Positions 1 through 64,000 of a DNA stretch of 64,000 nucleotides are shown one piece after another. The translations under genes were made by a program, and so were the position numbers. The stretch covers positions 62,001 to 126,000 of the forward strand of contig NZ_UNRA01000007.1 in the NCBI RefSeq assembly GCF_900537075.1, in the 5' to 3' direction. Source of the stretch: Tropicibacter sp. Alg240-R139. Lineage in GTDB: Bacteria > Pseudomonadota > Alphaproteobacteria > Rhodobacterales > Rhodobacteraceae. Under the pieces are notes generated by a model. It was not told the origin of the DNA. It searched no databases and saw only the letters and a list, made by a program, of their open reading frames with translations. How positions within the stretch are numbered: the stretch's first letter is position 1; each line of letters begins with the position of its first letter.

Positions 1-54
1 GAATATTTGGGACACACTAGGGGATAGCCCGGAATCCAAAGGTGACTCTAAGCC

Positions 55-3000
55 ATGACACAGCACACGCCGAACCTGCGCCCCTATCAACTCTCGAATC
101 GCTATACCAACACAACGGGTCGCGTCTTTCTGACCGGAACACAGGCTCTTGCTCGGATTATGATGGATCAGGCCCAAAGGGATCGCGCGGCAGGGTTGAA
201 CACCGCAGGCTTTGTCTCGGGCTATCGGGGTTCGCCGCTTGGCGGGTTGGACTTGGAGCTGTGGCGCGCGCGTGATCGGTTGGCTGAGGAGGAGATTGCC
301 TTTATGCCGGCCGTGAACGAGGATCTGGGCGCGACGGCCGTTCTGGGTGCCCAACAGGCCACGCTGGACCCGCATTGCGAGGTCGAGGGCGTGTTTTCCA
401 TGTGGTATGGCAAAGGCCCCGGTGTGGATCGATCAGGGGATGCACTGAAACATGGCAACGCCTACGGCTCGGCCCCCAAGGGCGGCGTTCTGGTGGTGGC
501 TGGTGATGATCACGGCTGCGTCTCCAGCTCGATGCCGCACCAATCCGACGTGGCCTTCATGACCTGGTTCATACCAACCCTGAACCCGGCATCTGTCGAG
601 GAATATCTGGAATACGGCGAATACGGCCTGGCATTGTCGCGGTTCTCTGGCACTTGGGTCGGGTTCAAGGCGATCAGTGAAACGGTGGAAAGTGCGCGCT
701 CGGTCGAGCTGCACCCGGATCGCACGTTCGAGCTGCCGCAGATTGACTTGCCCGCTGGCGGTCTGCATGTGCGCTCAGCGGACCTGCCCTCGCCCGAAAT
801 CGAAACCCGCATGCAGCACAAGCTGCGCGCCGTACGCGCCTTTGCCGAAGCCAACCCGATCGACAGCCGCGTCTATGACATCAAGGGCGCGAAATTCGGC
901 TTTGTCACCACGGGCAAGGGTCATCTGGACCTGTTAGAAGCGCTGCGCCTGCTGGGATTGGACGAGGGCAAGTGCCGCGAACTGGGCATCGACATCTACA
1001 AGGTCGGCATGGTCTGGCCGCTGGCGCGTCGCAATGCCTTGCGGTTCGTGAAGGGCAAAGCCGAGGTGTTGGTGGTCGAGGAAAAGCGCGGCATCATCGA
1101 GAGCCAGTTCAAAGAGTATTTCTATGATTGGCCCGGCGACAAACCCCACAAGATGGTCGGCAAATACGACAGCCACGGCGAACCTCTGATCCCCTGGACC
1201 GGAGAGTTGAGCCCGCTGATGCTGGCCCCCATCGTCGCTGCAAGGCTAGACGCGTTCTTCCCCGACGAAGGCCTGCCCGCCAAAGCCAAGGCACTGATCG
1301 ACACCCCGCCGCAGTTGATCAACGTACCGGGCGCGACCCGCACGCCGTATTTCTGCTCAGGCTGCCCGCACAACAGTTCAACCAAAGTGCCTGACGGGTC
1401 CACTGCCGCCAGTGGTATCGGCTGCCATGTGATGGCGTCGTGGATGGATCGCCAGACCGTCGGTTATGCCCAGATGGGCGGTGAAGGGGTGCCGCATGTG
1501 GTTGCGTCTAAGTTCAACGGTGGCAAGCATATCTTTCAGAATCTCGGCGAAGGGACCTGGTATCACTCCGGCTCTCTGGCGATCCGTCAGGCGGTCGCTG
1601 CCAACACCAACATCACCTACAAGATCCTCTACAACGACGCCGTCGCAATGACTGGCGGACAGCCAGTTGATGGCCCGGTGAGCGTACATGGCATCGCCCA
1701 GACCTGCCGCGCCGAAGGCGTGAAACGGATCGCACTGGTGTCGGACAACATCGACAAGTTCTCGCGCTCTGATTTCCCGGCGAGCACGTCATTCCACGAC
1801 CGCAAGGAAATGGATCAAGTCCAGCGCGAGCTGCGCGAGATCCCTGGCGTCACCGTGTTGATCTATGAGCAGACCTGCGCCACCGAAAAGCGCCGCCGCC
1901 GCAAGCGGGGCACTATGGACGACCCCAAGCGGTTCGCCTGGATCAACGATCTGGTTTGCGAAGGCTGCGGTGACTGTTCGGTCGCATCCAACTGTCTGAG
2001 CGTCGAGCCGCGCGAAACTCCCCTTGGTCGCAAACGCAAGATCAACCTCAGCTCGTGCAACAAGGATTTTTCTTGCCTTGACGGGTTCTGTCCCAGCTTT
2101 GTCACCGTCGAAGGCGCCACCCGGCGCAAACGTGCGGTCACGCTGGATCTGGAAACTGTCGAGGCCGGGCTGCCCACCCCCGACCTGCCACCACTCGCAG
2201 ACCCTTTTGACCTGCTGGTCACGGGTGTGGGCGGCACTGGCGTTGTCACCGTTGGCGCTCTGATCACTATGGCCGCACATCTTGAGGGCAAAGGCAGTTC
2301 GGTGCTGGATTTCACCGGTTTTGCGCAGAAATTCGGCACAGTGCTGAGCTACATCCGCCTGGGCGCCACGCCCGAGGCGCTCAACCAAGTTCGGATCGAT
2401 CAAGGTATGGCGAATGCGGTGATTGGCTGTGATATGGTCGTGAGTTCCGCCCCCAAGGCGTCAGCACACTACCGTGCGGGCACTCGCGTGGTTCTGAACC
2501 GGGCGGAAATGCCCACCGGTGATCTGGTCCTGCGCCGCGACGCGCAGTTGAAAGTCGACACCCGCGAGGTCGAGATTTCACGCGTTGTCGGCGAGGGCAA
2601 TGTGGCCGGGTTCGATGCCAATGGGCTGGCCGAACAGGTGCTGGGTGACACGGTTTTTGCCAATGTGATGATGCTGGGCTTTGCCTGGCAAAAGGGGCTG
2701 GTCCCGGTCGAACAGATGTCCCTGTCGCAGGCGATCCTGTTGAACGGTGTGGCCGTTGAGAAAAACAAACTGGCGTTTGCCGTGGGGCGTGCGATGGCCG
2801 CCGATCCGGCGCGCATGAAAGACATGATCGCGCCCGAAGAAAAGCCGGAAACATTGGATCAGATGATTGCACGGCGCGCCGAGTTCCTGACTGGTTATCA
2901 GAATGCGACCTATGCCAAACGCTTTACAGACCGGATTGCAAAACTCCGCACTCGTACGTCGGACGCCGTGACTGAAACCGCGGCACGCAACCTGTTCAAG

Positions 3001-3441
3001 CTGATGGCCTACAAGGACGAATTCGAGGTGGCGCGCCTGATGACAGGGCAGGGTTTTGCCAACGAGTTGGCCGAGAAGTTCGAAGGGGACTTTATCGTCA
3101 AATACCACATGGCTCCGCCGATCCTGAACTTTGGCAAGGACGGGCGTGGCCGCCCTGCCAAGCGCACGTTTGGTCCCTGGATGCGCACGGTTTTGGGCCT
3201 ACTGGCCAAGGGGAAATCCTTTCGAGGTTCGGCACTGAACCCGTTCGGCTTTCATAGCGAGGCCAAGATGCACCGTGAAACGCTCGTCTGGTACGAAGGG
3301 TTGTTGGATCAGGCACAGGATAGCGAAACTTGGCAAGCCATCCTGTCTGCTGCAGATGACATTCGCGGATATGGTACGGTCCGAGAACAAGCCGTTAAGC
3401 AGGCGCGGGCAAAAACCGATTTGCTCCTAGAAGCTCATTGA
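55..3441 (+). CDS. Indolepyruvate:ferredoxin oxidoreductase, fused alpha-gamma chain
   Basis: Thiamine-diphosphate enzyme that oxidatively decarboxylates aryl-pyruvates such as indolepyruvate and phenylpyruvate to the aryl-acetyl-CoA during aromatic amino acid breakdown. At 1128 aa it is the single-chain form known from aerobic proteobacteria. Visible parts: an N-terminal pyruvate-oxidoreductase-type domain, a CSGCPHN cysteine segment near residue 434, a ferredoxin-like cysteine cluster at about 635-682 (CEGCGDC, then CNKDFSC and FCPSF), and a C-terminal gamma domain opening with the glycine-rich GVGGTGVVTVG near 722. The start follows an AAGGTGA ribosome site. It stands alone here. Its aryl-acetyl-CoA product would fit the paa pathway that starts at the far end of the window, but that link is an inference. 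Confidence 0.93.
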   Translation: MTQHTPNLRPYQLSNRYTNTTGRVFLTGTQALARIMMDQAQRDRAAGLNTAGFVSGYRGSPLGGLDLELWRARDRLAEEEIAFMPAVNEDLGATAVLGAQQATLDPHCEVEGVFSMWYGKGPGVDRSGDALKHGNAYGSAPKGGVLVVAGDDHGCVSSSMPHQSDVAFMTWFIPTLNPASVEEYLEYGEYGLALSRFSGTWVGFKAISETVESARSVELHPDRTFELPQIDLPAGGLHVRSADLPSPEIETRMQHKLRAVRAFAEANPIDSRVYDIKGAKFGFVTTGKGHLDLLEALRLLGLDEGKCRELGIDIYKVGMVWPLARRNALRFVKGKAEVLVVEEKRGIIESQFKEYFYDWPGDKPHKMVGKYDSHGEPLIPWTGELSPLMLAPIVAARLDAFFPDEGLPAKAKALIDTPPQLINVPGATRTPYFCSGCPHNSSTKVPDGSTAASGIGCHVMASWMDRQTVGYAQMGGEGVPHVVASKFNGGKHIFQNLGEGTWYHSGSLAIRQAVAANTNITYKILYNDAVAMTGGQPVDGPVSVHGIAQTCRAEGVKRIALVSDNIDKFSRSDFPASTSFHDRKEMDQVQRELREIPGVTVLIYEQTCATEKRRRRKRGTMDDPKRFAWINDLVCEGCGDCSVASNCLSVEPRETPLGRKRKINLSSCNKDFSCLDGFCPSFVTVEGATRRKRAVTLDLETVEAGLPTPDLPPLADPFDLLVTGVGGTGVVTVGALITMAAHLEGKGSSVLDFTGFAQKFGTVLSYIRLGATPEALNQVRIDQGMANAVIGCDMVVSSAPKASAHYRAGTRVVLNRAEMPTGDLVLRRDAQLKVDTREVEISRVVGEGNVAGFDANGLAEQVLGDTVFANVMMLGFAWQKGLVPVEQMSLSQAILLNGVAVEKNKLAFAVGRAMAADPARMKDMIAPEEKPETLDQMIARRAEFLTGYQNATYAKRFTDRIAKLRTRTSDAVTETAARNLFKLMAYKDEFEVARLMTGQGFANELAEKFEGDFIVKYHMAPPILNFGKDGRGRPAKRTFGPWMRTVLGLLAKGKSFRGSALNPFGFHSEAKMHRETLVWYEGLLDQAQDSETWQAILSAADDIRGYGTVREQAVKQARAKTDLLLEAH

Positions 3442-3756
3442 TGTTTCCACTGCCGTCTTCCAACCAAGAAACTCTCTCCTCTTGTGGAGGGGGTCCAGTG
3501 AGGCGAAAGCTCTTTTCCCCAGAGCCGGGAAGTTGCTTTCCTAGTTGATCAGATAATTGCAAAAATAGCGGAACACATCGATCGTCTGTCTGAGGTTGAT
3601 CAGAGAAGAGTTTGTCGCCGATCTACCCCGGCGACCAGTCCTCGAAGAGACACTCCAGTTCGATGCCGTACGTCTTGTGTTTCTCAAGTTAGCCATCTCT
3701 TCATCACGCCAGTGCAATGATGACTGCTTACGCGTTGCTCATATCCGGTCCCTTGC
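3442..3756. other. 315-bp intergenic gap, no convincing gene
   Basis: Lies between converging genes and looks richer in A+T than its neighbours. It holds small stem-loops (GTCGCCG 3614-3620 with CGGCGAC 3629-3635; GCTCT/AGAGC around 3508-3524), none followed by a T-run. GTTGATCAGA occurs twice, at 3544 and 3595, exactly 51 bp apart. A short open frame from 3596 runs into the end of the neighbouring gene and resembles nothing I know. This could be decayed coding DNA. Nothing can be called. Confidence 0.4.
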
Positions 3757-5274
3757 TCAACTCTCAGGTGGTGCGCCGCCCTCCTCGGTCCGACGGGCGA
3801 TAAACTCCTGAAGCGCGCCAACGCGGTCTGCGTCATGATTGGGTGCTTTAAATTCGTTCACAATGTTCTTCCAAATACCGGTCGCACGGTGGTTGGCGTC
3901 CACTGATCCGCGTTCAGTCCACGTTCCGAAATTCGACCAATCGCCCACGACCGGCTCATAAAACTGCGTCTGATAACGCTCCATTGTGTGGGTCGCGCCA
4001 AAGAAATGGCCCGAGGGCTGTACCTCGCGCAACGCGCTGAGCGCGATATCAGCGTCTGTTGCCGGGGTGCCCGCGCAAAGTTCGGCGACCATCTGCAGGA
4101 CTTCCAGATCGGTGATGATCTTCTCGTAGGATACAGTCAGTCCGCCCTCTAACCACCCGGCCGAATGAATGACGACGGTCGCTCCGGCCATCAGGCAGCC
4201 CCACAGACCAAACTGGCTTTCATTAGCGGCTTGCGCATCGTTGACGTTGGCCGCACTGCCCCCCGCGCACCGCCACGGCAGGCCCAACCGTCGCGCCAAT
4301 TGACCGGCAACCAGCGAGGCGGTGAAATGTTCCGGCGTGCCAAATGCCGGCGCGCCGGATTTCATATCAACGTTCGAGGTAAACGTGCCATAGCACACCG
4401 GCGCACCGGAGCGGGTCAGCTGCGTCAGGGTGATCGCGGCCAAAGCTTCGGCATGGGACAGAGTCATGGCGCCTGCCACGGTGATCGGCGCCATGGCGCC
4501 CATCAAGGTGAACGGCGTCACGATCGACACCTGCCCTGCGCGGGCAAAGTCGATCAGCCCTTGCGCCATCGGCATGTCGATCACGCGGGGCGAGTTGGTG
4601 TTGATGATGGTGTAACACCATGGGGTCGCGTGAAATTCACCGTCCGAAATGCCGCGGAAATCGCGGATCATCTCGAACCCGTCCATCACCTGCGGCGTGC
4701 CACGGGAATAGAGGAACGGCACCTTGTCCGATTGCGTCAGGATGGTTTCCGTCATTGCGTAATGGCGCAGATGCATCGGGACGTCCTGCGCCTCGACCAG
4801 AGGCGGGATCATCTGCAGCACATCGAAATGCTGCGTCAGCTGCACCATCTCGCGGAAGTCAGACAGCGAACCGGGACGGCGACCCCGTTCCAAATCGGTG
4901 GCATGGGGCGCACCTGCACCTGGTTGAAAAACCAGCGATCCCAGCTCCAGCGTAATGTCACGCTCGCGCACCGCGCCTCGAATCGGGACGGATTTCGGGG
5001 CGCTTGCGATCGCGGCCTCAACCATCTCACGACCGATAAAGACCATCTCGTCGTCGACCCGTGCGCCACCTTGCCGGAACAGTTTTCGCGCCTCAGGCAG
5101 CAGCACCTTGATGCCGATGTCTTCGAGCACCTCAAGTGAGGCCTGATGCAGCGCCTCGATCCGGTCGTCTGAGAAGGCCCGCATCGGGGGGAATGGATTG
5201 CGCAGATTGTGATAGTCGACCTTGCGTTGTTCGGCGGGGGCTTCGACCCGCGCTCGTCTGCCGCGTCGTGTCAT
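3757..5274 (-). CDS. MttB-superfamily methyltransferase (non-pyrrolysine)
   Basis: Homologue of trimethylamine methyltransferase MttB, 505 aa, reading through without an in-frame TAG. It therefore belongs to the non-pyrrolysine branch. Characterised anaerobic members of that branch demethylate glycine betaine, proline betaine or carnitine and pass the methyl to a corrinoid protein. The family fold is recognisable from the N-terminal LHQASLEVLEDIGI segment, the central VTPFTLMGAMAPITVAGAM stretch and the later GCLMAGATVVIHSAGWLEGG. The start overlaps the stop of the upstream flavoprotein by 4 bp (ATGA), so the two are co-translated. No corrinoid protein or reductive activase is nearby. Substrate and methyl acceptor are unknown. 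Confidence 0.85.
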   Translation of the reverse strand: MTRRGRRARVEAPAEQRKVDYHNLRNPFPPMRAFSDDRIEALHQASLEVLEDIGIKVLLPEARKLFRQGGARVDDEMVFIGREMVEAAIASAPKSVPIRGAVRERDITLELGSLVFQPGAGAPHATDLERGRRPGSLSDFREMVQLTQHFDVLQMIPPLVEAQDVPMHLRHYAMTETILTQSDKVPFLYSRGTPQVMDGFEMIRDFRGISDGEFHATPWCYTIINTNSPRVIDMPMAQGLIDFARAGQVSIVTPFTLMGAMAPITVAGAMTLSHAEALAAITLTQLTRSGAPVCYGTFTSNVDMKSGAPAFGTPEHFTASLVAGQLARRLGLPWRCAGGSAANVNDAQAANESQFGLWGCLMAGATVVIHSAGWLEGGLTVSYEKIITDLEVLQMVAELCAGTPATDADIALSALREVQPSGHFFGATHTMERYQTQFYEPVVGDWSNFGTWTERGSVDANHRATGIWKNIVNEFKAPNHDADRVGALQEFIARRTEEGGAPPES

Positions 5275-7673
5275 GCCCGCATCACCTTACCTTGGGGATC
5301 GTAAGGCGAGGCCTCGATGACCTTGGCCTGCCGTTCGACCCCGACGATATGTACACTCAGGTCAGTGCCAACCGCTGCCTGTTCGCGGTCCACCAGCGCC
5401 ATCGCCAGCGATTTTCCGGTGTGATGGCCGTAGGCACCAGACGTCACAAAGCCCACGCGATTGCCATCCGACCAGATCGGTTCATAGCCGCTGGCATCCG
5501 CATCCACTGCGTCGATTTCCAACGTGACCTGCACTTGTCCGGGGCCGTTGCCATCGCGTTCAGCCATAGCTGCTTCGCGCCCGACAAAGTCTTTGTCCCG
5601 GTCGATCCAGCGATCCATGCCGGTCATACCGGGCGTATAGCCTTGGGTGAATTCCGCCGACCAGATGCCAAAGCTCTTTTCGATCCGGGTTGACAGCATG
5701 GCGTTGAAACCAACCTCGCGGATGCCCTGATCTGCGCCCGCTTCGAGCAGCATCCGACGCAGGGCAATGTGGTCGCCATACCGGCAGTTGATCTCATAGC
5801 CCTTCTCGCCAGTCACCGACATGCGGGCCACATGGGTGCGCACTAATCCAATATCAAACTGCCCGCAGCCCATGAATTGCAGCGCGCCGATGTCCTGTTC
5901 AGCCAGCTTCTCGACCACCTGTCGCGATTTCGGGCCGATGACGGCAAATCCACAGACCTCTTCGCCCAGATCGCGCAGGGTCACACCATCATCCATGTGA
6001 TCGTTGAACCAACGCATGTGCCAAGCGCGCAGGTAATAGCTGCCCATGACCCAATAGCGGCCATCGCCCCAGTTCAGCACGGTCAGATCGCCCTTGAGCT
6101 TGCCGGTCTCGCTGAGCATCGGCGCGAGTTTCGCCCGCCCCGGCCCCGGCAGTTTCGACGCCATGACCCGATCCAACCAGGCGGTAGCGTTCGGCCCCGA
6201 AACCTCGAACCGGGAAAACCCTGTGATGTCGAGCAAAGCCGCGCCTTCGCGGATCGCCTTGCACTCTTCGCCCACGATATCATGGGCGTTGGAACGCTTC
6301 AGTGTCGGTGTTTCCTCGAAACCTGGCTCGGCGAAATAGAGAGGCACTTCCAGATCCCAGCTCACGCCCCATTTGCAGCCAGCCGCTGTCATCGCATCGT
6401 GGGCGGGTGCCATTTTCATCCGACGACCCGCCGGAAGTTGTTCGTTGGGATAGGTCATCACGAAACGGCGGGAATAGAATTGCCCAGTCGTCTCGCGGAT
6501 GTAGCGTTTATTCTGCGCAAAATCGCCATAGCGGGCAACGTCCATGCCATAGACATCTGCTTCAGGCTCGCCGTGGATCATCCATTCGGCCAGTGACTTG
6601 CCGACGCCACCACCCTGCAGGAACCCGGCCATGACCGCGCACGCCGTCCAATAACCGCGTTTGCCCGGCACCGGGCCAACCAATGGGTTGCCGTCGGGCG
6701 AGAAGGTAAAGGCCCCGTTCACCCAAGTTTTGATACCCGCGTCGTTCAGGCAAGGATAACGCTGGAACCCAAGGGTCAGTTCATTCTCGATCCGACCCAG
6801 ATCCTCTTGCTGCAGCTCAAACCCGTATTCCCAGGGTGCGCCGTCTTCCATCCAGTGGTCGTGGTCAATCTCGTAGATGCCGACCAGCATCCCCTTTTGG
6901 TCCTGCCGCATGTACGTGAACCCTTCGAGATCGACAGTCATTGGCAGTTCATGATCCAGCGCTGCAACCTCGGGGATCGCATCGGTGATCAGATAGTGGT
7001 GGTTGAGTGGTGAAACGGGCAGTTCCACCCCGGCCATTCGCCCCACCTGCTTGGCCCAAAGGCCAGCGGCGTTGACCACATGTTCGCAATGGATCGTGCC
7101 TTGTTCGGTCACAACCTCCCACCCCTCAGAGGTCTGGTTCAGTTCCAGCACACGGTTGTTTTCGACCACTGTTGCGCCGCGTTTTTTAGCAGCCCCAGCA
7201 TAGGCCTGTACCGTGCCCGTGGTGTCGATGTACCCCTCGCGATCGGCCCACATGCCACCCAACAGGCCATCGGTTGACATCACCGGGTTCAACTCTCGGG
7301 CCTCTTCTGGCGTGACAAGGCGGCAATCTTCGATGCCGATGGATTGGAACACGCGGTAAGCCGATTGCAGCCATTCCCAGCGGTCCGGGGTTCCGGCCAT
7401 CGTCAGGCCGCCGGTCATGTGCAGGCCGATGTTCTGGCCGCTTTCACGCTCGATCTCGGGCAGCAGGTCGATGGTGTACGCCTGCAGGGCCGCGATGTTT
7501 GGGTCGGCGTTCAGCGCATGGATACCGCCCGCAGCATGCCAGCTGGACCCAGCAGTCAAAACCTTGCGCTCGATCAGGCAGACATCGCTCCAACCAAGCT
7601 TGGCCAGATGATACAAAACCGAGGCGCCAACAACGCCGCCTCCAATAACAACCACGCGGTAATTCGACTTCAT
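5271..7673 (-). CDS. DMGDH/sarcosine dehydrogenase-like FAD oxidoreductase with GcvT domains
   Basis: 800-aa flavoprotein with the dimethylglycine/sarcosine dehydrogenase layout: N-terminal FAD-binding fold (GGGVVGAS near residues 11-18), a SSWHAAGG segment whose His46 matches the covalent FAD-attachment histidine of the family, an FAO middle domain, and C-terminal GcvT folate-binding domains (about 430-795). Such enzymes oxidise N-methyl groups and hand the one-carbon unit to tetrahydrofolate. The start has a strong GAGGAGGG ribosome site. It is the first gene of a two-gene unit with the MttB homologue, suggesting coupled methylamine or betaine demethylation. A second protein of this architecture lies at 56.5-59.0 kb. 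The exact substrate cannot be read from sequence. Confidence 0.88.
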   Translation of the reverse strand: MKSNYRVVVIGGGVVGASVLYHLAKLGWSDVCLIERKVLTAGSSWHAAGGIHALNADPNIAALQAYTIDLLPEIERESGQNIGLHMTGGLTMAGTPDRWEWLQSAYRVFQSIGIEDCRLVTPEEARELNPVMSTDGLLGGMWADREGYIDTTGTVQAYAGAAKKRGATVVENNRVLELNQTSEGWEVVTEQGTIHCEHVVNAAGLWAKQVGRMAGVELPVSPLNHHYLITDAIPEVAALDHELPMTVDLEGFTYMRQDQKGMLVGIYEIDHDHWMEDGAPWEYGFELQQEDLGRIENELTLGFQRYPCLNDAGIKTWVNGAFTFSPDGNPLVGPVPGKRGYWTACAVMAGFLQGGGVGKSLAEWMIHGEPEADVYGMDVARYGDFAQNKRYIRETTGQFYSRRFVMTYPNEQLPAGRRMKMAPAHDAMTAAGCKWGVSWDLEVPLYFAEPGFEETPTLKRSNAHDIVGEECKAIREGAALLDITGFSRFEVSGPNATAWLDRVMASKLPGPGRAKLAPMLSETGKLKGDLTVLNWGDGRYWVMGSYYLRAWHMRWFNDHMDDGVTLRDLGEEVCGFAVIGPKSRQVVEKLAEQDIGALQFMGCGQFDIGLVRTHVARMSVTGEKGYEINCRYGDHIALRRMLLEAGADQGIREVGFNAMLSTRIEKSFGIWSAEFTQGYTPGMTGMDRWIDRDKDFVGREAAMAERDGNGPGQVQVTLEIDAVDADASGYEPIWSDGNRVGFVTSGAYGHHTGKSLAMALVDREQAAVGTDLSVHIVGVERQAKVIEASPYDPQGKVMRA

Positions 7674-7713
7674 CCGACCCTCCTCTGCCTGACATCAAAG
7701 GGACGCTATTGCG

Positions 7714-7747
7714 ATTGTTCACACCTGTCTAGACATTTATGTACAAT
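7714..7747. promoter_or_regulatory. 34-bp dyad, probable operator upstream of the DMGDH/MttB pair
   Basis: A perfect palindrome TGTCTAGACA (7726-7735) is flanked symmetrically, at the same centre, by ATTGT (7714-7718) and ACAAT (7743-7747). It sits 41-74 bp upstream of the flavoprotein start. The GTCTAGAC core has the form bound by GntR-type repressors; which regulator acts here is unknown. Confidence 0.5.
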
Positions 7748-7756
7748 ACCATCGAA

Positions 7757-7786
7757 GCAAAAAAGAAGCCGACATTGCGTCGGCCT
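7757..7786 (-). terminator. Intrinsic terminator of the GST gene
   Basis: On the reverse strand GCCGAC (7784-7779), a 5-nt loop and GTCGGC (7773-7768) form a stem followed by TTCTTTTTT. It lies 25 bp past the GST stop codon. Confidence 0.85.
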
Positions 7787-7810
7787 CATGCTCTGTGATT
7801 TTTCGCGGGT

Positions 7811-8440
7811 TCAAAGCTGCGCGCTTGGCCGAGTTTTGATCGCCTCGTACCAGTCCAGGGCGGCGGTGTGGCTTTCAGGGATACGTTTTTTTACGACTCG
7901 TGCGAAGTCGACGAACACAAAAGTCGAAATGTCGGCCAACGTGAAATGATCGCAAGCAATGTAGCGACTGTCCTGCAAACGGGCCTCGAGCACATCAAAA
8001 AACTGGTCGATCCGCGCCAACCCGCGTTCGGCCAGTTCAGGGATTTGTGCATGATTGGCAGGCCCGGGAATAGCGCGGCCCTTGAACGCCGGATGCGTGT
8101 TGCGCAGCGCCTCGGCCACGGGCATGCCGCCCTGCTGTTCGGCGATGGAATTCCACATCAGCACCAGCCCCTTTTCATCCGCCGTGCGCCCCATCAAAGG
8201 CGGCTCGGGCGTGTGCGCCTCAAGGTAGGCGGCAATGCCAAGGTTTTCGGTCAACACCGTGCCCTCGTCCGTCACCAGCACTGGGATCGTGGCGCGGGGG
8301 TTCACGGCTTTGAACTCATCGCTCAACTGTTCACCCTTGGCGATAGAGATATCGCGGGTTTCGATCGTCAGCCCCTTTTCGGCGATGAACATCCGCGCAC
8401 GACGGGGGTTGGGGGCGGTGGAGCAATCATAAAACAGCAT
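7811..8440 (-). CDS. Glutathione S-transferase family protein
   Basis: 209-aa soluble protein with the two-part GST fold. The N-terminal thioredoxin-like half begins LFYDCSTAPNPRRARMFIAEKG and contains NPRATIPVLVTDEG and LTENLGIAAYLE, the usual glutathione-binding elements. An all-helical C-terminal half ends with the ADISTFVFVDFARVV helix. The length is typical. It likely conjugates glutathione to, or reduces, an electrophile; the substrate is unknown. It is monocistronic, with its own terminator downstream and a 77-bp gap from the acetate kinase gene upstream. Confidence 0.88.
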   Translation of the reverse strand: MLFYDCSTAPNPRRARMFIAEKGLTIETRDISIAKGEQLSDEFKAVNPRATIPVLVTDEGTVLTENLGIAAYLEAHTPEPPLMGRTADEKGLVLMWNSIAEQQGGMPVAEALRNTHPAFKGRAIPGPANHAQIPELAERGLARIDQFFDVLEARLQDSRYIACDHFTLADISTFVFVDFARVVKKRIPESHTAALDWYEAIKTRPSAQL

Positions 8441-8517
8441 GGGCAGCCTTTCCTGTCAGGTGGTCGCCCAACGATGACAAGGACATGCGCTTACGCCTAG
8501 CCCCCACCCAAATAACC

Positions 8518-9666
8518 CTACGGCATCACGTGGTTCGCCACGGCTCGTGCGATCACCCTTTCTTCGTCTGCTGGAATGACCAGAACTGGGATCACCCCGT
8601 CCGAGATCACGTGTTCGTTGGCGTGATTGGCATCCGCATCCAATGACAGGCCCATGAATTCCATCTCATCTAGAATCCGCGCCCGGATTTCCGGGGAATT
8701 TTCGCCGATGCCCCCGCAAAAAATCACAGCGTTCAACCCACCCAACACTGCAACCATCGCGCCCAGTTCGCGTTTGATGCGGAAAACATAATAGTCGATG
8801 GCCTCTGCCGCGCGCCGGTCGTCACTCGCAAGCAAAGTGCGCATGTCATGGCTGATCTCGCTCAATCCCAAAAGACCGCTTTTCTTGTACAGGATATGCG
8901 TGATCGCCTCGGCGCTGTGCCCCTGCTCCATCAGATAAAGCAATACACCCGGATCCAACTGCCCACAGCGGGTGCCCATTGGCAGGCCATCGAGCGCCGA
9001 AAACCCCATTGTGGAACCGATGCTTTGCCCGTTTTTGATGGCACACATGGAGGCACCATTGCCCAGATGGGCGATCACCACCCGCCCACGCGCCAAGATT
9101 GGATGCTCTCGTTTCAGCGTGTCGGTGATGTAGTCATAAGACAGCCCGTGAAAACCGTACCGCCGCACGCCTTTTTCATAGAACCGTCGGGGTATAGCAA
9201 AGGCGTCATTCACGAAAGAATGCCCTTGGTGAAACGACGTGTCGAAGCACCCGATCTGAACGGCATCCGGGAACGCCGCTTGTGCCGCGCGAACCGCGGC
9301 CAGGTTGTGCGGCTGGTGCAGGGGTGCAAGCGGGACCAGCGTTTCCAACTGCCCCATGACTTGATGCGTCAACTCTACCGGCCCGGTAAAGGTCTTGCCA
9401 CCATGCACGATCCTATGACCGACACCCGTGACTACGTGGCCCTGCAACACGGGCTCAATGGCCTCAAGAATCGCCTGTACGGCCGAAACGTGGTCAGCTG
9501 GCCCGATCTCAACCGTCTTCTTTTTCGGGTGGCTCAACATCAATTGCGCCACGGGCCCAAGGTTTTCGACCTGTCCAAGCAGCAGCAACTCAGGCTCATC
9601 TGCGGCCAGATAGACCCCGAACTTGATCGAAGAACTGCCAGCGTTCAGCGTCAGAAGCCCGCTCAT
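8518..9666 (-). CDS. ackA: Acetate kinase
   Basis: Interconverts acetate plus ATP and acetyl phosphate. 382 aa, normal family length. Signature segments are the N-terminal LTLNAGSSSIKFG, the GVGHRIVHGG substrate-binding strand, the HLGNGASMCAIKNGQS phosphate loop, MGFSALDGLPMGTRCGQLDPG and FCGGIGENS near the C-terminus. No phosphotransacetylase gene lies beside it. The only close neighbour is the small methyltransferase 9 bp upstream, so these two are probably co-transcribed. In marine alphaproteobacteria acetyl phosphate can also arise from sulfoacetaldehyde or xylulose-5-phosphate cleavage, but no such gene is in view. Confidence 0.95.
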   Translation of the reverse strand: MSGLLTLNAGSSSIKFGVYLAADEPELLLLGQVENLGPVAQLMLSHPKKKTVEIGPADHVSAVQAILEAIEPVLQGHVVTGVGHRIVHGGKTFTGPVELTHQVMGQLETLVPLAPLHQPHNLAAVRAAQAAFPDAVQIGCFDTSFHQGHSFVNDAFAIPRRFYEKGVRRYGFHGLSYDYITDTLKREHPILARGRVVIAHLGNGASMCAIKNGQSIGSTMGFSALDGLPMGTRCGQLDPGVLLYLMEQGHSAEAITHILYKKSGLLGLSEISHDMRTLLASDDRRAAEAIDYYVFRIKRELGAMVAVLGGLNAVIFCGGIGENSPEIRARILDEMEFMGLSLDADANHANEHVISDGVIPVLVIPADEERVIARAVANHVMP

Positions 9667-9675
9667 ATCAGCACT

Positions 9676-10227
9676 CTAGCGACGATAGATGAAACAGCGC
9701 CCTTCCACCGCGCCGGGCGGCAGCGGCAATTCGCTCAGCGTCTCAAAATACATTCGGTCGCTCGACACCATCAGCCCATCGGGTGCCAGCAGCGGCTCGA
9801 TCAGGGGCGAGACGAGGCGCGCAAACACATCGTTCTTTTCGCGGTTGTGCCCACCCAGATCAGCATGGATCAGGCTGGCCGTGGGGCCAAAACGTTCGAC
9901 TGACGCGGGCAATGTTTCACGCACATCACCCAGGATCAGCATTTCCTCTGGTGGCGTCGAATCCGGGTGAGAAGCCACTGCGCGTTCGAACACATAGGTA
10001 TCGCGCCCTTTGATGTGGGTTTTCATGTGGTGGTAGGTCCGCCCGTTGCCCAACCCCAGCTCGAACACCGGGCCGGTCATGGCAGCGGTTTCGGCAATCG
10101 CAAAATCCAGGCAAGCGCGTTGCGAGACCATTCGGTCGATGAAAAGATCTAGGCGACTGACATCTCGGCTCACTGGGATAACTCCTTTGGCGCAATCGGC
10201 CGTTTGGGACGTAACTTTACCTGTCAT
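9676..10227 (-). CDS. Small class I SAM-dependent methyltransferase
   Basis: 183-aa protein with the SAM-binding motif FELGLGNGRTYHH, a later LIHADLGGHNREKND acidic segment and the C-terminal RLVSPLIEPLLAPDGLMVS strand. It resembles the small bacterial family annotated as S-adenosyl-L-methionine methyltransferase (Methyltransf_17 type). It is clearly paralogous to the gene at 25455-25931: shared landmarks are LGxGNGRTYxH, HPxxxPPE, SPLIxxxxxPxGLxVS and the FYR ending. The substrate is unknown. It is followed after 9 bp by ackA, probably as one transcript, and is divergent from the ABC importer. Confidence 0.75.
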   Translation of the reverse strand: MTGKVTSQTADCAKGVIPVSRDVSRLDLFIDRMVSQRACLDFAIAETAAMTGPVFELGLGNGRTYHHMKTHIKGRDTYVFERAVASHPDSTPPEEMLILGDVRETLPASVERFGPTASLIHADLGGHNREKNDVFARLVSPLIEPLLAPDGLMVSSDRMYFETLSELPLPPGAVEGRCFIYRR

Positions 10228-10402
10228 GCCAAATCCGGCTGCGCTTGTGTAGACACAGTTAACTGAATTCTCCCTGTTTCGTGACGTTTAGTCACAATTT
10301 CGGGTTTGACTAGTGGGGGGTGCGCGCGCGAAAGTGACGCAGAATGACCAGGGGGATCGATAGACTTATGTTGCGTACCGGCCAGTCGGGTGGATCGCCT
10401 GA
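10228..10402. promoter_or_regulatory. Divergent promoter region with GTGAC/GTCAC inverted repeat
   Basis: 175 bp between the methyltransferase and the ABC operon. GTGAC (10281-10285), a 5-nt spacer and GTCAC (10291-10295) form a short inverted repeat that may be an operator, followed by a TTTGAC element at about 10304. No regulator gene is adjacent. Confidence 0.35.
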
Positions 10403-12175
10403 ATGACCCCTTTGTTATCTGTGGAAAATCTGAGCATTGGATTCGGGTCCGGCGACGCCGTCGTTCAGGATGTTAATTTTAACGTGATGCCCGGCGAAAC
10501 ACTGGCTTTGGTTGGGGAATCTGGATCAGGCAAGACCGTCACCTGCCGCGCTGTGCTGCGCATCCTGCCGCGCGCCGCGCAAATCCGATCAGGCCGGATC
10601 ACTCTCAACACCGAAAAAGGCCCGCTGACCCTGACGGAGATGTCAGAACGCAAGATGCGCGATGTTCGCGGCGATCAGGTGTCCATGATTTTTCAGGAAC
10701 CGATGCGTTCGCTGTCACCGCTTCATCGGATCGGCAATCAGGTCAGCGAAGTTCTGTGGCTGCATCGCGGTGCATCCGAGAAAGAGGCAAAGCGGCAAGT
10801 TCTGCAAACGTTCGAGAGGGTGGGCTTTCCCGACCCCGAACGCGCCTATCGGTCTTATCCGTTTGAAATGTCAGGCGGTATGCGCCAGCGCGCCATGATC
10901 GCCATGGCCATGGTGTCCAAACCCGATCTGCTGATCGCAGATGAACCAACGACCGCCCTCGACGTAACCACACAGGCGCAGGTTCTGGGCCTGATCAAAG
11001 AGCTGCAACAGGAAACCGGCATGGCGCTGGTCTTGGTAACGCATGATTTGGGTGTCGTGGCGAACATGGCCGAAAAGGTCGTGGTCATGCACAAGGGCCG
11101 GGTAATGGAGGCCGGTGCCGCGGAGCCCTTGCTCAAGAACCCAGCCCACCCCTATACCCAACAACTGTTCAACGCGGCCCCCGCCATTCCGGCCGAAGCG
11201 CGTCCTGCGCCCCCCCTGCCGGACGACGATCTGATCCTGGAAATGAACAAGGTCAACAAGACCTTTACCATGCGGTCCGGGTCAGCTTGGAAACCAGACG
11301 CTTTGGTCCATGCCTGCCGGGGCGTTGATCTGAAATTGCCGCGCGGCAAGACGCTTGCCATCGTGGGCGAAAGCGGCTCGGGCAAGACCACCGCAGCTCG
11401 CATTGCGCTTGGGGCCGAATTGCCGGACCAGGGCAGCGAGGTTTTGTTCCGCGCCACGCCAGATGCTGACCCGATCACCGTGCACAAGATGTCCCGTGCC
11501 ACCCGCACCGCGTTCCAACGCGATGCACAAATGGTGTTTCAAGACCCCTACAGCTCGCTCAGCCCGCGGATGCGGGTGCAAGACGCAATGACCGAGCCGT
11601 TGGAGATCCACAAGATCGGCACCAAAGCAGAGCGGCGCGACAAGGCAGCCCAGATGCTGCAGCGTGTCGGGTTGAGTGAAGAGATGCTCAAACGCTACCC
11701 GCACGCGTTTTCGGGCGGTCAGCGTCAACGCTTGTCCATCGCACGCGCCATGATGCTGGACCCCTCGTTGATCGTCTGTGACGAGCCGACATCGGCCCTT
11801 GATGTATCGGTTCAGGAACAGATCCTGACCCTGCTGGAAAAGTTGCAAGAGGGCCTGAACCTCAGCTACCTCTTCATCTCACACGATCTGGCCGTTGTGG
11901 CCCGGATCGCTGATGAGGTGGCCGTGATGCGCCAGGGCTTGATCGTTGAACAAGCCCCGCCTGATACCCTATTCTATAATCCCCAACATCCTTACACCAA
12001 AGCCTTGATCGCGGCTCAACCCGAGCCTGATATCGAGCGCCCCATCAACCTCAAACTGGTCGCCCAGGGCGCCGGCTCTCCTGAAAAATGGGCCGAAGCC
12101 TTCCGTTTTACCGACACCATGGTACCCTCATTGGTGGAGCTGGAACCCGGCCATAAGGTACGCTGTCATGTTTGA
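10403..12175 (+). CDS. Peptide/nickel-type ABC transporter, fused double ATPase
   Basis: 590-aa cytoplasmic ATPase in which two OppD/OppF-like nucleotide-binding domains are fused head to tail. First domain: Walker [11 protein letters not shown], signature SGGMRQR, Walker [13 protein letters not shown]. Second domain: Walker [11 protein letters not shown], signature SGGQRQR, Walker [13 protein letters not shown]. Each carries the oligopeptide-type C-terminal extension ([22 protein letters not shown]). It energises the two permeases at 14098-16277. It is the first gene of a four-gene operon; the binding-protein gene starts 8 bp inside its end. Both ATP sites look intact. The substrate cannot be deduced. 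Confidence 0.92.
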
Positions 12176-14084
12176 ACCCAAACGCTGCTCTTTGATTCTT
12201 GCCGCATCTCTGGTGATCGCCAGCCTGATGCCGGCAGGTGCGAACCCTATACCACCGCTGCAGGAAAGTACCTTCTGGCAGGCCGAAGTTGACGCCGGTG
12301 ATCTGCCTCCCGTGAATGAGCGCATCCCCGACGAGCCAATCATTGTCGATCTCAAGGCCAAAGGTCGCGAATTTGGCCAGCAAGGCGGCACATTGTCGAC
12401 CATGGTGACCCGATCCAAAGACATCCGGCAGATGGTGGTTTATGGCTACGCCCGACTGATCGGATATAACGAAAACTATGAGCTGGTGCCGGATCTGCTG
12501 GCCTCGTTTGAGAATGAAAACAACCACAAGTTCACCTTGCGCCTGCGCCCTGGCCATAAATGGTCGGATGGTGCGCCATTTACATCAGCCGATTTCAAAT
12601 ACTGGTGGGAAGATGTTGCCAACAACCCACTGCTCAGCCCCGCTGGCCCGCTTGATTTCCTGCGCATCGAAGGCGAGTTGCCCACGGTTACATTCCCCGA
12701 TGAACTGACAGTTGTGTATCAGTGGGAGCATCCGAACCCGAACTTCCTACAGTCACTGGCTCAGGCGCGTCCGCCATTCATCTATCGCCCCTCGCATTTT
12801 CTGAAAGATTATCATGGCGATTATGCCGACCCTGAACCGCTGGCCGAAAAGGTCGAGGATGCCCGCGTAAAAAGCTGGGCTGCCCTGCACAACAAGCGCG
12901 ACAACATGTACAAGTTCGACAATTCCGAGCTGCCCACGTTGCAACCCTGGATCAACGCCAGTGCCGGTAAGAAGATCCGTCACAATTTTGTTCGTAACCC
13001 TTACTATCACCGCATCGATAGCAACGGCTTGCAACTTCCCTACATCGACATCGTCGAGATGGAGATCGTGGCCCCCGGTCTAGTCGCCGCCAAGTCCAAT
13101 GCGGGCGAAGTCGACTTGCAGGGGCGCGGATTGGACTTCCGCGACACTTCGATCCTGAAAAAAGGTGAGGCTGACGGGGACTACAAGACCAACCTTTGGC
13201 AAACAGGTGTTGCCTCACAAATCGCGATCTATCCCAACTTGAACTACGCCGATCCGGTTTGGCGCGAGGTTATGCGCGATGTGCGCGTGCGCCGCGCGCT
13301 GTCCATGGGGATCGATCGCAAAACCATCAATCAGGCACTGTATTTCAAACTGGCCAAGCCGGGCTCGATGACCGTGTTGCCCGCCTCGCCTTTCTTCAAG
13401 CAAGAACATCGCGACGCCTGGGCTGCCTTTGATCCCGAAACCGCGAATGCCCTGTTGGACGAGGCTGGACTGGACAAGCGCAATGGCAACGGAATCCGTA
13501 TGTTGCCCGATGGCCGTCCGATGGAGATCGTCATTGAAACCGCCGGCGAGCGGCAAGAAGTTGAAAACGCGCTGCAAATCGTGACAGATACTTGGCGCGA
13601 GATTGGCGTGAAGCTGGTTATGCGCCCGCTTGATCGCGACATCCTGCGCAATCGCGTCTATGCCGGCAACACTATGGTCGCGGTCTGGTTTGGTTGGGAC
13701 AATGGCATTCCACAAACCTACACCTCTCCTGATTACCTGGCCCCGCGCCATCAAGAATTCATGGCGTGGCCAAAGTGGGGACAGCACTATCAAACCAACG
13801 GTGATGTGGGCGAGGCCCCTGATATTCCGGCTGCGCAGCGCCTGATGGAGCTGGCCTTGATTTGGGACCGCGCCGACAACGACGAACAGCGCACAGCCGC
13901 CTGGAACGAGATGCTGGAAATACACGCCGATCAGCTATTTGGCATCGGTATTCTGGCCGAAGCGCCGCAGCCTATCGTCGTATCAAACCGGATGCGCAAC
14001 GTGCCCAAGAAAGGCCTTTGGGCTTGGGACCCCGGCGCGCATTTCGGTGTTCATCGCCCCGATGAATTCTTCATGGCCGAGTGA
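12168..14084 (+). CDS. ABC importer substrate-binding protein (family 5)
   Basis: 638-aa periplasmic protein with an N-terminal signal segment (about 1-25; a hydrophobic run after KRCSL, ending PAGANP). It has the family 5 pattern: VYGYARLIGYNENYELVPDLLASFE, the KWSDGAPFTSADFKYWWED entry strand, VRRALSMGIDRKTINQALY, and a C-terminal segment reading RMRNVPKKGLWAWDPGAHFG. It belongs to the long subclass used for peptides, opines, oligosaccharides and similar ligands. The gene overlaps the ATPase gene by 8 bp and is followed 13 bp later by the first permease. The ligand is unknown; the many tryptophans and acidic residues do not decide it. Confidence 0.9.
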   Translation: MFEPKRCSLILAASLVIASLMPAGANPIPPLQESTFWQAEVDAGDLPPVNERIPDEPIIVDLKAKGREFGQQGGTLSTMVTRSKDIRQMVVYGYARLIGYNENYELVPDLLASFENENNHKFTLRLRPGHKWSDGAPFTSADFKYWWEDVANNPLLSPAGPLDFLRIEGELPTVTFPDELTVVYQWEHPNPNFLQSLAQARPPFIYRPSHFLKDYHGDYADPEPLAEKVEDARVKSWAALHNKRDNMYKFDNSELPTLQPWINASAGKKIRHNFVRNPYYHRIDSNGLQLPYIDIVEMEIVAPGLVAAKSNAGEVDLQGRGLDFRDTSILKKGEADGDYKTNLWQTGVASQIAIYPNLNYADPVWREVMRDVRVRRALSMGIDRKTINQALYFKLAKPGSMTVLPASPFFKQEHRDAWAAFDPETANALLDEAGLDKRNGNGIRMLPDGRPMEIVIETAGERQEVENALQIVTDTWREIGVKLVMRPLDRDILRNRVYAGNTMVAVWFGWDNGIPQTYTSPDYLAPRHQEFMAWPKWGQHYQTNGDVGEAPDIPAAQRLMELALIWDRADNDEQRTAAWNEMLEIHADQLFGIGILAEAPQPIVVSNRMRNVPKKGLWAWDPGAHFGVHRPDEFFMAE

Positions 14085-14097
14085 CGGGACAAGCTGA

Positions 14098-15126
14098 ATG
14101 AGCATCCTGCGCTACTCAATCTATCGCTTTGGCACCATGCTGCTCACCCTGCTGGTGGTGTCGATGCTGGTGTTCGTGATCATCAACCTACCGCCGGGTG
14201 ACTACCTGTCGAACCAGATCGCCGAGCTCAAGGCATCCGGCCAATCCGCAGGCGTCGCCAAGGCTGAATTTTTGCGCAAGGAATACGCGCTGGATCGCGC
14301 GCTTTGGGAGCAATACATGATCTGGATGGGCTTCATGCCCGGCCCGCATGGCTTTTCTGGCCTCATCCAAGGTAACTTTGGTTGGTCATTCGAATTCGAC
14401 CGCCCCGTGCGTGAGATTGTGGGCGACAGCCTGTGGCTGACCGTTCTGGTCAACATGGCCGCCATCGTCTTTGTTTATGCTCTGGCGCTGCCTTTGGGCG
14501 TAATCGCCGCCGCCAAATCCCGTACCTGGATCGACTATACATCCGCATTTGTTGGCTATCTTGGACTGGCAACGCCGAACTTTTTGCTGGCGCTGATCCT
14601 TTATTATTACGGGCGCAAGTACCTGAACATTCCAATTGGTGGCCTGATGGACCCTTCCTTCGAAGGGGAACCGCTGAACTGGGAAAAAATGAAGTCGATC
14701 ATGGTTCATTTGATTGTGCCGACCATCGTAATCGGCACCGCTGGTGCTTCGGCGATGATGCAGCGCTTGCGCGCCAACATGTTGGATGAACTGGGCAAGC
14801 CGTATGTTGAAACTGCGATTGCCAAGGGCATGGCCCCTAGCCGGATGTTGACCAAATATCCGCTGCGCGTGGCCTTCAACCCCTTTGTGGCTGACATCGG
14901 CAACCTCTTGCCCTCGATGGTGTCTGGTTCTGTTCTTGTCTCGGTAGTCATGGGCCTGCAGACGATCGGGCCGGCGCTGCTCACTGCGCTCAAGACTCAA
15001 GACCAGTTCCTTTCGGCCTTTATTCTGATGTTCGTCGCATTGCTGACCCTGATCGGCACCATGATTTCAGACATCCTGCTGGTCATGCTTGACCCGCGCA
15101 TCAGATATGAAGGGCGCGATTCATGA
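14098..15126 (+). CDS. ABC importer permease (DppB type)
   Basis: 342-aa inner-membrane protein starting MSILRYSIYRFGTMLLTLLVVSMLVFVI, the typical first membrane helix of DppB/OppB permeases, followed by a periplasmic segment and about five further helices. The coupling EAA-like loop reads KPYVETAIAKGMAPSRMLTKYPLR near residues 236-260. It forms the channel with the next gene, whose start overlaps its stop by 4 bp (ATGA). Length and topology are normal. Confidence 0.92.
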   Translation: MSILRYSIYRFGTMLLTLLVVSMLVFVIINLPPGDYLSNQIAELKASGQSAGVAKAEFLRKEYALDRALWEQYMIWMGFMPGPHGFSGLIQGNFGWSFEFDRPVREIVGDSLWLTVLVNMAAIVFVYALALPLGVIAAAKSRTWIDYTSAFVGYLGLATPNFLLALILYYYGRKYLNIPIGGLMDPSFEGEPLNWEKMKSIMVHLIVPTIVIGTAGASAMMQRLRANMLDELGKPYVETAIAKGMAPSRMLTKYPLRVAFNPFVADIGNLLPSMVSGSVLVSVVMGLQTIGPALLTALKTQDQFLSAFILMFVALLTLIGTMISDILLVMLDPRIRYEGRDS

Positions 15127-16277
15127 CCAAACTCCCCGATGGGCGCTACGTCGACGACGCGCCATATGACCCACAGGTTTCCATACAACAGTTGGAACGC
15201 CGCGATCTGGACGCGCCAAATTGGGTGCTGATCTGGCGCAAATTCAAAACCCACAAGCTGGGTCTGATATCGGGTATCTTCCTTCTGTTCTGCTATCTGA
15301 TGCTGCCCTTTGCGGGCTTCATCGCACCTTATGGCGCCAACGAGCGGAACTCGGACCACCTTTATGCCCCGCCACAGGCCGTGCATTGGGTACACGAGGG
15401 TGAATTCCTGGGTCCCTTCGTCTATCCAATAACCGCCGAAGCAGACCTGGAGACGTTTCAATGGGTGTTCAAACCGGACACCTCGACCCCGGTACAACTC
15501 GAGTTCTTCTGCGAAGGTGCCGAGTACAGTTTGGCGGGTTTCATCCCCAGCGACACGCATCTGTTTTGCGCCCCTGACGGGGCCACGCTGTTCCTTTGGG
15601 GGTCCGACCGCTTGGGTCGAGATGTGTTCAGCCGCATCCTTTACGGTGCGCAACTGTCCCTGACCGTGGGTCTGATCGGCATTTCGGTATCCTTCTTCCT
15701 TGGTATTCTGCTGGGGTCAATTGCAGGTTATTTTGGCGGCCGCATCGATTGGGTCATCAACCGCGTGATCGAAATCCTGCGCTCTCTGCCCGAACTGCCT
15801 TTGTGGCTTGCTCTGTCCGCCGCTGTGCCCTCGAATTGGGGGCCCGTTGCGGTGTTCTTCATCATATCCATAATCCTCGGCATCCTCGATTGGCCGGGCC
15901 TTGCGCGTGCCGTAAGGGCCAAGTTCCTGAGCTTGCGTGAGGAGGAGTACGTCCGGGCGGCCGAGATGATGGGTGCAAGCTCGGGCCGTGTGATCCGCAA
16001 GCACCTGCTACCCAACTTCATGAGCCATCTAATTGCCAGCGCGACACTGTCGATCCCTGCGATGATTTTAGGGGAAACCGCGCTCAGTTTCCTTGGCCTG
16101 GGCCTGCGGGCACCAGCCGTCAGTTGGGGCGTGATGCTAAACGATGCGCAGAACCTGGCTTCAATCGAAATCTATCCATGGACAGCGATCCCGATGATCC
16201 CGATCATCATCATTGTGCTGGCATTTAACTTCCTCGGCGATGGCCTGCGCGACAGCCTTGATCCCTACCAACAGTAA
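15123..16277 (+). CDS. ABC importer permease (DppC type)
   Basis: 384-aa inner-membrane permease. After an N-terminal cytoplasmic tail it has a first helix (GLISGIFLLFCYLMLPFAGFI), a roughly 100-residue periplasmic insertion containing cysteines, then the core: GSDRLGRDVFSRILYGAQLSL, five helices and the ATPase-coupling loop EEEYVRAAEMMGASSGRVIRKHLLP. The C-terminus NFLGDGLRDSLDPYQQ matches DppC/OppC. The extended periplasmic loop makes it longer than the usual 280-300 aa, as in permeases that partner long family 5 binding proteins. It is the last gene of the operon; a strong stem-loop follows directly. Confidence 0.92.
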   Translation: MTKLPDGRYVDDAPYDPQVSIQQLERRDLDAPNWVLIWRKFKTHKLGLISGIFLLFCYLMLPFAGFIAPYGANERNSDHLYAPPQAVHWVHEGEFLGPFVYPITAEADLETFQWVFKPDTSTPVQLEFFCEGAEYSLAGFIPSDTHLFCAPDGATLFLWGSDRLGRDVFSRILYGAQLSLTVGLIGISVSFFLGILLGSIAGYFGGRIDWVINRVIEILRSLPELPLWLALSAAVPSNWGPVAVFFIISIILGILDWPGLARAVRAKFLSLREEEYVRAAEMMGASSGRVIRKHLLPNFMSHLIASATLSIPAMILGETALSFLGLGLRAPAVSWGVMLNDAQNLASIEIYPWTAIPMIPIIIIVLAFNFLGDGLRDSLDPYQQ

Positions 16278-16310
16278 GCAGAGCGATGGGGGTTCCGCCC
16301 CCGGCTCTGC
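16278..16310 (+). terminator. Strong stem-loop at the end of the ABC operon
   Basis: GCAGAGC (16278-16284) and GGGGG (16288-16292) pair with CCCCC (16298-16302) and GCTCTGC (16304-16310) to give a 12-bp GC-rich stem starting right after the stop codon. No T-run follows. The sequence after it (ACTCCCCCG, then an A-rich stretch ending AAGAAGAAG) recurs in similar form at 56451-56500, suggesting a second dispersed repeat type. Confidence 0.6.
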
Positions 16311-16384
16311 GCCACTCCCCCGAAATTACTTAAGCAAGAAGAAGTAAGGGGCGCCACTCCCTTCGTTGCGTTCTGCGGCACTCT

Positions 16385-16493
16385 CGACCCCAGCAAAGCA
16401 ACCACGACGCGCGTCAGCGCGGCGCCACGCCCAACCCCGAGACGTCTTTCGTCAGAAAGATGCCGAGGGGGCGGGAGCCCCCGAATTTTAATC
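16385..16493 (-). repeat. Structured intergenic repeat, copy D (reverse orientation)
   Basis: Read on the reverse strand it has the landmarks of the copies at 25.95, 33.78 and 39.67 kb in the same order: GCTCCCGCCC, a TCTTTC-TGAC-GAAAGA hairpin (16460-16445), then GTTGGGC. The edge GCGGGAGC-CCCCGAATTT matches the closing edge of the copies at 33.9 and 39.88 kb. Its outer end forms a local stem, GGGGGC (16467-16472) with GCCCCC (16477-16482), followed by TTTT, which can also end transcripts of the ABC operon. Another hairpin, CGCGC/GCGCG, lies at 16408-16421. It sits between converging genes. Confidence 0.65.
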
Positions 16494-18848
16494 CCGGTCG
16501 CCGCCAGGTCCGATGTCGTCGAGATAGTCCTCGTCGATAGCAGCCTGCACCGCCCCAGTCACAGCCTCGCGCTGTTTTGGCGAAAGATCTTTGGGGTCCT
16601 TCTCGTCCGCAAGGCGCACCGTGACTTCGCGGTGTGCGAACTTCACACCTTCGCGCGCGAACAGCTCGCGGATGTCCTGGTACACGCGTTTACGTACGAG
16701 CCACTGATCCCCCGGTTTGGTCATGAACTTAACGCGAATGATCATTGCCGAATCCTGCATCTCGATCACGCCCTGCGACTTGAGAGGTTGGATGAAATTT
16801 TCACCAATCACCGGATCTGTCAGCAACTCTTTCCCGAGGTTCTTGATCAGTTTGCGCACCTTTTCCACATCGGTGTCATAGGTCACCCGCAAAGGCAGCT
16901 TCATAATCACCCAGTCTCGGGAATAGTTCGTCAAAACCTTGATCTCACCAAAGGGAATGGTGTTGAGCGCCCCCAGATGGTGGCGGAGCTGGAATGAACG
17001 AACAGAGATTTTTTCGACCGTTCCCTTCACATCCCCGATGTCGATGTATTCTCCCTTCCGAAACGCGTCATCCAGCAGGAAAAACGCGCCTGAAAAAATG
17101 TCCCGTACCAGCGTTTGAGAACCAAAACCCACCGCCAGCCCGACAACACCCGCACCGGCGAAAAGGGGGCTTACGTTGATGCCGATTTCCAGCAAAACGA
17201 TCAGCGCGATTGACACCACCACCACGGCCAGGATCGCGCCACGGAACAACGGCAGAAGGGTCGCCAACCGGCTGGCCGAAGAACCACCGCCCTCATCGCC
17301 CAATTCGCCTTCTTCCATATCTCCGCCTTCTTCAGCGATCTTGCTGTCGATCCAGATCCGAAAAAAGTGAAAGACGACGTAGCCGATGAACAGGATCATC
17401 ATCACGTCCAGGAACCGCTCCATCGGCAGGTCTTGGGTCCAATCTGCATCCGGGTTCCAGATCACCAACAGCGCATAGGCACCAACAACAAAGGCCAGAA
17501 TACCGGCCACACGACGCGCCAGATCCTCGTAGGTCGAGATCGAATGCGCCAATTCAATGGGCGGTACGGGTTGCGGTTCTTCACTTGCCTCGGCCTCGGC
17601 CAACTCGGCGTTGATCTGTTGCACCCTGCGAGACCGGTTAAAATACCGTTCCAGCATGTAATTCATCGCGCCATAGGCGACGACGACAGACATGAAAATG
17701 CCATAGGTTCCGGCAATCAACGGGATCGGAGCAGGGTTCTCCAACACCAAATCCAGCGCCAGAGAGAACCAGCTAAACGCGATGTAAAGGATCAGAACCG
17801 GGGCCCATGCGATCGAAATCGCCCACAGCATCCAGGATACCTGTTCTTTGCTGCGACCTGCCCGAATGGCCTCGGTGATCGCGCGCGCGTTGAACAGGAT
17901 CATCAGAACATTAAGGGCAGCGCCCACCGCCGTCAGCACGCCATAAACCATGGCGTAGACGTTGTAGTTCAGCCCAAAGTCCGCGACCCAAGTGGCAAAA
18001 AGAACCGCCGAAATGTCATAGGTCGCCAGAACCGACGCCCAGATGTACAGCCGCGTGGCGTCCCTGTCAGAAAACGGTGGAATGCGGTACTGGCTAAGGA
18101 AGGGCGACAGCACCATGCGCCACAGATCGGACACCGTGCGCGACAGGAAGTACGCCGTGAAAATTGCTGTGACGGTGAATTGGACCGAGATGTCGTCAGA
18201 TTCACCGAAGATCAGATAGCTGATAATTGTGGCAAACAGCATGGCAAACAGCGTGCCGCCGATCCCCATGGCAAAGCGGAACACCAGGAACGGCATCTTG
18301 TCCCGGTATCCAAAAGGGTTTTCCTTGATCCGCGAAACGACGTACTTTTTGGCGACCCGCTTGCCGTAAATCTCAACCGACAACCATCGCCCGATTAGCA
18401 GAAGGCCGATATTGATGGCCAACACCCAAAGATACGTACTGATCTGTCCGTCCGGGCTTGTTTGGCGCAGAATATACTGAACCTCAAAAATGGAATACGG
18501 CAGTGCTGCCAATCTGGATTCCAACGCTTTTCGGAACTCGGCCCATTGCGATTGCGCCTGCATCAACTGCGAGGCCTCTCCCATCGGGTCGGCCTTATCG
18601 GCGCCCCCGCCTTCTCCAGGCGCCTGACCTGCCGTGGCGAGGTTGCCCGAACTGTCAATGACAATCACGCTGGCCCCGGCCTCGGTCGCCTCGCGGATTG
18701 CAGTGGCCAGATCGCTGTCCGTGTCTGTTTCGCTGCTGCTAGAGCCAGACGCACCGGAATAAAGTGACAATTGCGCCTGTGCGGTTGTGGTGGAAACCGC
18801 AATAGTCAGCGCCAGCATTGCAAGAATGCGAAGGACAATGGTCAGCAT
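16488..18848 (-). CDS. Large mechanosensitive channel, MscS family
   Basis: 786-aa inner-membrane protein that should open under membrane tension and release solutes on osmotic downshock. Signal peptide-like N-terminus (about 1-26, ending TTAQAQ), a periplasmic linker rich in Ser/Asp/Gly, about nine to eleven membrane helices, then the MscS core at about residues 555-700: the pore helix GVVGLAVGFGSQTLVRDIFSG, FFLLDDAFRKGEYIDIGDVKGTVEKI, and the cytoplasmic beta domain with HLGALNTIPFGEI. A charged tail follows (ending GPGGDRD). It has no operon partners. The length puts it with the larger MscS relatives rather than the compact 286-aa MscS. Confidence 0.9.
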   Translation of the reverse strand: MLTIVLRILAMLALTIAVSTTTAQAQLSLYSGASGSSSSETDTDSDLATAIREATEAGASVIVIDSSGNLATAGQAPGEGGGADKADPMGEASQLMQAQSQWAEFRKALESRLAALPYSIFEVQYILRQTSPDGQISTYLWVLAINIGLLLIGRWLSVEIYGKRVAKKYVVSRIKENPFGYRDKMPFLVFRFAMGIGGTLFAMLFATIISYLIFGESDDISVQFTVTAIFTAYFLSRTVSDLWRMVLSPFLSQYRIPPFSDRDATRLYIWASVLATYDISAVLFATWVADFGLNYNVYAMVYGVLTAVGAALNVLMILFNARAITEAIRAGRSKEQVSWMLWAISIAWAPVLILYIAFSWFSLALDLVLENPAPIPLIAGTYGIFMSVVVAYGAMNYMLERYFNRSRRVQQINAELAEAEASEEPQPVPPIELAHSISTYEDLARRVAGILAFVVGAYALLVIWNPDADWTQDLPMERFLDVMMILFIGYVVFHFFRIWIDSKIAEEGGDMEEGELGDEGGGSSASRLATLLPLFRGAILAVVVVSIALIVLLEIGINVSPLFAGAGVVGLAVGFGSQTLVRDIFSGAFFLLDDAFRKGEYIDIGDVKGTVEKISVRSFQLRHHLGALNTIPFGEIKVLTNYSRDWVIMKLPLRVTYDTDVEKVRKLIKNLGKELLTDPVIGENFIQPLKSQGVIEMQDSAMIIRVKFMTKPGDQWLVRKRVYQDIRELFAREGVKFAHREVTVRLADEKDPKDLSPKQREAVTGAVQAAIDEDYLDDIGPGGDRD

Positions 18849-19413
18849 AGAGGTCTTTCTTTGGGTAACTTAACCTGGCAAGGAACCTATCGGACAGGTG
18901 CATGTTATTCAAATGACTTGACCACATAGCAATGACACCAGCAGAAAACTCACCTTTCCGTGACAGATCAGCCGGTTTCGCGCGCAGTATCGTGTTTTCA
19001 ATCCCGATCTTGTCCAATAGAACCGCGTGAAAGAGACCGACACAGGTCTCGTCCGAACGCCACACTAACCAGCACAAAAATGTCTGACGCCGATCGGGCG
19101 GCCGCGCAAAACAGGATTTGAGCATGAGGTCACGCGCCTTGGAAAACAGGATGGACGGGGCGCTTCTGGGATCGGGCATTTTGTCGTGGCCGACCGGCCC
19201 CATCTTGCCGGGCACGCATCCCTGTGCACCTGGCTTGACCTGTATCAAGGCACCCGCAAAGCAGAACATCGATGCAAGAGCTGTGGCAGAGGCGCAATTG
19301 GCTAAAAGTCAAATGCCAAGCGCCCGAATTCGAAGCTTTGGTTTTCGCTGTACAATTCGATACGGTGCCTCTGAAGCAAGCAATTTGTTCAGCGCGAATC
19401 CGAGGTCGAAGAC
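18849..19413. other. 565-bp divergent gap with FNR-like site and inverted repeat
   Basis: Separates MscS from the glycan operon. No open frame here resembles a protein. TTGACCTGTATCAA (19235-19248) fits the Crp/Fnr consensus TTGAT-N4-ATCAA in nine of ten positions and lies 166 bp before the first glycosyltransferase. GAGACC (19033-19038) and GGTCTC (19045-19050) form a perfect inverted repeat. The region could contain the operon leader or an unannotated small RNA. Confidence 0.4.
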
Positions 19414-20643
19414 GTGAACACGGGCGAGGACGCTAATAAGACAGTTTCTCAGGGCGCCTATCGTGCGCCCCGTATCATGCTGTACAGCCATGATACTTTT
19501 GGTTTGGGGCACTTGCGGCGATCCCGTGCTCTGGCCGCCGCTATCACTGCCGCTGATCCGCATGCTTCAGCGCTGATTCTGACAGGATCTCCAGTTGCGG
19601 GTCGCTTTACCTTTCCACGGCGGGTCGACCACGTACGTTTGCCTGGTGTCACGAAACGAAGCGATGGCTCTTACGCCTCGCAAACCATCGGTATGGGCAT
19701 TGAAGAAGTCACAGACCTCCGGTCCGGTCTGATTTGTACTACGGCCAAACAATATGAGCCGGACGTTTTGATCGTCGACAAGGAGCCTACGGGGTTTCGT
19801 GGAGAGCTTCTGCCAACTCTGGAAATGCTTCAGAACGGCGGTAAGACGAGGCTGGTTCTGGGACTACGCGACGTTTTGGACGAGCCTGAGGTGCTGGCCA
19901 CCGAATGGGAGCGCAAGGACGCTGTGACCGCGACCGAACGGTTCTATCACGAGATTTGGGTCTATGGTCTGCGCTCGATCTATGATCCGACCGCGGGTCT
20001 ACCGCTGTCGGCAGATGCTCAATCCCGGATGCATTGGACCGGTTATCTGCGGCGCGAAGCCAGCGCTGACGGCAAACCACCCGAGCAGCCTTATGTTCTG
20101 ATAACTCCCGGCGGCGGCGGCGACGGCAGGGCCATGGTCGATCTGGTGCTCAGCGCCTATGAAAAAGACCCAACGCTCGCCCCGCGCGCGGTTCTGGTCT
20201 ACGGCCCGTTCCTGTCGGGTGAGCTGCGCGAAGACTTTGAAACCCGAGTCGAGGCGCTGAACGGGCGCGTGACCGCCGTTGGTTTTGAATCCCAGATCGA
20301 AACCATTTTCAAAGGGGCTCAGGGCGTGATCTGCATGGGCGGGTACAACACCTTTTGCGAAGTTCTGTCGTTCGACAAGCCCGCCGTGATCGTGCCCCGC
20401 ACCACGCCGCGCCTGGAACAATGGTTGCGCGCGTCCCGCGCCGAAGATTTGGGTTTGATCCGCATGCTGGATGAGACACGCGACGGGCTGACACCGGATG
20501 CCATGATCCAGGCCATTCGTGGTCTGGCGGAGCAACCCAAACCCTCGCAGGCCATTTCGTCCGGGCTGCTCGACGGGCTGAACTATGTCACACACCGGGT
20601 GAATGCCCTACTGACCAACAAGACGGAACAAGCCGCTCAATGA
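19414..20643 (+). CDS. MurG-like glycosyltransferase (GT-B fold)
   Basis: 409-aa predicted glycosyltransferase. The N-terminal nucleotide-fold half has YSHDTFGLGHLRRSRALAAAI, comparable to the glycine/histidine acceptor loop of MurG-type enzymes; the C-terminal donor half has VLITPGGGGDGRAMVDLV and QGVICMGGYNTFCEVLSFDKPAVIVPR, the GT28-like donor loop. I took the GTG start after CGAGGTCGAAGAC; an ATG at 19477 would trim 21 residues. It is the first gene of a seven-gene operon, and the next gene overlaps by 4 bp. The C-terminal half resembles the later gene at 23546, so the two may be distant paralogues acting in sequence. Donor and acceptor are unknown. Confidence 0.75.
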   Translation: MNTGEDANKTVSQGAYRAPRIMLYSHDTFGLGHLRRSRALAAAITAADPHASALILTGSPVAGRFTFPRRVDHVRLPGVTKRSDGSYASQTIGMGIEEVTDLRSGLICTTAKQYEPDVLIVDKEPTGFRGELLPTLEMLQNGGKTRLVLGLRDVLDEPEVLATEWERKDAVTATERFYHEIWVYGLRSIYDPTAGLPLSADAQSRMHWTGYLRREASADGKPPEQPYVLITPGGGGDGRAMVDLVLSAYEKDPTLAPRAVLVYGPFLSGELREDFETRVEALNGRVTAVGFESQIETIFKGAQGVICMGGYNTFCEVLSFDKPAVIVPRTTPRLEQWLRASRAEDLGLIRMLDETRDGLTPDAMIQAIRGLAEQPKPSQAISSGLLDGLNYVTHRVNALLTNKTEQAAQ

Positions 20644-21884
20644 CGTCCCAAAAACCGCCACTGGCGATCGTGGTCAAAGGCTGGCCGCGCCTATCCGAAA
20701 CATTCATCGCACAGGAACTGGCTGCACTCGAAGACAGCGGCCACGACTTCGACATTTGGTCGCTGCGCTATCCCACCGACAAAAAGCGCCACCCGCTGCA
20801 CGACCGGATCAAGGCGCGTGTGCGCTATCTGCCCGAGTACTTGCATGAAGACCCCGAGCGGGTCTGGCATGCGCGGACGGCGGCCCAAGCCCTGCCAGGT
20901 TACGGCGAGGCCTATCGCATCTGGCGCGCTGATCTGGCGCGCGATCTGACCCACAATCGAATTCGTCGCTTTGGCCAGGCCTGCGTTCTGGCCACCGAAC
21001 TGCCCGAAGGCACCCAAGGTCTCTACGCGCACTTCATGCATACGCCATCCTCGGTCGCGCGTTACGCTGCGATCATGCGGGGTTTGCCGTGGAGCTTTTC
21101 GGCCCATGCCAAGGACATCTGGACATCTGATGAGTGGGAAAAACGCGAAAAGCTGAGCGCGGCGACCCACGGCGCGGTCTTTGGCGCCACTTGCACCGCC
21201 TTTGGGGCCGAACACCTGCGCGAGATGGCGGATGACCCGGCGCGCGTGGATTTGGTCTATCACGGTCTTGACCTCACCCGCTTTCCTGCGCCGCCCGAAC
21301 GCGCGTTGCGCGATGCGTCTGATCCGTTCCACATGGTTTCCGTCGGACGTCTGGTCGAAAAGAAGGGGTTTGACCGGCTCATTTCAGCCTTTGCCCAACT
21401 TCCCACTGGTCTGAATTGGCACTGGACACACATCGGCGGCGGCGGCCTGAAGGATGCGCTGCAAGCCCAAGCCGAAGAGGCCGGTGTCGCAAGCCGGATC
21501 ACCTGGCGCGGCGCTTGTGATCAGCCTGAGGTTATCGAAGCGATGCGCGAAGCCGACCTTTTTGTTTTGCCCAGCCGAATCGCCGAAGACGGCGATCGCG
21601 ACGGATTGCCCAACGTGCTGATGGAGGCGGCCTCGCAGATGTTGCCGATCCTGTCGACGCCTGTCTCTGCGATCCCCGAATTCATCGACAGCGGCACCCA
21701 CGGTTTGCTGGTCGAAGATGACCCGGCCAAACTGGCAACCGCGATCCGTGATCTGGCCGACAACCCGTCACAGACACAGGCCTATGCCACAGCCGCGCAC
21801 GACCGCCTGGTTGGAGAGTTCGGCATGGCCCCGGGTATCGCGCGCCTGTCCACCCGGTTGACCCAGTTGATGCAAGGCGGCTGA
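20640..21884 (+). CDS. Glycosyltransferase family 4
   Basis: 414-aa GT-B glycosyltransferase resembling exopolysaccharide/colanic-acid type enzymes. The N-terminus VVKGWPRLSETFIAQELAALE is the typical opening of that group. The C-terminal donor site is visible as VSVGRLVEKKGFDRLI, the segment ADLFVLPSRIAEDGDRDGLPNVLMEAAS with the retaining-enzyme E-x7-E motif, and STPVSAIPEFIDSGTHGLLVEDD. It probably transfers a hexose from a nucleotide sugar at the cytoplasmic face. The start overlaps the previous stop (ATGA); the next gene follows after 4 bp. Confidence 0.85.
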   Translation: MTSQKPPLAIVVKGWPRLSETFIAQELAALEDSGHDFDIWSLRYPTDKKRHPLHDRIKARVRYLPEYLHEDPERVWHARTAAQALPGYGEAYRIWRADLARDLTHNRIRRFGQACVLATELPEGTQGLYAHFMHTPSSVARYAAIMRGLPWSFSAHAKDIWTSDEWEKREKLSAATHGAVFGATCTAFGAEHLREMADDPARVDLVYHGLDLTRFPAPPERALRDASDPFHMVSVGRLVEKKGFDRLISAFAQLPTGLNWHWTHIGGGGLKDALQAQAEEAGVASRITWRGACDQPEVIEAMREADLFVLPSRIAEDGDRDGLPNVLMEAASQMLPILSTPVSAIPEFIDSGTHGLLVEDDPAKLATAIRDLADNPSQTQAYATAAHDRLVGEFGMAPGIARLSTRLTQLMQGG

Positions 21885-21888
21885 TCCC

Positions 21889-22968
21889 ATGACCCGTGTT
21901 GCCTTTTACGCCCCTATGAAGTCCCCGTACAGCGCGGTGCCTTCGGGGGATCGTGAAATGGCGCGCAACCTGATGGCGGCGATTGTCCAACGCGATGGCG
22001 CACAGGTCGATCTGGTCTCCGAGCTCAAGATCTATGACAAAGTGGGAGATACGGAGCGACAGGAAAAATTGCGACAACAAGCTGATGCCGAAGTCGCGCG
22101 ACTGACCCGAGACCTGCATCGCGACACCCAACTGTGGGTGACATATCACAACTATTACAAAGCCCCCGATCTGGTCGGCCCACGCGTCTGCGAAGCGTTG
22201 GGTATTCCCTATATTCAGATTGAAAGCACCCGCGCCTATAGCCGCCTAGACGGCCCCTGGTCGGGTTTTGCGCAAGCGGCCCATGATGCCTGCGACGCGG
22301 CCCGGGCGATCTTTTACCTAACATCCAATGACCTGATCACCCTTGAACGCGAGCGCGCCGGGGCCCAACATCTGGTGCATTTCCCGCCCTTTCTGCCCAC
22401 AGATGACCTGCCCGAAGCCAGCACCCTGAAAGGACCAATGCTAACAGCCGGCATGATGCGCGACGGCGACAAGCTGCGGTCCTATGAGATCATCTCCGAG
22501 ACACTTTCGCACCTGACGGGCAACTGGCAGCTGAACATAGCCGGGGACGGCCCCGCCCGATTGCAAGTCGAACACCTAATGGCCCCGCATGGGTCACGCG
22601 TGCGGTTTCTGGGGCAGTTGGATCGCAGCGAATTAGACAAGGTTTACCGCAAGGCGTCTTTATTCCTGTGGCCGGGTGTCAACGAAGCCTTTGGTATGGT
22701 CTATCTTGAGGCGCAGGCACATGGCCTGCCCGTAGCTGCGCAGGATCGTCCGGGTGTGCGCGACATTCTTCCGGGGGGTGAGCACCCTCGCCCGGAAGAT
22801 GGACCAGAAGCATTGGCAACACAAGTCATGACGTTCTTGAACAATGCCCAACATCGCGCCAAATGTGGTGCAAACGCCCGTGAGATGATCCTGAACACTC
22901 ATCTTAGGCCAGCCGCGACCGAGCGGTTCTGGTCTGCTGTCGCCCCGCTTTTGAAAGGTGCCCAATGA
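21889..22968 (+). CDS. Glycosyltransferase family 4-like protein
   Basis: 359-aa GT-B protein. The N-terminal half starts VAFYAPMKSPYSAVPSGDREMARNL, with a Pro-Ser-Gly-Asp-Arg acceptor loop; the C-terminal half has LNIAGDGPARLQVEHLM, RVRFLGQLDRSELDKVYRKASLFLWPG and NEAFGMVYLEAQAHGLPVAAQDRPG, the last being the E-x7-E donor site typical of GT4. It is embedded in the operon: 4 bp after the previous gene, overlapping the phosphatase gene by 4 bp. It most likely adds another sugar to the same glycan. Confidence 0.82.
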   Translation: MTRVAFYAPMKSPYSAVPSGDREMARNLMAAIVQRDGAQVDLVSELKIYDKVGDTERQEKLRQQADAEVARLTRDLHRDTQLWVTYHNYYKAPDLVGPRVCEALGIPYIQIESTRAYSRLDGPWSGFAQAAHDACDAARAIFYLTSNDLITLERERAGAQHLVHFPPFLPTDDLPEASTLKGPMLTAGMMRDGDKLRSYEIISETLSHLTGNWQLNIAGDGPARLQVEHLMAPHGSRVRFLGQLDRSELDKVYRKASLFLWPGVNEAFGMVYLEAQAHGLPVAAQDRPGVRDILPGGEHPRPEDGPEALATQVMTFLNNAQHRAKCGANAREMILNTHLRPAATERFWSAVAPLLKGAQ

Positions 22969-23549
22969 CCCGTCTTGCCCTTCTTCGCCATGGTCACACC
23001 GCATGGAATCGCGCAGGCCAGATCCAGGGGCGCAGCGACATTCCGCTCGATGATGAAGCGCGCCGCGATCTGTCCCAGTTCAGCCTGCCGCCGGAATGGG
23101 CAGGAGCTGAATTGTGGTCGAGTCCCTTGGGCCGCGCCCGCGAAACGGCCGAGATCGTGGCTGGTCGTGCGCCGCTGACCTCGCCCGAGCTGACCGAAAT
23201 GAACTGGGGACTCTGGGAAGGTAAACGCGGCGTCGATCTGTTAGCAGAGCCCGGCAGCGGGTTCAGACATATCGAGCACTGGGGCTGGGACTACTGCGCA
23301 CCTGAGGGTGAAAGCCCCCGTGAATTGTGGGCGCGATTAGAGCCGTGGGTCCGGTTTCGCAACACGGATACGGTTGCTGTCTGCCACATCGGGATCATGC
23401 GGGTAATTCTGGCCAAGGCGCATGGATGGGATTTCGATGGAGAGGCCCCTTTCAGGATCAAGCGCAACCGGTTGTTTGTCGTCGATCTTGATACTTTCGC
23501 ACCCATGCCCGAACCCGTGCGCTTGATCAAAGCCGAGGATTCTGCATGA
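22965..23549 (+). CDS. Histidine phosphatase family protein
   Basis: 194-aa member of the phosphoglycerate-mutase-like phosphatase superfamily. The catalytic RHG motif is at residues 8-10 (LLRHGHTAWN), followed by IQGRSDIPLDDEAR, the second arginine region SSPLGRARETAEIV, the acid/base glutamate in MNWGLWEGKRG and the second histidine in VAVCHIGIMRV. All core residues are present, so it should be active. Within a glycan operon a sugar-phosphate or lipid-linked intermediate is a plausible substrate, but alpha-ribazole phosphatase-like or general activity cannot be excluded. It overlaps both neighbours by 4 bp. Confidence 0.85.
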   Translation: MTRLALLRHGHTAWNRAGQIQGRSDIPLDDEARRDLSQFSLPPEWAGAELWSSPLGRARETAEIVAGRAPLTSPELTEMNWGLWEGKRGVDLLAEPGSGFRHIEHWGWDYCAPEGESPRELWARLEPWVRFRNTDTVAVCHIGIMRVILAKAHGWDFDGEAPFRIKRNRLFVVDLDTFAPMPEPVRLIKAEDSA

Positions 23550-24688
23550 AGGTATTGATCGCCGTCACCCATTTGTTGGGCAGCGGCCATCTGAGCCGGG
23601 CCCTGACATTGGGCTGCGCCTTTGCCCGCAAGGGGCATGACGTCGTTCTGATCTCGGGCGGGTTTGCCGTGCCTCAACTGGACACACACGGCGTTGATGT
23701 GCGCAACCTGCCCCGGCTCAGATCGGATGGCACAAACTTCACCCGGTTGCTAACTGATGTCGGCGACGTTGCGGACGACGCGTATTTGGCCGCGCGATCC
23801 CAAGCTATGGTCGACATTCTGCATGCTGTTAAACCCGACGTGCTGATCACCGAGCTGTTCCCCTTTGGTCGACGGGTGCTGCGGCATGAGTTTCTAACTT
23901 TGCTGAGAGCCGCGCGTGCCTTGCCCAAGAGATTGCTGATTTGCTGCTCGATCCGGGATATTCTGGCACCGCCATCGAAGCCGGAGAAGGTCGAGAAAAC
24001 GGATATCATCCTTTCGGATTTCTATGACGCGGTTTTGGTTCATTCCGATTTCCGGACAACACGGCTTGAAGCAAGCTGGCCGGTGTCCAAGGCACTGGAA
24101 GCCAAGCTGATCTATACTGGCTATGTCGCGCCCCCTGCAGCGGGCGCAGGCACCGATCGCTTCGGCGAGGGAGAAATCCTGGTTAGTGCGGGTGGCGGAA
24201 CGGTGGGCACACCGATCTTTCGTACGGCCATCGAGGCCGCCCGAAAGATCACCAACAGGCGCTGGCGCCTTTTGGTGGGTGGCTCCGATTCCGCGACAAG
24301 AATCGCTCAGTTGATGCAAGATGATCCGCCAGAGAACGTGATATTCGAACCGGCCCGCCCCGACTTTCGCCAAATGCTATATCACGCCTCTGCATCGGTC
24401 AGCATGTGCGGTTACAATACCGCTTTGGATATTTTGCAGGCTGGCACACCAGCCGTTTTGATCCCCTTTGATGATGGCAACGAGGTCGAGCAAACCCTCC
24501 GGGCAGAGAGCCTGGCCAATTTACCCGGGTTCAGCGTTTTGCGAAGTGCCGAATTAACAGGCCCCAAATTGGTTCGTTCCATCGAGGACGTCATCAATGC
24601 CCCTCCACGATCCCGCAAGACCGCTGATTTTGACGGCGCCACAAAAACGGTTGAGTTCATCGAGGCCAGACTGGAGACATTCGTATGA
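23546..24688 (+). CDS. MurG-like glycosyltransferase (GT28-type C-terminus)
   Basis: 380-aa predicted glycosyltransferase. The N-terminus reads LIAVTHLLGSGHLSRALTLGCAFARKGHDVVLISGG, with the glycine-histidine acceptor loop. The C-terminal half has ILVSAGGGTVGTPIFRTAIEAA and ASVSMCGYNTALDILQAGTPAVLIPFDDGNEVEQTLRAE, a GT28 donor loop. The GYNT loop resembles that of the first gene in the operon. It overlaps the phosphatase gene upstream and the deacetylase-like gene downstream by 4 bp each. The sugar specificity cannot be predicted from sequence. Confidence 0.78.
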   Translation: MKVLIAVTHLLGSGHLSRALTLGCAFARKGHDVVLISGGFAVPQLDTHGVDVRNLPRLRSDGTNFTRLLTDVGDVADDAYLAARSQAMVDILHAVKPDVLITELFPFGRRVLRHEFLTLLRAARALPKRLLICCSIRDILAPPSKPEKVEKTDIILSDFYDAVLVHSDFRTTRLEASWPVSKALEAKLIYTGYVAPPAAGAGTDRFGEGEILVSAGGGTVGTPIFRTAIEAARKITNRRWRLLVGGSDSATRIAQLMQDDPPENVIFEPARPDFRQMLYHASASVSMCGYNTALDILQAGTPAVLIPFDDGNEVEQTLRAESLANLPGFSVLRSAELTGPKLVRSIEDVINAPPRSRKTADFDGATKTVEFIEARLETFV

Positions 24689-25458
24689 CACCTGATTGGT
24701 CACCGTTGGAAAGAGAGCTTGCGCTTTGGTGGGCTGAAGGGAAATCCCTCCCCCTTTGGTGGCGCGATGATGATGCGGTAGAGCCGACCGCGGCGCTTGA
24801 TCGGCTGGGCGCTTTGTCGGAAGAACTCAGTATCCCGGTGCATCTTGCGGTAGTCCCGGCCTATGCCACTGAAACTTTATCGGAAAGGCTTGCCCCTTCG
24901 TCTGGCATGATACCTGTCGTGCATGGTTGGGCGCATCAGAACCACGCGCCCGCTTTGGAGAAGAAAGCCGAGTTTCGAATGCACCGCCCCGTCAGTGAAA
25001 TCACTGCTGACGCCGAACGTGGCCTGAGCCGGTCGCAAGCAATGTTTGGATCGTCACTAATGCCCATGTTCGTGCCGCCATGGAACCGGATCGACCATGA
25101 GATCGTGGAAGGATTGCCAAGTTTGGGCTATAAGGTTCTGTCCACTGCGACCCCACGCAAGAGGCCCTTTGCCACCCCCGGCCTGTGGCAGATCAACACC
25201 CATCTCGATCCCATCGATTGGCGAGGCACACGCGGTCTGGTGCCCGAAGATCAACTGATTTCCCAACTGGTACAGCACCTACAGGATCGCCGCACCGGCG
25301 TGTCCGACAATGCGGAACCGTATGGCCTGTTGACCCATCACCTGGTTCATGATCAAGACATCTGGCGTTTCACCCGAGAGGTTCTGCTCCGTTTGCTGGA
25401 CGGGCCAACCCGGTGCTGGACAATGGCCGAGACCCTGGAAAAGGACCCCACCCCATGA
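24685..25458 (+). CDS. Polysaccharide deacetylase-like protein
   Basis: 257-aa protein with features of the NodB/carbohydrate esterase 4 barrel: an early LWWRDDDAVEPT segment giving the catalytic/metal aspartates (about residues 27-30) and VHGWAHQNH supplying two metal-binding histidines (about 79-84), followed by FVPPWNRID. There is no signal peptide, so it should act in the cytoplasm, for example removing an acetyl group from an N-acetylsugar on a precursor. It overlaps the glycosyltransferase upstream and the methyltransferase downstream by 4 bp each. The family call rests on motifs and context. Confidence 0.7.
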   Translation: MTPDWSPLERELALWWAEGKSLPLWWRDDDAVEPTAALDRLGALSEELSIPVHLAVVPAYATETLSERLAPSSGMIPVVHGWAHQNHAPALEKKAEFRMHRPVSEITADAERGLSRSQAMFGSSLMPMFVPPWNRIDHEIVEGLPSLGYKVLSTATPRKRPFATPGLWQINTHLDPIDWRGTRGLVPEDQLISQLVQHLQDRRTGVSDNAEPYGLLTHHLVHDQDIWRFTREVLLRLLDGPTRCWTMAETLEKDPTP

Positions 25459-25931
25459 GCCGACTGGATTCAATGCTGCGCCGTTTTACTGCTCAGAGGG
25501 ACGGATTGAACTGGGCTGCTCAAGCCGTTGCCGATCTGGACGGGGACGTGCTGGACATGGGGTTGGGCAACGGTCGTACGTATGATCACCTGCGCGAAAT
25601 TCTACCCGGTCGCCGTATCTGGGTTATGGATCGAGTGTTGCAATGTCATCCGTCCTGTGTGCCCCCGGAAACGGACTTCTTGCAGGGTGAGGCCGAGCCG
25701 ATGTTGCGGAAACTGGCGGAATGCGGCCAGACGATCGCTCTGGCGCATTATGATTTCGGCATGGGGATCAAGGAGGATGACGTCGCTGAATCTGCGCGGC
25801 TGAGCCCGCTGATCGCTGCCGTGATGAAGCCGGGGGGATTGCTGGTATCGGGCCAACCCCTTGTAGGGTTCGAACACGTAAAAGGCCCAGAAACCATCGC
25901 CCCGGATCGCTATTTGTTTTATCGGGTCTAA
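25455..25931 (+). CDS. Small class I SAM-dependent methyltransferase
   Basis: 158 aa from the ATG at 25455, which overlaps the preceding stop by ATGA; a longer frame from 25413 would run back into the neighbour and is less likely. The SAM motif reads LDMGLGNGRTYDHL, followed by HPSCVPPETDFLQGEAE, an acidic ALAHYDFGMGIKEDD segment and RLSPLIAAVMKPGGLLVS. It is paralogous to the methyltransferase at 9676-10227. It is the last gene of the glycan operon, so methylation of a sugar or of the finished glycolipid is the simplest guess. Confidence 0.78.
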   Translation: MSRLDSMLRRFTAQRDGLNWAAQAVADLDGDVLDMGLGNGRTYDHLREILPGRRIWVMDRVLQCHPSCVPPETDFLQGEAEPMLRKLAECGQTIALAHYDFGMGIKEDDVAESARLSPLIAAVMKPGGLLVSGQPLVGFEHVKGPETIAPDRYLFYRV

Positions 25932-25950
25932 CGCAGACCAGATTCACAAG

Positions 25951-26049
25951 GAGCTCCCGCCCGCCGTCGATGCCCCTTGCGGGACAGCTCCTCTGGTTGG
26001 GCCGCGCTCATACGGGCGAGCCCGTATGAGCCTCGTGTGCGGCACCCGA
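25951..26049 (+). repeat. Structured intergenic repeat, copy C (3'-truncated)
   Basis: Starts GAGCTCCCGCCCG like the other copies, then a hairpin TGCCCC-TTGC-GGGACA (25971-25986). This is the equivalent of TGTTTC-TTAC-GAAACA in copy B, with three T-A pairs changed to two C-G pairs and one C-A mismatch. GTTGGGCCGC follows, leading into an 11-bp perfect stem (GCTCATACGGG 26006-26016, CCCGTATGAGC 26021-26031) closed by GCGGC at 26039-26043. The third hairpin and closing GCGGGAGC edge of copies A and B are missing. It lies between converging genes. Confidence 0.65.
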
Positions 26050-26100
26050 TGTCCGACATAATGGATGCAAATTGAAAGGCACCAGGTGGCGTAAGACAGA

Positions 26101-27243
26101 TCAGGCCACTTGCATTCCACAGGACCAGACTGCCCGCAGCGCCGGAACGCCTGCTCGCATCCGGAAACGTAGGAAATCAGCTCTGGCACCGACGCGCAAA
26201 GCACCACGATCCTGCAATCCTACGGCCAGAGCTGGAGCCAATGTCGCCGTCTTAATACCGCGTGCCATGTCGCCCCAAATTTCACCCAGTTTAACCGCAG
26301 ACAGCAATAGCGCCGAGGGCACATAGTCCGACGAGACGATGTCCAACAAGTCCAGCTCTGCCAGCTCATGCGCAGCCACATTGCCCGAATGTGACCCGCC
26401 CCGGATCAAGTTGGGGGCGCCCATCATCACCTGGATGCCATGCTCGTGACAGGCCCGCGCGGCTTCGACAGTGGTCGGAAACTCGGCCAGTCGGATCCCG
26501 TGGCCCGCCGACACCGCAACCTGTTCGGCTGTTGTGTCATCGTGACTCGCCAGCACTGCACCATACAGACCGGCCTGTTTCACCGTCTCGACCTCGTGCA
26601 GATCGCCGTATTGATCCCGCAGCCCCTTGAGTTGCGCGACATGCTGCAAGAAATCATCATCACTCATCGAGTGCTTGCCCTTCAAATAGGACTCAAGTTT
26701 GGTCATATCGCGGAACTGCCGCTGTCCCGGCGTGTGATCCATCAGCGAGACAATGCCCACGCGGTCTTCTTCACCGAACTCGCGCAGCTCATCCGCCAAG
26801 GTCTGCGAACACACTTCGGCCCGCAGATGCAGGAAATGGCTGATCTTGAGCGCGTCCGCCGCGCGCAGTTCCAGCAGCTCGGTGGCTAGATTGCGCGCGT
26901 ATTTTCCATAGCGCGCCCTACCTGACGGGATCGACCCAACCCGCATGGCATCAAACACGGTTGTAATACCAGTGCCTGCCAGTTCTGCATCATGCGCGAT
27001 GATCGCCGCCGCGTGGGGCCAATCGACCTTGGGGCGTGGCTGGATGTGGCGTTCCAGGTTGTCGGTGTGCAACTCGATCAGGCCGGGGCAGATGAAATCG
27101 CCCTCACAGTCGATGGCTCTCGCAGGAACCATTGAACCGCTGTCGATGGCTTCGATGTGCTCGCCCACCACCCGCAGGGACCCTTTGCGGATCTCATTGG
27201 GAAAAATCAGCGTCGCATTGGCAAGGATCAATTCTTCTGTCAT
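26101..27243 (-). CDS. phnM: Alpha-D-ribose 1-methylphosphonate 5-triphosphate diphosphatase
   Basis: Removes pyrophosphate from the ribose 1-phosphonate 5-triphosphate made by the PhnGHIL complex, giving the 5-phosphate substrate of the C-P lyase PhnJ. 380 aa, an amidohydrolase-fold metalloenzyme. Recognisable are GLIELHTDNLERHIQPRP with metal-binding histidines, HDAELAGTGITTVFDA, SLMDHTPGQRQF, VLASHDDTTAEQV, GAPNLIRGGSHSGN and the C-terminal SSDYVPSALLLSAVKL. Length is normal. It is separated from phnN by the oppositely oriented 2H-phosphoesterase gene, so it must have its own promoter in the 53-bp divergent gap. Confidence 0.95.
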   Translation of the reverse strand: MTEELILANATLIFPNEIRKGSLRVVGEHIEAIDSGSMVPARAIDCEGDFICPGLIELHTDNLERHIQPRPKVDWPHAAAIIAHDAELAGTGITTVFDAMRVGSIPSGRARYGKYARNLATELLELRAADALKISHFLHLRAEVCSQTLADELREFGEEDRVGIVSLMDHTPGQRQFRDMTKLESYLKGKHSMSDDDFLQHVAQLKGLRDQYGDLHEVETVKQAGLYGAVLASHDDTTAEQVAVSAGHGIRLAEFPTTVEAARACHEHGIQVMMGAPNLIRGGSHSGNVAAHELAELDLLDIVSSDYVPSALLLSAVKLGEIWGDMARGIKTATLAPALAVGLQDRGALRVGARADFLRFRMRAGVPALRAVWSCGMQVA

Positions 27244-27296
27244 CTGAACTTCACATGGTTTGAGCTATTGGGAAGGCCACGACATAGGAGGCCAAT

Positions 27297-27980
27297 GTGA
27301 CATTCACGCGATACGCGATCTATTTTGCGCCACCCGCCGATGCGGAGTGGGCCCGGTTTGGTGCCAGCTGGTTGGGGTGGGACGCGGAAACTGGTGAAAC
27401 GGTGGCCCATCCTGAACTTGCAGGACTGAATGTGGCCCAAATCACGGCGACGCCGCATAAATACGGTTTGCATGGAACCATCAAGCCGCCGTTCCGGTTG
27501 ACCGAAGGGCAGACGGTTGAGGCGCTGCACCAGGCCAGCGCTGACTTGGCCACCTCGATGGCTCCAGTCTGGCTGGACGGGTTGGAACTGGCACGGCTGG
27601 GACGGTTCCTGGCGCTGCGTCCGATGGGTGACACCAGTGAACTGGGGGAATTGGCTGCACAAGCTGTGCGTGGTTTGGACGGCTTTCGTGCGCCCGCCCC
27701 GCCGTCGGAACTTGATCGCCGCCGGGCGACTGGTTTGAACCCTGCGCAAGAGGCGAACCTGCTGCAGTGGGGCTATCCTTACGTGATGAACGAATTCCGC
27801 TTTCACATCACCCTCACCGGCAAACTGCCGAAGCCCGAGTTGCCCGGCGTTCAGGACGCGCTGGAACAAGTGCTGACCCCGATGCTGCCCAAACCCTTTG
27901 TCATCAGCGATCTGGCGCTTGTGGGCGAGCGCAGCGATGGCCGGTTCCAGATGATCCATCGCTACGCACTTTCCCGCTGA
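27297..27980 (+). CDS. DUF1045 phosphonate-cluster protein, 2H phosphoesterase fold
   Basis: 227-aa protein of the DUF1045 family, commonly found in C-P lyase clusters. Two HxT motifs, HGTI at residues 59-62 and HITL at 170-173, are spaced as in 2H phosphoesterases (2'-5' RNA ligase, cyclic nucleotide phosphodiesterases). The GTG start is set by an AGGAGG site 6 nt upstream; the ATG two bases earlier is followed by a stop. It is transcribed against the rest of the cluster, with its 3' end overlapping the 3' end of phnN by 19 bp. No phnP is present, so it may hydrolyse the 5-phosphoribosyl 1,2-cyclic phosphate released by PhnJ. That role is an inference. Confidence 0.8.
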   Translation: MTFTRYAIYFAPPADAEWARFGASWLGWDAETGETVAHPELAGLNVAQITATPHKYGLHGTIKPPFRLTEGQTVEALHQASADLATSMAPVWLDGLELARLGRFLALRPMGDTSELGELAAQAVRGLDGFRAPAPPSELDRRRATGLNPAQEANLLQWGYPYVMNEFRFHITLTGKLPKPELPGVQDALEQVLTPMLPKPFVISDLALVGERSDGRFQMIHRYALSR

Positions 27981-28510
27981 AGTCGGGACAGGATCATCTG
28001 GACCGTTTGATCCAAGGCGCCGGAGTTGTCGACCTTGATCACCCGGCGCAGCCCTTTGGGCAGTTTCAAGCGCGCCCGGTCCAGACGACGCTGGCGATCT
28101 TCGACGCTCTCACGTGCCCGACGGTTCAGCCGCGCGGCCAAAACTTCAGGCGAGGCCGTGAGCGCCACCACCACAAAGTCGTCAAACAATTCTTGCGCGT
28201 CCAAAAGCACCGAGCGGGACAGGTTCACCAACAGGCCACGCGCTTGGCTTCGCTGCTCGTGGATCGACTTAGGAATACCGTAACGCATGCCATGCGCTTC
28301 CCAATGCAGCAGGAAGTCACCCACTGCCAAACCAGCCTCGAATTCATCTTCGGTCACGCGTTCGAAATCTTCGCCATCCTCGCCCGACGGTCGGGTGATG
28401 ACCCGACGCACCAATTGCAGGGCATCGCCACGCGCGGCCAATGCCTCCATGACACTGTCCTTGCCCACGCCGGACGGCCCAACAACGGCTATGACGGTTG
28501 CCAGGGTCAT
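27962..28510 (-). CDS. phnN: Ribose 1,5-bisphosphokinase
   Basis: Phosphorylates ribose 1,5-bisphosphate to PRPP, the last step of the C-P lyase pathway. 182 aa with the guanylate-kinase-like fold: P-loop VGPSGVGKDSV near residues 8-18, the RRVITRPSGEDGEDFERV lid segment, HWEAHGMRYGIP and the C-terminal LARLNRRARESVEDRQRRLDRA arginine-rich region. The start overlaps the stop of phnL by 4 bp, so it is translated with phnGHIJKL. Its 3' end overlaps the opposing DUF1045 gene by 19 bp. Confidence 0.93.
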   Translation of the reverse strand: MTLATVIAVVGPSGVGKDSVMEALAARGDALQLVRRVITRPSGEDGEDFERVTEDEFEAGLAVGDFLLHWEAHGMRYGIPKSIHEQRSQARGLLVNLSRSVLLDAQELFDDFVVVALTASPEVLAARLNRRARESVEDRQRRLDRARLKLPKGLRRVIKVDNSGALDQTVQMILSRLQRESA

Positions 28511-29187
28511 GCGGCCACCGGCGTGAAGTGCGAAACGTTGACTTCGCGATCACAGACCCGCTCGCGGGCTTCTGCGTCGTGGAAGATGCCAACGATAGCT
28601 GTGCCCCGTGCCTTGGCTTCTTCGATCAGGGACAACACGGTGTCACGGTTGGTGGCGTCCAAGCTGGCGGTGGGTTCGTCGAGCAGCATCGCCGGGTAAC
28701 CATGGGCAAAGCCGCGCGCGATGTTCACACGTTGCTGTTCACCGCCCGAAAAGGTGGTTGGGCTGAGGGTCCACAGACGTTCCCGGATGTTGAGCCGCTC
28801 CAGCAATCCGGTCGCCCTTTCCAGCGCCTGCGCTTTGTCGACACCAATGGCTAACAAGGGTTCAGCCACCACTTCCTGCGTCGGCACACGCGGCACCACG
28901 CGCAGGAACTGGCTGACATAGCCCAGGGTTTCCCGCCGCAAGGCCAGAATCTCGCGCGGCTCGGCTTGCGCCACATCAAGCCCGCCAACCACGACACGAC
29001 CTGAGGCCGCCAAGTAGTTGCCATAGATCACCCGCATCAGGGTGGATTTACCAGCCCCCGAAGCACCCGTGAGGGCCACGCATTCGCCGGGGTTCACCTT
29101 CAGTGTTGCGCCTTCCATCACCGGGATGATGGCGCTGCCTTGATTGTGAAGTGTGAAGCTTTTGCTTACGTTATCGAGTTCAATCAT
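28507..29187 (-). CDS. phnL: C-P lyase system ABC-like ATPase PhnL
   Basis: 226-aa ATPase of the C-P lyase machinery. With PhnG, PhnH and PhnI it makes the ribose-1-phosphonate-5-triphosphate from ATP and a phosphonate; it is not a membrane transporter. Walker A GASGAGKST, signature TFSGGEQQRVNIARGF and Walker B AMLLDEPTASLD are all intact. The PhnL-typical LGYVSQFLRVVPRVPTQEVVAEPL follows the Q-loop. It starts 12 bp after phnK and overlaps phnN by 4 bp. Confidence 0.95.
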   Translation of the reverse strand: MIELDNVSKSFTLHNQGSAIIPVMEGATLKVNPGECVALTGASGAGKSTLMRVIYGNYLAASGRVVVGGLDVAQAEPREILALRRETLGYVSQFLRVVPRVPTQEVVAEPLLAIGVDKAQALERATGLLERLNIRERLWTLSPTTFSGGEQQRVNIARGFAHGYPAMLLDEPTASLDATNRDTVLSLIEEAKARGTAIVGIFHDAEARERVCDREVNVSHFTPVAA

Positions 29188-29199
29188 CTCTCTCGTCCC

Positions 29200-29970
29200 T
29201 CACACTTGCAGAACGCTGGAAACCAACAGCTGCGTGTAGGCATGTTGTGGGTCGTCCAAAACCTGGTCGGTCAGGCCAGCCTCGACCACGTGGCCGTCTT
29301 TCATCACCATTAGTCGATCTGCCAGCAGGCGCACCACGGCCAGATCATGGGTCACGATGATGGCGCTCAGTCCCATTTCGCGCACCAGCCCCCTGAGCAG
29401 ATCCAACAGACGCGCCTGGACCGAAACATCCAGCCCGCCGGTGGGTTCGTCCATGAATACCAGCCGCGGCCCGGTCACAAGATTGCGCGCGATCTGCAAC
29501 CGCTGCTGCATCCCGCCCGAAAACGCCGTCGGGCGATCGTCAACGCGGCTTTCGGCAATTTCGACTCGGCCGAGCCAATCGACGGCCTTGTCCCTGATGT
29601 TACCGTAGTGGCGATCCCCCACAGCCATCAGGCGTTCGCCTATATTGCCGCCAGCACTGACCGACATACGAAGCCCGTCGCGGGCGTGTTGATGAACAAA
29701 GGCCCAATCAGTGCGCCCCAGCATTCGCCGTTCCGGCTCGGACATCTGTAGCGTATCCACCGGACCGTCCGCGCGGGTGTCAAAGATCACCTGCCCTGCA
29801 TCCGTTTCCAGATGACCTGCCAGACAGTTCAGCAAAGTCGACTTTCCCGACCCACTTTCGCCCACGATTCCCATGACTTCTCCGGGGTAGAGGTCAAAGC
29901 TCACATCCTTGCATCCGATCAGCGCGCCATAGTGCTTTTCGATACCTTTGACTTGCAAGAGCGGTGTCAT
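29200..29970 (-). CDS. phnK: C-P lyase system ABC-like ATPase PhnK
   Basis: 256 aa when started at the ATG at 29970, which overlaps the phnJ stop (ATGA); an upstream in-frame ATG at 30045 would add 25 residues overlapping phnJ and is unlikely. It is the ABC-type ATPase that docks on the PhnGHIJ core complex. Walker A GESGSGKST, signature AFSGGMQQRLQIARNL and Walker B LVFMDEPTGGLD are intact, as is the ILxHDLAVVRL switch histidine. Homologous to OppD-type ATPases but without a membrane partner. Confidence 0.95.
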   Translation of the reverse strand: MTPLLQVKGIEKHYGALIGCKDVSFDLYPGEVMGIVGESGSGKSTLLNCLAGHLETDAGQVIFDTRADGPVDTLQMSEPERRMLGRTDWAFVHQHARDGLRMSVSAGGNIGERLMAVGDRHYGNIRDKAVDWLGRVEIAESRVDDRPTAFSGGMQQRLQIARNLVTGPRLVFMDEPTGGLDVSVQARLLDLLRGLVREMGLSAIIVTHDLAVVRLLADRLMVMKDGHVVEAGLTDQVLDDPQHAYTQLLVSSVLQV

Positions 29971-30827
29971 GCCGCGTCCTCCGTTCCCAATCTGCCTACA
30001 TGGCCTGCCGCGCGACGCGAACGGCAGAAATCGGTGTCCGAGCAAACAAACATCCGGTTGCCCGCATCATCCAGGATCACCTCGTCCAAATAGCTGTCTT
30101 CGGCCCCGCACAGATCGCACGGATGGTTCGCTTTGGACGCCACAAAAGGGAAATCCTCAAAATCCAGGCTCACCACCTTGGTATGAGGCGGCACCGCATA
30201 GATCCGCTGTTCGCGGCCCGCACCAAAGAGCTGGATCGCCGACATTTCAAGTTTCGGATTGTCGAACTTGGGGATCGGTGACGGGTCCATGACATAGCGG
30301 TCCTGCACCATCACCGGATAGGCATAGGCGGTTGCGATGTCGCCATGCTGGCTGATGTCCTCATACAGCTTCACATGCATCAGCCCGTATTCCTCAAGGC
30401 TGTGCATCTTGCGAGTCTCGGTCTCGCGCGGTTCAAGAAAGCGCAGCGGTTCCGGGATCGGCACCTGATACACGAGAATCTGATCCTCGGTCAGCTCGGC
30501 CTCGGGGATGCGATGGCGGGTCTGAATCAAGGTTGCCTTTTCGGTCTCTTCGGTCACAGCCACGCCCGCAGTGTTCTCAAAGAACTTGCGGATCGACACG
30601 GCGTTGGTGGTGTCATCAGCACCCTGGTCGATCACCTTGAAGGTATCGTCAGGGGTTAGCGTAGCCGCCGACACCTGCACCCCACCTGTGCCCCAACCAT
30701 ACGGCATCGGCATCTCACGACTGGCAAAAGGCACCTGATAGCCCGGCACTGCCAACCCTTTGAGGATGGCGCGGCGGATCATCCGCTTTGTTTGTTCGTC
30801 CAGATAAGCGAAATTGTATTCAGTCAT
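29967..30827 (-). CDS. phnJ: Alpha-D-ribose 1-methylphosphonate 5-phosphate C-P lyase
   Basis: Radical-SAM-type enzyme that breaks the carbon-phosphorus bond. 286 aa. The four cysteines of the family are present as CX2CX21CX5C (C237, C240, C262, C268). The near-invariant PGYQVPFASREMPMPYGWGTGG segment at about residues 28-49 should contain the glycyl-radical glycine. All expected catalytic positions are present, so the pathway should be functional. Overlaps phnI (stop of I, start of J) and phnK by 4 bp each. Confidence 0.97.
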   Translation of the reverse strand: MTEYNFAYLDEQTKRMIRRAILKGLAVPGYQVPFASREMPMPYGWGTGGVQVSAATLTPDDTFKVIDQGADDTTNAVSIRKFFENTAGVAVTEETEKATLIQTRHRIPEAELTEDQILVYQVPIPEPLRFLEPRETETRKMHSLEEYGLMHVKLYEDISQHGDIATAYAYPVMVQDRYVMDPSPIPKFDNPKLEMSAIQLFGAGREQRIYAVPPHTKVVSLDFEDFPFVASKANHPCDLCGAEDSYLDEVILDDAGNRMFVCSDTDFCRSRRAAGHVGRLGTEDAA

Positions 30828-31918
30828 TCCGCAGCCTCCTGATGCGCGGTGGTTCTCTCCTCAACTTCACGGCGCAGCTTGCGAACCAATTCCAGTTCAG
30901 ATTGGAAGTCGACGTAATGCGGCAGTTTGATGTGTTCCAGAAAACCGGTCGCTTGGATGTTGTCCGAATGGCTGAGCACGAATTCCTCGTCTTGTGCAGC
31001 CGCTCCTAAATTGTCCTCGCCCAGCTCTTCCCACCGCAAGGCGCGGTCGACCAGCGCCATGGCGATGGATTTGCGTTCGGATTGCCCAAAAACCAGACCA
31101 TAACCGCGCGTGAACTGCGGCGGCTCGGTCTTGGAGCCCTGGAACTGGTTCACCGTTTCGCATTCGGTCAACTCCAGCTCGCCAATCTCGATGGCAAAGC
31201 CCAGCTCGGGGATGTCCATCTCGACCGCAACCTTGCCAATCCGCAATTCGCCGACAAAGGCATGATTGCGGGCGTAGCCGCGTTGAGTCGAATAGGCCAT
31301 GCCAAGGATGAACCCTTCGTCCCCACGTGTCAGTGATTGCAGGCGCAGGGCACGGTTGGCGGGAAACTCCATCGGCTCGCGAGTCAGATCTCCGGGCACT
31401 GCGTCACTTTCCGGTTCGCGCTGAATAATGTCTTCACCTTGCAGGAACTCGGTGATGTGTGGGGTGACGTCCTCACGAGGGGTACCTTGCTCAGTCGGTG
31501 TGACCTCGCCTTCGGCGGCCAATTTGAAATCTAACAGACGATGCGTGTAGTCAAACGTCGGGCCCAGCACCTGCCCGCCCGGCGCGTCCTTGAATGTTGC
31601 TGATATGCGGCGGTCACAGGCCATCTGCCCCGTCTCCACCGGTCGGCTCGCACCGAAACGCGGCAATGTCGTGCGGTAAGCGCGGATCAAAAAGATCGCC
31701 TCGATCAGATCGCCGCGCGACTGCTTGATCGCCAGCGCCGCCAGATCGGCGTCAAACAACGAACCCTCGGCCATGACGCGATTGACAGCAAGGCTCAGCT
31801 GCTCGCGGATCTGCGCAGTGGACAGCTCTGCCACCGACGTATCGCCACGTCGTTCCTCGGCCAGCCAGGCGTGGGCGTTTTCGATGGCGCGTTCGCCACC
31901 TTTGACAGCTACATACAT
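30824..31918 (-). CDS. phnI: C-P lyase core subunit PhnI (nucleosidase)
   Basis: 364-aa core subunit that, with PhnG, H and L, displaces adenine from ATP by phosphonate. Starts MYVAVKGGERAIENAHAWLAEERRGD, the very conserved PhnI N-terminus, with later RRISATFKDAPGGQVLGPTFDYTHRLLDF and QRGYARNHAFVGELRIG. Length agrees with the E. coli protein (about 354 aa). It starts 3 bp after the phnH stop and overlaps phnJ by 4 bp. Confidence 0.96.
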   Translation of the reverse strand: MYVAVKGGERAIENAHAWLAEERRGDTSVAELSTAQIREQLSLAVNRVMAEGSLFDADLAALAIKQSRGDLIEAIFLIRAYRTTLPRFGASRPVETGQMACDRRISATFKDAPGGQVLGPTFDYTHRLLDFKLAAEGEVTPTEQGTPREDVTPHITEFLQGEDIIQREPESDAVPGDLTREPMEFPANRALRLQSLTRGDEGFILGMAYSTQRGYARNHAFVGELRIGKVAVEMDIPELGFAIEIGELELTECETVNQFQGSKTEPPQFTRGYGLVFGQSERKSIAMALVDRALRWEELGEDNLGAAAQDEEFVLSHSDNIQATGFLEHIKLPHYVDFQSELELVRKLRREVEERTTAHQEAAE

Positions 31919-31921
31919 GCC

Positions 31922-32500
31922 TTAGCCCTTTGCAATTTGCGTGCTTCGCGGCAGGGCCGCGACTTGGGTGCCGCTGGTGAAAAAGAAATCCATCCCGAGG
32001 GGGTAGAGCATCGAATTGGCCTGAAGTGCTGGGATGTCAGGCAGGTTCAATTGCGACGTGTTTTTGATGCCCGGTCCCGACAGCGTGGCTCCGGTCTGGG
32101 CCAACGCGTGGCATTCGACAATCAAGGTCGCAGATCGATCCGGGTATTCCGAGGTGCCGATCCGATAGGTTTTTAGCGGCAGAAGATCAGTCCAAGTGCC
32201 CACAGCAAAGTCCGCCTGTGCGGCATCAACCAACGGTGCGCCAGTGTGGAAGGTCAGCCATTGGCGCATCTCGGGCGTGTCGCTCGCGCCAGCCAGATAC
32301 ACACCCGTTTCCGGATCACAGAGCGTCAAAAGAAGCGTCGCCGCCGCCCCGGATACGGGCACAGGGGCTTGTGCACCGGACAGGGTACGAATTTCACCTG
32401 GTCGGGCCATGACGGTCATGGCCGCACGAAAGGCGTGGGCCGCGTCGACCGGCGTGTTCGAGAACCCACCTGCAAATTGAGTTGCTTGCGCCTGCATCAA
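31922..32500 (-). CDS. phnH: C-P lyase core subunit PhnH
   Basis: 192-aa subunit of the PhnGHIJ core. The N-terminal GGFSNTPVDAAHAFRAAMTVMARPGEIRTL is the family signature, and the fold is PLP-transferase-like without the lysine. DYTSQL-like central residues and a C-terminal GMDFFFTSGTQVAALPRST are also seen. Translationally coupled to phnG by a 4-bp overlap. Confidence 0.95.
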   Translation of the reverse strand: MMQAQATQFAGGFSNTPVDAAHAFRAAMTVMARPGEIRTLSGAQAPVPVSGAAATLLLTLCDPETGVYLAGASDTPEMRQWLTFHTGAPLVDAAQADFAVGTWTDLLPLKTYRIGTSEYPDRSATLIVECHALAQTGATLSGPGIKNTSQLNLPDIPALQANSMLYPLGMDFFFTSGTQVAALPRSTQIAKG

Positions 32501-32955
32501 TCCTCTCCTCGAACCATGGTGAAAAACTCGACTTTTGTCGCCGCGGCCTTTGCTGCCCGGTTTGATTTGGTTTGTGCCACCTGATCGGCGAGTGGCTTCA
32601 GGACGTCGCGTTGCACAAGGGCCGCGGCCTCGGTCTGCATCAGCGCGTCAATCAGAGCCGCGGCTTCGGCTTTGGGCTTGGAGCGCCCCTGAATATAGCC
32701 ATGCCCCACAGTTCCATCACCCAGAACCAGTGAGCAGCGTGTCACTGTCATTTCGCCCACGTTGAACGGTGCTCCCGTACCGCCCATGCGGCCACGTACC
32801 ATCACGCCGCCCACCTCGGGCACGCGCAACCAGTCAAAGGAAGGGCGGTTGTCCATCGCGCCCCACAACGCCATCATTACCTCTTCGGGCGCTGACGCGA
32901 TTAGGCTCATCCACGCTTTGCGGGCGGAATTACCGGTGTCTATCTCATTTGCCAT
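32497..32955 (-). CDS. phnG: C-P lyase core subunit PhnG
   Basis: First gene of the phnGHIJKLN transcript. 152 aa from the ATG at 32955, which has an AGAGG site 8 nt upstream; a longer frame to 32994 would cross the operator and is rejected. Family landmarks are LRVPEVGGVMVRGRMGGTGAPFNVGEMTVTRC and GHGYIQGRSKPKAEAAALIDAL. It forms the core with PhnH, I and J. The candidate PhnF operator lies 18-47 bp upstream. Confidence 0.94.
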   Translation of the reverse strand: MANEIDTGNSARKAWMSLIASAPEEVMMALWGAMDNRPSFDWLRVPEVGGVMVRGRMGGTGAPFNVGEMTVTRCSLVLGDGTVGHGYIQGRSKPKAEAAALIDALMQTEAAALVQRDVLKPLADQVAQTKSNRAAKAAATKVEFFTMVRGED

Positions 32956-32972
32956 TTTAGCCTCTTGGCGAA

Positions 32973-33002
32973 GTTGTCTACAACAACTATACAACTAGAC
33001 AA
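32973..33002. promoter_or_regulatory. Candidate PhnF operator
   Basis: In the gap between phnG and phnF, TTGTCTA (32974-32980) and TAGACAA (32996-33002) form a perfect inverted repeat with a 15-nt spacer. GTTGT-CT-ACAAC (32973-32984) is a second, nested dyad. The AT-rich position just upstream of phnG fits repression by the adjacent GntR/HutC-type regulator. The TTGTCTA/TAGACAA half-sites resemble the TGTCTAGACA core at 7726. Confidence 0.6.
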
Positions 33003-33042
33003 ATAATAGACCTTTACCTTTCACCCCGCAATCCTGAGACTT

Positions 33043-33060
33043 GTGAAGATTTAGTGACAT
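33043..33060 (-). promoter_or_regulatory. Pho-box-like site upstream of phnG
   Basis: On the reverse strand ATGTCACTAAATCTTCAC matches about 12 of 17 fixed positions of the two-half PhoB box (CTGTCAT-like halves, 11-bp period). It is also 13/18 identical to the site upstream of phnC. It lies about 88 bp before the phnG start and touches the phnF start codon, so PhoB could activate phnG while affecting phnF. Confidence 0.4.
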
Positions 33061-33769
33061 GAGCCGCACACCCGTTTGGAAGACCATCGCCTCGAGCCTG
33101 ATCTCGGACATCGCCGAAGGCCGATACCGCCATGGCGACCGCCTGCCGACCGAGGTGCAGCTGTCCGCCACCCACGGAGTGAACCGCCACACCGTGCGGC
33201 GCGCCTTGGCAGAACTGTCTGAGCAAGGTCTGGTTCACGCACGTCGAGGCGCGGGGGTGTTTGTGGCAGCTCGACCAACCGACTATCCAATTGGCAAGCG
33301 CGTGCGATACCACCAGAACATCTCAGCCAGTGGAAAGATCCCCGGCAAGCAAATCCTGGCGCTGACAACCCGCGCCGCCGACGCGCAAGAGGCCGAAGCC
33401 CTGGAGCTAAAGACTGGTGGCCCAGTGCATGTCTACGACGGGCTGTCCCTGGCAGACGAGCTGCCAATTGCGGTCTTTCAAAGCGTCTTTCCAGAGTACC
33501 GCTTCCCGGAACTACTTTCTGCTTTGGAAAACACGCGATCGGTCACGCGCGCCCTGCAAGAGCTTGGCATCGCAGACTACACCCGCAAATGGACCCGCCT
33601 GACGGCCCGCCGTGCCAGCGCAACGCAAGCCCTGCACCTACGTGTTGCCGAAGGAGCGCCCGTGATGCAATCGGTGGGTGTCAACGTCGACCAAGACGGT
33701 CACCCGGTCGAATTCGGCCGCACGTGGTTCGCAGGCGATCACGTCACCCTGACCTTCGGCGATCCATAA
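33059..33769 (+). CDS. phnF: Phosphonate operon regulator PhnF (GntR/HutC family)
   Basis: 236-aa transcription factor. The N-terminal winged helix has the GntR pattern RYRHGDRLPTEVQLSATHGVNRHTVRRALAELSEQGLVHARRGAGVFV (about 20-70); a UTRA ligand-binding domain follows (about 90-230, ending EFGRTWFAGDHVTLTF). Divergent from phnG with the candidate operator between them, it probably represses the C-P lyase operon and is released by a phosphonate or pathway intermediate. The gene downstream converges on it across repeat copy A. Confidence 0.9.
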   Translation: MSRTPVWKTIASSLISDIAEGRYRHGDRLPTEVQLSATHGVNRHTVRRALAELSEQGLVHARRGAGVFVAARPTDYPIGKRVRYHQNISASGKIPGKQILALTTRAADAQEAEALELKTGGPVHVYDGLSLADELPIAVFQSVFPEYRFPELLSALENTRSVTRALQELGIADYTRKWTRLTARRASATQALHLRVAEGAPVMQSVGVNVDQDGHPVEFGRTWFAGDHVTLTFGDP

Positions 33770-33776
33770 ACCAAGC

Positions 33777-33903
33777 GCTCCCGCCCGTCGACGATGTTTC
33801 TGACAAAACACCTCCCGTTGGGTCGAGCGCCGGGCCTTGTCCGGCGCCCGACCCAAAGCCACTAGCGGTGCCGACAAAGTCGGGACCGCTCGGGTGCGGG
33901 AGC
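33777..33903 (+). repeat. Structured intergenic repeat, copy A
   Basis: Outer arms GCTCCCGC (33777-33784) and GCGGGAGC (33896-33903) enclose three hairpins. The first is TGTTT/AAACA at 33795-33810. The second has arms TTGGGTCG plus GCGCCGG pairing with CCGGCGC plus CGACCCAA at 33818-33856 (15 bp, one mismatch). The third has AGCGGT plus CCGAC pairing with GTCGG plus ACCGCT at 33864-33890 (11 bp, one G-G mismatch). The same plan, with different bases but kept pairing, recurs in copy B. It fills the gap between two converging genes. Confidence 0.75.
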
Positions 33904-33916
33904 TCCCCTGAATTTG

Positions 33917-34537
33917 TCAGGTGTATTTGTCCAGGAAAGCTTCAGCCCTCATGGACCGGAAATCACCCAACCGTTCGCGCAGAACGTCATGACTCCAGTC
34001 CCACCAGGCCAGCTCCATCATCCGTTCTGCCACTTGCACGGTGAACCGACGCCGCACTTCAGTGGCCGCAACGCCTGCCACAATCGTGTAGGGTGCCACA
34101 TCCTTGGTCACCACAGCGCCCGAGGCAACCACCGCGCCGTGGCCGATTGTGACCTCGGGTTTGATGATCGCAGCGTGGCCGATCCAGGTGTCGTGCCCGA
34201 TCTGCGCCACGCGGCTGGCGCGATGGGCGAACCAATCGGTATCATGTTCAACATCCGCCCAATAGTCTGCTGAGCGATAGTGAAAATGATGTAACGACGC
34301 CTTCTCCATTGGGTGATCCGTCGCGCCGATCCGGGTAAAGCTGGCGATGTTTGAAAACTTTCCAATCTGGGCATTTGCCACATCACAAGTCCTGTCGCAG
34401 TACGAATAATCCCCCCATACTGTGGTGTTCAACCGGGTGCCCGCCCCGATCTCGACATAAGCCCCGAACTGGCTGTCATGGATCTGGCAGTCAGAATGGA
34501 CAGTTGGTGTTTCGGGCTTCAAGCGGGGTTCAGTCAT
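33917..34537 (-). CDS. Hexapeptide-repeat acyltransferase of phosphonate clusters
   Basis: 206-aa left-handed beta-helix protein of the chloramphenicol/xenobiotic acetyltransferase type. Hexapeptide repeats are visible through YVEIGAGTRLNTTVWGDYSYCDRTCDVANAQIGKFSNIAS and VAQIGHDTWIGHAAIIKPEVTIGHGAVVASGAVVTKDVAPYTIVAG, with an insertion loop containing the probable catalytic histidine (DHPMEKASLHHFHYRS). Related proteins are a regular part of C-P lyase clusters. Acetylation of an aminoalkylphosphonate, as by PhnO in other bacteria, is a reasonable guess; no phnO is present here. It lies 70 bp after the second phnE and ends the phnCDEE transcript. Confidence 0.82.
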   Translation of the reverse strand: MTEPRLKPETPTVHSDCQIHDSQFGAYVEIGAGTRLNTTVWGDYSYCDRTCDVANAQIGKFSNIASFTRIGATDHPMEKASLHHFHYRSADYWADVEHDTDWFAHRASRVAQIGHDTWIGHAAIIKPEVTIGHGAVVASGAVVTKDVAPYTIVAGVAATEVRRRFTVQVAERMMELAWWDWSHDVLRERLGDFRSMRAEAFLDKYT

Positions 34538-34607
34538 CTTTTTTCTTTCTCAAACAGAACACGTCGCTGGCGAGGCGTACCCGTCAGCGGTGTATCTTGA
34601 AGCAATC

Positions 34608-35978
34608 TCAGGGCAAGACAAAGGGCTTGGCCTTGGAGTCCACCTTGCGTTTGCGCGGTGTCTTGACGTCGCCCGAGATCAGCTTGCGGCGCAGCCAGCC
34701 CGAGAACCAGTCCATGAACATCACCATCAAGATGATCAGCACGATGTAATACGCCACCTCTTCCCAATCCTTTTGGGTGATGATCGCTTGCGTCAGCAGC
34801 AAGCCGATACCGCCCCCCGTGATCGCGCCAATGATGGTCGCGCTGCGGGTGTTGGACTCCAGGAAATACAGCAACTGACTGATCAGCACCGGTGTGATCT
34901 GCGGGATCACTCCGAACCGATAACGTTGCGGCGCATTGGCCCCGGTGGATTGCACGCCCTCGATCTGTTTCTTGTCGACGTTTTCCAACGCCTCTGAAAA
35001 TATCTTACCAAAGGTGCCAGTATCAGTCACCAAGATTGCCAAGGCACCCGTAAGCGGGCCAGGACCAAAAGCGCGGCTCAGAACCACGGTCCAGATCAGT
35101 GCATCCACGCCGCGAACAAAGTCGAATACCCGACGCACGCCAAATCGAACCGACCCCAGCGGATTAAAGTTCCGGGCCGCGATGAACGCCAGTGGCAGTG
35201 CCACAATCCCGGCCCCAAGTGTACCCAGAAAGGCCATCAGGATCGTTTCAAATATCGCCCAAGCCACATCCTGATGCCGCCACATCTTGTTGGTCCAGAA
35301 TTCAGTCCAGATCGCGCCTGCTTCTCCGGCAAAGGCCAGCCCCATCAGCTCACCCGGACCTTTGCCATAGTAGGGGCTGTCGAGGGTGAACCAGAACAGT
35401 TCCCAGCCGTTGAAATAACGGAACACTTCTGAGCGGTTGCGGGTCACTGTCAGACGGCCTGCATCTGTTGTCACGGCCAGTCGGTTCTTGGACACATTGA
35501 TCCAGTCGGGAACATCGCCCGCAGGCAATTCGGCCTGCACACCTTTGCGGCGGTCTGGGGTCGTGCGGATCAGACCATAGCCCGGCACGTCGTATTCGAT
35601 ACTCTTTAGACCAAAGGTGACGACATGCCCGTTTTCGAGGTCGATCACCGTGGTCTGCCCCATTTCGACCCAATCGGGTGATGTGCCTTCGGGATATTCG
35701 CCCTTGCGTTCGCCTTCGATGGCGACCGACACCTCACCGTTGCGATTGTCACGGGTCACATGGGTTTTGTAGCTGTAGCTGTCCGCGACCAGTGTCTTGC
35801 CGTTTTTCCAGCTGGCCTTTTCGTAGAGGCCGGCAACGTCAAAAGCAAAGAACACATAAGCTAGATAAAGCAGCACCAGCAGCGGCAAGCCAAAGTTCAT
35901 GATCCGCTTGCGGACGAACAGTTTGTCAGCCTCAGATTTTAGCGCCTCGATAGGTAGGTTGGTGGCAAAGGTGCTCAT
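34608..35978 (-). CDS. phnE: Phosphonate ABC transporter permease, long PhnE
   Basis: 456-aa membrane protein. The C-terminal half has the PhnE permease core: FLGTLGAGIVALPLAFIAARNFNPLG, ARAFGPGPLTGALAILVTDTGTFGKIFSEALENVDKKQIEGVQSTGANAPQRYRFGVIPQ (coupling loop) and a final TYYIVLIILMVMFMD-like helix. Between the first helix (FGLPLLVLLYLAYVFFAFDVA, about 31-52) and the core is an extra soluble stretch of about 150 residues, predicted to lie outside the membrane, absent from the usual 260-290-aa PhnE. It pairs with the shorter PhnE upstream, whose stop overlaps its start by 4 bp. Confidence 0.92.
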   Translation of the reverse strand: MSTFATNLPIEALKSEADKLFVRKRIMNFGLPLLVLLYLAYVFFAFDVAGLYEKASWKNGKTLVADSYSYKTHVTRDNRNGEVSVAIEGERKGEYPEGTSPDWVEMGQTTVIDLENGHVVTFGLKSIEYDVPGYGLIRTTPDRRKGVQAELPAGDVPDWINVSKNRLAVTTDAGRLTVTRNRSEVFRYFNGWELFWFTLDSPYYGKGPGELMGLAFAGEAGAIWTEFWTNKMWRHQDVAWAIFETILMAFLGTLGAGIVALPLAFIAARNFNPLGSVRFGVRRVFDFVRGVDALIWTVVLSRAFGPGPLTGALAILVTDTGTFGKIFSEALENVDKKQIEGVQSTGANAPQRYRFGVIPQITPVLISQLLYFLESNTRSATIIGAITGGGIGLLLTQAIITQKDWEEVAYYIVLIILMVMFMDWFSGWLRRKLISGDVKTPRKRKVDSKAKPFVLP

Positions 35979-36844
35979 TTTGCGGCTCCGTGGGTTAGAC
36001 GATTGCGCAGGACGCCAGACAGCTGGTCGACCAGAACGATTGTGACAAACAGCAGGATAAAAATCGCAGCGGCCTCGTCATACTTTCCCTGCCCCCAGGA
36101 CATTGAATTGCGCAGCTCATATCCGATGCCGCCTGCGCCAACAAAACCCAGGATCGCCGAGGCGCGGATGTTGATCTCGAACCGCAGCAGAGCGTAGCTG
36201 ACGTAATTCGGCCCCACCTGCGGTATCACGCCCAGATACATCCGCTGCGCCCAAGACGCGCCGACGGAGTGCAGCCCCTCGACAGGTTTGAGCGAGGCGT
36301 TTTCGTTCACCTCAGAGAACAGTTTACCCAGAGCACCCGCCGTGTGAATGGCAATGGCGATCATGGCAGGAACCGGTCCACCGCCCAGAACAAAGATTAG
36401 AACCAGCGCAATCACGATCTCGGGGACGGCACGGCAGATGTCGCTGATCCGGCGAAAGAGCGGGATCAGCGCAGGCCAAGGCGCCATGCCGCGCGTGGCC
36501 AGCAGTGACAGAAAGGTGCCGACAACCGCGCCAATCAGGGTCGAGGCGGCTGCGATGTTCAGTGTCTCGATCAAGGCGGGCATGAAATGCACCAGATGGG
36601 CGGGCAACAAAGCGACCTTTTCCCATGCCTCGCTAAGCACCTCGGTCGGGTAGTCTAGGATACGATGCCAGCCGTCTGTAAACGAGCCCGCATTGCGCGC
36701 GTCCGCAGTGCGGAAACCGGCCGCCATCAGGCTGACGAAGAGGATCAGGAGAATACCACCATAGACCCGTTTGCGCTGTACCTGCGCGGCGTAGTCGTCG
36801 CGAATTTCTGCGACCGAAGGGGACCCTGCACTCAGGTCTGTCAT
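35975..36844 (-). CDS. phnE: Phosphonate ABC transporter permease PhnE
   Basis: 289-aa inner-membrane permease. The N-terminal cytoplasmic tail is followed by a helix (VYGGILLILFVSLMAAGFR), then the core NIAAASTLIGAVVGTFLSLLATRG, ICRAVPEIVIALVLIFVLGGGPVPAMIAIAIHTAGALGKLFSEVNENASLKPVEGLHSVGASWAQRMYLGVIPQ and final helices ending in VLVDQLSGVLRNRL. It shares the coupling-loop pattern with the long PhnE next door, with which it should form the channel. It lies 65 bp after phnD. Confidence 0.94.
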   Translation of the reverse strand: MTDLSAGSPSVAEIRDDYAAQVQRKRVYGGILLILFVSLMAAGFRTADARNAGSFTDGWHRILDYPTEVLSEAWEKVALLPAHLVHFMPALIETLNIAAASTLIGAVVGTFLSLLATRGMAPWPALIPLFRRISDICRAVPEIVIALVLIFVLGGGPVPAMIAIAIHTAGALGKLFSEVNENASLKPVEGLHSVGASWAQRMYLGVIPQVGPNYVSYALLRFEINIRASAILGFVGAGGIGYELRNSMSWGQGKYDEAAAIFILLFVTIVLVDQLSGVLRNRLTHGAAK

Positions 36845-36909
36845 TGGAATGCTCCTGTCAAAAACGGGGCCCGGCGATTGTGCCGAGCCCCGAGAATTTG
36901 GCGCTGAAA

Positions 36910-37818
36910 TCAGTTGGACTTCAGTTTGCGCGCTTCGATGATGACTTCGTAAGCGTCATGGCCGATCGGCTGAACTCCCTTAGCTTCTCCCGACAGGACG
37001 CCGTAAGCGCAATCAGGGTCCATCGACGGCAGCGAGGCCATCAGAGCAGTGAACTTGACTTTGACGTCTTCGGGCAGCGCCTTGCGCAAAACAATCGGAC
37101 CCTCGGGGATCGGCTTGGACTGCCAGATCTTGACCAGATCGTTCATGTCGACCAGACCAGCATCAACCGCACGACGCAGTGCACCTGAGTTAAAGCCATC
37201 TTCCCATTCACCCAGGCCGTCGGCCCAGCTTACACCAGCGTCGATGTCGCCATTGTTGACGGCTACGATGGTTTGTTCGTGACCTCCGGTGAACTTAACT
37301 TCACCAAAGTAATCGCCCGAGGTCATGGTCGCGCCGGTCACTTCGGGGATCTCGATCGAGGGGATCAGGAAACCCGAGGTCGAGTTGGGATCACCAAAAC
37401 CAAAGGTTTTGTCCTTCAGGTCTTCGATCGAGGTGATGCCGCTGTCCTTGCGGGCAAAACCGATCGAGTAATAGCCGTAACCGCCGTCGTTGTTGACCTT
37501 GACCAGGATTGGTTCGACCGCTTCGGGGTCGGACAGATAGGTCTTGGCGTAGCCCGAAGCGCCCAACCAAGCCATATCGATGGTGCCGCCCAGCAGACCC
37601 TGGATCACGCCATTGTAGTCGGCAGGGGCAAACAACTTGGTTGGAACACCCAGCAGTTCCTCGGTCTTGGCGCGCAGGCATTCGTTATTGTTCAGACGAT
37701 CCTGAGCGTTTTCGCCACCCAGCAGGCCGATGCGAAACTCGCTGATAGTGTTGTCTTCAGCCAGGGCCGGTGCGGCCAGAGCTGTGGTTGCTATGAGAGC
37801 AGCGATCAGTTTTTTCAT
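36910..37818 (-). CDS. phnD: Phosphonate-binding periplasmic protein PhnD
   Basis: 302 aa from the ATG at 37818, chosen because it has a GGAGAA site and begins a standard signal peptide (KKLIAALIATTALAAPALA, cleavage near residue 21); the longer frame to 37992 is Pro/Arg-rich and overlaps phnC. Family landmarks are FRIGLLGGENAQDRLNNNECL, YNGVIQGLLGGTIDMAWLGASGYAK, FGFGDPNSTSGFLIPSIEI and VNNGDIDAGVSWADG. It captures phosphonates in the periplasm and delivers them to the two PhnE subunits. It lies 70 bp after phnC. Confidence 0.95.
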   Translation of the reverse strand: MKKLIAALIATTALAAPALAEDNTISEFRIGLLGGENAQDRLNNNECLRAKTEELLGVPTKLFAPADYNGVIQGLLGGTIDMAWLGASGYAKTYLSDPEAVEPILVKVNNDGGYGYYSIGFARKDSGITSIEDLKDKTFGFGDPNSTSGFLIPSIEIPEVTGATMTSGDYFGEVKFTGGHEQTIVAVNNGDIDAGVSWADGLGEWEDGFNSGALRRAVDAGLVDMNDLVKIWQSKPIPEGPIVLRKALPEDVKVKFTALMASLPSMDPDCAYGVLSGEAKGVQPIGHDAYEVIIEARKLKSN

Positions 37819-37888
37819 CTTGGGTTCTCCGGTTAAGTTTTCCCGACCCCCCATCGGGTCCGGGTGATGAAATGGATTTGGAGCGGCC

Positions 37889-38695
37889 TTAGACCGCTTC
37901 TTTGACTGGTCTGGGTTCGAGCGTTTCGATCTCGGTCGAGGTCGCGGCCTCGGAAAAATCGGCACCAGCGCCATAGATTTCGCGGGCAACACCCGTGGTC
38001 AGTTGTTCGGGCAGGCCGTCAAACACGATGCGTCCGTCGCGCATGCCAACGACGCGGTCGCAATAGCGGCGTGCAGTGTCCAACGTGTGCAAGTTGGCAA
38101 TCACTGTCCGGCCGTCCTCCTCGTGGATGCGGCGCAGGGCCTGCATCACGACCTGAGCGTTCATCGGATCGAGCGAGGCGATGGGTTCATCCGCCAGAAT
38201 GATCTTAGGGTCCTGCATCAAAGCGCGCGCGATGGCCACGCGCTGCTGCTGGCCACCCGACAGAGCCTCAGCCCGTTTGGGGGCGTGTTCGGCAATACCC
38301 AGACGATCAAGAATGTCGATGGCCTTGTGGATGTCGGCCATGGGAAAGAGGTTAAACATTGTCGATAGGGTCGAACGTCGGTTGAGCGTTCCGTGCAGCA
38401 CGTTCGAAACCACATCCAGACGCGGCACCAGATTGAACTGCTGAAAGATCATGGCGCACTCGGCCTGCCAGGCGCGCTTGTCGTTGCCCTTGAGAGCAGT
38501 CACGTCGCGCCCGTCAAAAGTAATCGAGCCTTCAGTGGCATCCTCAAGCTGGTTCAACATGCGCAGCAGGGTCGACTTGCCCGCCCCGGACCGTCCGATG
38601 ATCCCGATCATGCACGGCTTGTCCACTTCAAGCGTGGCCGCATCAACGGCAATGTTTTTGCCGAAACGCTTGGTGAGTTGTTTGATCCGCAGCAC
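37889..38695 (-). CDS. phnC: Phosphonate ABC transporter ATPase PhnC
   Basis: 268-aa ATPase that powers phosphonate import through the two PhnE permeases. Walker [10 protein letters not shown] (about 34-42), the Q-loop segment [23 protein letters not shown], signature [15 protein letters not shown] and Walker [13 protein letters not shown] are intact. It is the first gene of the phnCDEE-acyltransferase transcript; a Pho-box-like site lies about 66 bp upstream of the start. Confidence 0.95.
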
Positions 38696-38760
38696 GAGCC
38701 ACCCCCAATGATTGTTGAAGGGTGGCTAAGCGTGAAAGACAAAACGTTTGTGTCGACGCA

Positions 38761-38778
38761 GTGAAGCTTTTGTAACGG
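38761..38778 (-). promoter_or_regulatory. Pho-box-like site upstream of phnC
   Basis: Reverse-strand CCGTTACAAAAGCTTCAC matches about 12 of 17 fixed positions of the PhoB box and 13 of 18 bases of the site upstream of phnG. The AAACGTTT palindrome at 38742-38749 lies between it and the gene. The 265-bp gap also carries the rpe promoter. No gene is seen in it. Confidence 0.4.
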
Positions 38779-38960
38779 CGTCGAATTTTTGAACGCGCCG
38801 GAAAAGGATTGCAGATGCAGACGTTCGCATTTTCTTTACAGCGAAGAAATGGTCTGTATCGGGTCATGCGCAATCAATGGGGCACCCCTGTTCGCGCGCG
38901 CATTTTCGGCCTATATCAACCGGCGACTCGCTCTGACCCACTCATACGCAGGTGCCCCCC

Positions 38961-39650
38961 ATGACCTTTGACCGTTCAATCAAGATTGCCCCGTCGATCC
39001 TGTCCGCTGATTTCGCCAATTTCGGCCAGGAAATTCAGGCAATCGAAGCACAGGGCGCCGATTGGGTGCATGTGGATGTAATGGATGGGCATTTCGTGCC
39101 AAACCTCACCTTTGGACCGATGGCGGTCAAAGCGTTTCGTCCTCATGTCAAAACAGTGATGGACGTACACCTAATGATCGCACCGGTTGACCCCTATATT
39201 GACGCCTACGCCGATGCAGGCGCCGATGTTCTGACCGCGCATGTCGAAGCAGGAGCCCACACCCACCGTACCCTTCAGGCCATTCGCGGCGCAGGCATGA
39301 AGGCGGGCGTGGCACTGAACCCAGGCACCCCGGCTGAAGCGGTGGAACACCTGTTGGACTTGACGGACCTGGTCTGTGTAATGACCGTGAACCCTGGCTT
39401 TGGCGGACAAAAATTCATCGACATGACCAGCAAAGTCCGCCGCTTGCGCGAGATGATTGGAGATCGTCCCATTCACATCGAAATCGATGGAGGTGTTGAC
39501 CCGAACACAGCCCCGCTGGTTGCCCAGGCAGGTGCAGATGTCCTGGTCGCGGGGTCAGCTGTATTCCGCGGCGGATCGGTTTCGAACCCCGAAGTGTACG
39601 GCGAGAACATCCGCACGGTCCGCGCTGCAGCCGAGGGCGTATACGTCTAA
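38961..39650 (+). CDS. rpe: Ribulose-phosphate 3-epimerase
   Basis: Interconverts ribulose 5-phosphate and xylulose 5-phosphate in the pentose phosphate/Calvin routes. 229 aa from the ATG at 38961 with an AGGTG site; an in-frame GTG three codons earlier is a weaker choice. Barrel motifs: IAPSILSADFANFGQEI, DWVHVDVMDGHFVPNLTFGP (metal-binding His/Asp), DVHLMI, HVEAG, VMTVNPGFGGQKFI, IEIDGGVDP (catalytic Asp) and VLVAGSAVF. Normal length. Divergent from phnC; a functional link with phosphonate-derived PRPP is possible but not required. Confidence 0.95.
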   Translation: MTFDRSIKIAPSILSADFANFGQEIQAIEAQGADWVHVDVMDGHFVPNLTFGPMAVKAFRPHVKTVMDVHLMIAPVDPYIDAYADAGADVLTAHVEAGAHTHRTLQAIRGAGMKAGVALNPGTPAEAVEHLLDLTDLVCVMTVNPGFGGQKFIDMTSKVRRLREMIGDRPIHIEIDGGVDPNTAPLVAQAGADVLVAGSAVFRGGSVSNPEVYGENIRTVRAAAEGVYV

Positions 39651-39671
39651 ACTTTTCGTTCACAGGACGGA

Positions 39672-39883
39672 GCGCTCCCGCCCGTCGTCGATGTTTCTTA
39701 CGAAACACCTCCTCCCGTTGGGCCGGGCCTCGCTACGCTCGGCGGTTGGCGCTTGGTCGCACCGGTCGGCGGTTCTAACAAAAGTCTCGTTCAGGCGAGA
39801 CCGCACCGAGCCGAAGGCGAGGTGCTGGGCCCAAGTCCGATAGCGGTGCTGACGCAGTCAGGATCGCTCGGACGCGGGAGCGC
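39672..39883 (+). repeat. Structured intergenic repeat, copy B (extended)
   Basis: Outer 10-bp arms GCGCTCCCGC (39672-39681) and GCGGGAGCGC (39874-39883) enclose three elements. The first is the hairpin TGTTTC-TTAC-GAAACA (39692-39707). The second is the stem TTGGGCC (39718-39724) with GGCCCAA (39828-39834), capped by an inserted branch containing CCTCGC/GCGAGG, GCTCGG/CCGAGC and GTCTCG-TTCAGG-CGAGAC. The third is a hairpin with AGCGGT plus CTGAC pairing with GTCAG plus ATCGCT (39842-39868). Compared with copy A a C-G pair has become T-A and a G-C pair G-T, so pairing is kept in RNA. It lies between converging rpe and the ligase gene. Confidence 0.75.
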
Positions 39884-39893
39884 CCCGAATTGC

Positions 39894-41384
39894 CTAGTCC
39901 AGACGGTCGGCGAAGTGATCGAGAAGTCTGTGTTTCAAGATCTTTCCAGTGGGGGCCGCTGGCAATTCGGTGGCCACAATAATGCGCGACGGTCGTTTGT
40001 AGCCCGTCAGACGCTCAGCGGCGAAACCTTTCAGATCATCTGCATCCGGCATATCGTCTTCGGCGGCCTGAACAAAGGCAAAAACAAGCTCGTCCCCATT
40101 CACCATGCATCCAATCACTGCCGATTGGATCACCTGAGGGTGATCGTTGAGCGCCGCTTCGACCTCGGGCGGGTAGACGTTGAAACCGCCGTGGATGATC
40201 AGCTCTTTCGACCGCCCCGCGATGTGCAGCCGCTTCTGTTCGTCAAAATAGCCCAGATCTCCAGTGCGTAACCAGCCGTTAACCAACGCCGCCGCAGTGG
40301 CCTCTGGGTTGCGATAATAGCCCTTCATCACATGGGGACCGACTGTCAGAACCTCGCCAACGCCGTCCCCGCCGCCCTCGACCGTCTCGTCGATTTTGAC
40401 CTTGACCCCTGGCAAAGCCGATCCGACCGAGATGTCCGGATCGCCCAGTTCATTGCTCGACGCGCTCACCCCGGCCGTGCTTTCTGTCAGGCCATAGCCG
40501 TTCTGGATCGGCACGCCATAGAATGCTTCGGCTTTCCGTTTCCAAGCGGGATCAAGTGGTGCAGCACCCGACGATGTGTAACGCAAGGCGCAATCCTGCA
40601 ACCCATCCACCCCCTGTTCCTTGGCGTACTGCATCAGCAACGCATGCATCTGCGGTACGGCGGAAAACAAGGTCACCCCATCCCGCAGCTGATCATAAAG
40701 CCGCGCCGCCGAAAACCGTGCCTCAAGTCTGACCTGCGCACCTGCGTAGCCCGCCGCTGTGACCACCGAGCACAGACCAAACACATGGGTAATCGGCAAC
40801 ACCCCATAGACCACATCATCAGGCGTCATCGTTCGCAGATTGGCCGAAGTGACGCCTCCGAAACGTACGTTGTCATGCGTCAGCATAACCCCCTTAGGCG
40901 TTCCAGTCGTTCCCGTAGTAAAGAGCATTACAGCCACGTCATCCAGATCCGCATCCGGGTCGCTGGCAAAGGGGGCAGCAATATGAATCGCGCCGAATTC
41001 ACCAGCAAGGGCTTCAGCCCCCAACGTCTCGGCGTGCTTCACTGCATCTGGCGAGGCCGCTGTTGTCAGAAGAACCAAAGTAGGCCGCGCATGTTCGATA
41101 ATCGTTGCCAACTCGCCGGTCGTTTGCCGAGCATTCACCGGCACCGCACAGGCTCCAATCCGGGAACATGCATAGAGTGCAGCGACGGCTGCACAGCAAT
41201 TCTCGGACACGATCATGACCCGATCGCAAGGCTGCGCTCCACGGGCCAGCAGCGCTGCCGCCAAAGCATCAACGGCCTGACCTAACGCCGCAAAACTCCA
41301 TGCGGTTCCGCCACTGTCGGTCAATGCAATTGCATCCGGGCGAACCTTGATCTGTTCATCTAGAAAATCATGCCATTTGGTCAT
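39894..41384 (-). CDS. AMP-forming acyl-CoA ligase
   Basis: 496-aa adenylate-forming enzyme that activates a carboxylic acid to its CoA thioester. The ATP-binding loop TTGTTGTPKG is at residues 156-165; YGLTESTAGV, the GWLRTGDLGYFDEQKRLHIAGRSKELIIHGG hinge and a C-terminal APTGKILKHRL with the catalytic lysine are present. It is the last gene of a seven-gene beta-oxidation operon. By position it corresponds to PimA of the pimeloyl-CoA pathway of Rhodopseudomonas, so a dicarboxylic or medium-chain acid is a plausible substrate, though sequence alone cannot tell. Confidence 0.88.
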   Translation of the reverse strand: MTKWHDFLDEQIKVRPDAIALTDSGGTAWSFAALGQAVDALAAALLARGAQPCDRVMIVSENCCAAVAALYACSRIGACAVPVNARQTTGELATIIEHARPTLVLLTTAASPDAVKHAETLGAEALAGEFGAIHIAAPFASDPDADLDDVAVMLFTTGTTGTPKGVMLTHDNVRFGGVTSANLRTMTPDDVVYGVLPITHVFGLCSVVTAAGYAGAQVRLEARFSAARLYDQLRDGVTLFSAVPQMHALLMQYAKEQGVDGLQDCALRYTSSGAAPLDPAWKRKAEAFYGVPIQNGYGLTESTAGVSASSNELGDPDISVGSALPGVKVKIDETVEGGGDGVGEVLTVGPHVMKGYYRNPEATAAALVNGWLRTGDLGYFDEQKRLHIAGRSKELIIHGGFNVYPPEVEAALNDHPQVIQSAVIGCMVNGDELVFAFVQAAEDDMPDADDLKGFAAERLTGYKRPSRIIVATELPAAPTGKILKHRLLDHFADRLD

Positions 41385-41414
41385 GCGACACTCCCCTGTC
41401 GTCCAAGCATCGTG

Positions 41415-42185
41415 CTAGAAACTTGGTTTGCGCTTTTCCAGAAAGGCCGATATCCCCTCGCCCGCCTCGTTTCCGGCGACAGCCCGAACCATGGCATCAC
41501 GCTCTGCATCCAACTGCGCGGCCTCAAACTGCTCATAGGCGTGCCCCACAAGCGCGCGGATCACCCCTTGCGCTTCGCGTGGTCCGCGCGCCAATGAATC
41601 CGCCAGTTCTTGTGCCACTGTCAAAGTCTCGCCCGGCTCGACAAGTTCAGCGACAACGCCAAGAGTTGTCATACGCGCTGCTTCGACCGGGCGGGCAAGC
41701 AAACACATCTCTGTCGCCAGCGGGCGCGGCAACATCCGCGCAAGCGCCGAGGTCAACCCACCATCCGGCACCAACCCAGCCTTGACATAGGCAGCCGTGA
41801 AATTGGCTCCCTTCGCAGCAACAATCAGATCGCAGGCCAAGGCCAGCGACAGGCCCGCGCCTGCCGCGCCACCTTCTACAGCGGCAATCACTGGAACCGG
41901 GCTCCCCCGTACGGCGCGTATCACATCGTGAAGCAATTCGACACGGGCTCGACGTTCGTCTTCCGACAACTTGCGCCGTTCGATGAGAACGTTCAAATCG
42001 CCCCCGGCGCAGAAAAACGGTCCCTCACTGGTGAGAACAATGGCCCGAATGCGTACGTCCTGTGCCTGGTCAACGGCCTGCTGGATCGCATCATACAAAT
42101 CAGGTGTCAGCGCCCCGCGCTTCGCGGAGTTGCCATTGACCACAACCAACCGGTCACCCTGATCCTCGACCCAGGCCAGGTTCAT
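41415..42185 (-). CDS. Enoyl-CoA hydratase/isomerase
   Basis: 256-aa crotonase-fold protein. VVNGNSAKRGALTPDLYDAI, AIVLTSEGPFFCAGGDLNVL (oxyanion hole strand), VPVIAAVEGGAAGAGLSLALACDLIVAA (second oxyanion glycine) and ANFTAAYVKAGLVPDGGLTSALARMLP (catalytic acid region) are present. Probably hydrates an enoyl-CoA, or acts as isomerase or ring hydrolase, on the operon's substrate. The start overlaps the thioesterase stop by 4 bp; the ligase follows after 30 bp. Confidence 0.88.
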   Translation of the reverse strand: MNLAWVEDQGDRLVVVNGNSAKRGALTPDLYDAIQQAVDQAQDVRIRAIVLTSEGPFFCAGGDLNVLIERRKLSEDERRARVELLHDVIRAVRGSPVPVIAAVEGGAAGAGLSLALACDLIVAAKGANFTAAYVKAGLVPDGGLTSALARMLPRPLATEMCLLARPVEAARMTTLGVVAELVEPGETLTVAQELADSLARGPREAQGVIRALVGHAYEQFEAAQLDAERDAMVRAVAGNEAGEGISAFLEKRKPSF

Positions 42186-42553
42186 GGGTTCGCCTTTTTG
42201 CTACCGCGCTTGAATGTGCCTTGCGCCATGGCCACCAGTTCCCCGTCTTCATTGCGCAGCTCACCGGACACATAAGCAATCGAGCGCCCATTGCCTGCGG
42301 GCTGCCCCACGGCAGTCACCCGTCCGCCTCGCCCAGCCGAGACAAACTGCACATTCAAAGCAACCGTCACGACCGGGGCCGGATCTTCGGGACAAAACAT
42401 GGCCGAGGCCGTCTGGCCACAAGCTACGTCCAGTAGCATCGAAACAATGCCGCCGTGCAGGATGCCATGATAGTTTAGATGCTCCGGTCCGATATCAAGA
42501 TAACAGGCCCGGCTCGTGCCCGTTCGGCTGTGGTCGATCTCATACCCGGTCAT
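42182..42553 (-). CDS. PaaI-family hotdog thioesterase
   Basis: 123 aa from the ATG at 42553. A longer frame to 42661 would overlap the acyl-CoA dehydrogenase gene and adds unlikely residues. Hotdog-fold core: YLDIGPEHLNYHGILHGGIVSMLLDVACGQTA, with the helix-leading HGG and Asp of PaaI enzymes, VVTVALNVQFVSAGRGG and AMAQGTFKRG. It likely hydrolyses stalled acyl-CoA intermediates to free CoA in this pathway. Overlaps the hydratase gene by 4 bp. Confidence 0.82.
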   Translation of the reverse strand: MTGYEIDHSRTGTSRACYLDIGPEHLNYHGILHGGIVSMLLDVACGQTASAMFCPEDPAPVVTVALNVQFVSAGRGGRVTAVGQPAGNGRSIAYVSGELRNEDGELVAMAQGTFKRGSKKANP

Positions 42554-42608
42554 CGTTTGACAACCGGATTTCTGACGTGTCCACGAAGCCCGTGAAGCTT
42601 TCTGTGGG

Positions 42609-43736
42609 CTATGCTGCGCTGAGTCCAATAAACCGCTCCAGATGATAATCCGCGTCGCCAAAGCGATGGTCGGTCATGACAATCCGCTTGGCAATATGGG
42701 CGAGTTCGTACTCTTGCGTCATAGCGATGCCACCATGCATCTGAATCGCCTCTTCGGCCACCAATCGGCCAGTACGGGCAATCAGGTTGCGCGCGGCGGC
42801 GATCTGGCGGTCACGGTCGTCGCTGTCCAGGTGACCCGCCGCATTGGTGACAGCCGAACGTGCCTGTTCCAACTCGATCAGCAAGTCCGAGAACCGATGC
42901 GCCAACGCCTGGAACGTCCCGATCGGACGGCCAAACTGCTTGCGCGTCATCAGGTATTCGCGGGTGAGTTCCGTAGCGCTCTCCATCGCGCCCATGGCCT
43001 CGGCTGCTAAAGCGACGTTGGCCCGCGCAACGACATCTGCGAGCGCCTCGAACCCTACGCCTTCGGCCCCAAGTCGGGCTGACGTCGGCACACGCACATT
43101 GTCCAATGTCACCTCCGCCGCACGACCCCCGCTCATCATCGGATAACCCTGCATCGTCAGGCCATCGGCATCGGCAGGCACCAGGAACAACGAGATGCCA
43201 TCCAGGCTAAACGGCCCCCCGCCCTCGCGAGCAGAGACGATCAGAAAACCGGCTGCTTCAGCATTGATGACAACAGCCTTGCGGCCTTCGATCACGATCT
43301 CGCCGCCATCGACTTTGGCTGTGGTTTCCACCCGGCTCAAGTCATAGCGGCTGGCCGGTTCGCCATGAGCCAGTGCCAGATGTAGGCCGCCACCAATCAC
43401 CTCTTCTACCAGCCCATGTTGTGCATCGTCGCCAAGGGCTGCGATCAGCCCGCCACCCAAAATGGCGGTATCCAGGAACGGCTCGACCACACCGGCGCGG
43501 CCCAGCTCTTCGAACACCGTCGAGATGTCAAAGCCCGCGCCACCGAACCCGCCCTGCTCTTCGGTGAACAGCGCGCCTATAACGCCCAGTTCCGCCAGTT
43601 CGCCCCAAATCTCATCGCTGTGCCCTGCGTCACTGTCGATAATCGCATTGCGCTTGGTTGTGGTGTAACGCTCGGACAGATAGCGCCTCAGCGTGTCCTG
43701 TAGCATCTGCCGCTCTTCGGTCAGATTGAAATCCAT
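42609..43736 (-). CDS. Acyl-CoA dehydrogenase, PimD-like small subunit
   Basis: 375-aa flavoprotein of the acyl-CoA dehydrogenase fold. It starts MDFNLTEERQMLQDTLRRYLSERY, has ELGVIGALFTEEQGGFGGAGFD, a shortened middle domain, and the C-terminal EEAIQMHGGIAMTQEYELAHIAKRI. It lies 5 bp after a second, 396-aa dehydrogenase, the same arrangement as PimC/PimD of the pimeloyl-CoA pathway. The two probably form one heteromeric enzyme passing electrons to ETF. Confidence 0.87.
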   Translation of the reverse strand: MDFNLTEERQMLQDTLRRYLSERYTTTKRNAIIDSDAGHSDEIWGELAELGVIGALFTEEQGGFGGAGFDISTVFEELGRAGVVEPFLDTAILGGGLIAALGDDAQHGLVEEVIGGGLHLALAHGEPASRYDLSRVETTAKVDGGEIVIEGRKAVVINAEAAGFLIVSAREGGGPFSLDGISLFLVPADADGLTMQGYPMMSGGRAAEVTLDNVRVPTSARLGAEGVGFEALADVVARANVALAAEAMGAMESATELTREYLMTRKQFGRPIGTFQALAHRFSDLLIELEQARSAVTNAAGHLDSDDRDRQIAAARNLIARTGRLVAEEAIQMHGGIAMTQEYELAHIAKRIVMTDHRFGDADYHLERFIGLSAA

Positions 43737-43741
43737 ATCCT

Positions 43742-44932
43742 TCAGCCCCCCATCTTTACTTTGGCGATGATCCCGCGCTGGATCTCGTTCGATCCACCAA
43801 AGATCGACAGTTTGCGATTGTTAAAATACTGCGCTGCGACGGGGCCGGCATACTCAGGCCCGACAGGATCATTGTCCCCCTCGACTGCCTCGGACGCAAA
43901 CGGCATCGCGTATGGCCCTACCGCGCGGCGCGCCAGATCATTGATTTCCTGCCGGATGATGGTGCCCTTGACCTTGAGCATCGAGCTTTCGACACCCGGT
44001 GCTGCTCCGGCCGCCGCCTGACTGATGATACGCAGATTGGTTGTGGACATGGCCATCAAATCAATCTCGACCTGCGCCAGTCGTGCTGCAAAATGCGGGT
44101 TCTCAATCAGCGGGCGGCCATTTGCGCTTTCTTGACGGGCCACACGTTTCACCGCGTCCAGACCAGCACGACTAAAGCCGACGCCAGCAATCCCGGTGCG
44201 TTCATGGGTCAGCAGATACTTGGCATAGGTCCAGCCCTTGTTCTCCTCGCCCACCAGGTTTTCAACCGGCACACGGACGTTGTCAAAAAACACCTCGTTC
44301 ACTTCGGGCGTGCCATCGAGCAAAACGATGGGTCGCACCTCGATCCCGGGTGTGTTCATGTCAATGAGCAGGAATGATATGCCTTCTTGCTGCTTTGCAT
44401 CCGGATCGGTGCGCACAAGGCAGAAAATCCAATCGGCGTATTGTCCCAAAGTGGTCCAGGTCTTTTGCCCATTGACCACGTAATGGTCCCCCTCTCGCAC
44501 GGCCCTGGTCTTGAGCGACGCCAGATCCGATCCCGCGCCGGGTTCGGAATAGCCCTGACACCACCAGTCGGTGCCATCCAGGATACGGGGCAGATAATGA
44601 TCCTGCTGTTCTTTCGATCCGAACTTTTGCAGCACCGGAGCCAGCATCGACAGGCCAAAGGGCACGATGCGTGGCGCGTAGGCCGCAGCACATTGATCTT
44701 CGAAGATATGGCGTTGCACAGCGTTCCATTCGGCCCCGCCAAACTCCTTTGGCCAATTGAACGACAGCCAGCCTTGTTCGTTCAGGATGGAATGCCACAG
44801 CTCATGACCTTCCTTACCGATGTGCTCCCCCCGGCGGACCTTGTCTGACATGCTCTTGGGCAGCTTTTCCTCCAGAAACGTTCGCACCTCTTCGCGGAAC
44901 GCCTGTTCCTCTTTTGTGTAACTCAGATCCAT
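43742..44932 (-). CDS. Acyl-CoA dehydrogenase, PimC-like large subunit
   Basis: 396-aa flavoprotein. MDLSYTKEEQAFREEVRTFLEEKLP, NEQGWLSFNWPKEFGGAEWN, WCQGYSEPGAGSDLASLKTRA (FAD/substrate strand), VNGQKTWTTLGQYADWIF and the C-terminal IFGGSNEIQRGIIAKV are typical of PimC-like enzymes. At the position where medium-chain enzymes carry the catalytic glutamate (YEGT) it has FGGS, so that base is absent from this site and may be supplied elsewhere or by the partner subunit. Separated from the thiolase gene by two stem-loops. Confidence 0.88.
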   Translation of the reverse strand: MDLSYTKEEQAFREEVRTFLEEKLPKSMSDKVRRGEHIGKEGHELWHSILNEQGWLSFNWPKEFGGAEWNAVQRHIFEDQCAAAYAPRIVPFGLSMLAPVLQKFGSKEQQDHYLPRILDGTDWWCQGYSEPGAGSDLASLKTRAVREGDHYVVNGQKTWTTLGQYADWIFCLVRTDPDAKQQEGISFLLIDMNTPGIEVRPIVLLDGTPEVNEVFFDNVRVPVENLVGEENKGWTYAKYLLTHERTGIAGVGFSRAGLDAVKRVARQESANGRPLIENPHFAARLAQVEIDLMAMSTTNLRIISQAAAGAAPGVESSMLKVKGTIIRQEINDLARRAVGPYAMPFASEAVEGDNDPVGPEYAGPVAAQYFNNRKLSIFGGSNEIQRGIIAKVKMGG

Positions 44933-44973
44933 ACCCGGTCTTTCTCCCTAAACATCTGCGGCTAGGTGCAATT

Positions 44974-45030
44974 GCCCGGCACCCCGTGCTGGGCCGCCTT
45001 TGTCCGGGCCTCGATGGCCCGGACAAAGGC
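44974..45030. other. Two stem-loops between thiolase and acyl-CoA dehydrogenase
   Basis: A perfect 15-bp stem (44996-45010 with 45016-45030, 5-nt loop) stands next to a 9-bp stem with one G-T pair (GCCCGGCAC 44974-44982, GTGCTGGGC 44986-44994). No T-run is present. Within an operon they may act as an mRNA processing or partial termination site that uncouples the first two genes from the rest. Confidence 0.6.
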
Positions 45031-45038
45031 CCTTACCG

Positions 45039-46214
45039 TCAATAAATCTCGAACAAGCCGGCCGCGCCCATGCCGCCGCCGATGCACATGGTCACCACAC
45101 CCAGCTTGGCACCGCGCCGCTTGCCTTCCAGCATCAAATGCCCGGTCATCCGTGCACCGGTCATGCCATAGGGGTGACCAATCGCGATCGAGCCGCCATT
45201 GACGTTGTACTTCTCCGGGTCGATCCCCAGACGGTCGCGGGAATAGAGGCACTGGCTCGCAAAAGCTTCGTTCAGTTCCCATAGGTCGATGTCGTCAACC
45301 TTCAGCCCATGACGCTCCAGCAGACGAGGTACGGCAAAGACAGGGCCGATGCCCATTTCATCGGGCTCACAGCCTGCGATCGCAAAGCCCTTGAATGCAC
45401 CCAATGGCGTCAGACCGCGCTTCTCTGCCTCGGCCGCTTCCATCAGCACAACCGCCGCCGCGCCGTCGCTCAATTGCGAGGCGTTACCCGCAGTGATCGC
45501 TTTTTCAGGTCCGCGTATTGGGTCCAGCCCTGACAGCCCCTCTATCGTCGTTGCCGGTCTGTTGCATTCATCCCGATCTACAACGACTTCTTTCTGCGAA
45601 ATCTCACCAGTTTCACGGTCCTTGACCGCCATCGTGGTGGTCATCGGCACGATCTCATCCGCAAACTTGCCTGCCTCTTGCGCCGCTGCGATCCGTTGCT
45701 GGCTGCGCAAAGAATATTCGTCCTGATATTCACGGCTCAGCCCATAACGCTCGGCCACGATGTCCGCCGTCTCGATCATGGACATATAGACTGCAGGCTT
45801 GTGCTCCAGGACCCAAGGGTCCGGCGCGGGGCGCATTTTCGACTGCACCAGTGAAATGCTCTCGACTCCGCCCGCAACCATCGGGCCAGCGCCTTCTTGC
45901 GTGATCGCGTTTGCAGCCTGCGCGATAGCCTGCAAGCCGGACGAGCAAAAGCGGTTCACGGTCATACCGGATACTGTCACCGGCAAGCCTGCGCGGATTG
46001 CGATCTGGCGGCCGATGTTGCCGCCGGTTTCGCCCTCAGGCAGGCCACAGCCAATCACGCAATCCTCGATGTCCGAACCCTGAAGGCCAGCGCGCTCGAT
46101 AGCGGCTTGAACGGCATGCCCGCCCATGCTTGCGCCATGAGTCATGTTGAACGATCCCCGAAAGGACTTCGCCAGCCCAGTGCGGGCGGTGGATACGATT
46201 ACAGCCTGTTTCAT
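45039..46214 (-). CDS. Acetyl-CoA acyltransferase (thiolase)
   Basis: 391-aa thiolase that cleaves a 3-oxoacyl-CoA with CoA. The nucleophile is Cys90 ([11 protein letters not shown]), with His347 ([10 protein letters not shown]) and Cys377 (MCIGGGMGA) completing the active site. Full family length. By position it is the PimB equivalent of the operon. Its start overlaps the stop of the large hydratase/dehydrogenase gene by 4 bp. Confidence 0.93.
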
Positions 46215-48307
46215 TGTGCAGCTTCCTTATTCAGATCATCAAAGGTGCGGCCCTCGGCCACGAGTTTTTCGAGAAGTGGGGCGGGCTGCCAGAAATAGTC
46301 GTCTTCCTTGGACCACTCTTGAATATCCGCCAACAGCTGGGGCAATCCGACCATGTCAGCCCATTTCAGTGGTCCGCCGCGATAGCGTGGAAAGCCGTAA
46401 CCATAGAGCAGTGTCACATCCACATCGAGCGGACGCCGGGCGATGCCTTCGCCCACCACTTTAGCCGCCTCGTTGACCATGGCAGCCATGTAACGACGCA
46501 CGATCTCTTCGTCAGTGAATTCACGCGCCGTGATCCCTTTGATCAACCGTTCTGACGCGATCATCGGCATCACATCCGGGTTGGGCACCCCAGCCCGCTT
46601 ACCGGCGTCATAGATGTAATATCCCTTACCGGTCTTTTGTCCGAAATGGCCCTGTTCGCAGATCTTGTCGGCATAAGAGCTGTCGCGTACACGCGAATCC
46701 AAGCCCTCGGCCCGTTTGCGTTTGCGCACCGACCACCCGATATCCAACCCGGCCAGGTCGGCCACGGCAAAAGGCCCCATGGCAAAGCCAAAGTCTGTCA
46801 GCACTTTGTCTATCTGGTAAGGCGATGCCCCATCCAATATCATGTGATCAGCACATGTCCGATAGGTCGACAAAATCCGGTTACCGATGAACCCATCGCA
46901 AACCCCGGCCCGAACCGAGATCTTGCGCATCCGGGCACCGAGCGCAAATCCCGTGGCCACTACATCAGGCGCAGTCGCATCGGCCACTACCACTTCGAGC
47001 AGCTTCATCACATGGGCTGGCGAGAAGAAGTGCAGTCCGATCACATCGGCCGGTCGGCTGGTACAGGCCGCGATTTCATCGATGTCGAGATACGAGGTGT
47101 TCGACGCAAGAATTGCACCCGGCTTGCAGACGGCATCAAGTTGGGTGAACACCTTTTTCTTGACATCCATGTCCTCGAACACGGCCTCAATCACCAGATC
47201 AACGTCGCCAAGCGCGGCGTAGTTAGTCGACAGGGTCAACGCTTTGGTAGTCAGCTCCTCGAATTGGGCTGGGTTGAGCTTGCCGCGTTTCAGTGCACCA
47301 CCCAAGTTGCCCTCTATCCGGTTCTTGGCGGCTTCGGCAGCCTCGGACGACATTTCCATCAGAACCACTGACAACCCGGACAGCAGCGCAGCCGTTGCAA
47401 TACCTGCACCCATTGTGCCGCCACCAATCACGCCGATGGCATTCAGATCGCGGGGCTTGGCGCCCTTGAGTTCTGGCAGTTTGCCGACGGCGCGTTCGGA
47501 AAAGAAGGCATGGATCATGCCCTGGCGTTGATCCGAGGCCATGAGTTCCATGAACAGTTCGCGTTCGCGGTGCATGCCTTGGACAAACGGCAACTCACAA
47601 CTGGCCTGAATACCACGAACCGCAGTCGCGGGTGCGATCTTGCCTCGGCTTTTCTTCAGCACCACGTCATAAAGAGCATCGAAATCGACCGCCTTGGGTC
47701 CATGCATTTCGCTGATGGCCCGACGGGGCGCGCCACTGTCGATCAACTGGCGCGCGTAGGCCAAGCCGATTTCACGCGGAGAGCCTTCTTCAACACGGTC
47801 GACAATGCCAAGTTTCAGCGCTTCTTTCGCACCAACCTGACGGCCTGAGGTTATGATGTCTACGGATGCATCCACACCGATCAATCGCGGCAATCGTTGC
47901 GACCCACCTGCCCCTGGCATGATACCAATCAGCACTTCGGGCAGGCCCACACGTGCAGACGGTACCGCGATACGATAGTGACAGCCCAAAGCGACCTCGA
48001 GCCCGCCGCCCAAGGCAGTACCGTGCAGGGCTGAAACGACGATCAGCGGCGAAGATTCGATGCGTGAGCAGACATTGGGCAAAAATGGCTCGGACGGCGG
48101 CTTGCCAAATTCGCGAATATCGGCACCAGCAAAATAAGTGCGCCCTTCGCCATAGATCAACACCGCCTTGGCACCGTCGGCCTCGGCTCGGGCCATGCCG
48201 TCGACCAGCCCCTGGCGCACTTCCAACCCCAAAGCATTCACCGGCGGATTTTGAGCGGACAACACCGCAATATCCCCGATCAGTTCGTATCCAATTGCCT
48301 CTGACAT
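46211..48307 (-). CDS. Enoyl-CoA hydratase/3-hydroxyacyl-CoA dehydrogenase fusion
   Basis: 698-aa FadB/PimF-like bifunctional beta-oxidation enzyme. I chose the second ATG (48307) because GGGGAG lies 9 nt before it; an ATG at 48313 is only 3 nt from that site. N-terminal crotonase domain ([54 protein letters not shown]), a linker, then the NAD-binding motif [14 protein letters not shown] near residue 293, [29 protein letters not shown] and two C-terminal dehydrogenase domains. It is the first gene of the operon; two inverted repeats lie upstream. Confidence 0.92.
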
Positions 48308-48333
48308 CGGCATCCACTCCCCTTTGACAGTAT

Positions 48334-48357
48334 GCGCGTCGGATAAATGCGACGCGC
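48334..48357. promoter_or_regulatory. Inverted repeat upstream of the beta-oxidation operon
   Basis: GCGCGTCG (48334-48341) and CGACGCGC (48350-48357) are perfect 8-bp arms around an 8-nt spacer, 27-50 bp before the operon start. This is a good location for a repressor site. No regulator gene is adjacent. Confidence 0.45.
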
Positions 48358-48447
48358 CAACTTCTCTGGGCCGAACATATCCCCGCTGCGGCTGATTTTG
48401 CCACTGTCGGGTTCTTTCATCGTGACATGTTCGGCAGTCATTTCATC

Positions 48448-48468
48448 TTGCGAAACACCGTTTTGCAA
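48448..48468. promoter_or_regulatory. Second inverted repeat upstream of the beta-oxidation operon
   Basis: TTGCGAAAC (48448-48456) and GTTTTGCAA (48460-48468) pair in eight of nine positions around a 3-nt centre. The compact AT-rich dyad looks like a TetR- or GntR-type operator. It is about 140 bp from the gene start. The remaining 265-bp gap holds no gene. Confidence 0.4.
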
Positions 48469-48572
48469 ACAAGAGGGTGGTCCGCCCTGATCCCAAGATC
48501 AAGGAGAATTCGCCGAAACGACGTAAGGTTGGAGATGGGTTCGGAGGCGCGCCCGGACCTTACCGCAGGTTG

Positions 48573-49265
48573 TCAGCCTTCGGGGCGCACGCAGGTCCAG
48601 ACGGTACGCGTGGATTTTTCATCGACGCGTTCGAACCCGGCGTCAGTCAAGATGGTCTTGCATTCCCGCATGCCTTCGACACCATAGGCCTCGGGGTGGA
48701 ATTCCAGCACCACCCCACGGAAACAGGACAGATCGGCGTGGCGCAACAGTTCCAGCTCGCCCCCTTCGATGTCCATCACCAGAACGGTCGGTTCAAGCGC
48801 GTCGCAAACTGTTGCGAACGAGGCCGTCGGCACGTCCACTACATTGGACGGACGGTTGCCAGGGTTCAAAAGAGAAGACCCGAGATAGCTGGTGCGAATG
48901 TGAAATTGCAGAGATTCGGGGCGGTCTTCGGCGCTGATCAGCACTTGGTTGTTTACCGAAATGAGGTCTTGCAGATTGTTGAGTATATAAAGCTCGTTGA
49001 TGGCATCCAAGAGTTCGGGATTTGCCTCGAACGAATGGATAGCCTTGGGCTTGGCGTTGTGAGCAATGACCGCGCCCACCAGACCGATGCCCGCGCCGAT
49101 TTCCAGAACCGTATCGTCAGGCGTTACTACATGAAGCGAGCCTTCGATCTCTTGACCCTCGTAGCGGGCGGCCTTGATCCGCTCGATGCGTTTTTCGTGC
49201 AGAAACCGTGTCATGGGCACTTTGACGCCCAGGCATTCTGCGGCAACGGTTTGCGTGTCAGTCAC
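48573..49265 (-). CDS. FkbM-family methyltransferase
   Basis: 230-aa SAM-dependent methyltransferase of the FkbM type, which usually O-methylates sugars or polyketides. The SAM site reads VLEIGAGIGLVGAVIAHNA (about 54-72), with SFEANPELLDAINELYILNN after it and the later VLVMDIEGGELELLRHADL, the D-x-E-G signature of the family. The C-terminus (VEGMRECKTILTDAGFE) is complete. No partner genes are nearby and the substrate is unknown. Confidence 0.85.
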   Translation of the reverse strand: MTDTQTVAAECLGVKVPMTRFLHEKRIERIKAARYEGQEIEGSLHVVTPDDTVLEIGAGIGLVGAVIAHNAKPKAIHSFEANPELLDAINELYILNNLQDLISVNNQVLISAEDRPESLQFHIRTSYLGSSLLNPGNRPSNVVDVPTASFATVCDALEPTVLVMDIEGGELELLRHADLSCFRGVVLEFHPEAYGVEGMRECKTILTDAGFERVDEKSTRTVWTCVRPEG

Positions 49266-49587
49266 TGCTCAGGTCCTTGTGCCCCATTTCTTTGCGCTGC
49301 ATCCTGCGGAGATGAGCGCCAAAACGCAAGGGCTGTTGGTGGTGTTTCACGGACCAAGGCACCGGGTCAGATGTCGTGCATTTGGCAATACCACCTACCC
49401 GGTGCCCCAAAGACCTCATCGCGTGCCTCACCCCCGACCTTGGCCGACCTTTCACCCGGGAAACATGAACCGAAAATGCACCCTTGCGTGCGGCGCACAT
49501 CAGATATTCCAAGGTCGCCCCTACTCAATGCTGCAAGCGCAGCATAAATGTCGATCAACCGAAACCTGTACCGGGAGATTATTGAAA
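49266..49587. other. 322-bp divergent gap, promoters only
   Basis: Separates the FkbM methyltransferase and the DUF1127 gene. It must carry both promoters. A CTGC-AAGC-GCAG dyad lies near 49531-49542. Open frames crossing it look non-coding, and I see no known motif. Confidence 0.35.
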
Positions 49588-49806
49588 ATGGCTGTAACCG
49601 CCTCACGCTCGCACACCGTTCTTTCGATTCTTGGCGCCGTCGCTGACGTTTTTATCGGCATCTGGAACGCCCTGGCTCATATCGGCGCAGCAAATGCAAA
49701 AGTGCACCGCATCCAAGTGCTGTCCAACTTAAGCGATGCAGAACTAGATGCACGAGGAATCAAACGAGAAGATATCATCCGTCAGGTTATCGGCCAGGCA
49801 TTCTAA
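49588..49806 (+). CDS. DUF1127 small protein
   Basis: 72-aa protein of the DUF1127 (YjiS-like) family, recognised by the C-terminal LSDAELDARGIKREDIIRQVIG preceded by a helix with an RIQVLSNL lead-in. The frame is open much further upstream, but only this ATG has a GGGAG site and gives family-like sequence. In other alphaproteobacteria short arginine-rich DUF1127 proteins bind RNA and influence phosphate and C1 metabolism or stress responses; this member is longer and less basic at its N-terminus, so its role is uncertain. Confidence 0.75.
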   Translation: MAVTASRSHTVLSILGAVADVFIGIWNALAHIGAANAKVHRIQVLSNLSDAELDARGIKREDIIRQVIGQAF

Positions 49807-49839
49807 GCGGGTGGGATCTTGATGAACCCCAACCGTTTC

Positions 49840-51114
49840 TTAAACCAGTGATGCGGCTGCGACTTCATATGCCCGATGTGTTAGCTCAAAGTCGGCCTCG
49901 GTCAGGGCCAAAGACGGATAAGTCTTGCCTGATGCCTTGAAGATGCCCTCTTGCATCAGGACTGCGTTGAATGTGGCCGCTTTGGCTGAGTCCGAGTTGA
50001 ACACATCGCGATAGTCGCGTGGCTGGCTCTCGGCGAAGACGATCTCGAACAGCGTTGGATCACCCACGATCTGATGTGCGATTCCTCGAGCCGACAAGGC
50101 TGTACCCGCCATGTCCATCAGCCGCTGACCATTGGCGCGCAGTTGGTCATAGGCGCCATCACGGCGCAGCACCTCCATCGTTTTGAGACCCGCAACGGCC
50201 GCCACTGGGTTGCCTGACAGGGTGCCCAGTTGCATCAACCATTTGTCTGCCCCAACAGCCGCCTTGTCGAAATGCGCCATGATGTTGGCACGCCCTGCGA
50301 TCGCCGCCAGCGGGAAGCCGCCACCGATGACCTTGCCCAAAGTCGCCACATCGGGTGTGACCCCATAAAGCTCCTGCGCCCCGCCGTAAGAAAAACGGAA
50401 GCCTGTCACCACCTCGTCAAAGATCAGAACGATGCCGTATTTGTCGGCCTCTTCCCGCAGCAGCTGCAGGAAGCCGGGCATCGGCGGTATGATCCGTTGC
50501 AGTGGTTCGACAATGATTGCAGCCACCTGGTCCCCATGTTCGGCCAACAGCGAGCGGATGTAATCAGGGTCGTTAAAGGGTGCGATCAGCATTTCAGCCC
50601 GAACGCTTTCAGGGATACCCGCGCTATCCGGCACCGCCTGCGGAAAGTTGACCATGCGGGATGGCGCCAGCGACATCTGCGCCTCGGCGCTCATGCCGTG
50701 ATACCCACCCTCAAATTTCACGATCTTGTCGCGGCCCGTGAAGGCGCGGGCCAGGCGGATGGCATACATATCAGCCTCGCCCCCGGACGAAACATAGCGG
50801 ATCTGATCGGCACATGGCACCGCGCGGCAGATCTCTTCGGCCAATTCGACCCCTGCGGCGTTGTTGGCAAAAAACGTCATCCCCTTGGGGAGCTGTTCGA
50901 CGACTGCTTCGAGCACTTCGGGGTGGCCGTGGCCCAGCAGCATTGGACCAGAGCCGATCAGAAAGTCGACGTATTCCTTGCCGTTTTCATCCCAGACTCG
51001 GCTGCCTATACCGTCGCGAATGAACATAGTCGGGTCAAAGTTGCCAAATCCGCCGCCTGGAAGGACGGATTGGGCGCGCTCGAACCAATCGGCTTGTGAG
51101 AGGACTTTGTCCAT
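49840..51114 (-). CDS. Class III aminotransferase (glutamate-1-semialdehyde aminomutase-like)
   Basis: 424-aa PLP enzyme of fold type I. VLPGGGFGNFDPTMFIRDGIGSRVWDENGKEYVDFLIGSGPMLLGHGHPEV, the YVSSGGEADMYAIRLARAFTGRDKIVKFEGGYHG cofactor region, VLIFDEVVTGFRFSYGG and ATLGKVIGGGFPLAAIAG with the PLP-binding lysine are visible. It resembles HemL, but its place at the end of a catabolic operon, 64 bp after an enolase-superfamily gene, argues for a transaminase or aminomutase acting on that pathway's intermediate. True tetrapyrrole HemL is less likely. Confidence 0.85.
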   Translation of the reverse strand: MDKVLSQADWFERAQSVLPGGGFGNFDPTMFIRDGIGSRVWDENGKEYVDFLIGSGPMLLGHGHPEVLEAVVEQLPKGMTFFANNAAGVELAEEICRAVPCADQIRYVSSGGEADMYAIRLARAFTGRDKIVKFEGGYHGMSAEAQMSLAPSRMVNFPQAVPDSAGIPESVRAEMLIAPFNDPDYIRSLLAEHGDQVAAIIVEPLQRIIPPMPGFLQLLREEADKYGIVLIFDEVVTGFRFSYGGAQELYGVTPDVATLGKVIGGGFPLAAIAGRANIMAHFDKAAVGADKWLMQLGTLSGNPVAAVAGLKTMEVLRRDGAYDQLRANGQRLMDMAGTALSARGIAHQIVGDPTLFEIVFAESQPRDYRDVFNSDSAKAATFNAVLMQEGIFKASGKTYPSLALTEADFELTHRAYEVAAASLV

Positions 51115-51178
51115 TGCAGTGATCCTTTGCCGTAGGGGATTTCCTTGGGTGGATAAATTTTGACCAGAAAGTCAAAAA

Positions 51179-52282
51179 TCAGTCAAGAACGAGATCGGGC
51201 GGGCCGAGCACATTTTTGTCAGGTCGAATGCCAAGTCCCGGCCCGTCTGGCGGTGCAATCCGCCCCTGATTGCGTATCGGGCCATCAGGAGCGAGCCGTG
51301 GGGCGACGTAGCCTGACAGGTCGCAGACGTTCAAAACGCGTGCCGGATCGGTTGAGGCGCCCAGGTGTAATAGCGCTGCTGTGGTGATGTCCGAGCCCCA
51401 AGTGTCTTCGATGCACATCTTGGCCCCCAAATGCAGACACAGGTCGCGGGCGCGACAGGTGGCGGACAGCCCGCCGAATTTCGACAACTTTAGCGCCACG
51501 GCGTCCATGCATCCCTGGGCATGGCCTGCGAGCAGGCTAGCCGTGTCATGGGCGCTTTCATCGAGCTTCATCGGCAAGCCAGTTGCGGCGCGGACACGGG
51601 CGCAATCTTCGATGTTGGCGCAGGGTTGTTCCAGCATGATGTCCAGATCGGCCACGGCACGGCCAACGCGGGTGGCGTCGAGCGACGTGGCGCCGCAATT
51701 CCAGTCGCCATAGACCAGCGGTCCGTCTCCTACCGCGTCGCGTACTTTGCGCAAGCGGGCGACATCGGCCTGCCAATCGGCATCGGCACCAAGCTTGACT
51801 TGGAACTGGCGTATCCCTGTTTGATAGGCGGTCTGGGCAATACGGGCCATTTCATCCGGGGCGATGCAGGTGATCGAATGATAAAGTGGCATCGACTCGG
51901 CCCGGCGCCCGCCCAGAAGCGCATGCAGCGGCAGGTTCGCGGCCTGCCCGGTCAGATCCCACAGCGCGATATCCAGTGCGGACTTGGCATAGACGTGGCC
52001 CTGCAGATGTTTGTCGAGTTTGGCCATCAGCGCCTCAGGGCCAACCGGGTTCGCGCCGAGCAGCACCGGGGCCATCTCTTGCACAGCGGGCGCCACGCCT
52101 CGCGCGTAGGCAGGTAGGTAGTGGGGGATCGGGCAGACCTCTCCCCACCCGGTTAGGCCGGTGTCGGTTTCCAGCGCAACAACCACCGTCTCGACCGTGT
52201 CGCAGGATTTACCCTCGGCCATGTAGTAAGCGGTGTGACTGGTGAGCGGCACGTGCCACACAGAGATGCGCGTGAGTTTCAT
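51179..52282 (-). CDS. Enolase-superfamily racemase/dehydratase, paralogue 1
   Basis: 367-aa mandelate racemase/muconate lactonizing enzyme-type barrel. Metal ligands Asp193 (YGDWN), Glu218 (LEQPC) and Asp241 (MKLDES), and the paired lysines Lys163 (QVKLG) and Lys265 (ALKLSK), are all present, so two-base (epimerase, or syn/anti dehydratase) chemistry is possible. It resembles enzymes acting on hydroxyproline or its betaine (4-hydroxyproline betaine epimerase, cis-3-hydroxyproline dehydratase), but assignment needs assay. The start overlaps the next paralogue's stop by 4 bp. It is one of three such genes in a row. Confidence 0.85.
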   Translation of the reverse strand: MKLTRISVWHVPLTSHTAYYMAEGKSCDTVETVVVALETDTGLTGWGEVCPIPHYLPAYARGVAPAVQEMAPVLLGANPVGPEALMAKLDKHLQGHVYAKSALDIALWDLTGQAANLPLHALLGGRRAESMPLYHSITCIAPDEMARIAQTAYQTGIRQFQVKLGADADWQADVARLRKVRDAVGDGPLVYGDWNCGATSLDATRVGRAVADLDIMLEQPCANIEDCARVRAATGLPMKLDESAHDTASLLAGHAQGCMDAVALKLSKFGGLSATCRARDLCLHLGAKMCIEDTWGSDITTAALLHLGASTDPARVLNVCDLSGYVAPRLAPDGPIRNQGRIAPPDGPGLGIRPDKNVLGPPDLVLD

Positions 52283-53388
52283 GGGGTGTAGACCGCGACC
52301 GGATCGCTCAGGGCGTCTTCGTCCGGATGAACGCCAAGGCCAGGGGCTTCGGGTAAGTGCAAATGTCCGTCGATGTTGCGGGGGCCACGGCCACTGGCAA
52401 TGTCCACGGTGAGCATATCCTGACAGGCCCAGACCGCGTGGCAGTTGGCGTCGGGGATGGTAGCGGCCAAATGCAGCGCCTCGGTATCGGCCAGAACCGA
52501 ACCACCGGTGGCCATGACGAACATGTCGATGCCGTGCGCAAGGGCAATGTCGCGCATACGGGCAGCTTTGGTCAGGCCGCCGACACGGTTGAGTTTGATG
52601 CCAAAGACTTCGGCCAAACCATCGCGGGCGATGCGCGCGGCGTCTTGCAGGGTAACGAGGCTTTCGTCGACACTGACCGGGGCTGAATGCAACGGGCGGA
52701 TGGCGGCGATGTCGTCGAGGGTTTCACCGGGTTGCTCGAACATCACATGCAAATCTTCGGTCGCACGCATCACGCGCAGAGCTTGCTGCCGGGTCCAGCC
52801 TCGGTTCACGTCATAGAGCACGACCTCGCCAGGGCGGCGGATGTCTTCCATGTCGCGGACGCGTTCGATGTCGCGTTCCACGTCGCCGCCTATCTTGACC
52901 GAATGAGCGACATAGCCGCGCTGGCGGTAGCGGTCGACAACGGCGCGGGTTTCCTGCGCCGTCTTGGCCCCAACAGACGATGCAATTGGGCGTGGAGTGC
53001 GCGAGCCACCGCCCATCAGATCCGCAATCGGCTGGCCCGCCGCCTGCCCCGCGATGTCCCAGCAGGCCATGTCGATGGGGGACTTGGCATAAAGGTGTCC
53101 CGGCAACGCCAGATCCATCGCGCGTTCGACATCCAGCACCCGGCGCGGATCGAGCCCGAGGATGAAGGGTGCCATGGTTTCGATCCCAGCGCGGATGCCG
53201 GGACCATGTGCGGGAACGTAGGTGTGCCCCCAGGGTGTTCCCTCGCCCCAGCCAATCAGACCTTCGTCCGTTTCAAGCTTGACGAGCGTTGCATCCAAAA
53301 CTTCGAACTTGAGCCGCCCGCCTGAGAGCCAATAAGGATGCTCGAGCGGCAAATCGACGTGATAGACCGTGATGCGGGTGATTTTCAT
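52279..53388 (-). CDS. Enolase-superfamily racemase/dehydratase, paralogue 2
   Basis: 369-aa barrel enzyme of the same group. Catalytic set: Lys165 (HSVKIGG), Asp193 (YDVNRG), Glu218 (FEQPG), Asp241 (VSVDES), Lys265 (GIKLNRVGG). The HSVKIG strand is the closest of the three to what I recall of the Pelagibaca 4-hydroxyproline betaine 2-epimerase (HpbD), a Rhodobacterales enzyme from a betaine-degradation cluster. This supports an epimerase acting on a cyclic amino acid or betaine. Overlaps paralogue 1 downstream and the small cupin upstream by 4 bp each. Confidence 0.86.
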   Translation of the reverse strand: MKITRITVYHVDLPLEHPYWLSGGRLKFEVLDATLVKLETDEGLIGWGEGTPWGHTYVPAHGPGIRAGIETMAPFILGLDPRRVLDVERAMDLALPGHLYAKSPIDMACWDIAGQAAGQPIADLMGGGSRTPRPIASSVGAKTAQETRAVVDRYRQRGYVAHSVKIGGDVERDIERVRDMEDIRRPGEVVLYDVNRGWTRQQALRVMRATEDLHVMFEQPGETLDDIAAIRPLHSAPVSVDESLVTLQDAARIARDGLAEVFGIKLNRVGGLTKAARMRDIALAHGIDMFVMATGGSVLADTEALHLAATIPDANCHAVWACQDMLTVDIASGRGPRNIDGHLHLPEAPGLGVHPDEDALSDPVAVYTP

Positions 53389-53669
53389 TTCAATTCCACT
53401 TCAACAAAGCTCATCGGCTGATCCGAGGCGTTGATGACATTGTGTTCGACACCTTCGTCGCGTCGATATGAGGTGCCTGCAGGGACAGTAACTTCGTTTG
53501 TCGTGCCGTCGGGCAGTTCCAGCCGCATGTGACAGTCGGTGACAGCGGTGATGACGTAATCCATGGCATGGCGGTGCCAGCCGGTTTCTGCGCCGGGCGC
53601 GAAATCGAACCGAGTGACCCGAACCCGGTTGTCGTCGATCATCTGTGTGGCTTTGGCTTGCTCTGTCAT
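53385..53669 (-). CDS. Small single-domain cupin
   Basis: 94-aa cupin barrel. The metal-binding pattern is visible as GWHRHAMDY (His32, His34) and GVEHNVIN (His76), with the usual VPAGTSYRRDEG turn between. There is no signal peptide. Function is unknown; single-domain cupins can be isomerases, lyases or binding proteins. It is wedged between two enolase-superfamily genes with 4-bp overlaps on both sides, so it must act in the same pathway. It is distinct from the larger DddQ-like cupin two genes upstream. Confidence 0.8.
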   Translation of the reverse strand: MTEQAKATQMIDDNRVRVTRFDFAPGAETGWHRHAMDYVITAVTDCHMRLELPDGTTNEVTVPAGTSYRRDEGVEHNVINASDQPMSFVEVELK

Positions 53670-54772
53670 TGGACAAACTCCTCTACCGGGGTGCCGAGAC
53701 TATCGAAATCAACGGCAACACCAAGCCCCGGCGTGTTTGTGGCGTACAGCTTGCCGTCGCGTGCCTCTGGCCCGCCGATGCCGGTTGATCGGGTGTTGTA
53801 GTTCATCAGATCGGTGGTGTTGTGCAGATACTCGGTCGGCGTGGTGGCCGCGAAATGTGCAAGAGCAGCGCTGGTAATCTCTCCGCCCCAAGTGTCTTCG
53901 GCCACAACCGGAATTCGGTTCTCGACAAGGTAATCGCGCACACGGCGGGCTTTGGACAACCCACCAAGGTTTGAGATCTTGAGACACACAAGCTCTGCCG
54001 CACGATCCGCCACGATCTGCTGCGCCACAGCCATGCCGGTCACGCATTCATCCAGCTTCATCGGCAGGTCGGTCTGGGCGCGCACCTGGAGGCATTCAGC
54101 GTAGGTGCGGCAGGGTTGTTCCAGGATGTAATCCAAGTCATGCGTGGCTCGGGCCACGCGTATCGCATTATCAACGCGCCAGCCCTGATTGGCATCGGCC
54201 ATCGCCTTTTCACCCGGTTTCAACAGTGGCACGGTCGCACGGATACGGTCGATGTCGGCGGCCCAATCGCCGCCCACTTTGATCTGAAACTGGCGATACC
54301 CTTGGGCGCGATAGCCCTCCATCTCGGCGATGGTCTCGTTGGTGCCTTTCTGCGGGGCCACACGGTACATCGGCGCGCCATCGGTCAGCTTGCCACCCCA
54401 GACCGCCCAAAGCGGCGCGCTCAGGGATTGTGCCAGAATGTCCCAACAGGCCGCGTCAAAAGGTGCTTTGGCATAGCCGTGCCCCTGCACCAGATGATCC
54501 ATGACCTGCTCTATCCGGGCCACGTTGCAAGGGTCCTCGCCCAGCAGATGCGGCGCGACCAGTCGGGAAAGCGCGGGCACCCCTTCGGAGTGCGCAACCA
54601 TATAGTTCTCGCCACAAGGTGTGAACTCACCACAGCCTTGCAACCCCGCATCTGTGTCGATCACAACGACCGACGCGCGTGCGGACTTGATCGCATTGCC
54701 CGCGCCCCAGACGTAAGCCCCGCCTACGTAAGGAAGGTCCATCTGAAAGATGCGGATGCGGGTAATTTTCAT
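53666..54772 (-). CDS. Enolase-superfamily racemase/dehydratase, paralogue 3
   Basis: 368 aa from the ATG at 54772, which overlaps the preceding stop; an in-frame ATG at 54817 lies inside the neighbouring gene and is rejected. Catalytic set: Lys165 (QIKVGGD), Asp193 (MADANQG), Glu218 (LEQPC), Asp241 (MKLDEC), Lys265 (CLKISNLGG), at the same positions as in paralogue 2. The N-terminal capping domain ([20 protein letters not shown]), which determines substrate, differs clearly from the other two, so the three paralogues probably act on different stereoisomers or intermediates. Confidence 0.86.
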
Positions 54773-55347
54773 GCGGCGTCCATCTTCGGCAGATCGGCCA
54801 TGCCTGCCCCGCGCCAAAGCACGAAGGTCAGGATGGGGTGGCCGTTGGTCACCATGGCGTGGCTTTGCCAGCTGGTGTGTGCACGGGTTTGGCCTGCTTG
54901 GAAGCTGGCCTCATCCTCATCCGCGTAGAATGTCGCCTCGCCGGCGATGCTGAGGTAGAGTTCCTCAGCCTCGTGGCTGTGCCAGTCATAGCTCAGCCGC
55001 TCGCCCCAATAGCCGATGTAGCCGCGCAACTGGGTTGAGTGGAAATGACCCGTGGGGCCGAAGAGCTCGAAATAGCCATAACGGTTGCGGAAATCGGTGC
55101 CGACTTCTTCCTCGGTGTAGGTGCGTTTCCAGCTTGCCAGATGCGTGGCCGCCTTGACCGCCTGAACCAAGGCGTCCGTCTGAGGGGTTCCCGGTAGGGC
55201 CAAGTTCGCCACAAGGTCGGTGGCGGGGACAGCGCGCGGTTGCAAGCCGGATGGGGTTAGATCATCTGGCCAGGGGGCGAACCCGTTCAGATCGGGGTGA
55301 AGGTTGTGCAATTGCCGGGCGGCTTCGAGGACTGCGTCGAGGGTCAT
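54769..55347 (-). CDS. dddQ: DddQ-type DMSP lyase cupin
   Basis: 192-aa cupin of the DMSP-lyase family. DddQ splits dimethylsulfoniopropionate into dimethyl sulfide and acrylate. Every functional position I recall from the Ruegeria lacuscaerulensis enzyme is present with the same number: Tyr120, His123, His125, Glu129, Tyr131, His163 and Trp178 (segments [22 protein letters not shown]). There is no signal peptide. Overlaps the MDR dehydrogenase and an enolase-superfamily gene by 4 bp each. Members of this cupin family can have other, unknown main activities, and the operon has no acrylate-handling gene. DMSP lyase activity is therefore likely but may not be the physiological role. Confidence 0.82.
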
Positions 55348-56426
55348 GGGATCACTACGATGTTTCCGGTGTGGGCTTTGTCGATAAAGGCCTGCTGGGC
55401 CTCTCGTAGCTGATTAAGCGGATAGGTCGCGGCCAAAGCTGGCTTGATCTTGCCATCCTCTATGTATTTCGCGACATCAGTGAAGTTTTCGGGCCGGTTC
55501 ACGGTCGAGCCCACAAAGGTCAGATCACGCAGGTAGAACGTACGCAGGTCAAGCTCGACCATGGGGCCAGCGATCGCGCCCGAACAGGTATAGCGCCCGC
55601 CGCGTTCAAGGATGTCGATCAGTTTGGGCCAGTTGTCGCCCCCGACCACATCTGCAACCACCGTGACCTTCTCACCTTTGAGCGCCTTGCGCAGGTTTTC
55701 GGGGCTCCGCGGGAGGATCACGTCCGGACCCAACTCGGCGACCTCGGAATGTTTGGCCTCAGACGCCATTGCGATGGCACGCGCGCCGCGCAATTTGGCC
55801 AGCTGGATTAGCGCGCCGCCCACGCCGCCGGATGCCCCCGGGATCAGCACCGTGTCTCCTGCCCCGACATTGGCGCGGTCCATCATGCCTTCGGCGGTGA
55901 CATAGGAGCAGGCGAATGTCGCCAACTCGGCGTCGCTGAGGTCACAGTCGATAGGGGCAATGCCACGCACGTCGGCTTTGGTGTATTCGGCATAACCACC
56001 GTCGCATTCAGAGCCGAAGTAGCCTGCCTTATCGCGGTTCATCGGTTCGTCCCAATCCCGCAACCAGCCTGCGACCATGACGCGTTTGCCAATGAGGTCC
56101 GGATCAGCGCCCTCGCCGACCGCCACAACCTCGCCGACTGCATCCGCGCCTTGGATGCGGGGAAAGGTAAGCGGCGCGCCGCCCCAAGTGCTGTCCTCGT
56201 CGTCGACTTCGCCATAGGAGCTGCCGGTTGTGGCCTCGTCCACCGCCTTGGAGTACCAACCCGTGCGGGTATTCACGTCGGTGTTGTTGAGACCGCAGGC
56301 GCCGACCTTGATCACCACCTCCATCGGCCCGGCCTGGGGCGTGGGCCAATCCTCGTGCCACTCGTACTTGTCCAGATCGCCGTGGCCGGTCAGAACCATG
56401 GCCTTCATCGTTGCGGGAATGGTCAT
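55344..56426 (-). CDS. MDR-superfamily zinc-type dehydrogenase
   Basis: 360 aa from the ATG at 56426, chosen for its AAAGGA site; the longer frame to 56498 runs through a repeat. Medium-chain dehydrogenase/reductase: GroES-like N-terminal half ([42 protein letters not shown]) and an NAD(P)-binding half with [19 protein letters not shown]. The family's structural-zinc cysteine cluster is missing; CGLNNTD replaces the catalytic CGxCHTD, so it may be a zinc-free quinone-oxidoreductase-like or enoyl reductase type. It is not a clear AcuI. Second gene of the operon. Confidence 0.83.
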
Positions 56427-56450
56427 GTAAGGTTTCCTTTCAAGGTGAGA

Positions 56451-56500
56451 GGGGGCGCTGCCCCCCGCCTTCGGCTCCCTCCGCCGTATTTGGAACAAAA
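56451..56500 (-). repeat. GC-rich hairpin element between DMGDH-like and MDR genes
   Basis: GGGGGC (56451-56456), GCT, GCCCCC (56460-56465) form a stem. It is followed on the + strand by a CCTCCGCCG stretch and an A-rich run with AAAAAGAAGAG. The layout matches the element right after the ABC operon at 16278-16345. In the operon's reading direction it lies just before the dehydrogenase's ribosome site and could tune expression or mRNA stability. Confidence 0.5.
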
Positions 56501-56513
56501 AGAAGAGCTTTGG

Positions 56514-58967
56514 TCATTCTGCGGCCGCCTTGGTGGCGTCGGTGCGGGGCAGCAGGCTTTGCGGGTCGTAGGCCGGTTCGCCCAGGATGCGGCCCTTGCG
56601 GGGGTTGCCTGCGATGATAACCTCGACCTCGGTGCCGGGTTGGTTGGCGTGGGGTTTGATGTAGGCGAAGGCCAGGATCTTACCGACCGTGTGGCCATAA
56701 GCCACCGACGCGGTCGAGCCGACCACCTGACCGTTCAGCATTACGGCCTCACCGCCATGGCCGTCTTCGACGCCGTCGGGTTCAATCTCGAGATAGGCGC
56801 AGACCCAAGGCAGATCGGTGTTGAGCGTCTTGTCCTTGCCCAGATAGTCCTTGTTCTGGCGCGCAAAGCGCAGCACGTCGGCCTCGGCCAAGGTGACCTC
56901 ATTGGTCAATTCGCCAGCCCCCTTGAACCCCTTCTCCATCCGCAGGGCGTTCATCGCGAAGGACCCGTAGTCGGTTATGCCATGCGCCTCGCCAGTGGCC
57001 CAAAGCGCATCGTAGACGGCCAGTGTGCTGTCGCGGGGGATGTGCAGTTCCCACCCCAGCTCACCCGCATAAGACATACGGAAGGCCCAAATTTTGTGAC
57101 CTGCGACCTCAATTTCCTGCGCGGTGAGCCATTTGAACCCGGCGTTCGTCAGGTCTGCATCGGTGCAGGCGGCCAGCACGTCGCGGGCGGCGGGGCCGTT
57201 GAGTGACAGGGCAGCCCAATCGTTGGAGCGCAGGATGATCTCGGCATTTTCTCCGTCACGCTGCTGTTCCAAATGATCCAGCAGGCGCTGTTCAAAGAAG
57301 GCGGCGCAGACGAGGTAGTACCGCCCCTTGTCCAGCTTCACGACTGTGGTTTCCAGCTCGATCCGACCCCGGCGGTTGAGCATGTGGGTCAGTGCAATCC
57401 CCCCCACCTTTTGCGGCAGGCGGTTGGCTGTCAGCCGGTCGAGCAATGCTTCGGCGTCCGGGCCCGCAACTTCGACCTTGGTAAAGGCCGAGATGTCCAT
57501 GATGCCCACCGCCTCGCGCACGGCCTTGCATTCGCTTGCGACGATGTTGTGCACGTCGTTACGCTTGAACGAGTAGTGGTCGCGCTGCTCCACGCCATCC
57601 CGCGCAAACCAGCGGGGGCGTTCGTGGCCAAAGACCTCTTCGTAGACCGCGCCCTTGTCCTTGAGCCGCTCATACAGCGGCGAGGGCTTGATCGGTCGCC
57701 CTGCAAGTCGGTTGAAATGCGGGAATGGGATTTCGTGGCGCAGGCAGTAATCTTCCTTGGCCTTGGTGACCTGCCAATCCTTGTTGGCATAGTTGCCAAA
57801 GCGGCGAGGATCATATTCGCGTATAGATATGTCGGCAGAGCCGTGCACCATCCAGCGCGCCAACTCGCGCGTCAGGCCGGGGCCCCAGCCGATGCCGATC
57901 TGTGTACCACAGCAGCACCAATAGTTGCGCACGCCTGGCGCAGGACCAATCAGCGGGTTTCCATCCGGCGGGTGCGAGATGGCGCCGTGCACGTCGCGGG
58001 AAATCCCCAGCTCGGCAAAGATCGGCATGCGGTTCAGGCTTTCCTCGAGCCAGGGCATGACGCGGTCATAGTCGGCATCGAAAAGCCAGTTCTCGTAATC
58101 CCACGGGCATTCATCCAGCCAGACTGCGTTGGGATTGGCCTTTTCATAGATGCCGATCAGGCCGCGCTTCTGCTCCATCCGGATGTAACCCGAAACCTTT
58201 TTGTCGTCGCGGATGACGGGGAGTTCCTTGTCCAGCCCCGCGAACTCGGGCACCGGGTCGGTGACGAAATAATGGTGCGTCATCGAGGTCATGGGCAATT
58301 GCAGGCCGGACCATTCGCCCATCTGGCGGGCATAGGTGCCGCCCGCATTCACCACATGCTCGCAGGTGATGGTGCCCTGTTCGCTTTCAACCATCCATTC
58401 GCCCGAGTTAGCCTGGGTGATGTTGGTGGCGCGGCAGCGGCGGATGATCTTGACGCCCAGCGCACGTGCACCTGCTGCCATGGCCATTGTCACATTGGTC
58501 GGGTCAACGTGTCCGTCATCCGGCGTGTGCAGCGCGCCCAGAACACCGTCGAGGTTGTAGAACGGATGCAGCTCGGCTACCTTCTCCGGCCCAACAAGTT
58601 CGATGTTGAACCCCAGCGACCGCCCCACGGACAGGGTGTGGCGGAGCCAGTCCATCTCGTCTTCGGTATAGGCCAGCCGGAACGACCCGCAGCCGTGCCA
58701 TGTCACCGCCTGCCCGGTCTCGGCCTCCAACGCGCCGGAATAGAGCCCGATGTTGTAGTCCACGCATTTGCCCAGCCCGAACGAACTGGTTGAATGGGTG
58801 ATCTGCCCTGCTGCGTGCCAGGTCGAGCCGGACGTGAGCTCGCCCTTTTCCAGCAAGACGACATCGCTCCAGCCTTCGTGCGCCAGGTGATAGGCAAGAC
58901 CCACCCCCATGACACCGCCGCCTACGATGACAACTCGGGCATGCGACGGCAGTTTATTCTCGGACAT
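56514..58967 (-). CDS. DMGDH/sarcosine dehydrogenase-like FAD oxidoreductase with GcvT domains
   Basis: 817-aa flavoprotein with the same plan as the one at 5271-7673. FAD fold RVVIVGGGVMGVGLAYHLA, the STWHAAGQ segment with the covalent-FAD type His51, PDGNPLIGPAPGVRNYWCCCG, and GcvT-like folate domains in the C-terminal half (ALLDRLTANRLPQKVGGIALTHMLN through MRMEKGFKGAGELTNEVTLAEA). It should oxidise an N-methyl (or sulfonium/imino) compound and pass formaldehyde-level carbon to tetrahydrofolate. First gene of an eight-gene operon, divergent from the RpiR regulator with a 68-bp shared promoter. Confidence 0.88.
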   Translation of the reverse strand: MSENKLPSHARVVIVGGGVMGVGLAYHLAHEGWSDVVLLEKGELTSGSTWHAAGQITHSTSSFGLGKCVDYNIGLYSGALEAETGQAVTWHGCGSFRLAYTEDEMDWLRHTLSVGRSLGFNIELVGPEKVAELHPFYNLDGVLGALHTPDDGHVDPTNVTMAMAAGARALGVKIIRRCRATNITQANSGEWMVESEQGTITCEHVVNAGGTYARQMGEWSGLQLPMTSMTHHYFVTDPVPEFAGLDKELPVIRDDKKVSGYIRMEQKRGLIGIYEKANPNAVWLDECPWDYENWLFDADYDRVMPWLEESLNRMPIFAELGISRDVHGAISHPPDGNPLIGPAPGVRNYWCCCGTQIGIGWGPGLTRELARWMVHGSADISIREYDPRRFGNYANKDWQVTKAKEDYCLRHEIPFPHFNRLAGRPIKPSPLYERLKDKGAVYEEVFGHERPRWFARDGVEQRDHYSFKRNDVHNIVASECKAVREAVGIMDISAFTKVEVAGPDAEALLDRLTANRLPQKVGGIALTHMLNRRGRIELETTVVKLDKGRYYLVCAAFFEQRLLDHLEQQRDGENAEIILRSNDWAALSLNGPAARDVLAACTDADLTNAGFKWLTAQEIEVAGHKIWAFRMSYAGELGWELHIPRDSTLAVYDALWATGEAHGITDYGSFAMNALRMEKGFKGAGELTNEVTLAEADVLRFARQNKDYLGKDKTLNTDLPWVCAYLEIEPDGVEDGHGGEAVMLNGQVVGSTASVAYGHTVGKILAFAYIKPHANQPGTEVEVIIAGNPRKGRILGEPAYDPQSLLPRTDATKAAAE

Positions 58968-59015
58968 GATTTTTCCACTTCATGCATCACGATTCTGCTC
59001 GACAGGCTAATTCCA

Positions 59016-59051
59016 CATTTGTACCATCGTCAATCATGAATGAAACAAATG
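59016..59051. promoter_or_regulatory. Inverted repeat over the RpiR start codon
   Basis: CATTTGT (59016-59022) and ACAAATG (59045-59051) form perfect 7-bp arms spanning the regulator's ATG, in the 68-bp divergent promoter. A near direct repeat (TGTACCATCGTCAATC and TGTATCATCAATC) also covers it. It could be the autoregulatory RpiR operator. Confidence 0.35.
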
Positions 59052-59923
59052 TATCATCAATCGTTCTCGACCGCCTGACCAAGGAATGGGACGCCTTGAC
59101 GCCTGAGGCGCAGAAAGCCGCGCGTTACGTGCTGGAAAACCCCACAGATGTGGGGGTTTCGACCGTGCGCGAGATTGCCGAGGCCGCCAATGTGAAGCCA
59201 AACACCTTTGTGCGGATGGCCCGGCAGGTGGGCTTTGATGGGTACGAGGATTTCCGCGCGCCCTTCCGCGATGCGATCAGGCGGGGGGCTGTATCCTTTC
59301 CTGATCGCGCCCGCTGGTTGCAGGACATTGGCAAGTCGGGCGAACTGGGCGGGCTGTATGCCGACATGGTTGGCGCTGCAATCAGAAACATCGAAGAGAC
59401 CTTTGGCGGTATCAGCCCTGAATCGCTGCAAGCCGCAGCGACAGACATATGGAATTCACGGCAAGTTTTCACATTGGGCGTCGGCGTCAACAATTCAAAC
59501 GCGCGCAATTTCACCTATCTTGCCTCGACCGGCATGAAGCAGTTTCACGCGATCCCGCGACCAGGGTCCACCGCAATTGATGATCTGGCGTGGGCCGACG
59601 AGCAGGACGTATTAATCGCCATAACCTGCCATCCCTATCGCACCGAGGTAATCGAGGCGATCAAACTGGCGCGCGAGCAAGGCATGACCGTCGTGGGGCT
59701 GTCGGACAGCCCGGCAAGCCCGGTGATCCTGAACGCCAATCACGGCTTTGTTGTCGCCGCCGATACCCCGCAATTCTTCCCCTCGTCCGTGTCGACCATC
59801 GCTTTGCTGGAAACCCTGCTGTCCTTTGTCGTGGCCGTTTCCAGTGACGAGATTGTCGAACGGGTCGAGCGGTTTCATCGTCGTCGCCATCAATTGGGCC
59901 TATATGCGGAGGAGCCTGAATGA
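59036..59923 (+). CDS. RpiR/MurR-family transcriptional regulator
   Basis: 295 aa from the ATG at 59036 (a frame from 58982 would enter the promoter). N-terminal helix-turn-helix of the RpiR type: EWDALTPEAQKAARYVLENPTDVGVSTVREIAEAANVKPNTFVRMARQVGFDGYEDFRAPFRDA (about 14-80). C-terminal SIS sugar/ligand-binding domain (about 125-265; VFTLGVGVNNSNARNF, ITCHPYRTEVIEAIKLAREQGMTVVGLSDS). Divergent from the DMGDH-like operon and overlapping the Rieske gene by 4 bp, so it should control both arms. The ligand is probably a pathway substrate. Confidence 0.88.
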   Translation: MNETNVSSIVLDRLTKEWDALTPEAQKAARYVLENPTDVGVSTVREIAEAANVKPNTFVRMARQVGFDGYEDFRAPFRDAIRRGAVSFPDRARWLQDIGKSGELGGLYADMVGAAIRNIEETFGGISPESLQAAATDIWNSRQVFTLGVGVNNSNARNFTYLASTGMKQFHAIPRPGSTAIDDLAWADEQDVLIAITCHPYRTEVIEAIKLAREQGMTVVGLSDSPASPVILNANHGFVVAADTPQFFPSSVSTIALLETLLSFVVAVSSDEIVERVERFHRRRHQLGLYAEEPE

Positions 59924-61011
59924 ACGCACCCCTGACGCAGTCTCTGGACGCGCGCTATTATACCGATCCTGCGATTTTCGAGCAGGAACTGCGGGGTCTG
60001 TTGGCCCGGACATGGCAGTTCGCGGGCCACATCGCGCAGGTGCGCGAGATCGGGGACTACTTTGCTTTTGAAATCGCGGATGAAAGCCTGTTCTGTATCC
60101 GGGGGCGTGATGGCGAAATCCGCACCTTCTATAACGTGTGCCAGCATCGTGCCCATGAAATGGTCACGGGTGCGGGAAACACGCGCGTCGTGGTCTGTCC
60201 CTATCACTCGTGGACCTACGAGCTGTCGGGCGAGCTGCGCGCAGGGCCCAACATCAAGTCGGTACCGGGATTTGACCGCTCGGCCATCTGTCTGACATCG
60301 GTGCGCACCGAAGTGTTCAACGGCTTCATCTTCGTTAATCTCGATGACGAGGCCACGCCGATGGACGACTGGTATCCCGGCGTGCGCGAGGAAATCCGCG
60401 CCTATGTGCCCCACATCGACGCGCTGGAACCGCTGGAATGGGTCGAGGTGCCTGAAAACTGCAATTGGAAAGTCAGCATCGAGAACTATTCAGAATGCTA
60501 TCACTGTCCCACCAACCACCCCACCTTTGCCGAAGGCGTGGTCAAGCCCGAGACCTATGACATCAAGCCCGACGAGGGCGGCGGCTATGTTCTGCGTCAC
60601 ACGACCGAGTGTCAGAGCCTCGACAGGATGACCTATCCCATCGACATGTCCGTGCCCCATGCCGGTGACTATCAGTCCTGGTTCCTTTGGCCGATGTTCT
60701 CCTTCCAGTGTTACCCGGGCAATGTTCTCAACACCTATCACTGGCGCGCCGAGGGCACGGATCACTGCGCCGTCTGGCGTGGCTGGTACACCGAGGGCGG
60801 ATCGGAAAGCGCTGTTATCCGACAACTTGCGGTTCAAGATCGTGAGACGACTGTGGAAGAAGACATTCACCTTGTGGAATCGGTCTATCGCGGCCTTAAA
60901 TCGCGGGGCTACAGACCTGGACCGCTGGTCCTGGACCCATCCGGCGGGGTGATGTCCGAGCATTCCATTGCCAGGTTGCAACAATGGATGCGCGAGGCCG
61001 TTGATCTGTAA
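59920..61011 (+). CDS. Rieske oxygenase alpha subunit, onium N-demethylase type
   Basis: 363-aa Rieske non-haem iron oxygenase. The [2Fe-2S] ligands are Cys74-x-His76 (VCQHRAHEM) and Cys93-x2-His96 (CPYHSWTY). The mononuclear iron site is ENYSECYHCPTNH, with His195 and His200. The bridging position is Glu192, not the usual Asp, as reported for carnitine monooxygenase CntA. Related enzymes demethylate glycine betaine, stachydrine or carnitine, releasing formaldehyde. The reductase subunit is not in the window. Coupled to rpiR (4-bp overlap) and followed by a GFA gene. Confidence 0.88.
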   Translation: MNAPLTQSLDARYYTDPAIFEQELRGLLARTWQFAGHIAQVREIGDYFAFEIADESLFCIRGRDGEIRTFYNVCQHRAHEMVTGAGNTRVVVCPYHSWTYELSGELRAGPNIKSVPGFDRSAICLTSVRTEVFNGFIFVNLDDEATPMDDWYPGVREEIRAYVPHIDALEPLEWVEVPENCNWKVSIENYSECYHCPTNHPTFAEGVVKPETYDIKPDEGGGYVLRHTTECQSLDRMTYPIDMSVPHAGDYQSWFLWPMFSFQCYPGNVLNTYHWRAEGTDHCAVWRGWYTEGGSESAVIRQLAVQDRETTVEEDIHLVESVYRGLKSRGYRPGPLVLDPSGGVMSEHSIARLQQWMREAVDL

Positions 61012-61036
61012 CAAGGCGTGTGCATGGAGGTGACAT

Positions 61037-61459
61037 GTGACCAATCTATCGGGGAAATGCATGTGTGGCGCGGTTACTTGGTCGTCCGCCGGACCTGTGA
61101 CTAGGCGCCTGTCGTGTCATTGCGACGATTGTCAAAAAGCCACGTCATCGCCTTTTACCACATTTGTCGGACTAGCACCCGACACCGTCACCTGGACCGG
61201 CGATATCAACCACTTCGAAAGCTCGCCGGATTCCCATCGTGGGTTCTGCCCCGAATGCGGCACGCGGCTCTATTTCCGGTCCGCCAAGTGGCCGGGTGAA
61301 ATCCACATCCACGCCGCGACCCTGAATGAGCAAGCAGACTATGCCCCAGACGCGCATGTGAAACTGGAAGATGGCGTTGCATGGCTGCGCCTGTCCGATG
61401 ACATCCCAAAACACCAAAGCTTTCAGGCTACACCCAAAACCGGGCTGTCTGAGGGCTGA
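61037..61459 (+). CDS. GFA-family zinc protein
   Basis: 140-aa glutathione-dependent formaldehyde-activating-like (GFA/CENP-V) protein. GTG start with a strong GGAGG 7 nt before. Zinc-binding cysteines: Cys8 and Cys10 (GKCMCGAVTW), Cys27, Cys29 and Cys32 (CHCDDCQK), Cys71 and Cys74 (CPECG). Most family members have no proven activity. Beside an N-demethylase that would release formaldehyde, capture of formaldehyde as a glutathione adduct is an attractive but unproven role. 25 bp after the Rieske gene. Confidence 0.87.
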   Translation: MTNLSGKCMCGAVTWSSAGPVTRRLSCHCDDCQKATSSPFTTFVGLAPDTVTWTGDINHFESSPDSHRGFCPECGTRLYFRSAKWPGEIHIHAATLNEQADYAPDAHVKLEDGVAWLRLSDDIPKHQSFQATPKTGLSEG

Positions 61460-61489
61460 CCAACAGCAAAGACCGATACGGAGACTTAC

Positions 61490-61882
61490 ATGGCCGATTT
61501 GTTCAACGAAGACCTGTTCCTCAAGGGCCTGGAACAGCGCAAAGACACCTTGGGTGCAGAATACGTCGAAAAGAACCTGGCCGCAGCAGATGAATTCACC
61601 CGCCCCTTTCAAGAAGCGATGACGGCCTGGTGCTGGGGCTTTGGTTGGGGTGATGACGTGATCGAACCCAAGACACGCTCTATGATGAATCTGGCCATGA
61701 TCGGTGCATTGGGCAAGATGCACGAGTGGGAGATCCACTGCCGCGGCGCGCTGAACAACGGTGTCAGCAAAGAGGAAGTTCGCGCCATAATCCACGTAAT
61801 CGGCATCTACTGCGGGGTTCCGCAGTCATTAGAGTGCTTCCGCGTGGCCCGCAAAGTGCTGGAAGAGGCCGGGCAGCTTTGA
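61490..61882 (+). CDS. Carboxymuconolactone decarboxylase-family protein
   Basis: 130-aa all-helical protein of the CMD/AhpD-like family. Core: FTRPFQEAMTAWCWGFGWGDDVIEPKTRSMMNLAMIGALGKMHEWEIHCRGALNNGVSKEEVRAIIHVIGIYCGVP. The E-x2-H-x3-A-x2-NG helix pattern of gamma-carboxymuconolactone decarboxylases is kept and the AhpD CxxC is absent, so peroxidase activity is unlikely. Last gene of the rpiR-Rieske-GFA unit; a strong terminator follows. The substrate is unknown. Confidence 0.85.
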   Translation: MADLFNEDLFLKGLEQRKDTLGAEYVEKNLAAADEFTRPFQEAMTAWCWGFGWGDDVIEPKTRSMMNLAMIGALGKMHEWEIHCRGALNNGVSKEEVRAIIHVIGIYCGVPQSLECFRVARKVLEEAGQL

Positions 61883-61906
61883 CGGTAATCCACACCGAAA
61901 TCATCG

Positions 61907-61940
61907 AACCCGCCGCCCTTGGGACGGCGGGTTTTTTGTT
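61907..61940 (+). terminator. Strong intrinsic terminator
   Basis: AACCCGCCG (61907-61915), a 9-nt loop and CGGCGGGTT (61925-61933) form a 9-bp stem running into TTTTTT. It ends the rpiR-Rieske unit before the paa genes. Confidence 0.93.
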
Positions 61941-61949
61941 TTCACACTC

Positions 61950-62080
61950 GACAACGTGTTACTAAAATCATCAACTTTACAATTATGTGTTACATTTCAC
62001 TTGCTGCGAATCACAATCACACGTATTACCCGACCAAGCGGTCACCTTATAGTGACGCCAACGAGTGGAGACTTTTCTGA
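61950..62080 (+). promoter_or_regulatory. paa operon promoter region
   Basis: AT-rich gap. The octamers CGTGTTAC and TGTGTTAC recur about 31 bp apart (near 61954 and 61985), and GTCAC-CTTATA-GTGAC (62041-62056) forms an inverted repeat 25 bp before the thiolase start. A PaaR or other TetR-type repressor could bind here; no regulator gene is in view. Confidence 0.4.
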
Positions 62081-63283
62081 ATGGACGCCTTCATCTGCGA
62101 CGCACAGCGCACCCCAATTGGACGATACGGCGGAGCCCTGTCCGGGGTCCGGACGGACGACCTTGCTGCGCTGCCAATTGCCGCCCTGATGGAACGCAAC
62201 CCCGATGTAAACTGGTCCAACGTCGATGATGTGATCATTGGCGATGCCAACCAAGCGGGTGAAAGCAACCGCAACGTGGCGCGGATGGCCGGACTGTTGG
62301 CTGGGCTGCCAACCGACGTTCCGGGTACAACCGTAAATCGCCTGTGTGCCAGCGGCATGGACGCCGTTGGAATGGCTTCACGCGGGATCAAGGCCGGTGA
62401 CTATGACTTGGTTATCGCCGGTGGCGTCGAAAGCATGAGCCGCGCGCCCTTTGTGATGCCCAAGGCCACCAGCGCCTTCAGCCGCGCCAACACCGTCTAT
62501 GACACCACCATTGGCTGGCGTTTCGTGAACAAGAAGATGCACGAAATGTACGGCACCGATACTATGCCTCAGACCGCTGATAACGTGGCCGAGGATTACG
62601 GCGTAAACCGTGCTGATCAGGACGCCTTTGCGGCGCGCAGTCAGGCCCGGTGGGCCGCTGCGCATGAAGCCGGGATTTTCAAAGACGAAATCACGACAGT
62701 CACCATCCCGCAGCGCAAAGGCGATCCGATCATATTCGACGCGGACGAGCACCCGCGCCCCAGTTCAACCGCCGAAAAGCTCTCGGGTCTCAAGGGCATC
62801 AACGGTCCGGGCAAGACGGTCACCGCAGGCAACGCGTCAGGCGTCAACGACGGGGCGGCGGCGATCCTGATGGCGAACGAGGCTGCAACTGCCAAGAATA
62901 ACCTCACGCCGATGGCGCGCGTTGTGGGCATGTCCGTGGCGGGCGTTGCCCCTCGCATCATGGGCATCGGTCCGGTTCCTGCCTGCCGCAAGGTGCTGGC
63001 ACGTGCGGGGCTCACCATCGAGCAGATGGATGTGATAGAATTGAACGAAGCCTTTGCCAGCCAGGGTCTTGCCACCCTGCGAGAGCTTGGCGTGGCCGAT
63101 GATGCACCCCATGTTAACCCCAACGGTGGTGCTATCTCTATCGGTCACCCGCTGGGTATGTCGGGCGCACGTCTGGTATTGACCGCGGCCTATCAATTGC
63201 AACGCACCGGTGGGCGCTATGCGCTGTGCACCATGTGTGTTGGCGTCGGTCAGGGCGCAGCCCTGATCCTGGAACGAGTGTAA
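62081..63283 (+). CDS. 3-oxoadipyl-CoA thiolase
   Basis: 400-aa thiolase cleaving 3-oxoadipyl-CoA to succinyl-CoA and acetyl-CoA, the last step of the phenylacetyl-CoA and protocatechuate routes (PaaJ/PcaF). Nucleophile Cys89 ([12 protein letters not shown]), His356 ([11 protein letters not shown]) and Cys386 ([11 protein letters not shown]); [33 protein letters not shown] is the diagnostic N-terminus. It lies 13 bp before paaA in the same direction, so the phenylacetate role is favoured over the protocatechuate one. Confidence 0.92.
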
Positions 63284-63296
63284 GGAGGGAACTGCC

Positions 63297-64000
63297 ATGT
63301 ATGCACAGATGGTCAAATCCGAAGCGTCGCAGGAAGATCCTGAAAAGCTGGCAGCCTTTCAGGCCCGCATCGACGCAGGTGAACGGATCGAACCCAAGGA
63401 TTGGATGCCCGAAGGATACCGCAAGACCCTGATCCGCCAGATCGGTCAGCACGCCCATTCCGAGATCGTCGGCACCCTGCCCGAAGGCAACTGGGTCACA
63501 CGCGCACCCACTTTGGAGCGTAAAGCGATCCTGCTGGCCAAAGTGCAGGATGAGGCGGGCCATGGTCTGTACCTTTACTGCGCGGCCGAGACATTGGGTG
63601 TTAGCCGGGATGAAATGACCGAGATGCTGCTGGATGGCCGCATGAAGTATTCGTCAATCTTCAACTACCCCTCGCTGAATTGGGCCGACATCGGCGCCAT
63701 CGGCTGGCTGGTGGACGGTGCTGCGATCATGAACCAAGTACCGCTGCAGCGGACATCATATGGCCCTTACGCCCGCGCCATGGTGCGCATCTGCAAGGAA
63801 GAAAGCTTCCACCAGCGTCAAGGGTACGATTCCATCCGCGCTTGCGCCGAAGGTACACCCGCGCAGAAGAAAATGGCTCAGGATGCGCTGAACCGCTATT
63901 GGTATCCGTCGCTGATGATGTTCGGCCCGCCAGACGGGGACTCGGTGCATTCGGAACAGTCGATGGCGTGGAAGATCAAGATCAACACCAACGACGAACT
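63297..64000 (+). CDS. paaA: Phenylacetyl-CoA 1,2-epoxidase subunit PaaA (partial, runs off window)
   Basis: The first 234 codons of the catalytic di-iron subunit, cut by the window edge. ATG follows an AAGGAGG site by 7 nt. The sequence starts [21 protein letters not shown] and contains [48 protein letters not shown] with the first Glu/ExxH iron ligands, and [14 protein letters not shown] with the second EESFH. It turns phenylacetyl-CoA into its 1,2-epoxide together with PaaB, C and E, which should follow beyond the window. Confidence 0.95.

Follow-up and report, generated by a model that had tools for sequence, protein, structure and literature searches.

A recurrent Rhodobacteraceae gene cluster containing dddQ is predicted to catabolise a quaternary-ammonium compound

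The window, a 64,000-nucleotide stretch of contig NZ_UNRA01000007.1 from Tropicibacter sp. Alg240-R139, contains a block of twelve open reading frames, all intact and without internal stops. Eight reverse-strand genes face a forward RpiR-Rieske-GFA-CMD unit, a layout that the initial annotation had described and that is borne out here, with five 4-bp overlaps among the reverse genes. The genes are as follows (core and accessory refer to the comparison of relatives given below):

49840..51114, reverse: AT3, class III (HemL-like) PLP aminotransferase (Pfam Aminotran_3); core
51179..52282, reverse: EN_A, enolase-superfamily enzyme (MR_MLE); core, travels with Rieske and DMGDH
52279..53388, reverse: EN_B, enolase-superfamily enzyme (MR_MLE), close relative of PDB 3EEZ; accessory
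53385..53669, reverse: CupS, small single-domain cupin (Pfam Cupin_2); accessory
53666..54772, reverse: EN_C, enolase-superfamily enzyme (MR_MLE), PDB 2RDX clade; accessory
54769..55347, reverse: DddQ (CupQ), DMSP-lyase-type cupin (Pfam DMSP_lyase, 4LA2 match); accessory
55344..56426, reverse: MDR oxidoreductase (ADH domains); accessory
56514..58967, reverse: predicted DMGDH-like FAD/folate N-demethylating dehydrogenase (DAO, FAO_M, GCV_T, GCV_T_C); core
58982..59923, forward: RpiR-family regulator (HTH_6, SIS); core
59920..61011, forward: Rieske oxygenase of the quaternary-ammonium group Va type (Rieske, Ring_hydroxyl_A; CntA best PDB match; Tyr203/Glu205); core
61037..61459, forward: GFA-family protein (Pfam GFA); optional
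61490..61882, forward: CMD, carboxymuconolactone-decarboxylase-family protein (Pfam CMD); frequent partner

Overlaps of 4 bp, with ATG starts, join EN_A/EN_B, EN_B/CupS, CupS/EN_C, EN_C/DddQ, DddQ/MDR, and RpiR/Rieske, while gaps of 64 bp and 87 bp separate AT3 from EN_A and MDR from DMGDH, and the divergent DMGDH and RpiR genes lie 14 bp apart. The starts of EN_C and MDR were corrected to the ATG at 54772 and to 56426, respectively; the longer ORFs with TTG starts were not used. Neither a transporter gene nor a Rieske reductase gene is found among the twelve. As judged by eye, the thiolase at 62081 is the first gene of a paa-like cluster outside the block, and a β-ketoadipate unit of CMD and thiolase was rejected on this account; the adjoining paa-like cluster also contains a PaaE-like reductase (L089, 5996-7069, by eye). 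CMD itself scores below the TIGR02425 cut-off for PcaC, the 4-carboxymuconolactone decarboxylase (113.5 vs 155.7 bits).

The best PDB match of the Rieske oxygenase is CntA (200 bits, compared with 121 bits for 3VCA, which we take to be Stc2). On the GbcA model NF058607 the protein scores 157 bits against a cut-off of 670, aligned over residues 7-206 only. According to the available text of the CntA paper (PMC7948474), the substrates of group V Rieske oxygenases are principally quaternary ammonium compounds; group Va comprises the oxygenases of carnitine, choline, and benzalkonium and is recognised by an aromatic amino acid at position 203, whereas group Vb, to which Stc2 and GbcA (proline/glycine betaine) belong, has Asn203 and is the group to which oxidative demethylation is ascribed. 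The Va signature, Tyr203 with the Glu205 bridge, is present in the window's protein, in 100/100 orthologues (at least 60% identity, duplicates retained), and in seven cluster-linked sequences at 40-53% identity that represent five distinct loci (L094 and L099 duplicate L114 and L119). Along with the cation-π residue Tyr203 and the Glu205 bridge, the enzyme shares His208/His213 with CntA, a group Va carnitine monooxygenase; in contrast, Tyr225, Phe258, Asn270, Tyr295, Tyr315, and Phe319 of the CntA pocket are replaced by T, Y, Q, R, D, and T (position 295 reads W in the phmmer alignment), the replacements being fixed in 100/100 orthologues, and a CntB-type reductase is absent from the twelve genes.

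The DMGDH-like protein has the full architecture of its family (DAO, FAO_M, GCV_T, and GCV_T_C) and scores 539 bits with mitochondrial DMGDH (PDB ID: 5L46). The succession of a Rieske oxygenase and a DMGDH-type enzyme resembles the route from glycine betaine through dimethylglycine to sarcosine (GbcA, DMGDH), which differs in that here the Rieske enzyme falls far below the GbcA cut-off and an enolase and an aminotransferase are added. AT3 lies below the hemL cut-offs (358 vs 527 bits with TIGR00713, glutamate-1-semialdehyde aminomutase HemL; 387 vs 398).

Among the three enolase-superfamily enzymes, EN_A forms a clade of its own (100/100) and keeps the two lysines and three metal ligands, EN_B is 92% identical to 3EEZ, a structure named ‘putative’ in the PDB, and EN_C falls in the clade of PDB 2RDX. 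The initial annotation had likened them to hydroxyproline-betaine epimerase and hydroxyproline dehydratase. The resemblance stands at the level of the family, the catalytic lysines, and the metal ligands, with 37-43% identity to cis-3-hydroxyproline dehydratase (PDB ID: 4MGG) and 28-37% to 4E8G, presumably the betaine epimerase HpbD; it does not extend to function, as EN_A (341), EN_B (314), and EN_C (391) all score well under the equivalog cut-off of 500, compared with 720 for the control 4MGG, and none of the three reaches the cut-off of a characterised family.

By each of the sequence tests applied, the supposed DddQ-like cupin belongs to the DddQ type, which the initial annotation had missed. 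The protein is 68% identical over 192 aa to crystallised DddQ (PDB ID: 4LA2) and retains the six catalytic residues (Tyr120, His123, His125, Glu129, Tyr131, and His163), all of which are found in 47/48 CupQ and 17/18 CupQ2 sequences. As the cluster type also recurs in Rhodobacteraceae, it corresponds to the roseobacter dddQ neighbourhood, presumably SPO1593-SPO1596 in R. pomeroyi and the dddQ1/dddQ2 locus in R. nubinhibens, reportedly the subject of Todd et al. 2011. The cupin and its catalytic residues are common to both; the literature, in the portions available, treats the DMSP lyase gene and the MDR and makes no mention of the demethylation core or of modularity. The MDR is the positional counterpart of SPO1593/ISM_14095 beside dddQ (PMC3338564, available part). 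Its assignment as the acryloyl-CoA reductase AcuI was rejected (35 bits vs the NF051456 cut-off of 440).

Recurrence and modularity had both been missed by the initial annotation. An EN_B search yielded 80 loci with record titles, and RpiR, Rieske, DMGDH, and EN_B occur together in 65 of them, which argues against a chance grouping; 63 of the 65 add EN_A, and 59 add EN_A and the aminotransferase. The other 15 comprise contig ends near the cluster (L016, L028, L033, L038, L048, L054, L059, L070, L071, and L082), broken-up frames (L046 and L080), and three dddQ loci from which Rieske, DMGDH, and EN_A are truly missing (L018, L055, and L081). Plain co-loss was rejected for the last three, since each genome carries the trio as a group at another place. 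Of the three second loci, L120 and L121 have their own RpiR and an alternative class III aminotransferase, AT_alt, and neither a regulator of this family nor an aminotransferase was seen at L122; they may be separately acquired clusters rather than the product of a plain split.

A comparison of 93 complete clusters splits the cluster into a core (RpiR, Rieske, DMGDH-like enzyme, EN_A, class III aminotransferase, and often CMD) and a variable insert (MDR, DddQ, EN_C, CupS, and EN_B). Searches with EN_B or EN_A supplied the clusters, which were retained only if DMGDH, Rieske, and aminotransferase were in view, and all counts are conditional on this selection, which dropped 16 of 109 DMGDH loci; EN_B is counted together with its sister clade (42% threshold). 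RpiR is present in all 93, EN_A in 90, AT3 in 84, AT_alt, standing in for AT3, in nine, CMD in 61, an aldehyde dehydrogenase in 25, EN_C in 38, and CupS in 25. Every cluster has at least one enolase, EN_A in its usual form being absent from L104, L112, and L108 (in the last it is in pieces). GFA, taken earlier as a pointer to demethylation, is found in 19/93, which makes it a weak argument. The MDR is absent from 21/93 and a DddQ-type cupin from 47/93; 15/93 lack any insert gene at the locus, and in at least three genomes of this set of 15 a DddQ-type gene lies at another place (L055, L151, and L158). Nor is DddQ always within the cluster: 22 of 47 DddQ-type matches in 295 family genomes lie at most 12 kb from an EN_A or EN_B match (4/4 of those with at least 60% identity and 9/14 with at least 45%), and the MDR-DddQ pair recurs at two of ten inspected DddQ places outside it (L152 and L158). 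A BCCT (betaine/carnitine/choline) transporter adjoins the cluster in four relatives (L088, L120, L123, and L134), below the betaine equivalog cut-off (435 vs 650), and an MttB methyltransferase in two (L103 and L129). Two further genes of L120 score under their cut-offs, one for an HcaD-like (Rieske-type) ferredoxin reductase and the other for a GbdR-like regulator.

An onium catabolic pathway, as originally proposed, is well supported on sequence grounds by the Va signature, the DMGDH-type enzyme, the recurrence of the cluster, and the linked BCCT, MttB, and ferredoxin reductase genes. The operon probably catabolises a small zwitterionic quaternary-ammonium compound with a carboxylate and a trimethylammonium group; our best guess is a small acid with the trimethylammonium on a terminal carbon, and the amine is most likely on a terminal CH2, given the linkage between the class III aminotransferases and a non-CoA aldehyde dehydrogenase. 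From the directly established gene content, recurrence, modularity, Rieske signature, and intact catalytic residues, we infer both this substrate and every reaction step. Uptake would proceed through a betaine-type transporter, such as the BCCT found beside the cluster in some relatives. The Rieske oxygenase would attack the trimethylammonium group by demethylation or C-N oxidation, the DMGDH-like enzyme would move N-methyls onto folate, and EN_A would act on the carbon beside the carboxylate (epimerisation or β-elimination). The class III aminotransferase might then take off the freed primary amine and the aldehyde dehydrogenase linked in relatives yield the acid, whereas the insert (MDR, DddQ, EN_C, CupS, and EN_B) could widen the range to, e.g., stereoisomers, β-substituted variants, or DMSP itself. 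The stepwise demethylation suggested earlier remains plausible from the DMGDH; its Rieske part runs against precedent, as the CntA paper, in its available text, ascribes demethylation to Vb, and the Va enzymes known so far mostly oxidise other positions. If the Rieske oxygenase cuts the C-N bond instead, DMGDH and the aminotransferase would need another role. Against the pathway reading stand the lack of a transporter and a Rieske reductase among the twelve genes, the linkage of BCCT at four loci only and its score under the betaine cut-off, the enolase scores under the cut-offs of characterised families, the three clusters in which EN_A is missing in its usual form, and the regulator, RpiR proteins being more typical of sugar phosphates.

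Other substrates could be accommodated by parts of the evidence. Carnitine or γ-butyrobetaine gives each enzyme class a place (dehydration by an enolase, reduction by the MDR, demethylation by Rieske and DMGDH, conversion to succinate by aminotransferase and aldehyde dehydrogenase) and agrees with CntA as the nearest solved Rieske enzyme and with the BCCT in relatives; it appears unlikely given the fixed differences at the six pocket positions and the clusters without MDR, and several enolases would be left unexplained because carnitine has no chiral α carbon. Proline or hydroxyproline betaine, with EN_A-C as epimerases or dehydratases as in the HpbD pathway, draws on the enolase identities to 4MGG and 4E8G. 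It was rejected as the leading substrate, contrary to the initial annotation, because the Rieske enzyme belongs to group Va, with Tyr203 instead of the Asn203 of Stc2 and GbcA; together with the enolase scores under the cut-off and a class III aminotransferase that, to our knowledge, is not part of the proline-betaine route, this makes it highly improbable.

A sulfonium operon, built around DMSP cleavage by DddQ, with the remaining genes handling or detoxifying acrylate and related sulfonium compounds, would suit the six intact DddQ residues and the available text of a 2017 review (PMC5395565), which gives a loss of DMS in dddQ mutants of 97% in R. pomeroyi and 20% in R. nubinhibens as well as induction of dddQ by DMSP. 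The same source lists a Km of 22 mM, the induction is 1-4 fold in the portion of PMC4437653 available, and the R. nubinhibens gene at the MDR position, which is not AcuI here, did not restore acrylate tolerance (PMC3338564, available part); with many clusters lacking DddQ or the whole insert at the locus, this explanation is quite unlikely. There is also a small chance that DddQ is primarily an enzyme of the quaternary-ammonium pathway, with DMSP lysis secondary and branched β-ammonio acids as substrates. These would share the DMSP-like skeleton X+-CH2-CH(R)-COO-, e.g., the hydroxymethyl-trimethyl-β-alanine head group of DGTA, a betaine lipid of algae; the cupins and several enolases would handle one α proton, and the aminotransferase would receive a β-amino acid.

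The main implication of the preferred reading, catabolism of a small quaternary-ammonium acid, is that DddQ would be an accessory of an N-onium operon. Searches of an open-access library for the gene set, the dddQ locus, homarine, the enolases, and DddQ brought up no account of the pathway. The cluster would join three PDB enolase structures with putative names (3EEZ, 2RDX, and 2QDD) into one pathway. The dddQ gene is usually counted as a producer of the climate-active gas DMS and serves as a marker for DMS release by bacteria; its place in the variable insert of a nitrogen-onium operon that recurs among relatives suggests a testable second role, which may explain the poor affinity for DMSP. 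If DddQ were indeed an N-enzyme, metagenomic dddQ counts would in part reflect the turnover of algal betaine lipids rather than DMS production. The cluster also points to the consumption of a methylated nitrogen compound by marine Rhodobacteraceae.

The twelve open reading frames that the initial annotation had placed between 49840 and 61882 are all present and intact, and the family of each was confirmed by Pfam. In six gene pairs the overlap is exactly 4 bp.

Genes of the twelve-gene cluster (49840-61882)
(-) AT3, class III aminotransferase
(-) EN_A, enolase-superfamily enzyme
52279-53388 (-) EN_B, enolase-superfamily enzyme
(-) CupS, small cupin
(-) EN_C, enolase-superfamily enzyme
54769-55347 (-) DddQ (P0005), DMSP-lyase-type cupin
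(-) MDR, oxidoreductase
(-) DMGDH, DMGDH-like protein
(+) RpiR
(+) Rieske oxygenase
(+) GFA
(+) CMD, carboxymuconolactone-decarboxylase family

Neither a transporter nor a reductase was found among the twelve genes. Judged by eye, beta-oxidation genes flank one side and a paa-like cluster the other: at 62081-63283, and beyond the window in locus L089, a thiolase is followed by genes resembling a phenylacetate (paaABCDE-like) cluster, which adjoins the twelve genes as a separate unit. An ABC transporter whose binding protein is of the phosphonate type lies at 35975-38695, next to a ribulose-phosphate-epimerase-like gene (also by eye).

A search with EN_B gathered 80 loci with record titles, 65 of which contain RpiR, Rieske, DMGDH and EN_B together. 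Relatives retrieved with EN_A and EN_B as queries raised the set to 109 non-identical DMGDH loci; the 93 with Rieske and aminotransferase genes also in view form the complete-cluster set. RpiR occurs in all 93, EN_A in 90, AT3 in 84 and an alternative class III enzyme in nine, and every cluster has at least one enolase (93/93). The remaining counts are MDR 72, EN_B or its sister type 70, CMD 61, DddQ-type cupin 46, EN_C 38, AMDase-like protein 30, ALDH 25, CupS 25, GFA 19 and BCCT 3; the MDR/cupin/EN_C/CupS/EN_B set is wholly absent from 15. These counts thus divide the locus into a core, Rieske-DMGDH-enolase (nearly always EN_A)-aminotransferase, and an optional DddQ block. Three dddQ loci (L018, L055 and L081) lack Rieske, DMGDH and EN_A, which occur together elsewhere in the same genomes, in one case with MDR between them. 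EN_A was found in 57 of 394 family genomes and EN_B in 35 of 295; a class-wide draw of 385 contained EN_B in 10 and EN_A in 8, each including the window genome and one other family member.

Pfam shows the complete dehydrogenase/folate architecture in the DMGDH-like protein. All three enolases retain the two catalytic lysines along with the metal-binding residues. They form three clades (support: EN_A 100/100, EN_B 100/100, EN_C 95/98); PDB ID: 3EEZ is 92% identical to EN_B, 2RDX groups with EN_C, and 2QDD sits in the sister clade that replaces EN_B in some clusters. An enlarged cluster (L100, 1118-12830) encodes six enolase paralogs with a DddQ-type cupin, MDR and a sulfotransferase-like gene; directly upstream (L123), Rieske and DMGDH genes form a divergent set that includes a BCCT gene.

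The best solved relative of the Rieske protein is the carnitine oxygenase CntA. According to the available text of PMC7948474, which divides the Rieske enzymes of quaternary-ammonium compounds into groups, group Va enzymes (carnitine, choline, benzalkonium) have an aromatic residue at position 203, whereas group Vb enzymes (glycine betaine, proline betaine) have Asn. Tyr203, Glu205 and the pocket, which is not that of CntA, are invariant in the window protein and 100/100 orthologs (≥60% identity). Seven cluster-linked rows of 40-53% identity (five distinct loci) keep them as well, apart from position 225, where they have N or S; a second Rieske protein adjoining the cluster in L024 (33% identity) differs. 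The same text assigns oxidative demethylation to group Vb and holds no precedent for it in a Va-type enzyme. The protein may instead perform CntA-type C-N cleavage. In the pathway that we propose, the Rieske enzyme would attack the trimethylammonium end, DMGDH would remove N-methyl groups, an enolase would act on the carbon adjoining the carboxylate, and the aminotransferase with a non-CoA ALDH would finish the terminal amine; the optional block probably adds substrates.

Gene neighborhoods in relatives bear on the nature of the pathway substrate. Four loci have a BCCT gene next to the cluster: L088 (truncated where the contig ends), L120, L123 and L134 (two by Pfam, the others by similarity); MttB adjoins the core in L129. 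L120 also encodes a GbdR-like regulator and a ferredoxin reductase nearest HcaD; neither protein reaches its cut-off, and relatives of the two occur in L121. This context points to onium compounds. In L103 (1-19425), two enolases and a DddQ-like cupin are accompanied by FMN oxidoreductases, two MttB genes and a transporter of the binding-protein type, possibly a Rieske-free version of the pathway. The compact, distant L119 carries aminotransferase, enolase and Rieske genes opposite DMGDH, ALDH and CMD; its enolase is of the EN_B sister type and EN_A is absent. The onium system of the initial annotation is supported in kind, but its hydroxyproline-betaine-like substrate class is not. None of the three enolases reaches the cis-3-hydroxyproline dehydratase cut-off, which the control 4MGG reaches. 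Other neighbors include a borderline member of the arylmalonate decarboxylase family (L074, 2638-3468; 26.1 bits vs. a cut-off of 25.9), similar genes occurring near the Rieske gene in 30 of 93 clusters, often as tandem copies. FrhB-like and DsbA-like genes are inserted into the Rieske/DMGDH/BCCT cluster of L123 (11149-13091), and FrhB homologs also occur in L021 and L153.

By sequence, the cluster cupin is DddQ: it shares 68% identity along its entire length with the crystallized protein (PDB ID: 4LA2) and retains Y120, H123, H125, E129, Y131 and H163, all reported as essential in the consulted part of PMC4437653. As excerpted, PMC5395565 reports loss of DMS production in dddQ mutants, so DMSP cleavage does take place in vivo. 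The known loci described in the seen text of PMC3338564 link an MDR028 gene to dddQ of R. pomeroyi and to dddQ1/dddQ2 of R. nubinhibens, the same position as the MDR-DddQ pair here; the R. nubinhibens MDR028 gene did not restore acrylate tolerance. Across 295 family genomes, with kinship ignored, a DddQ-type gene occurs in 24/48 cluster carriers vs. 16/247 non-carriers. At least three minimal-cluster genomes retain one elsewhere. DddQ genes thus occur outside the cluster too, and ten of these sites that were viewed show MDR adjacent in two and TRAP-type-looking transporter genes, by eye, in two (L151 and L158). The link is strong, not exclusive. In a comparison of 27 Ruegeria loci with the window, identity is 86-91% for EN_B and, in the 25 with this type, 59-68% for DddQ; DddQ diverges much faster than its neighbor.

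No description of a demethylation core around dddQ was found in searches of an open-access library. A speculative and rather unlikely idea, drawn from general chemistry, is that the natural DddQ substrates would be branched beta-ammonio acids, e.g., the head group of the algal betaine lipid DGTA. An onium cluster bearing dddQ would have an interesting consequence for DddQ.
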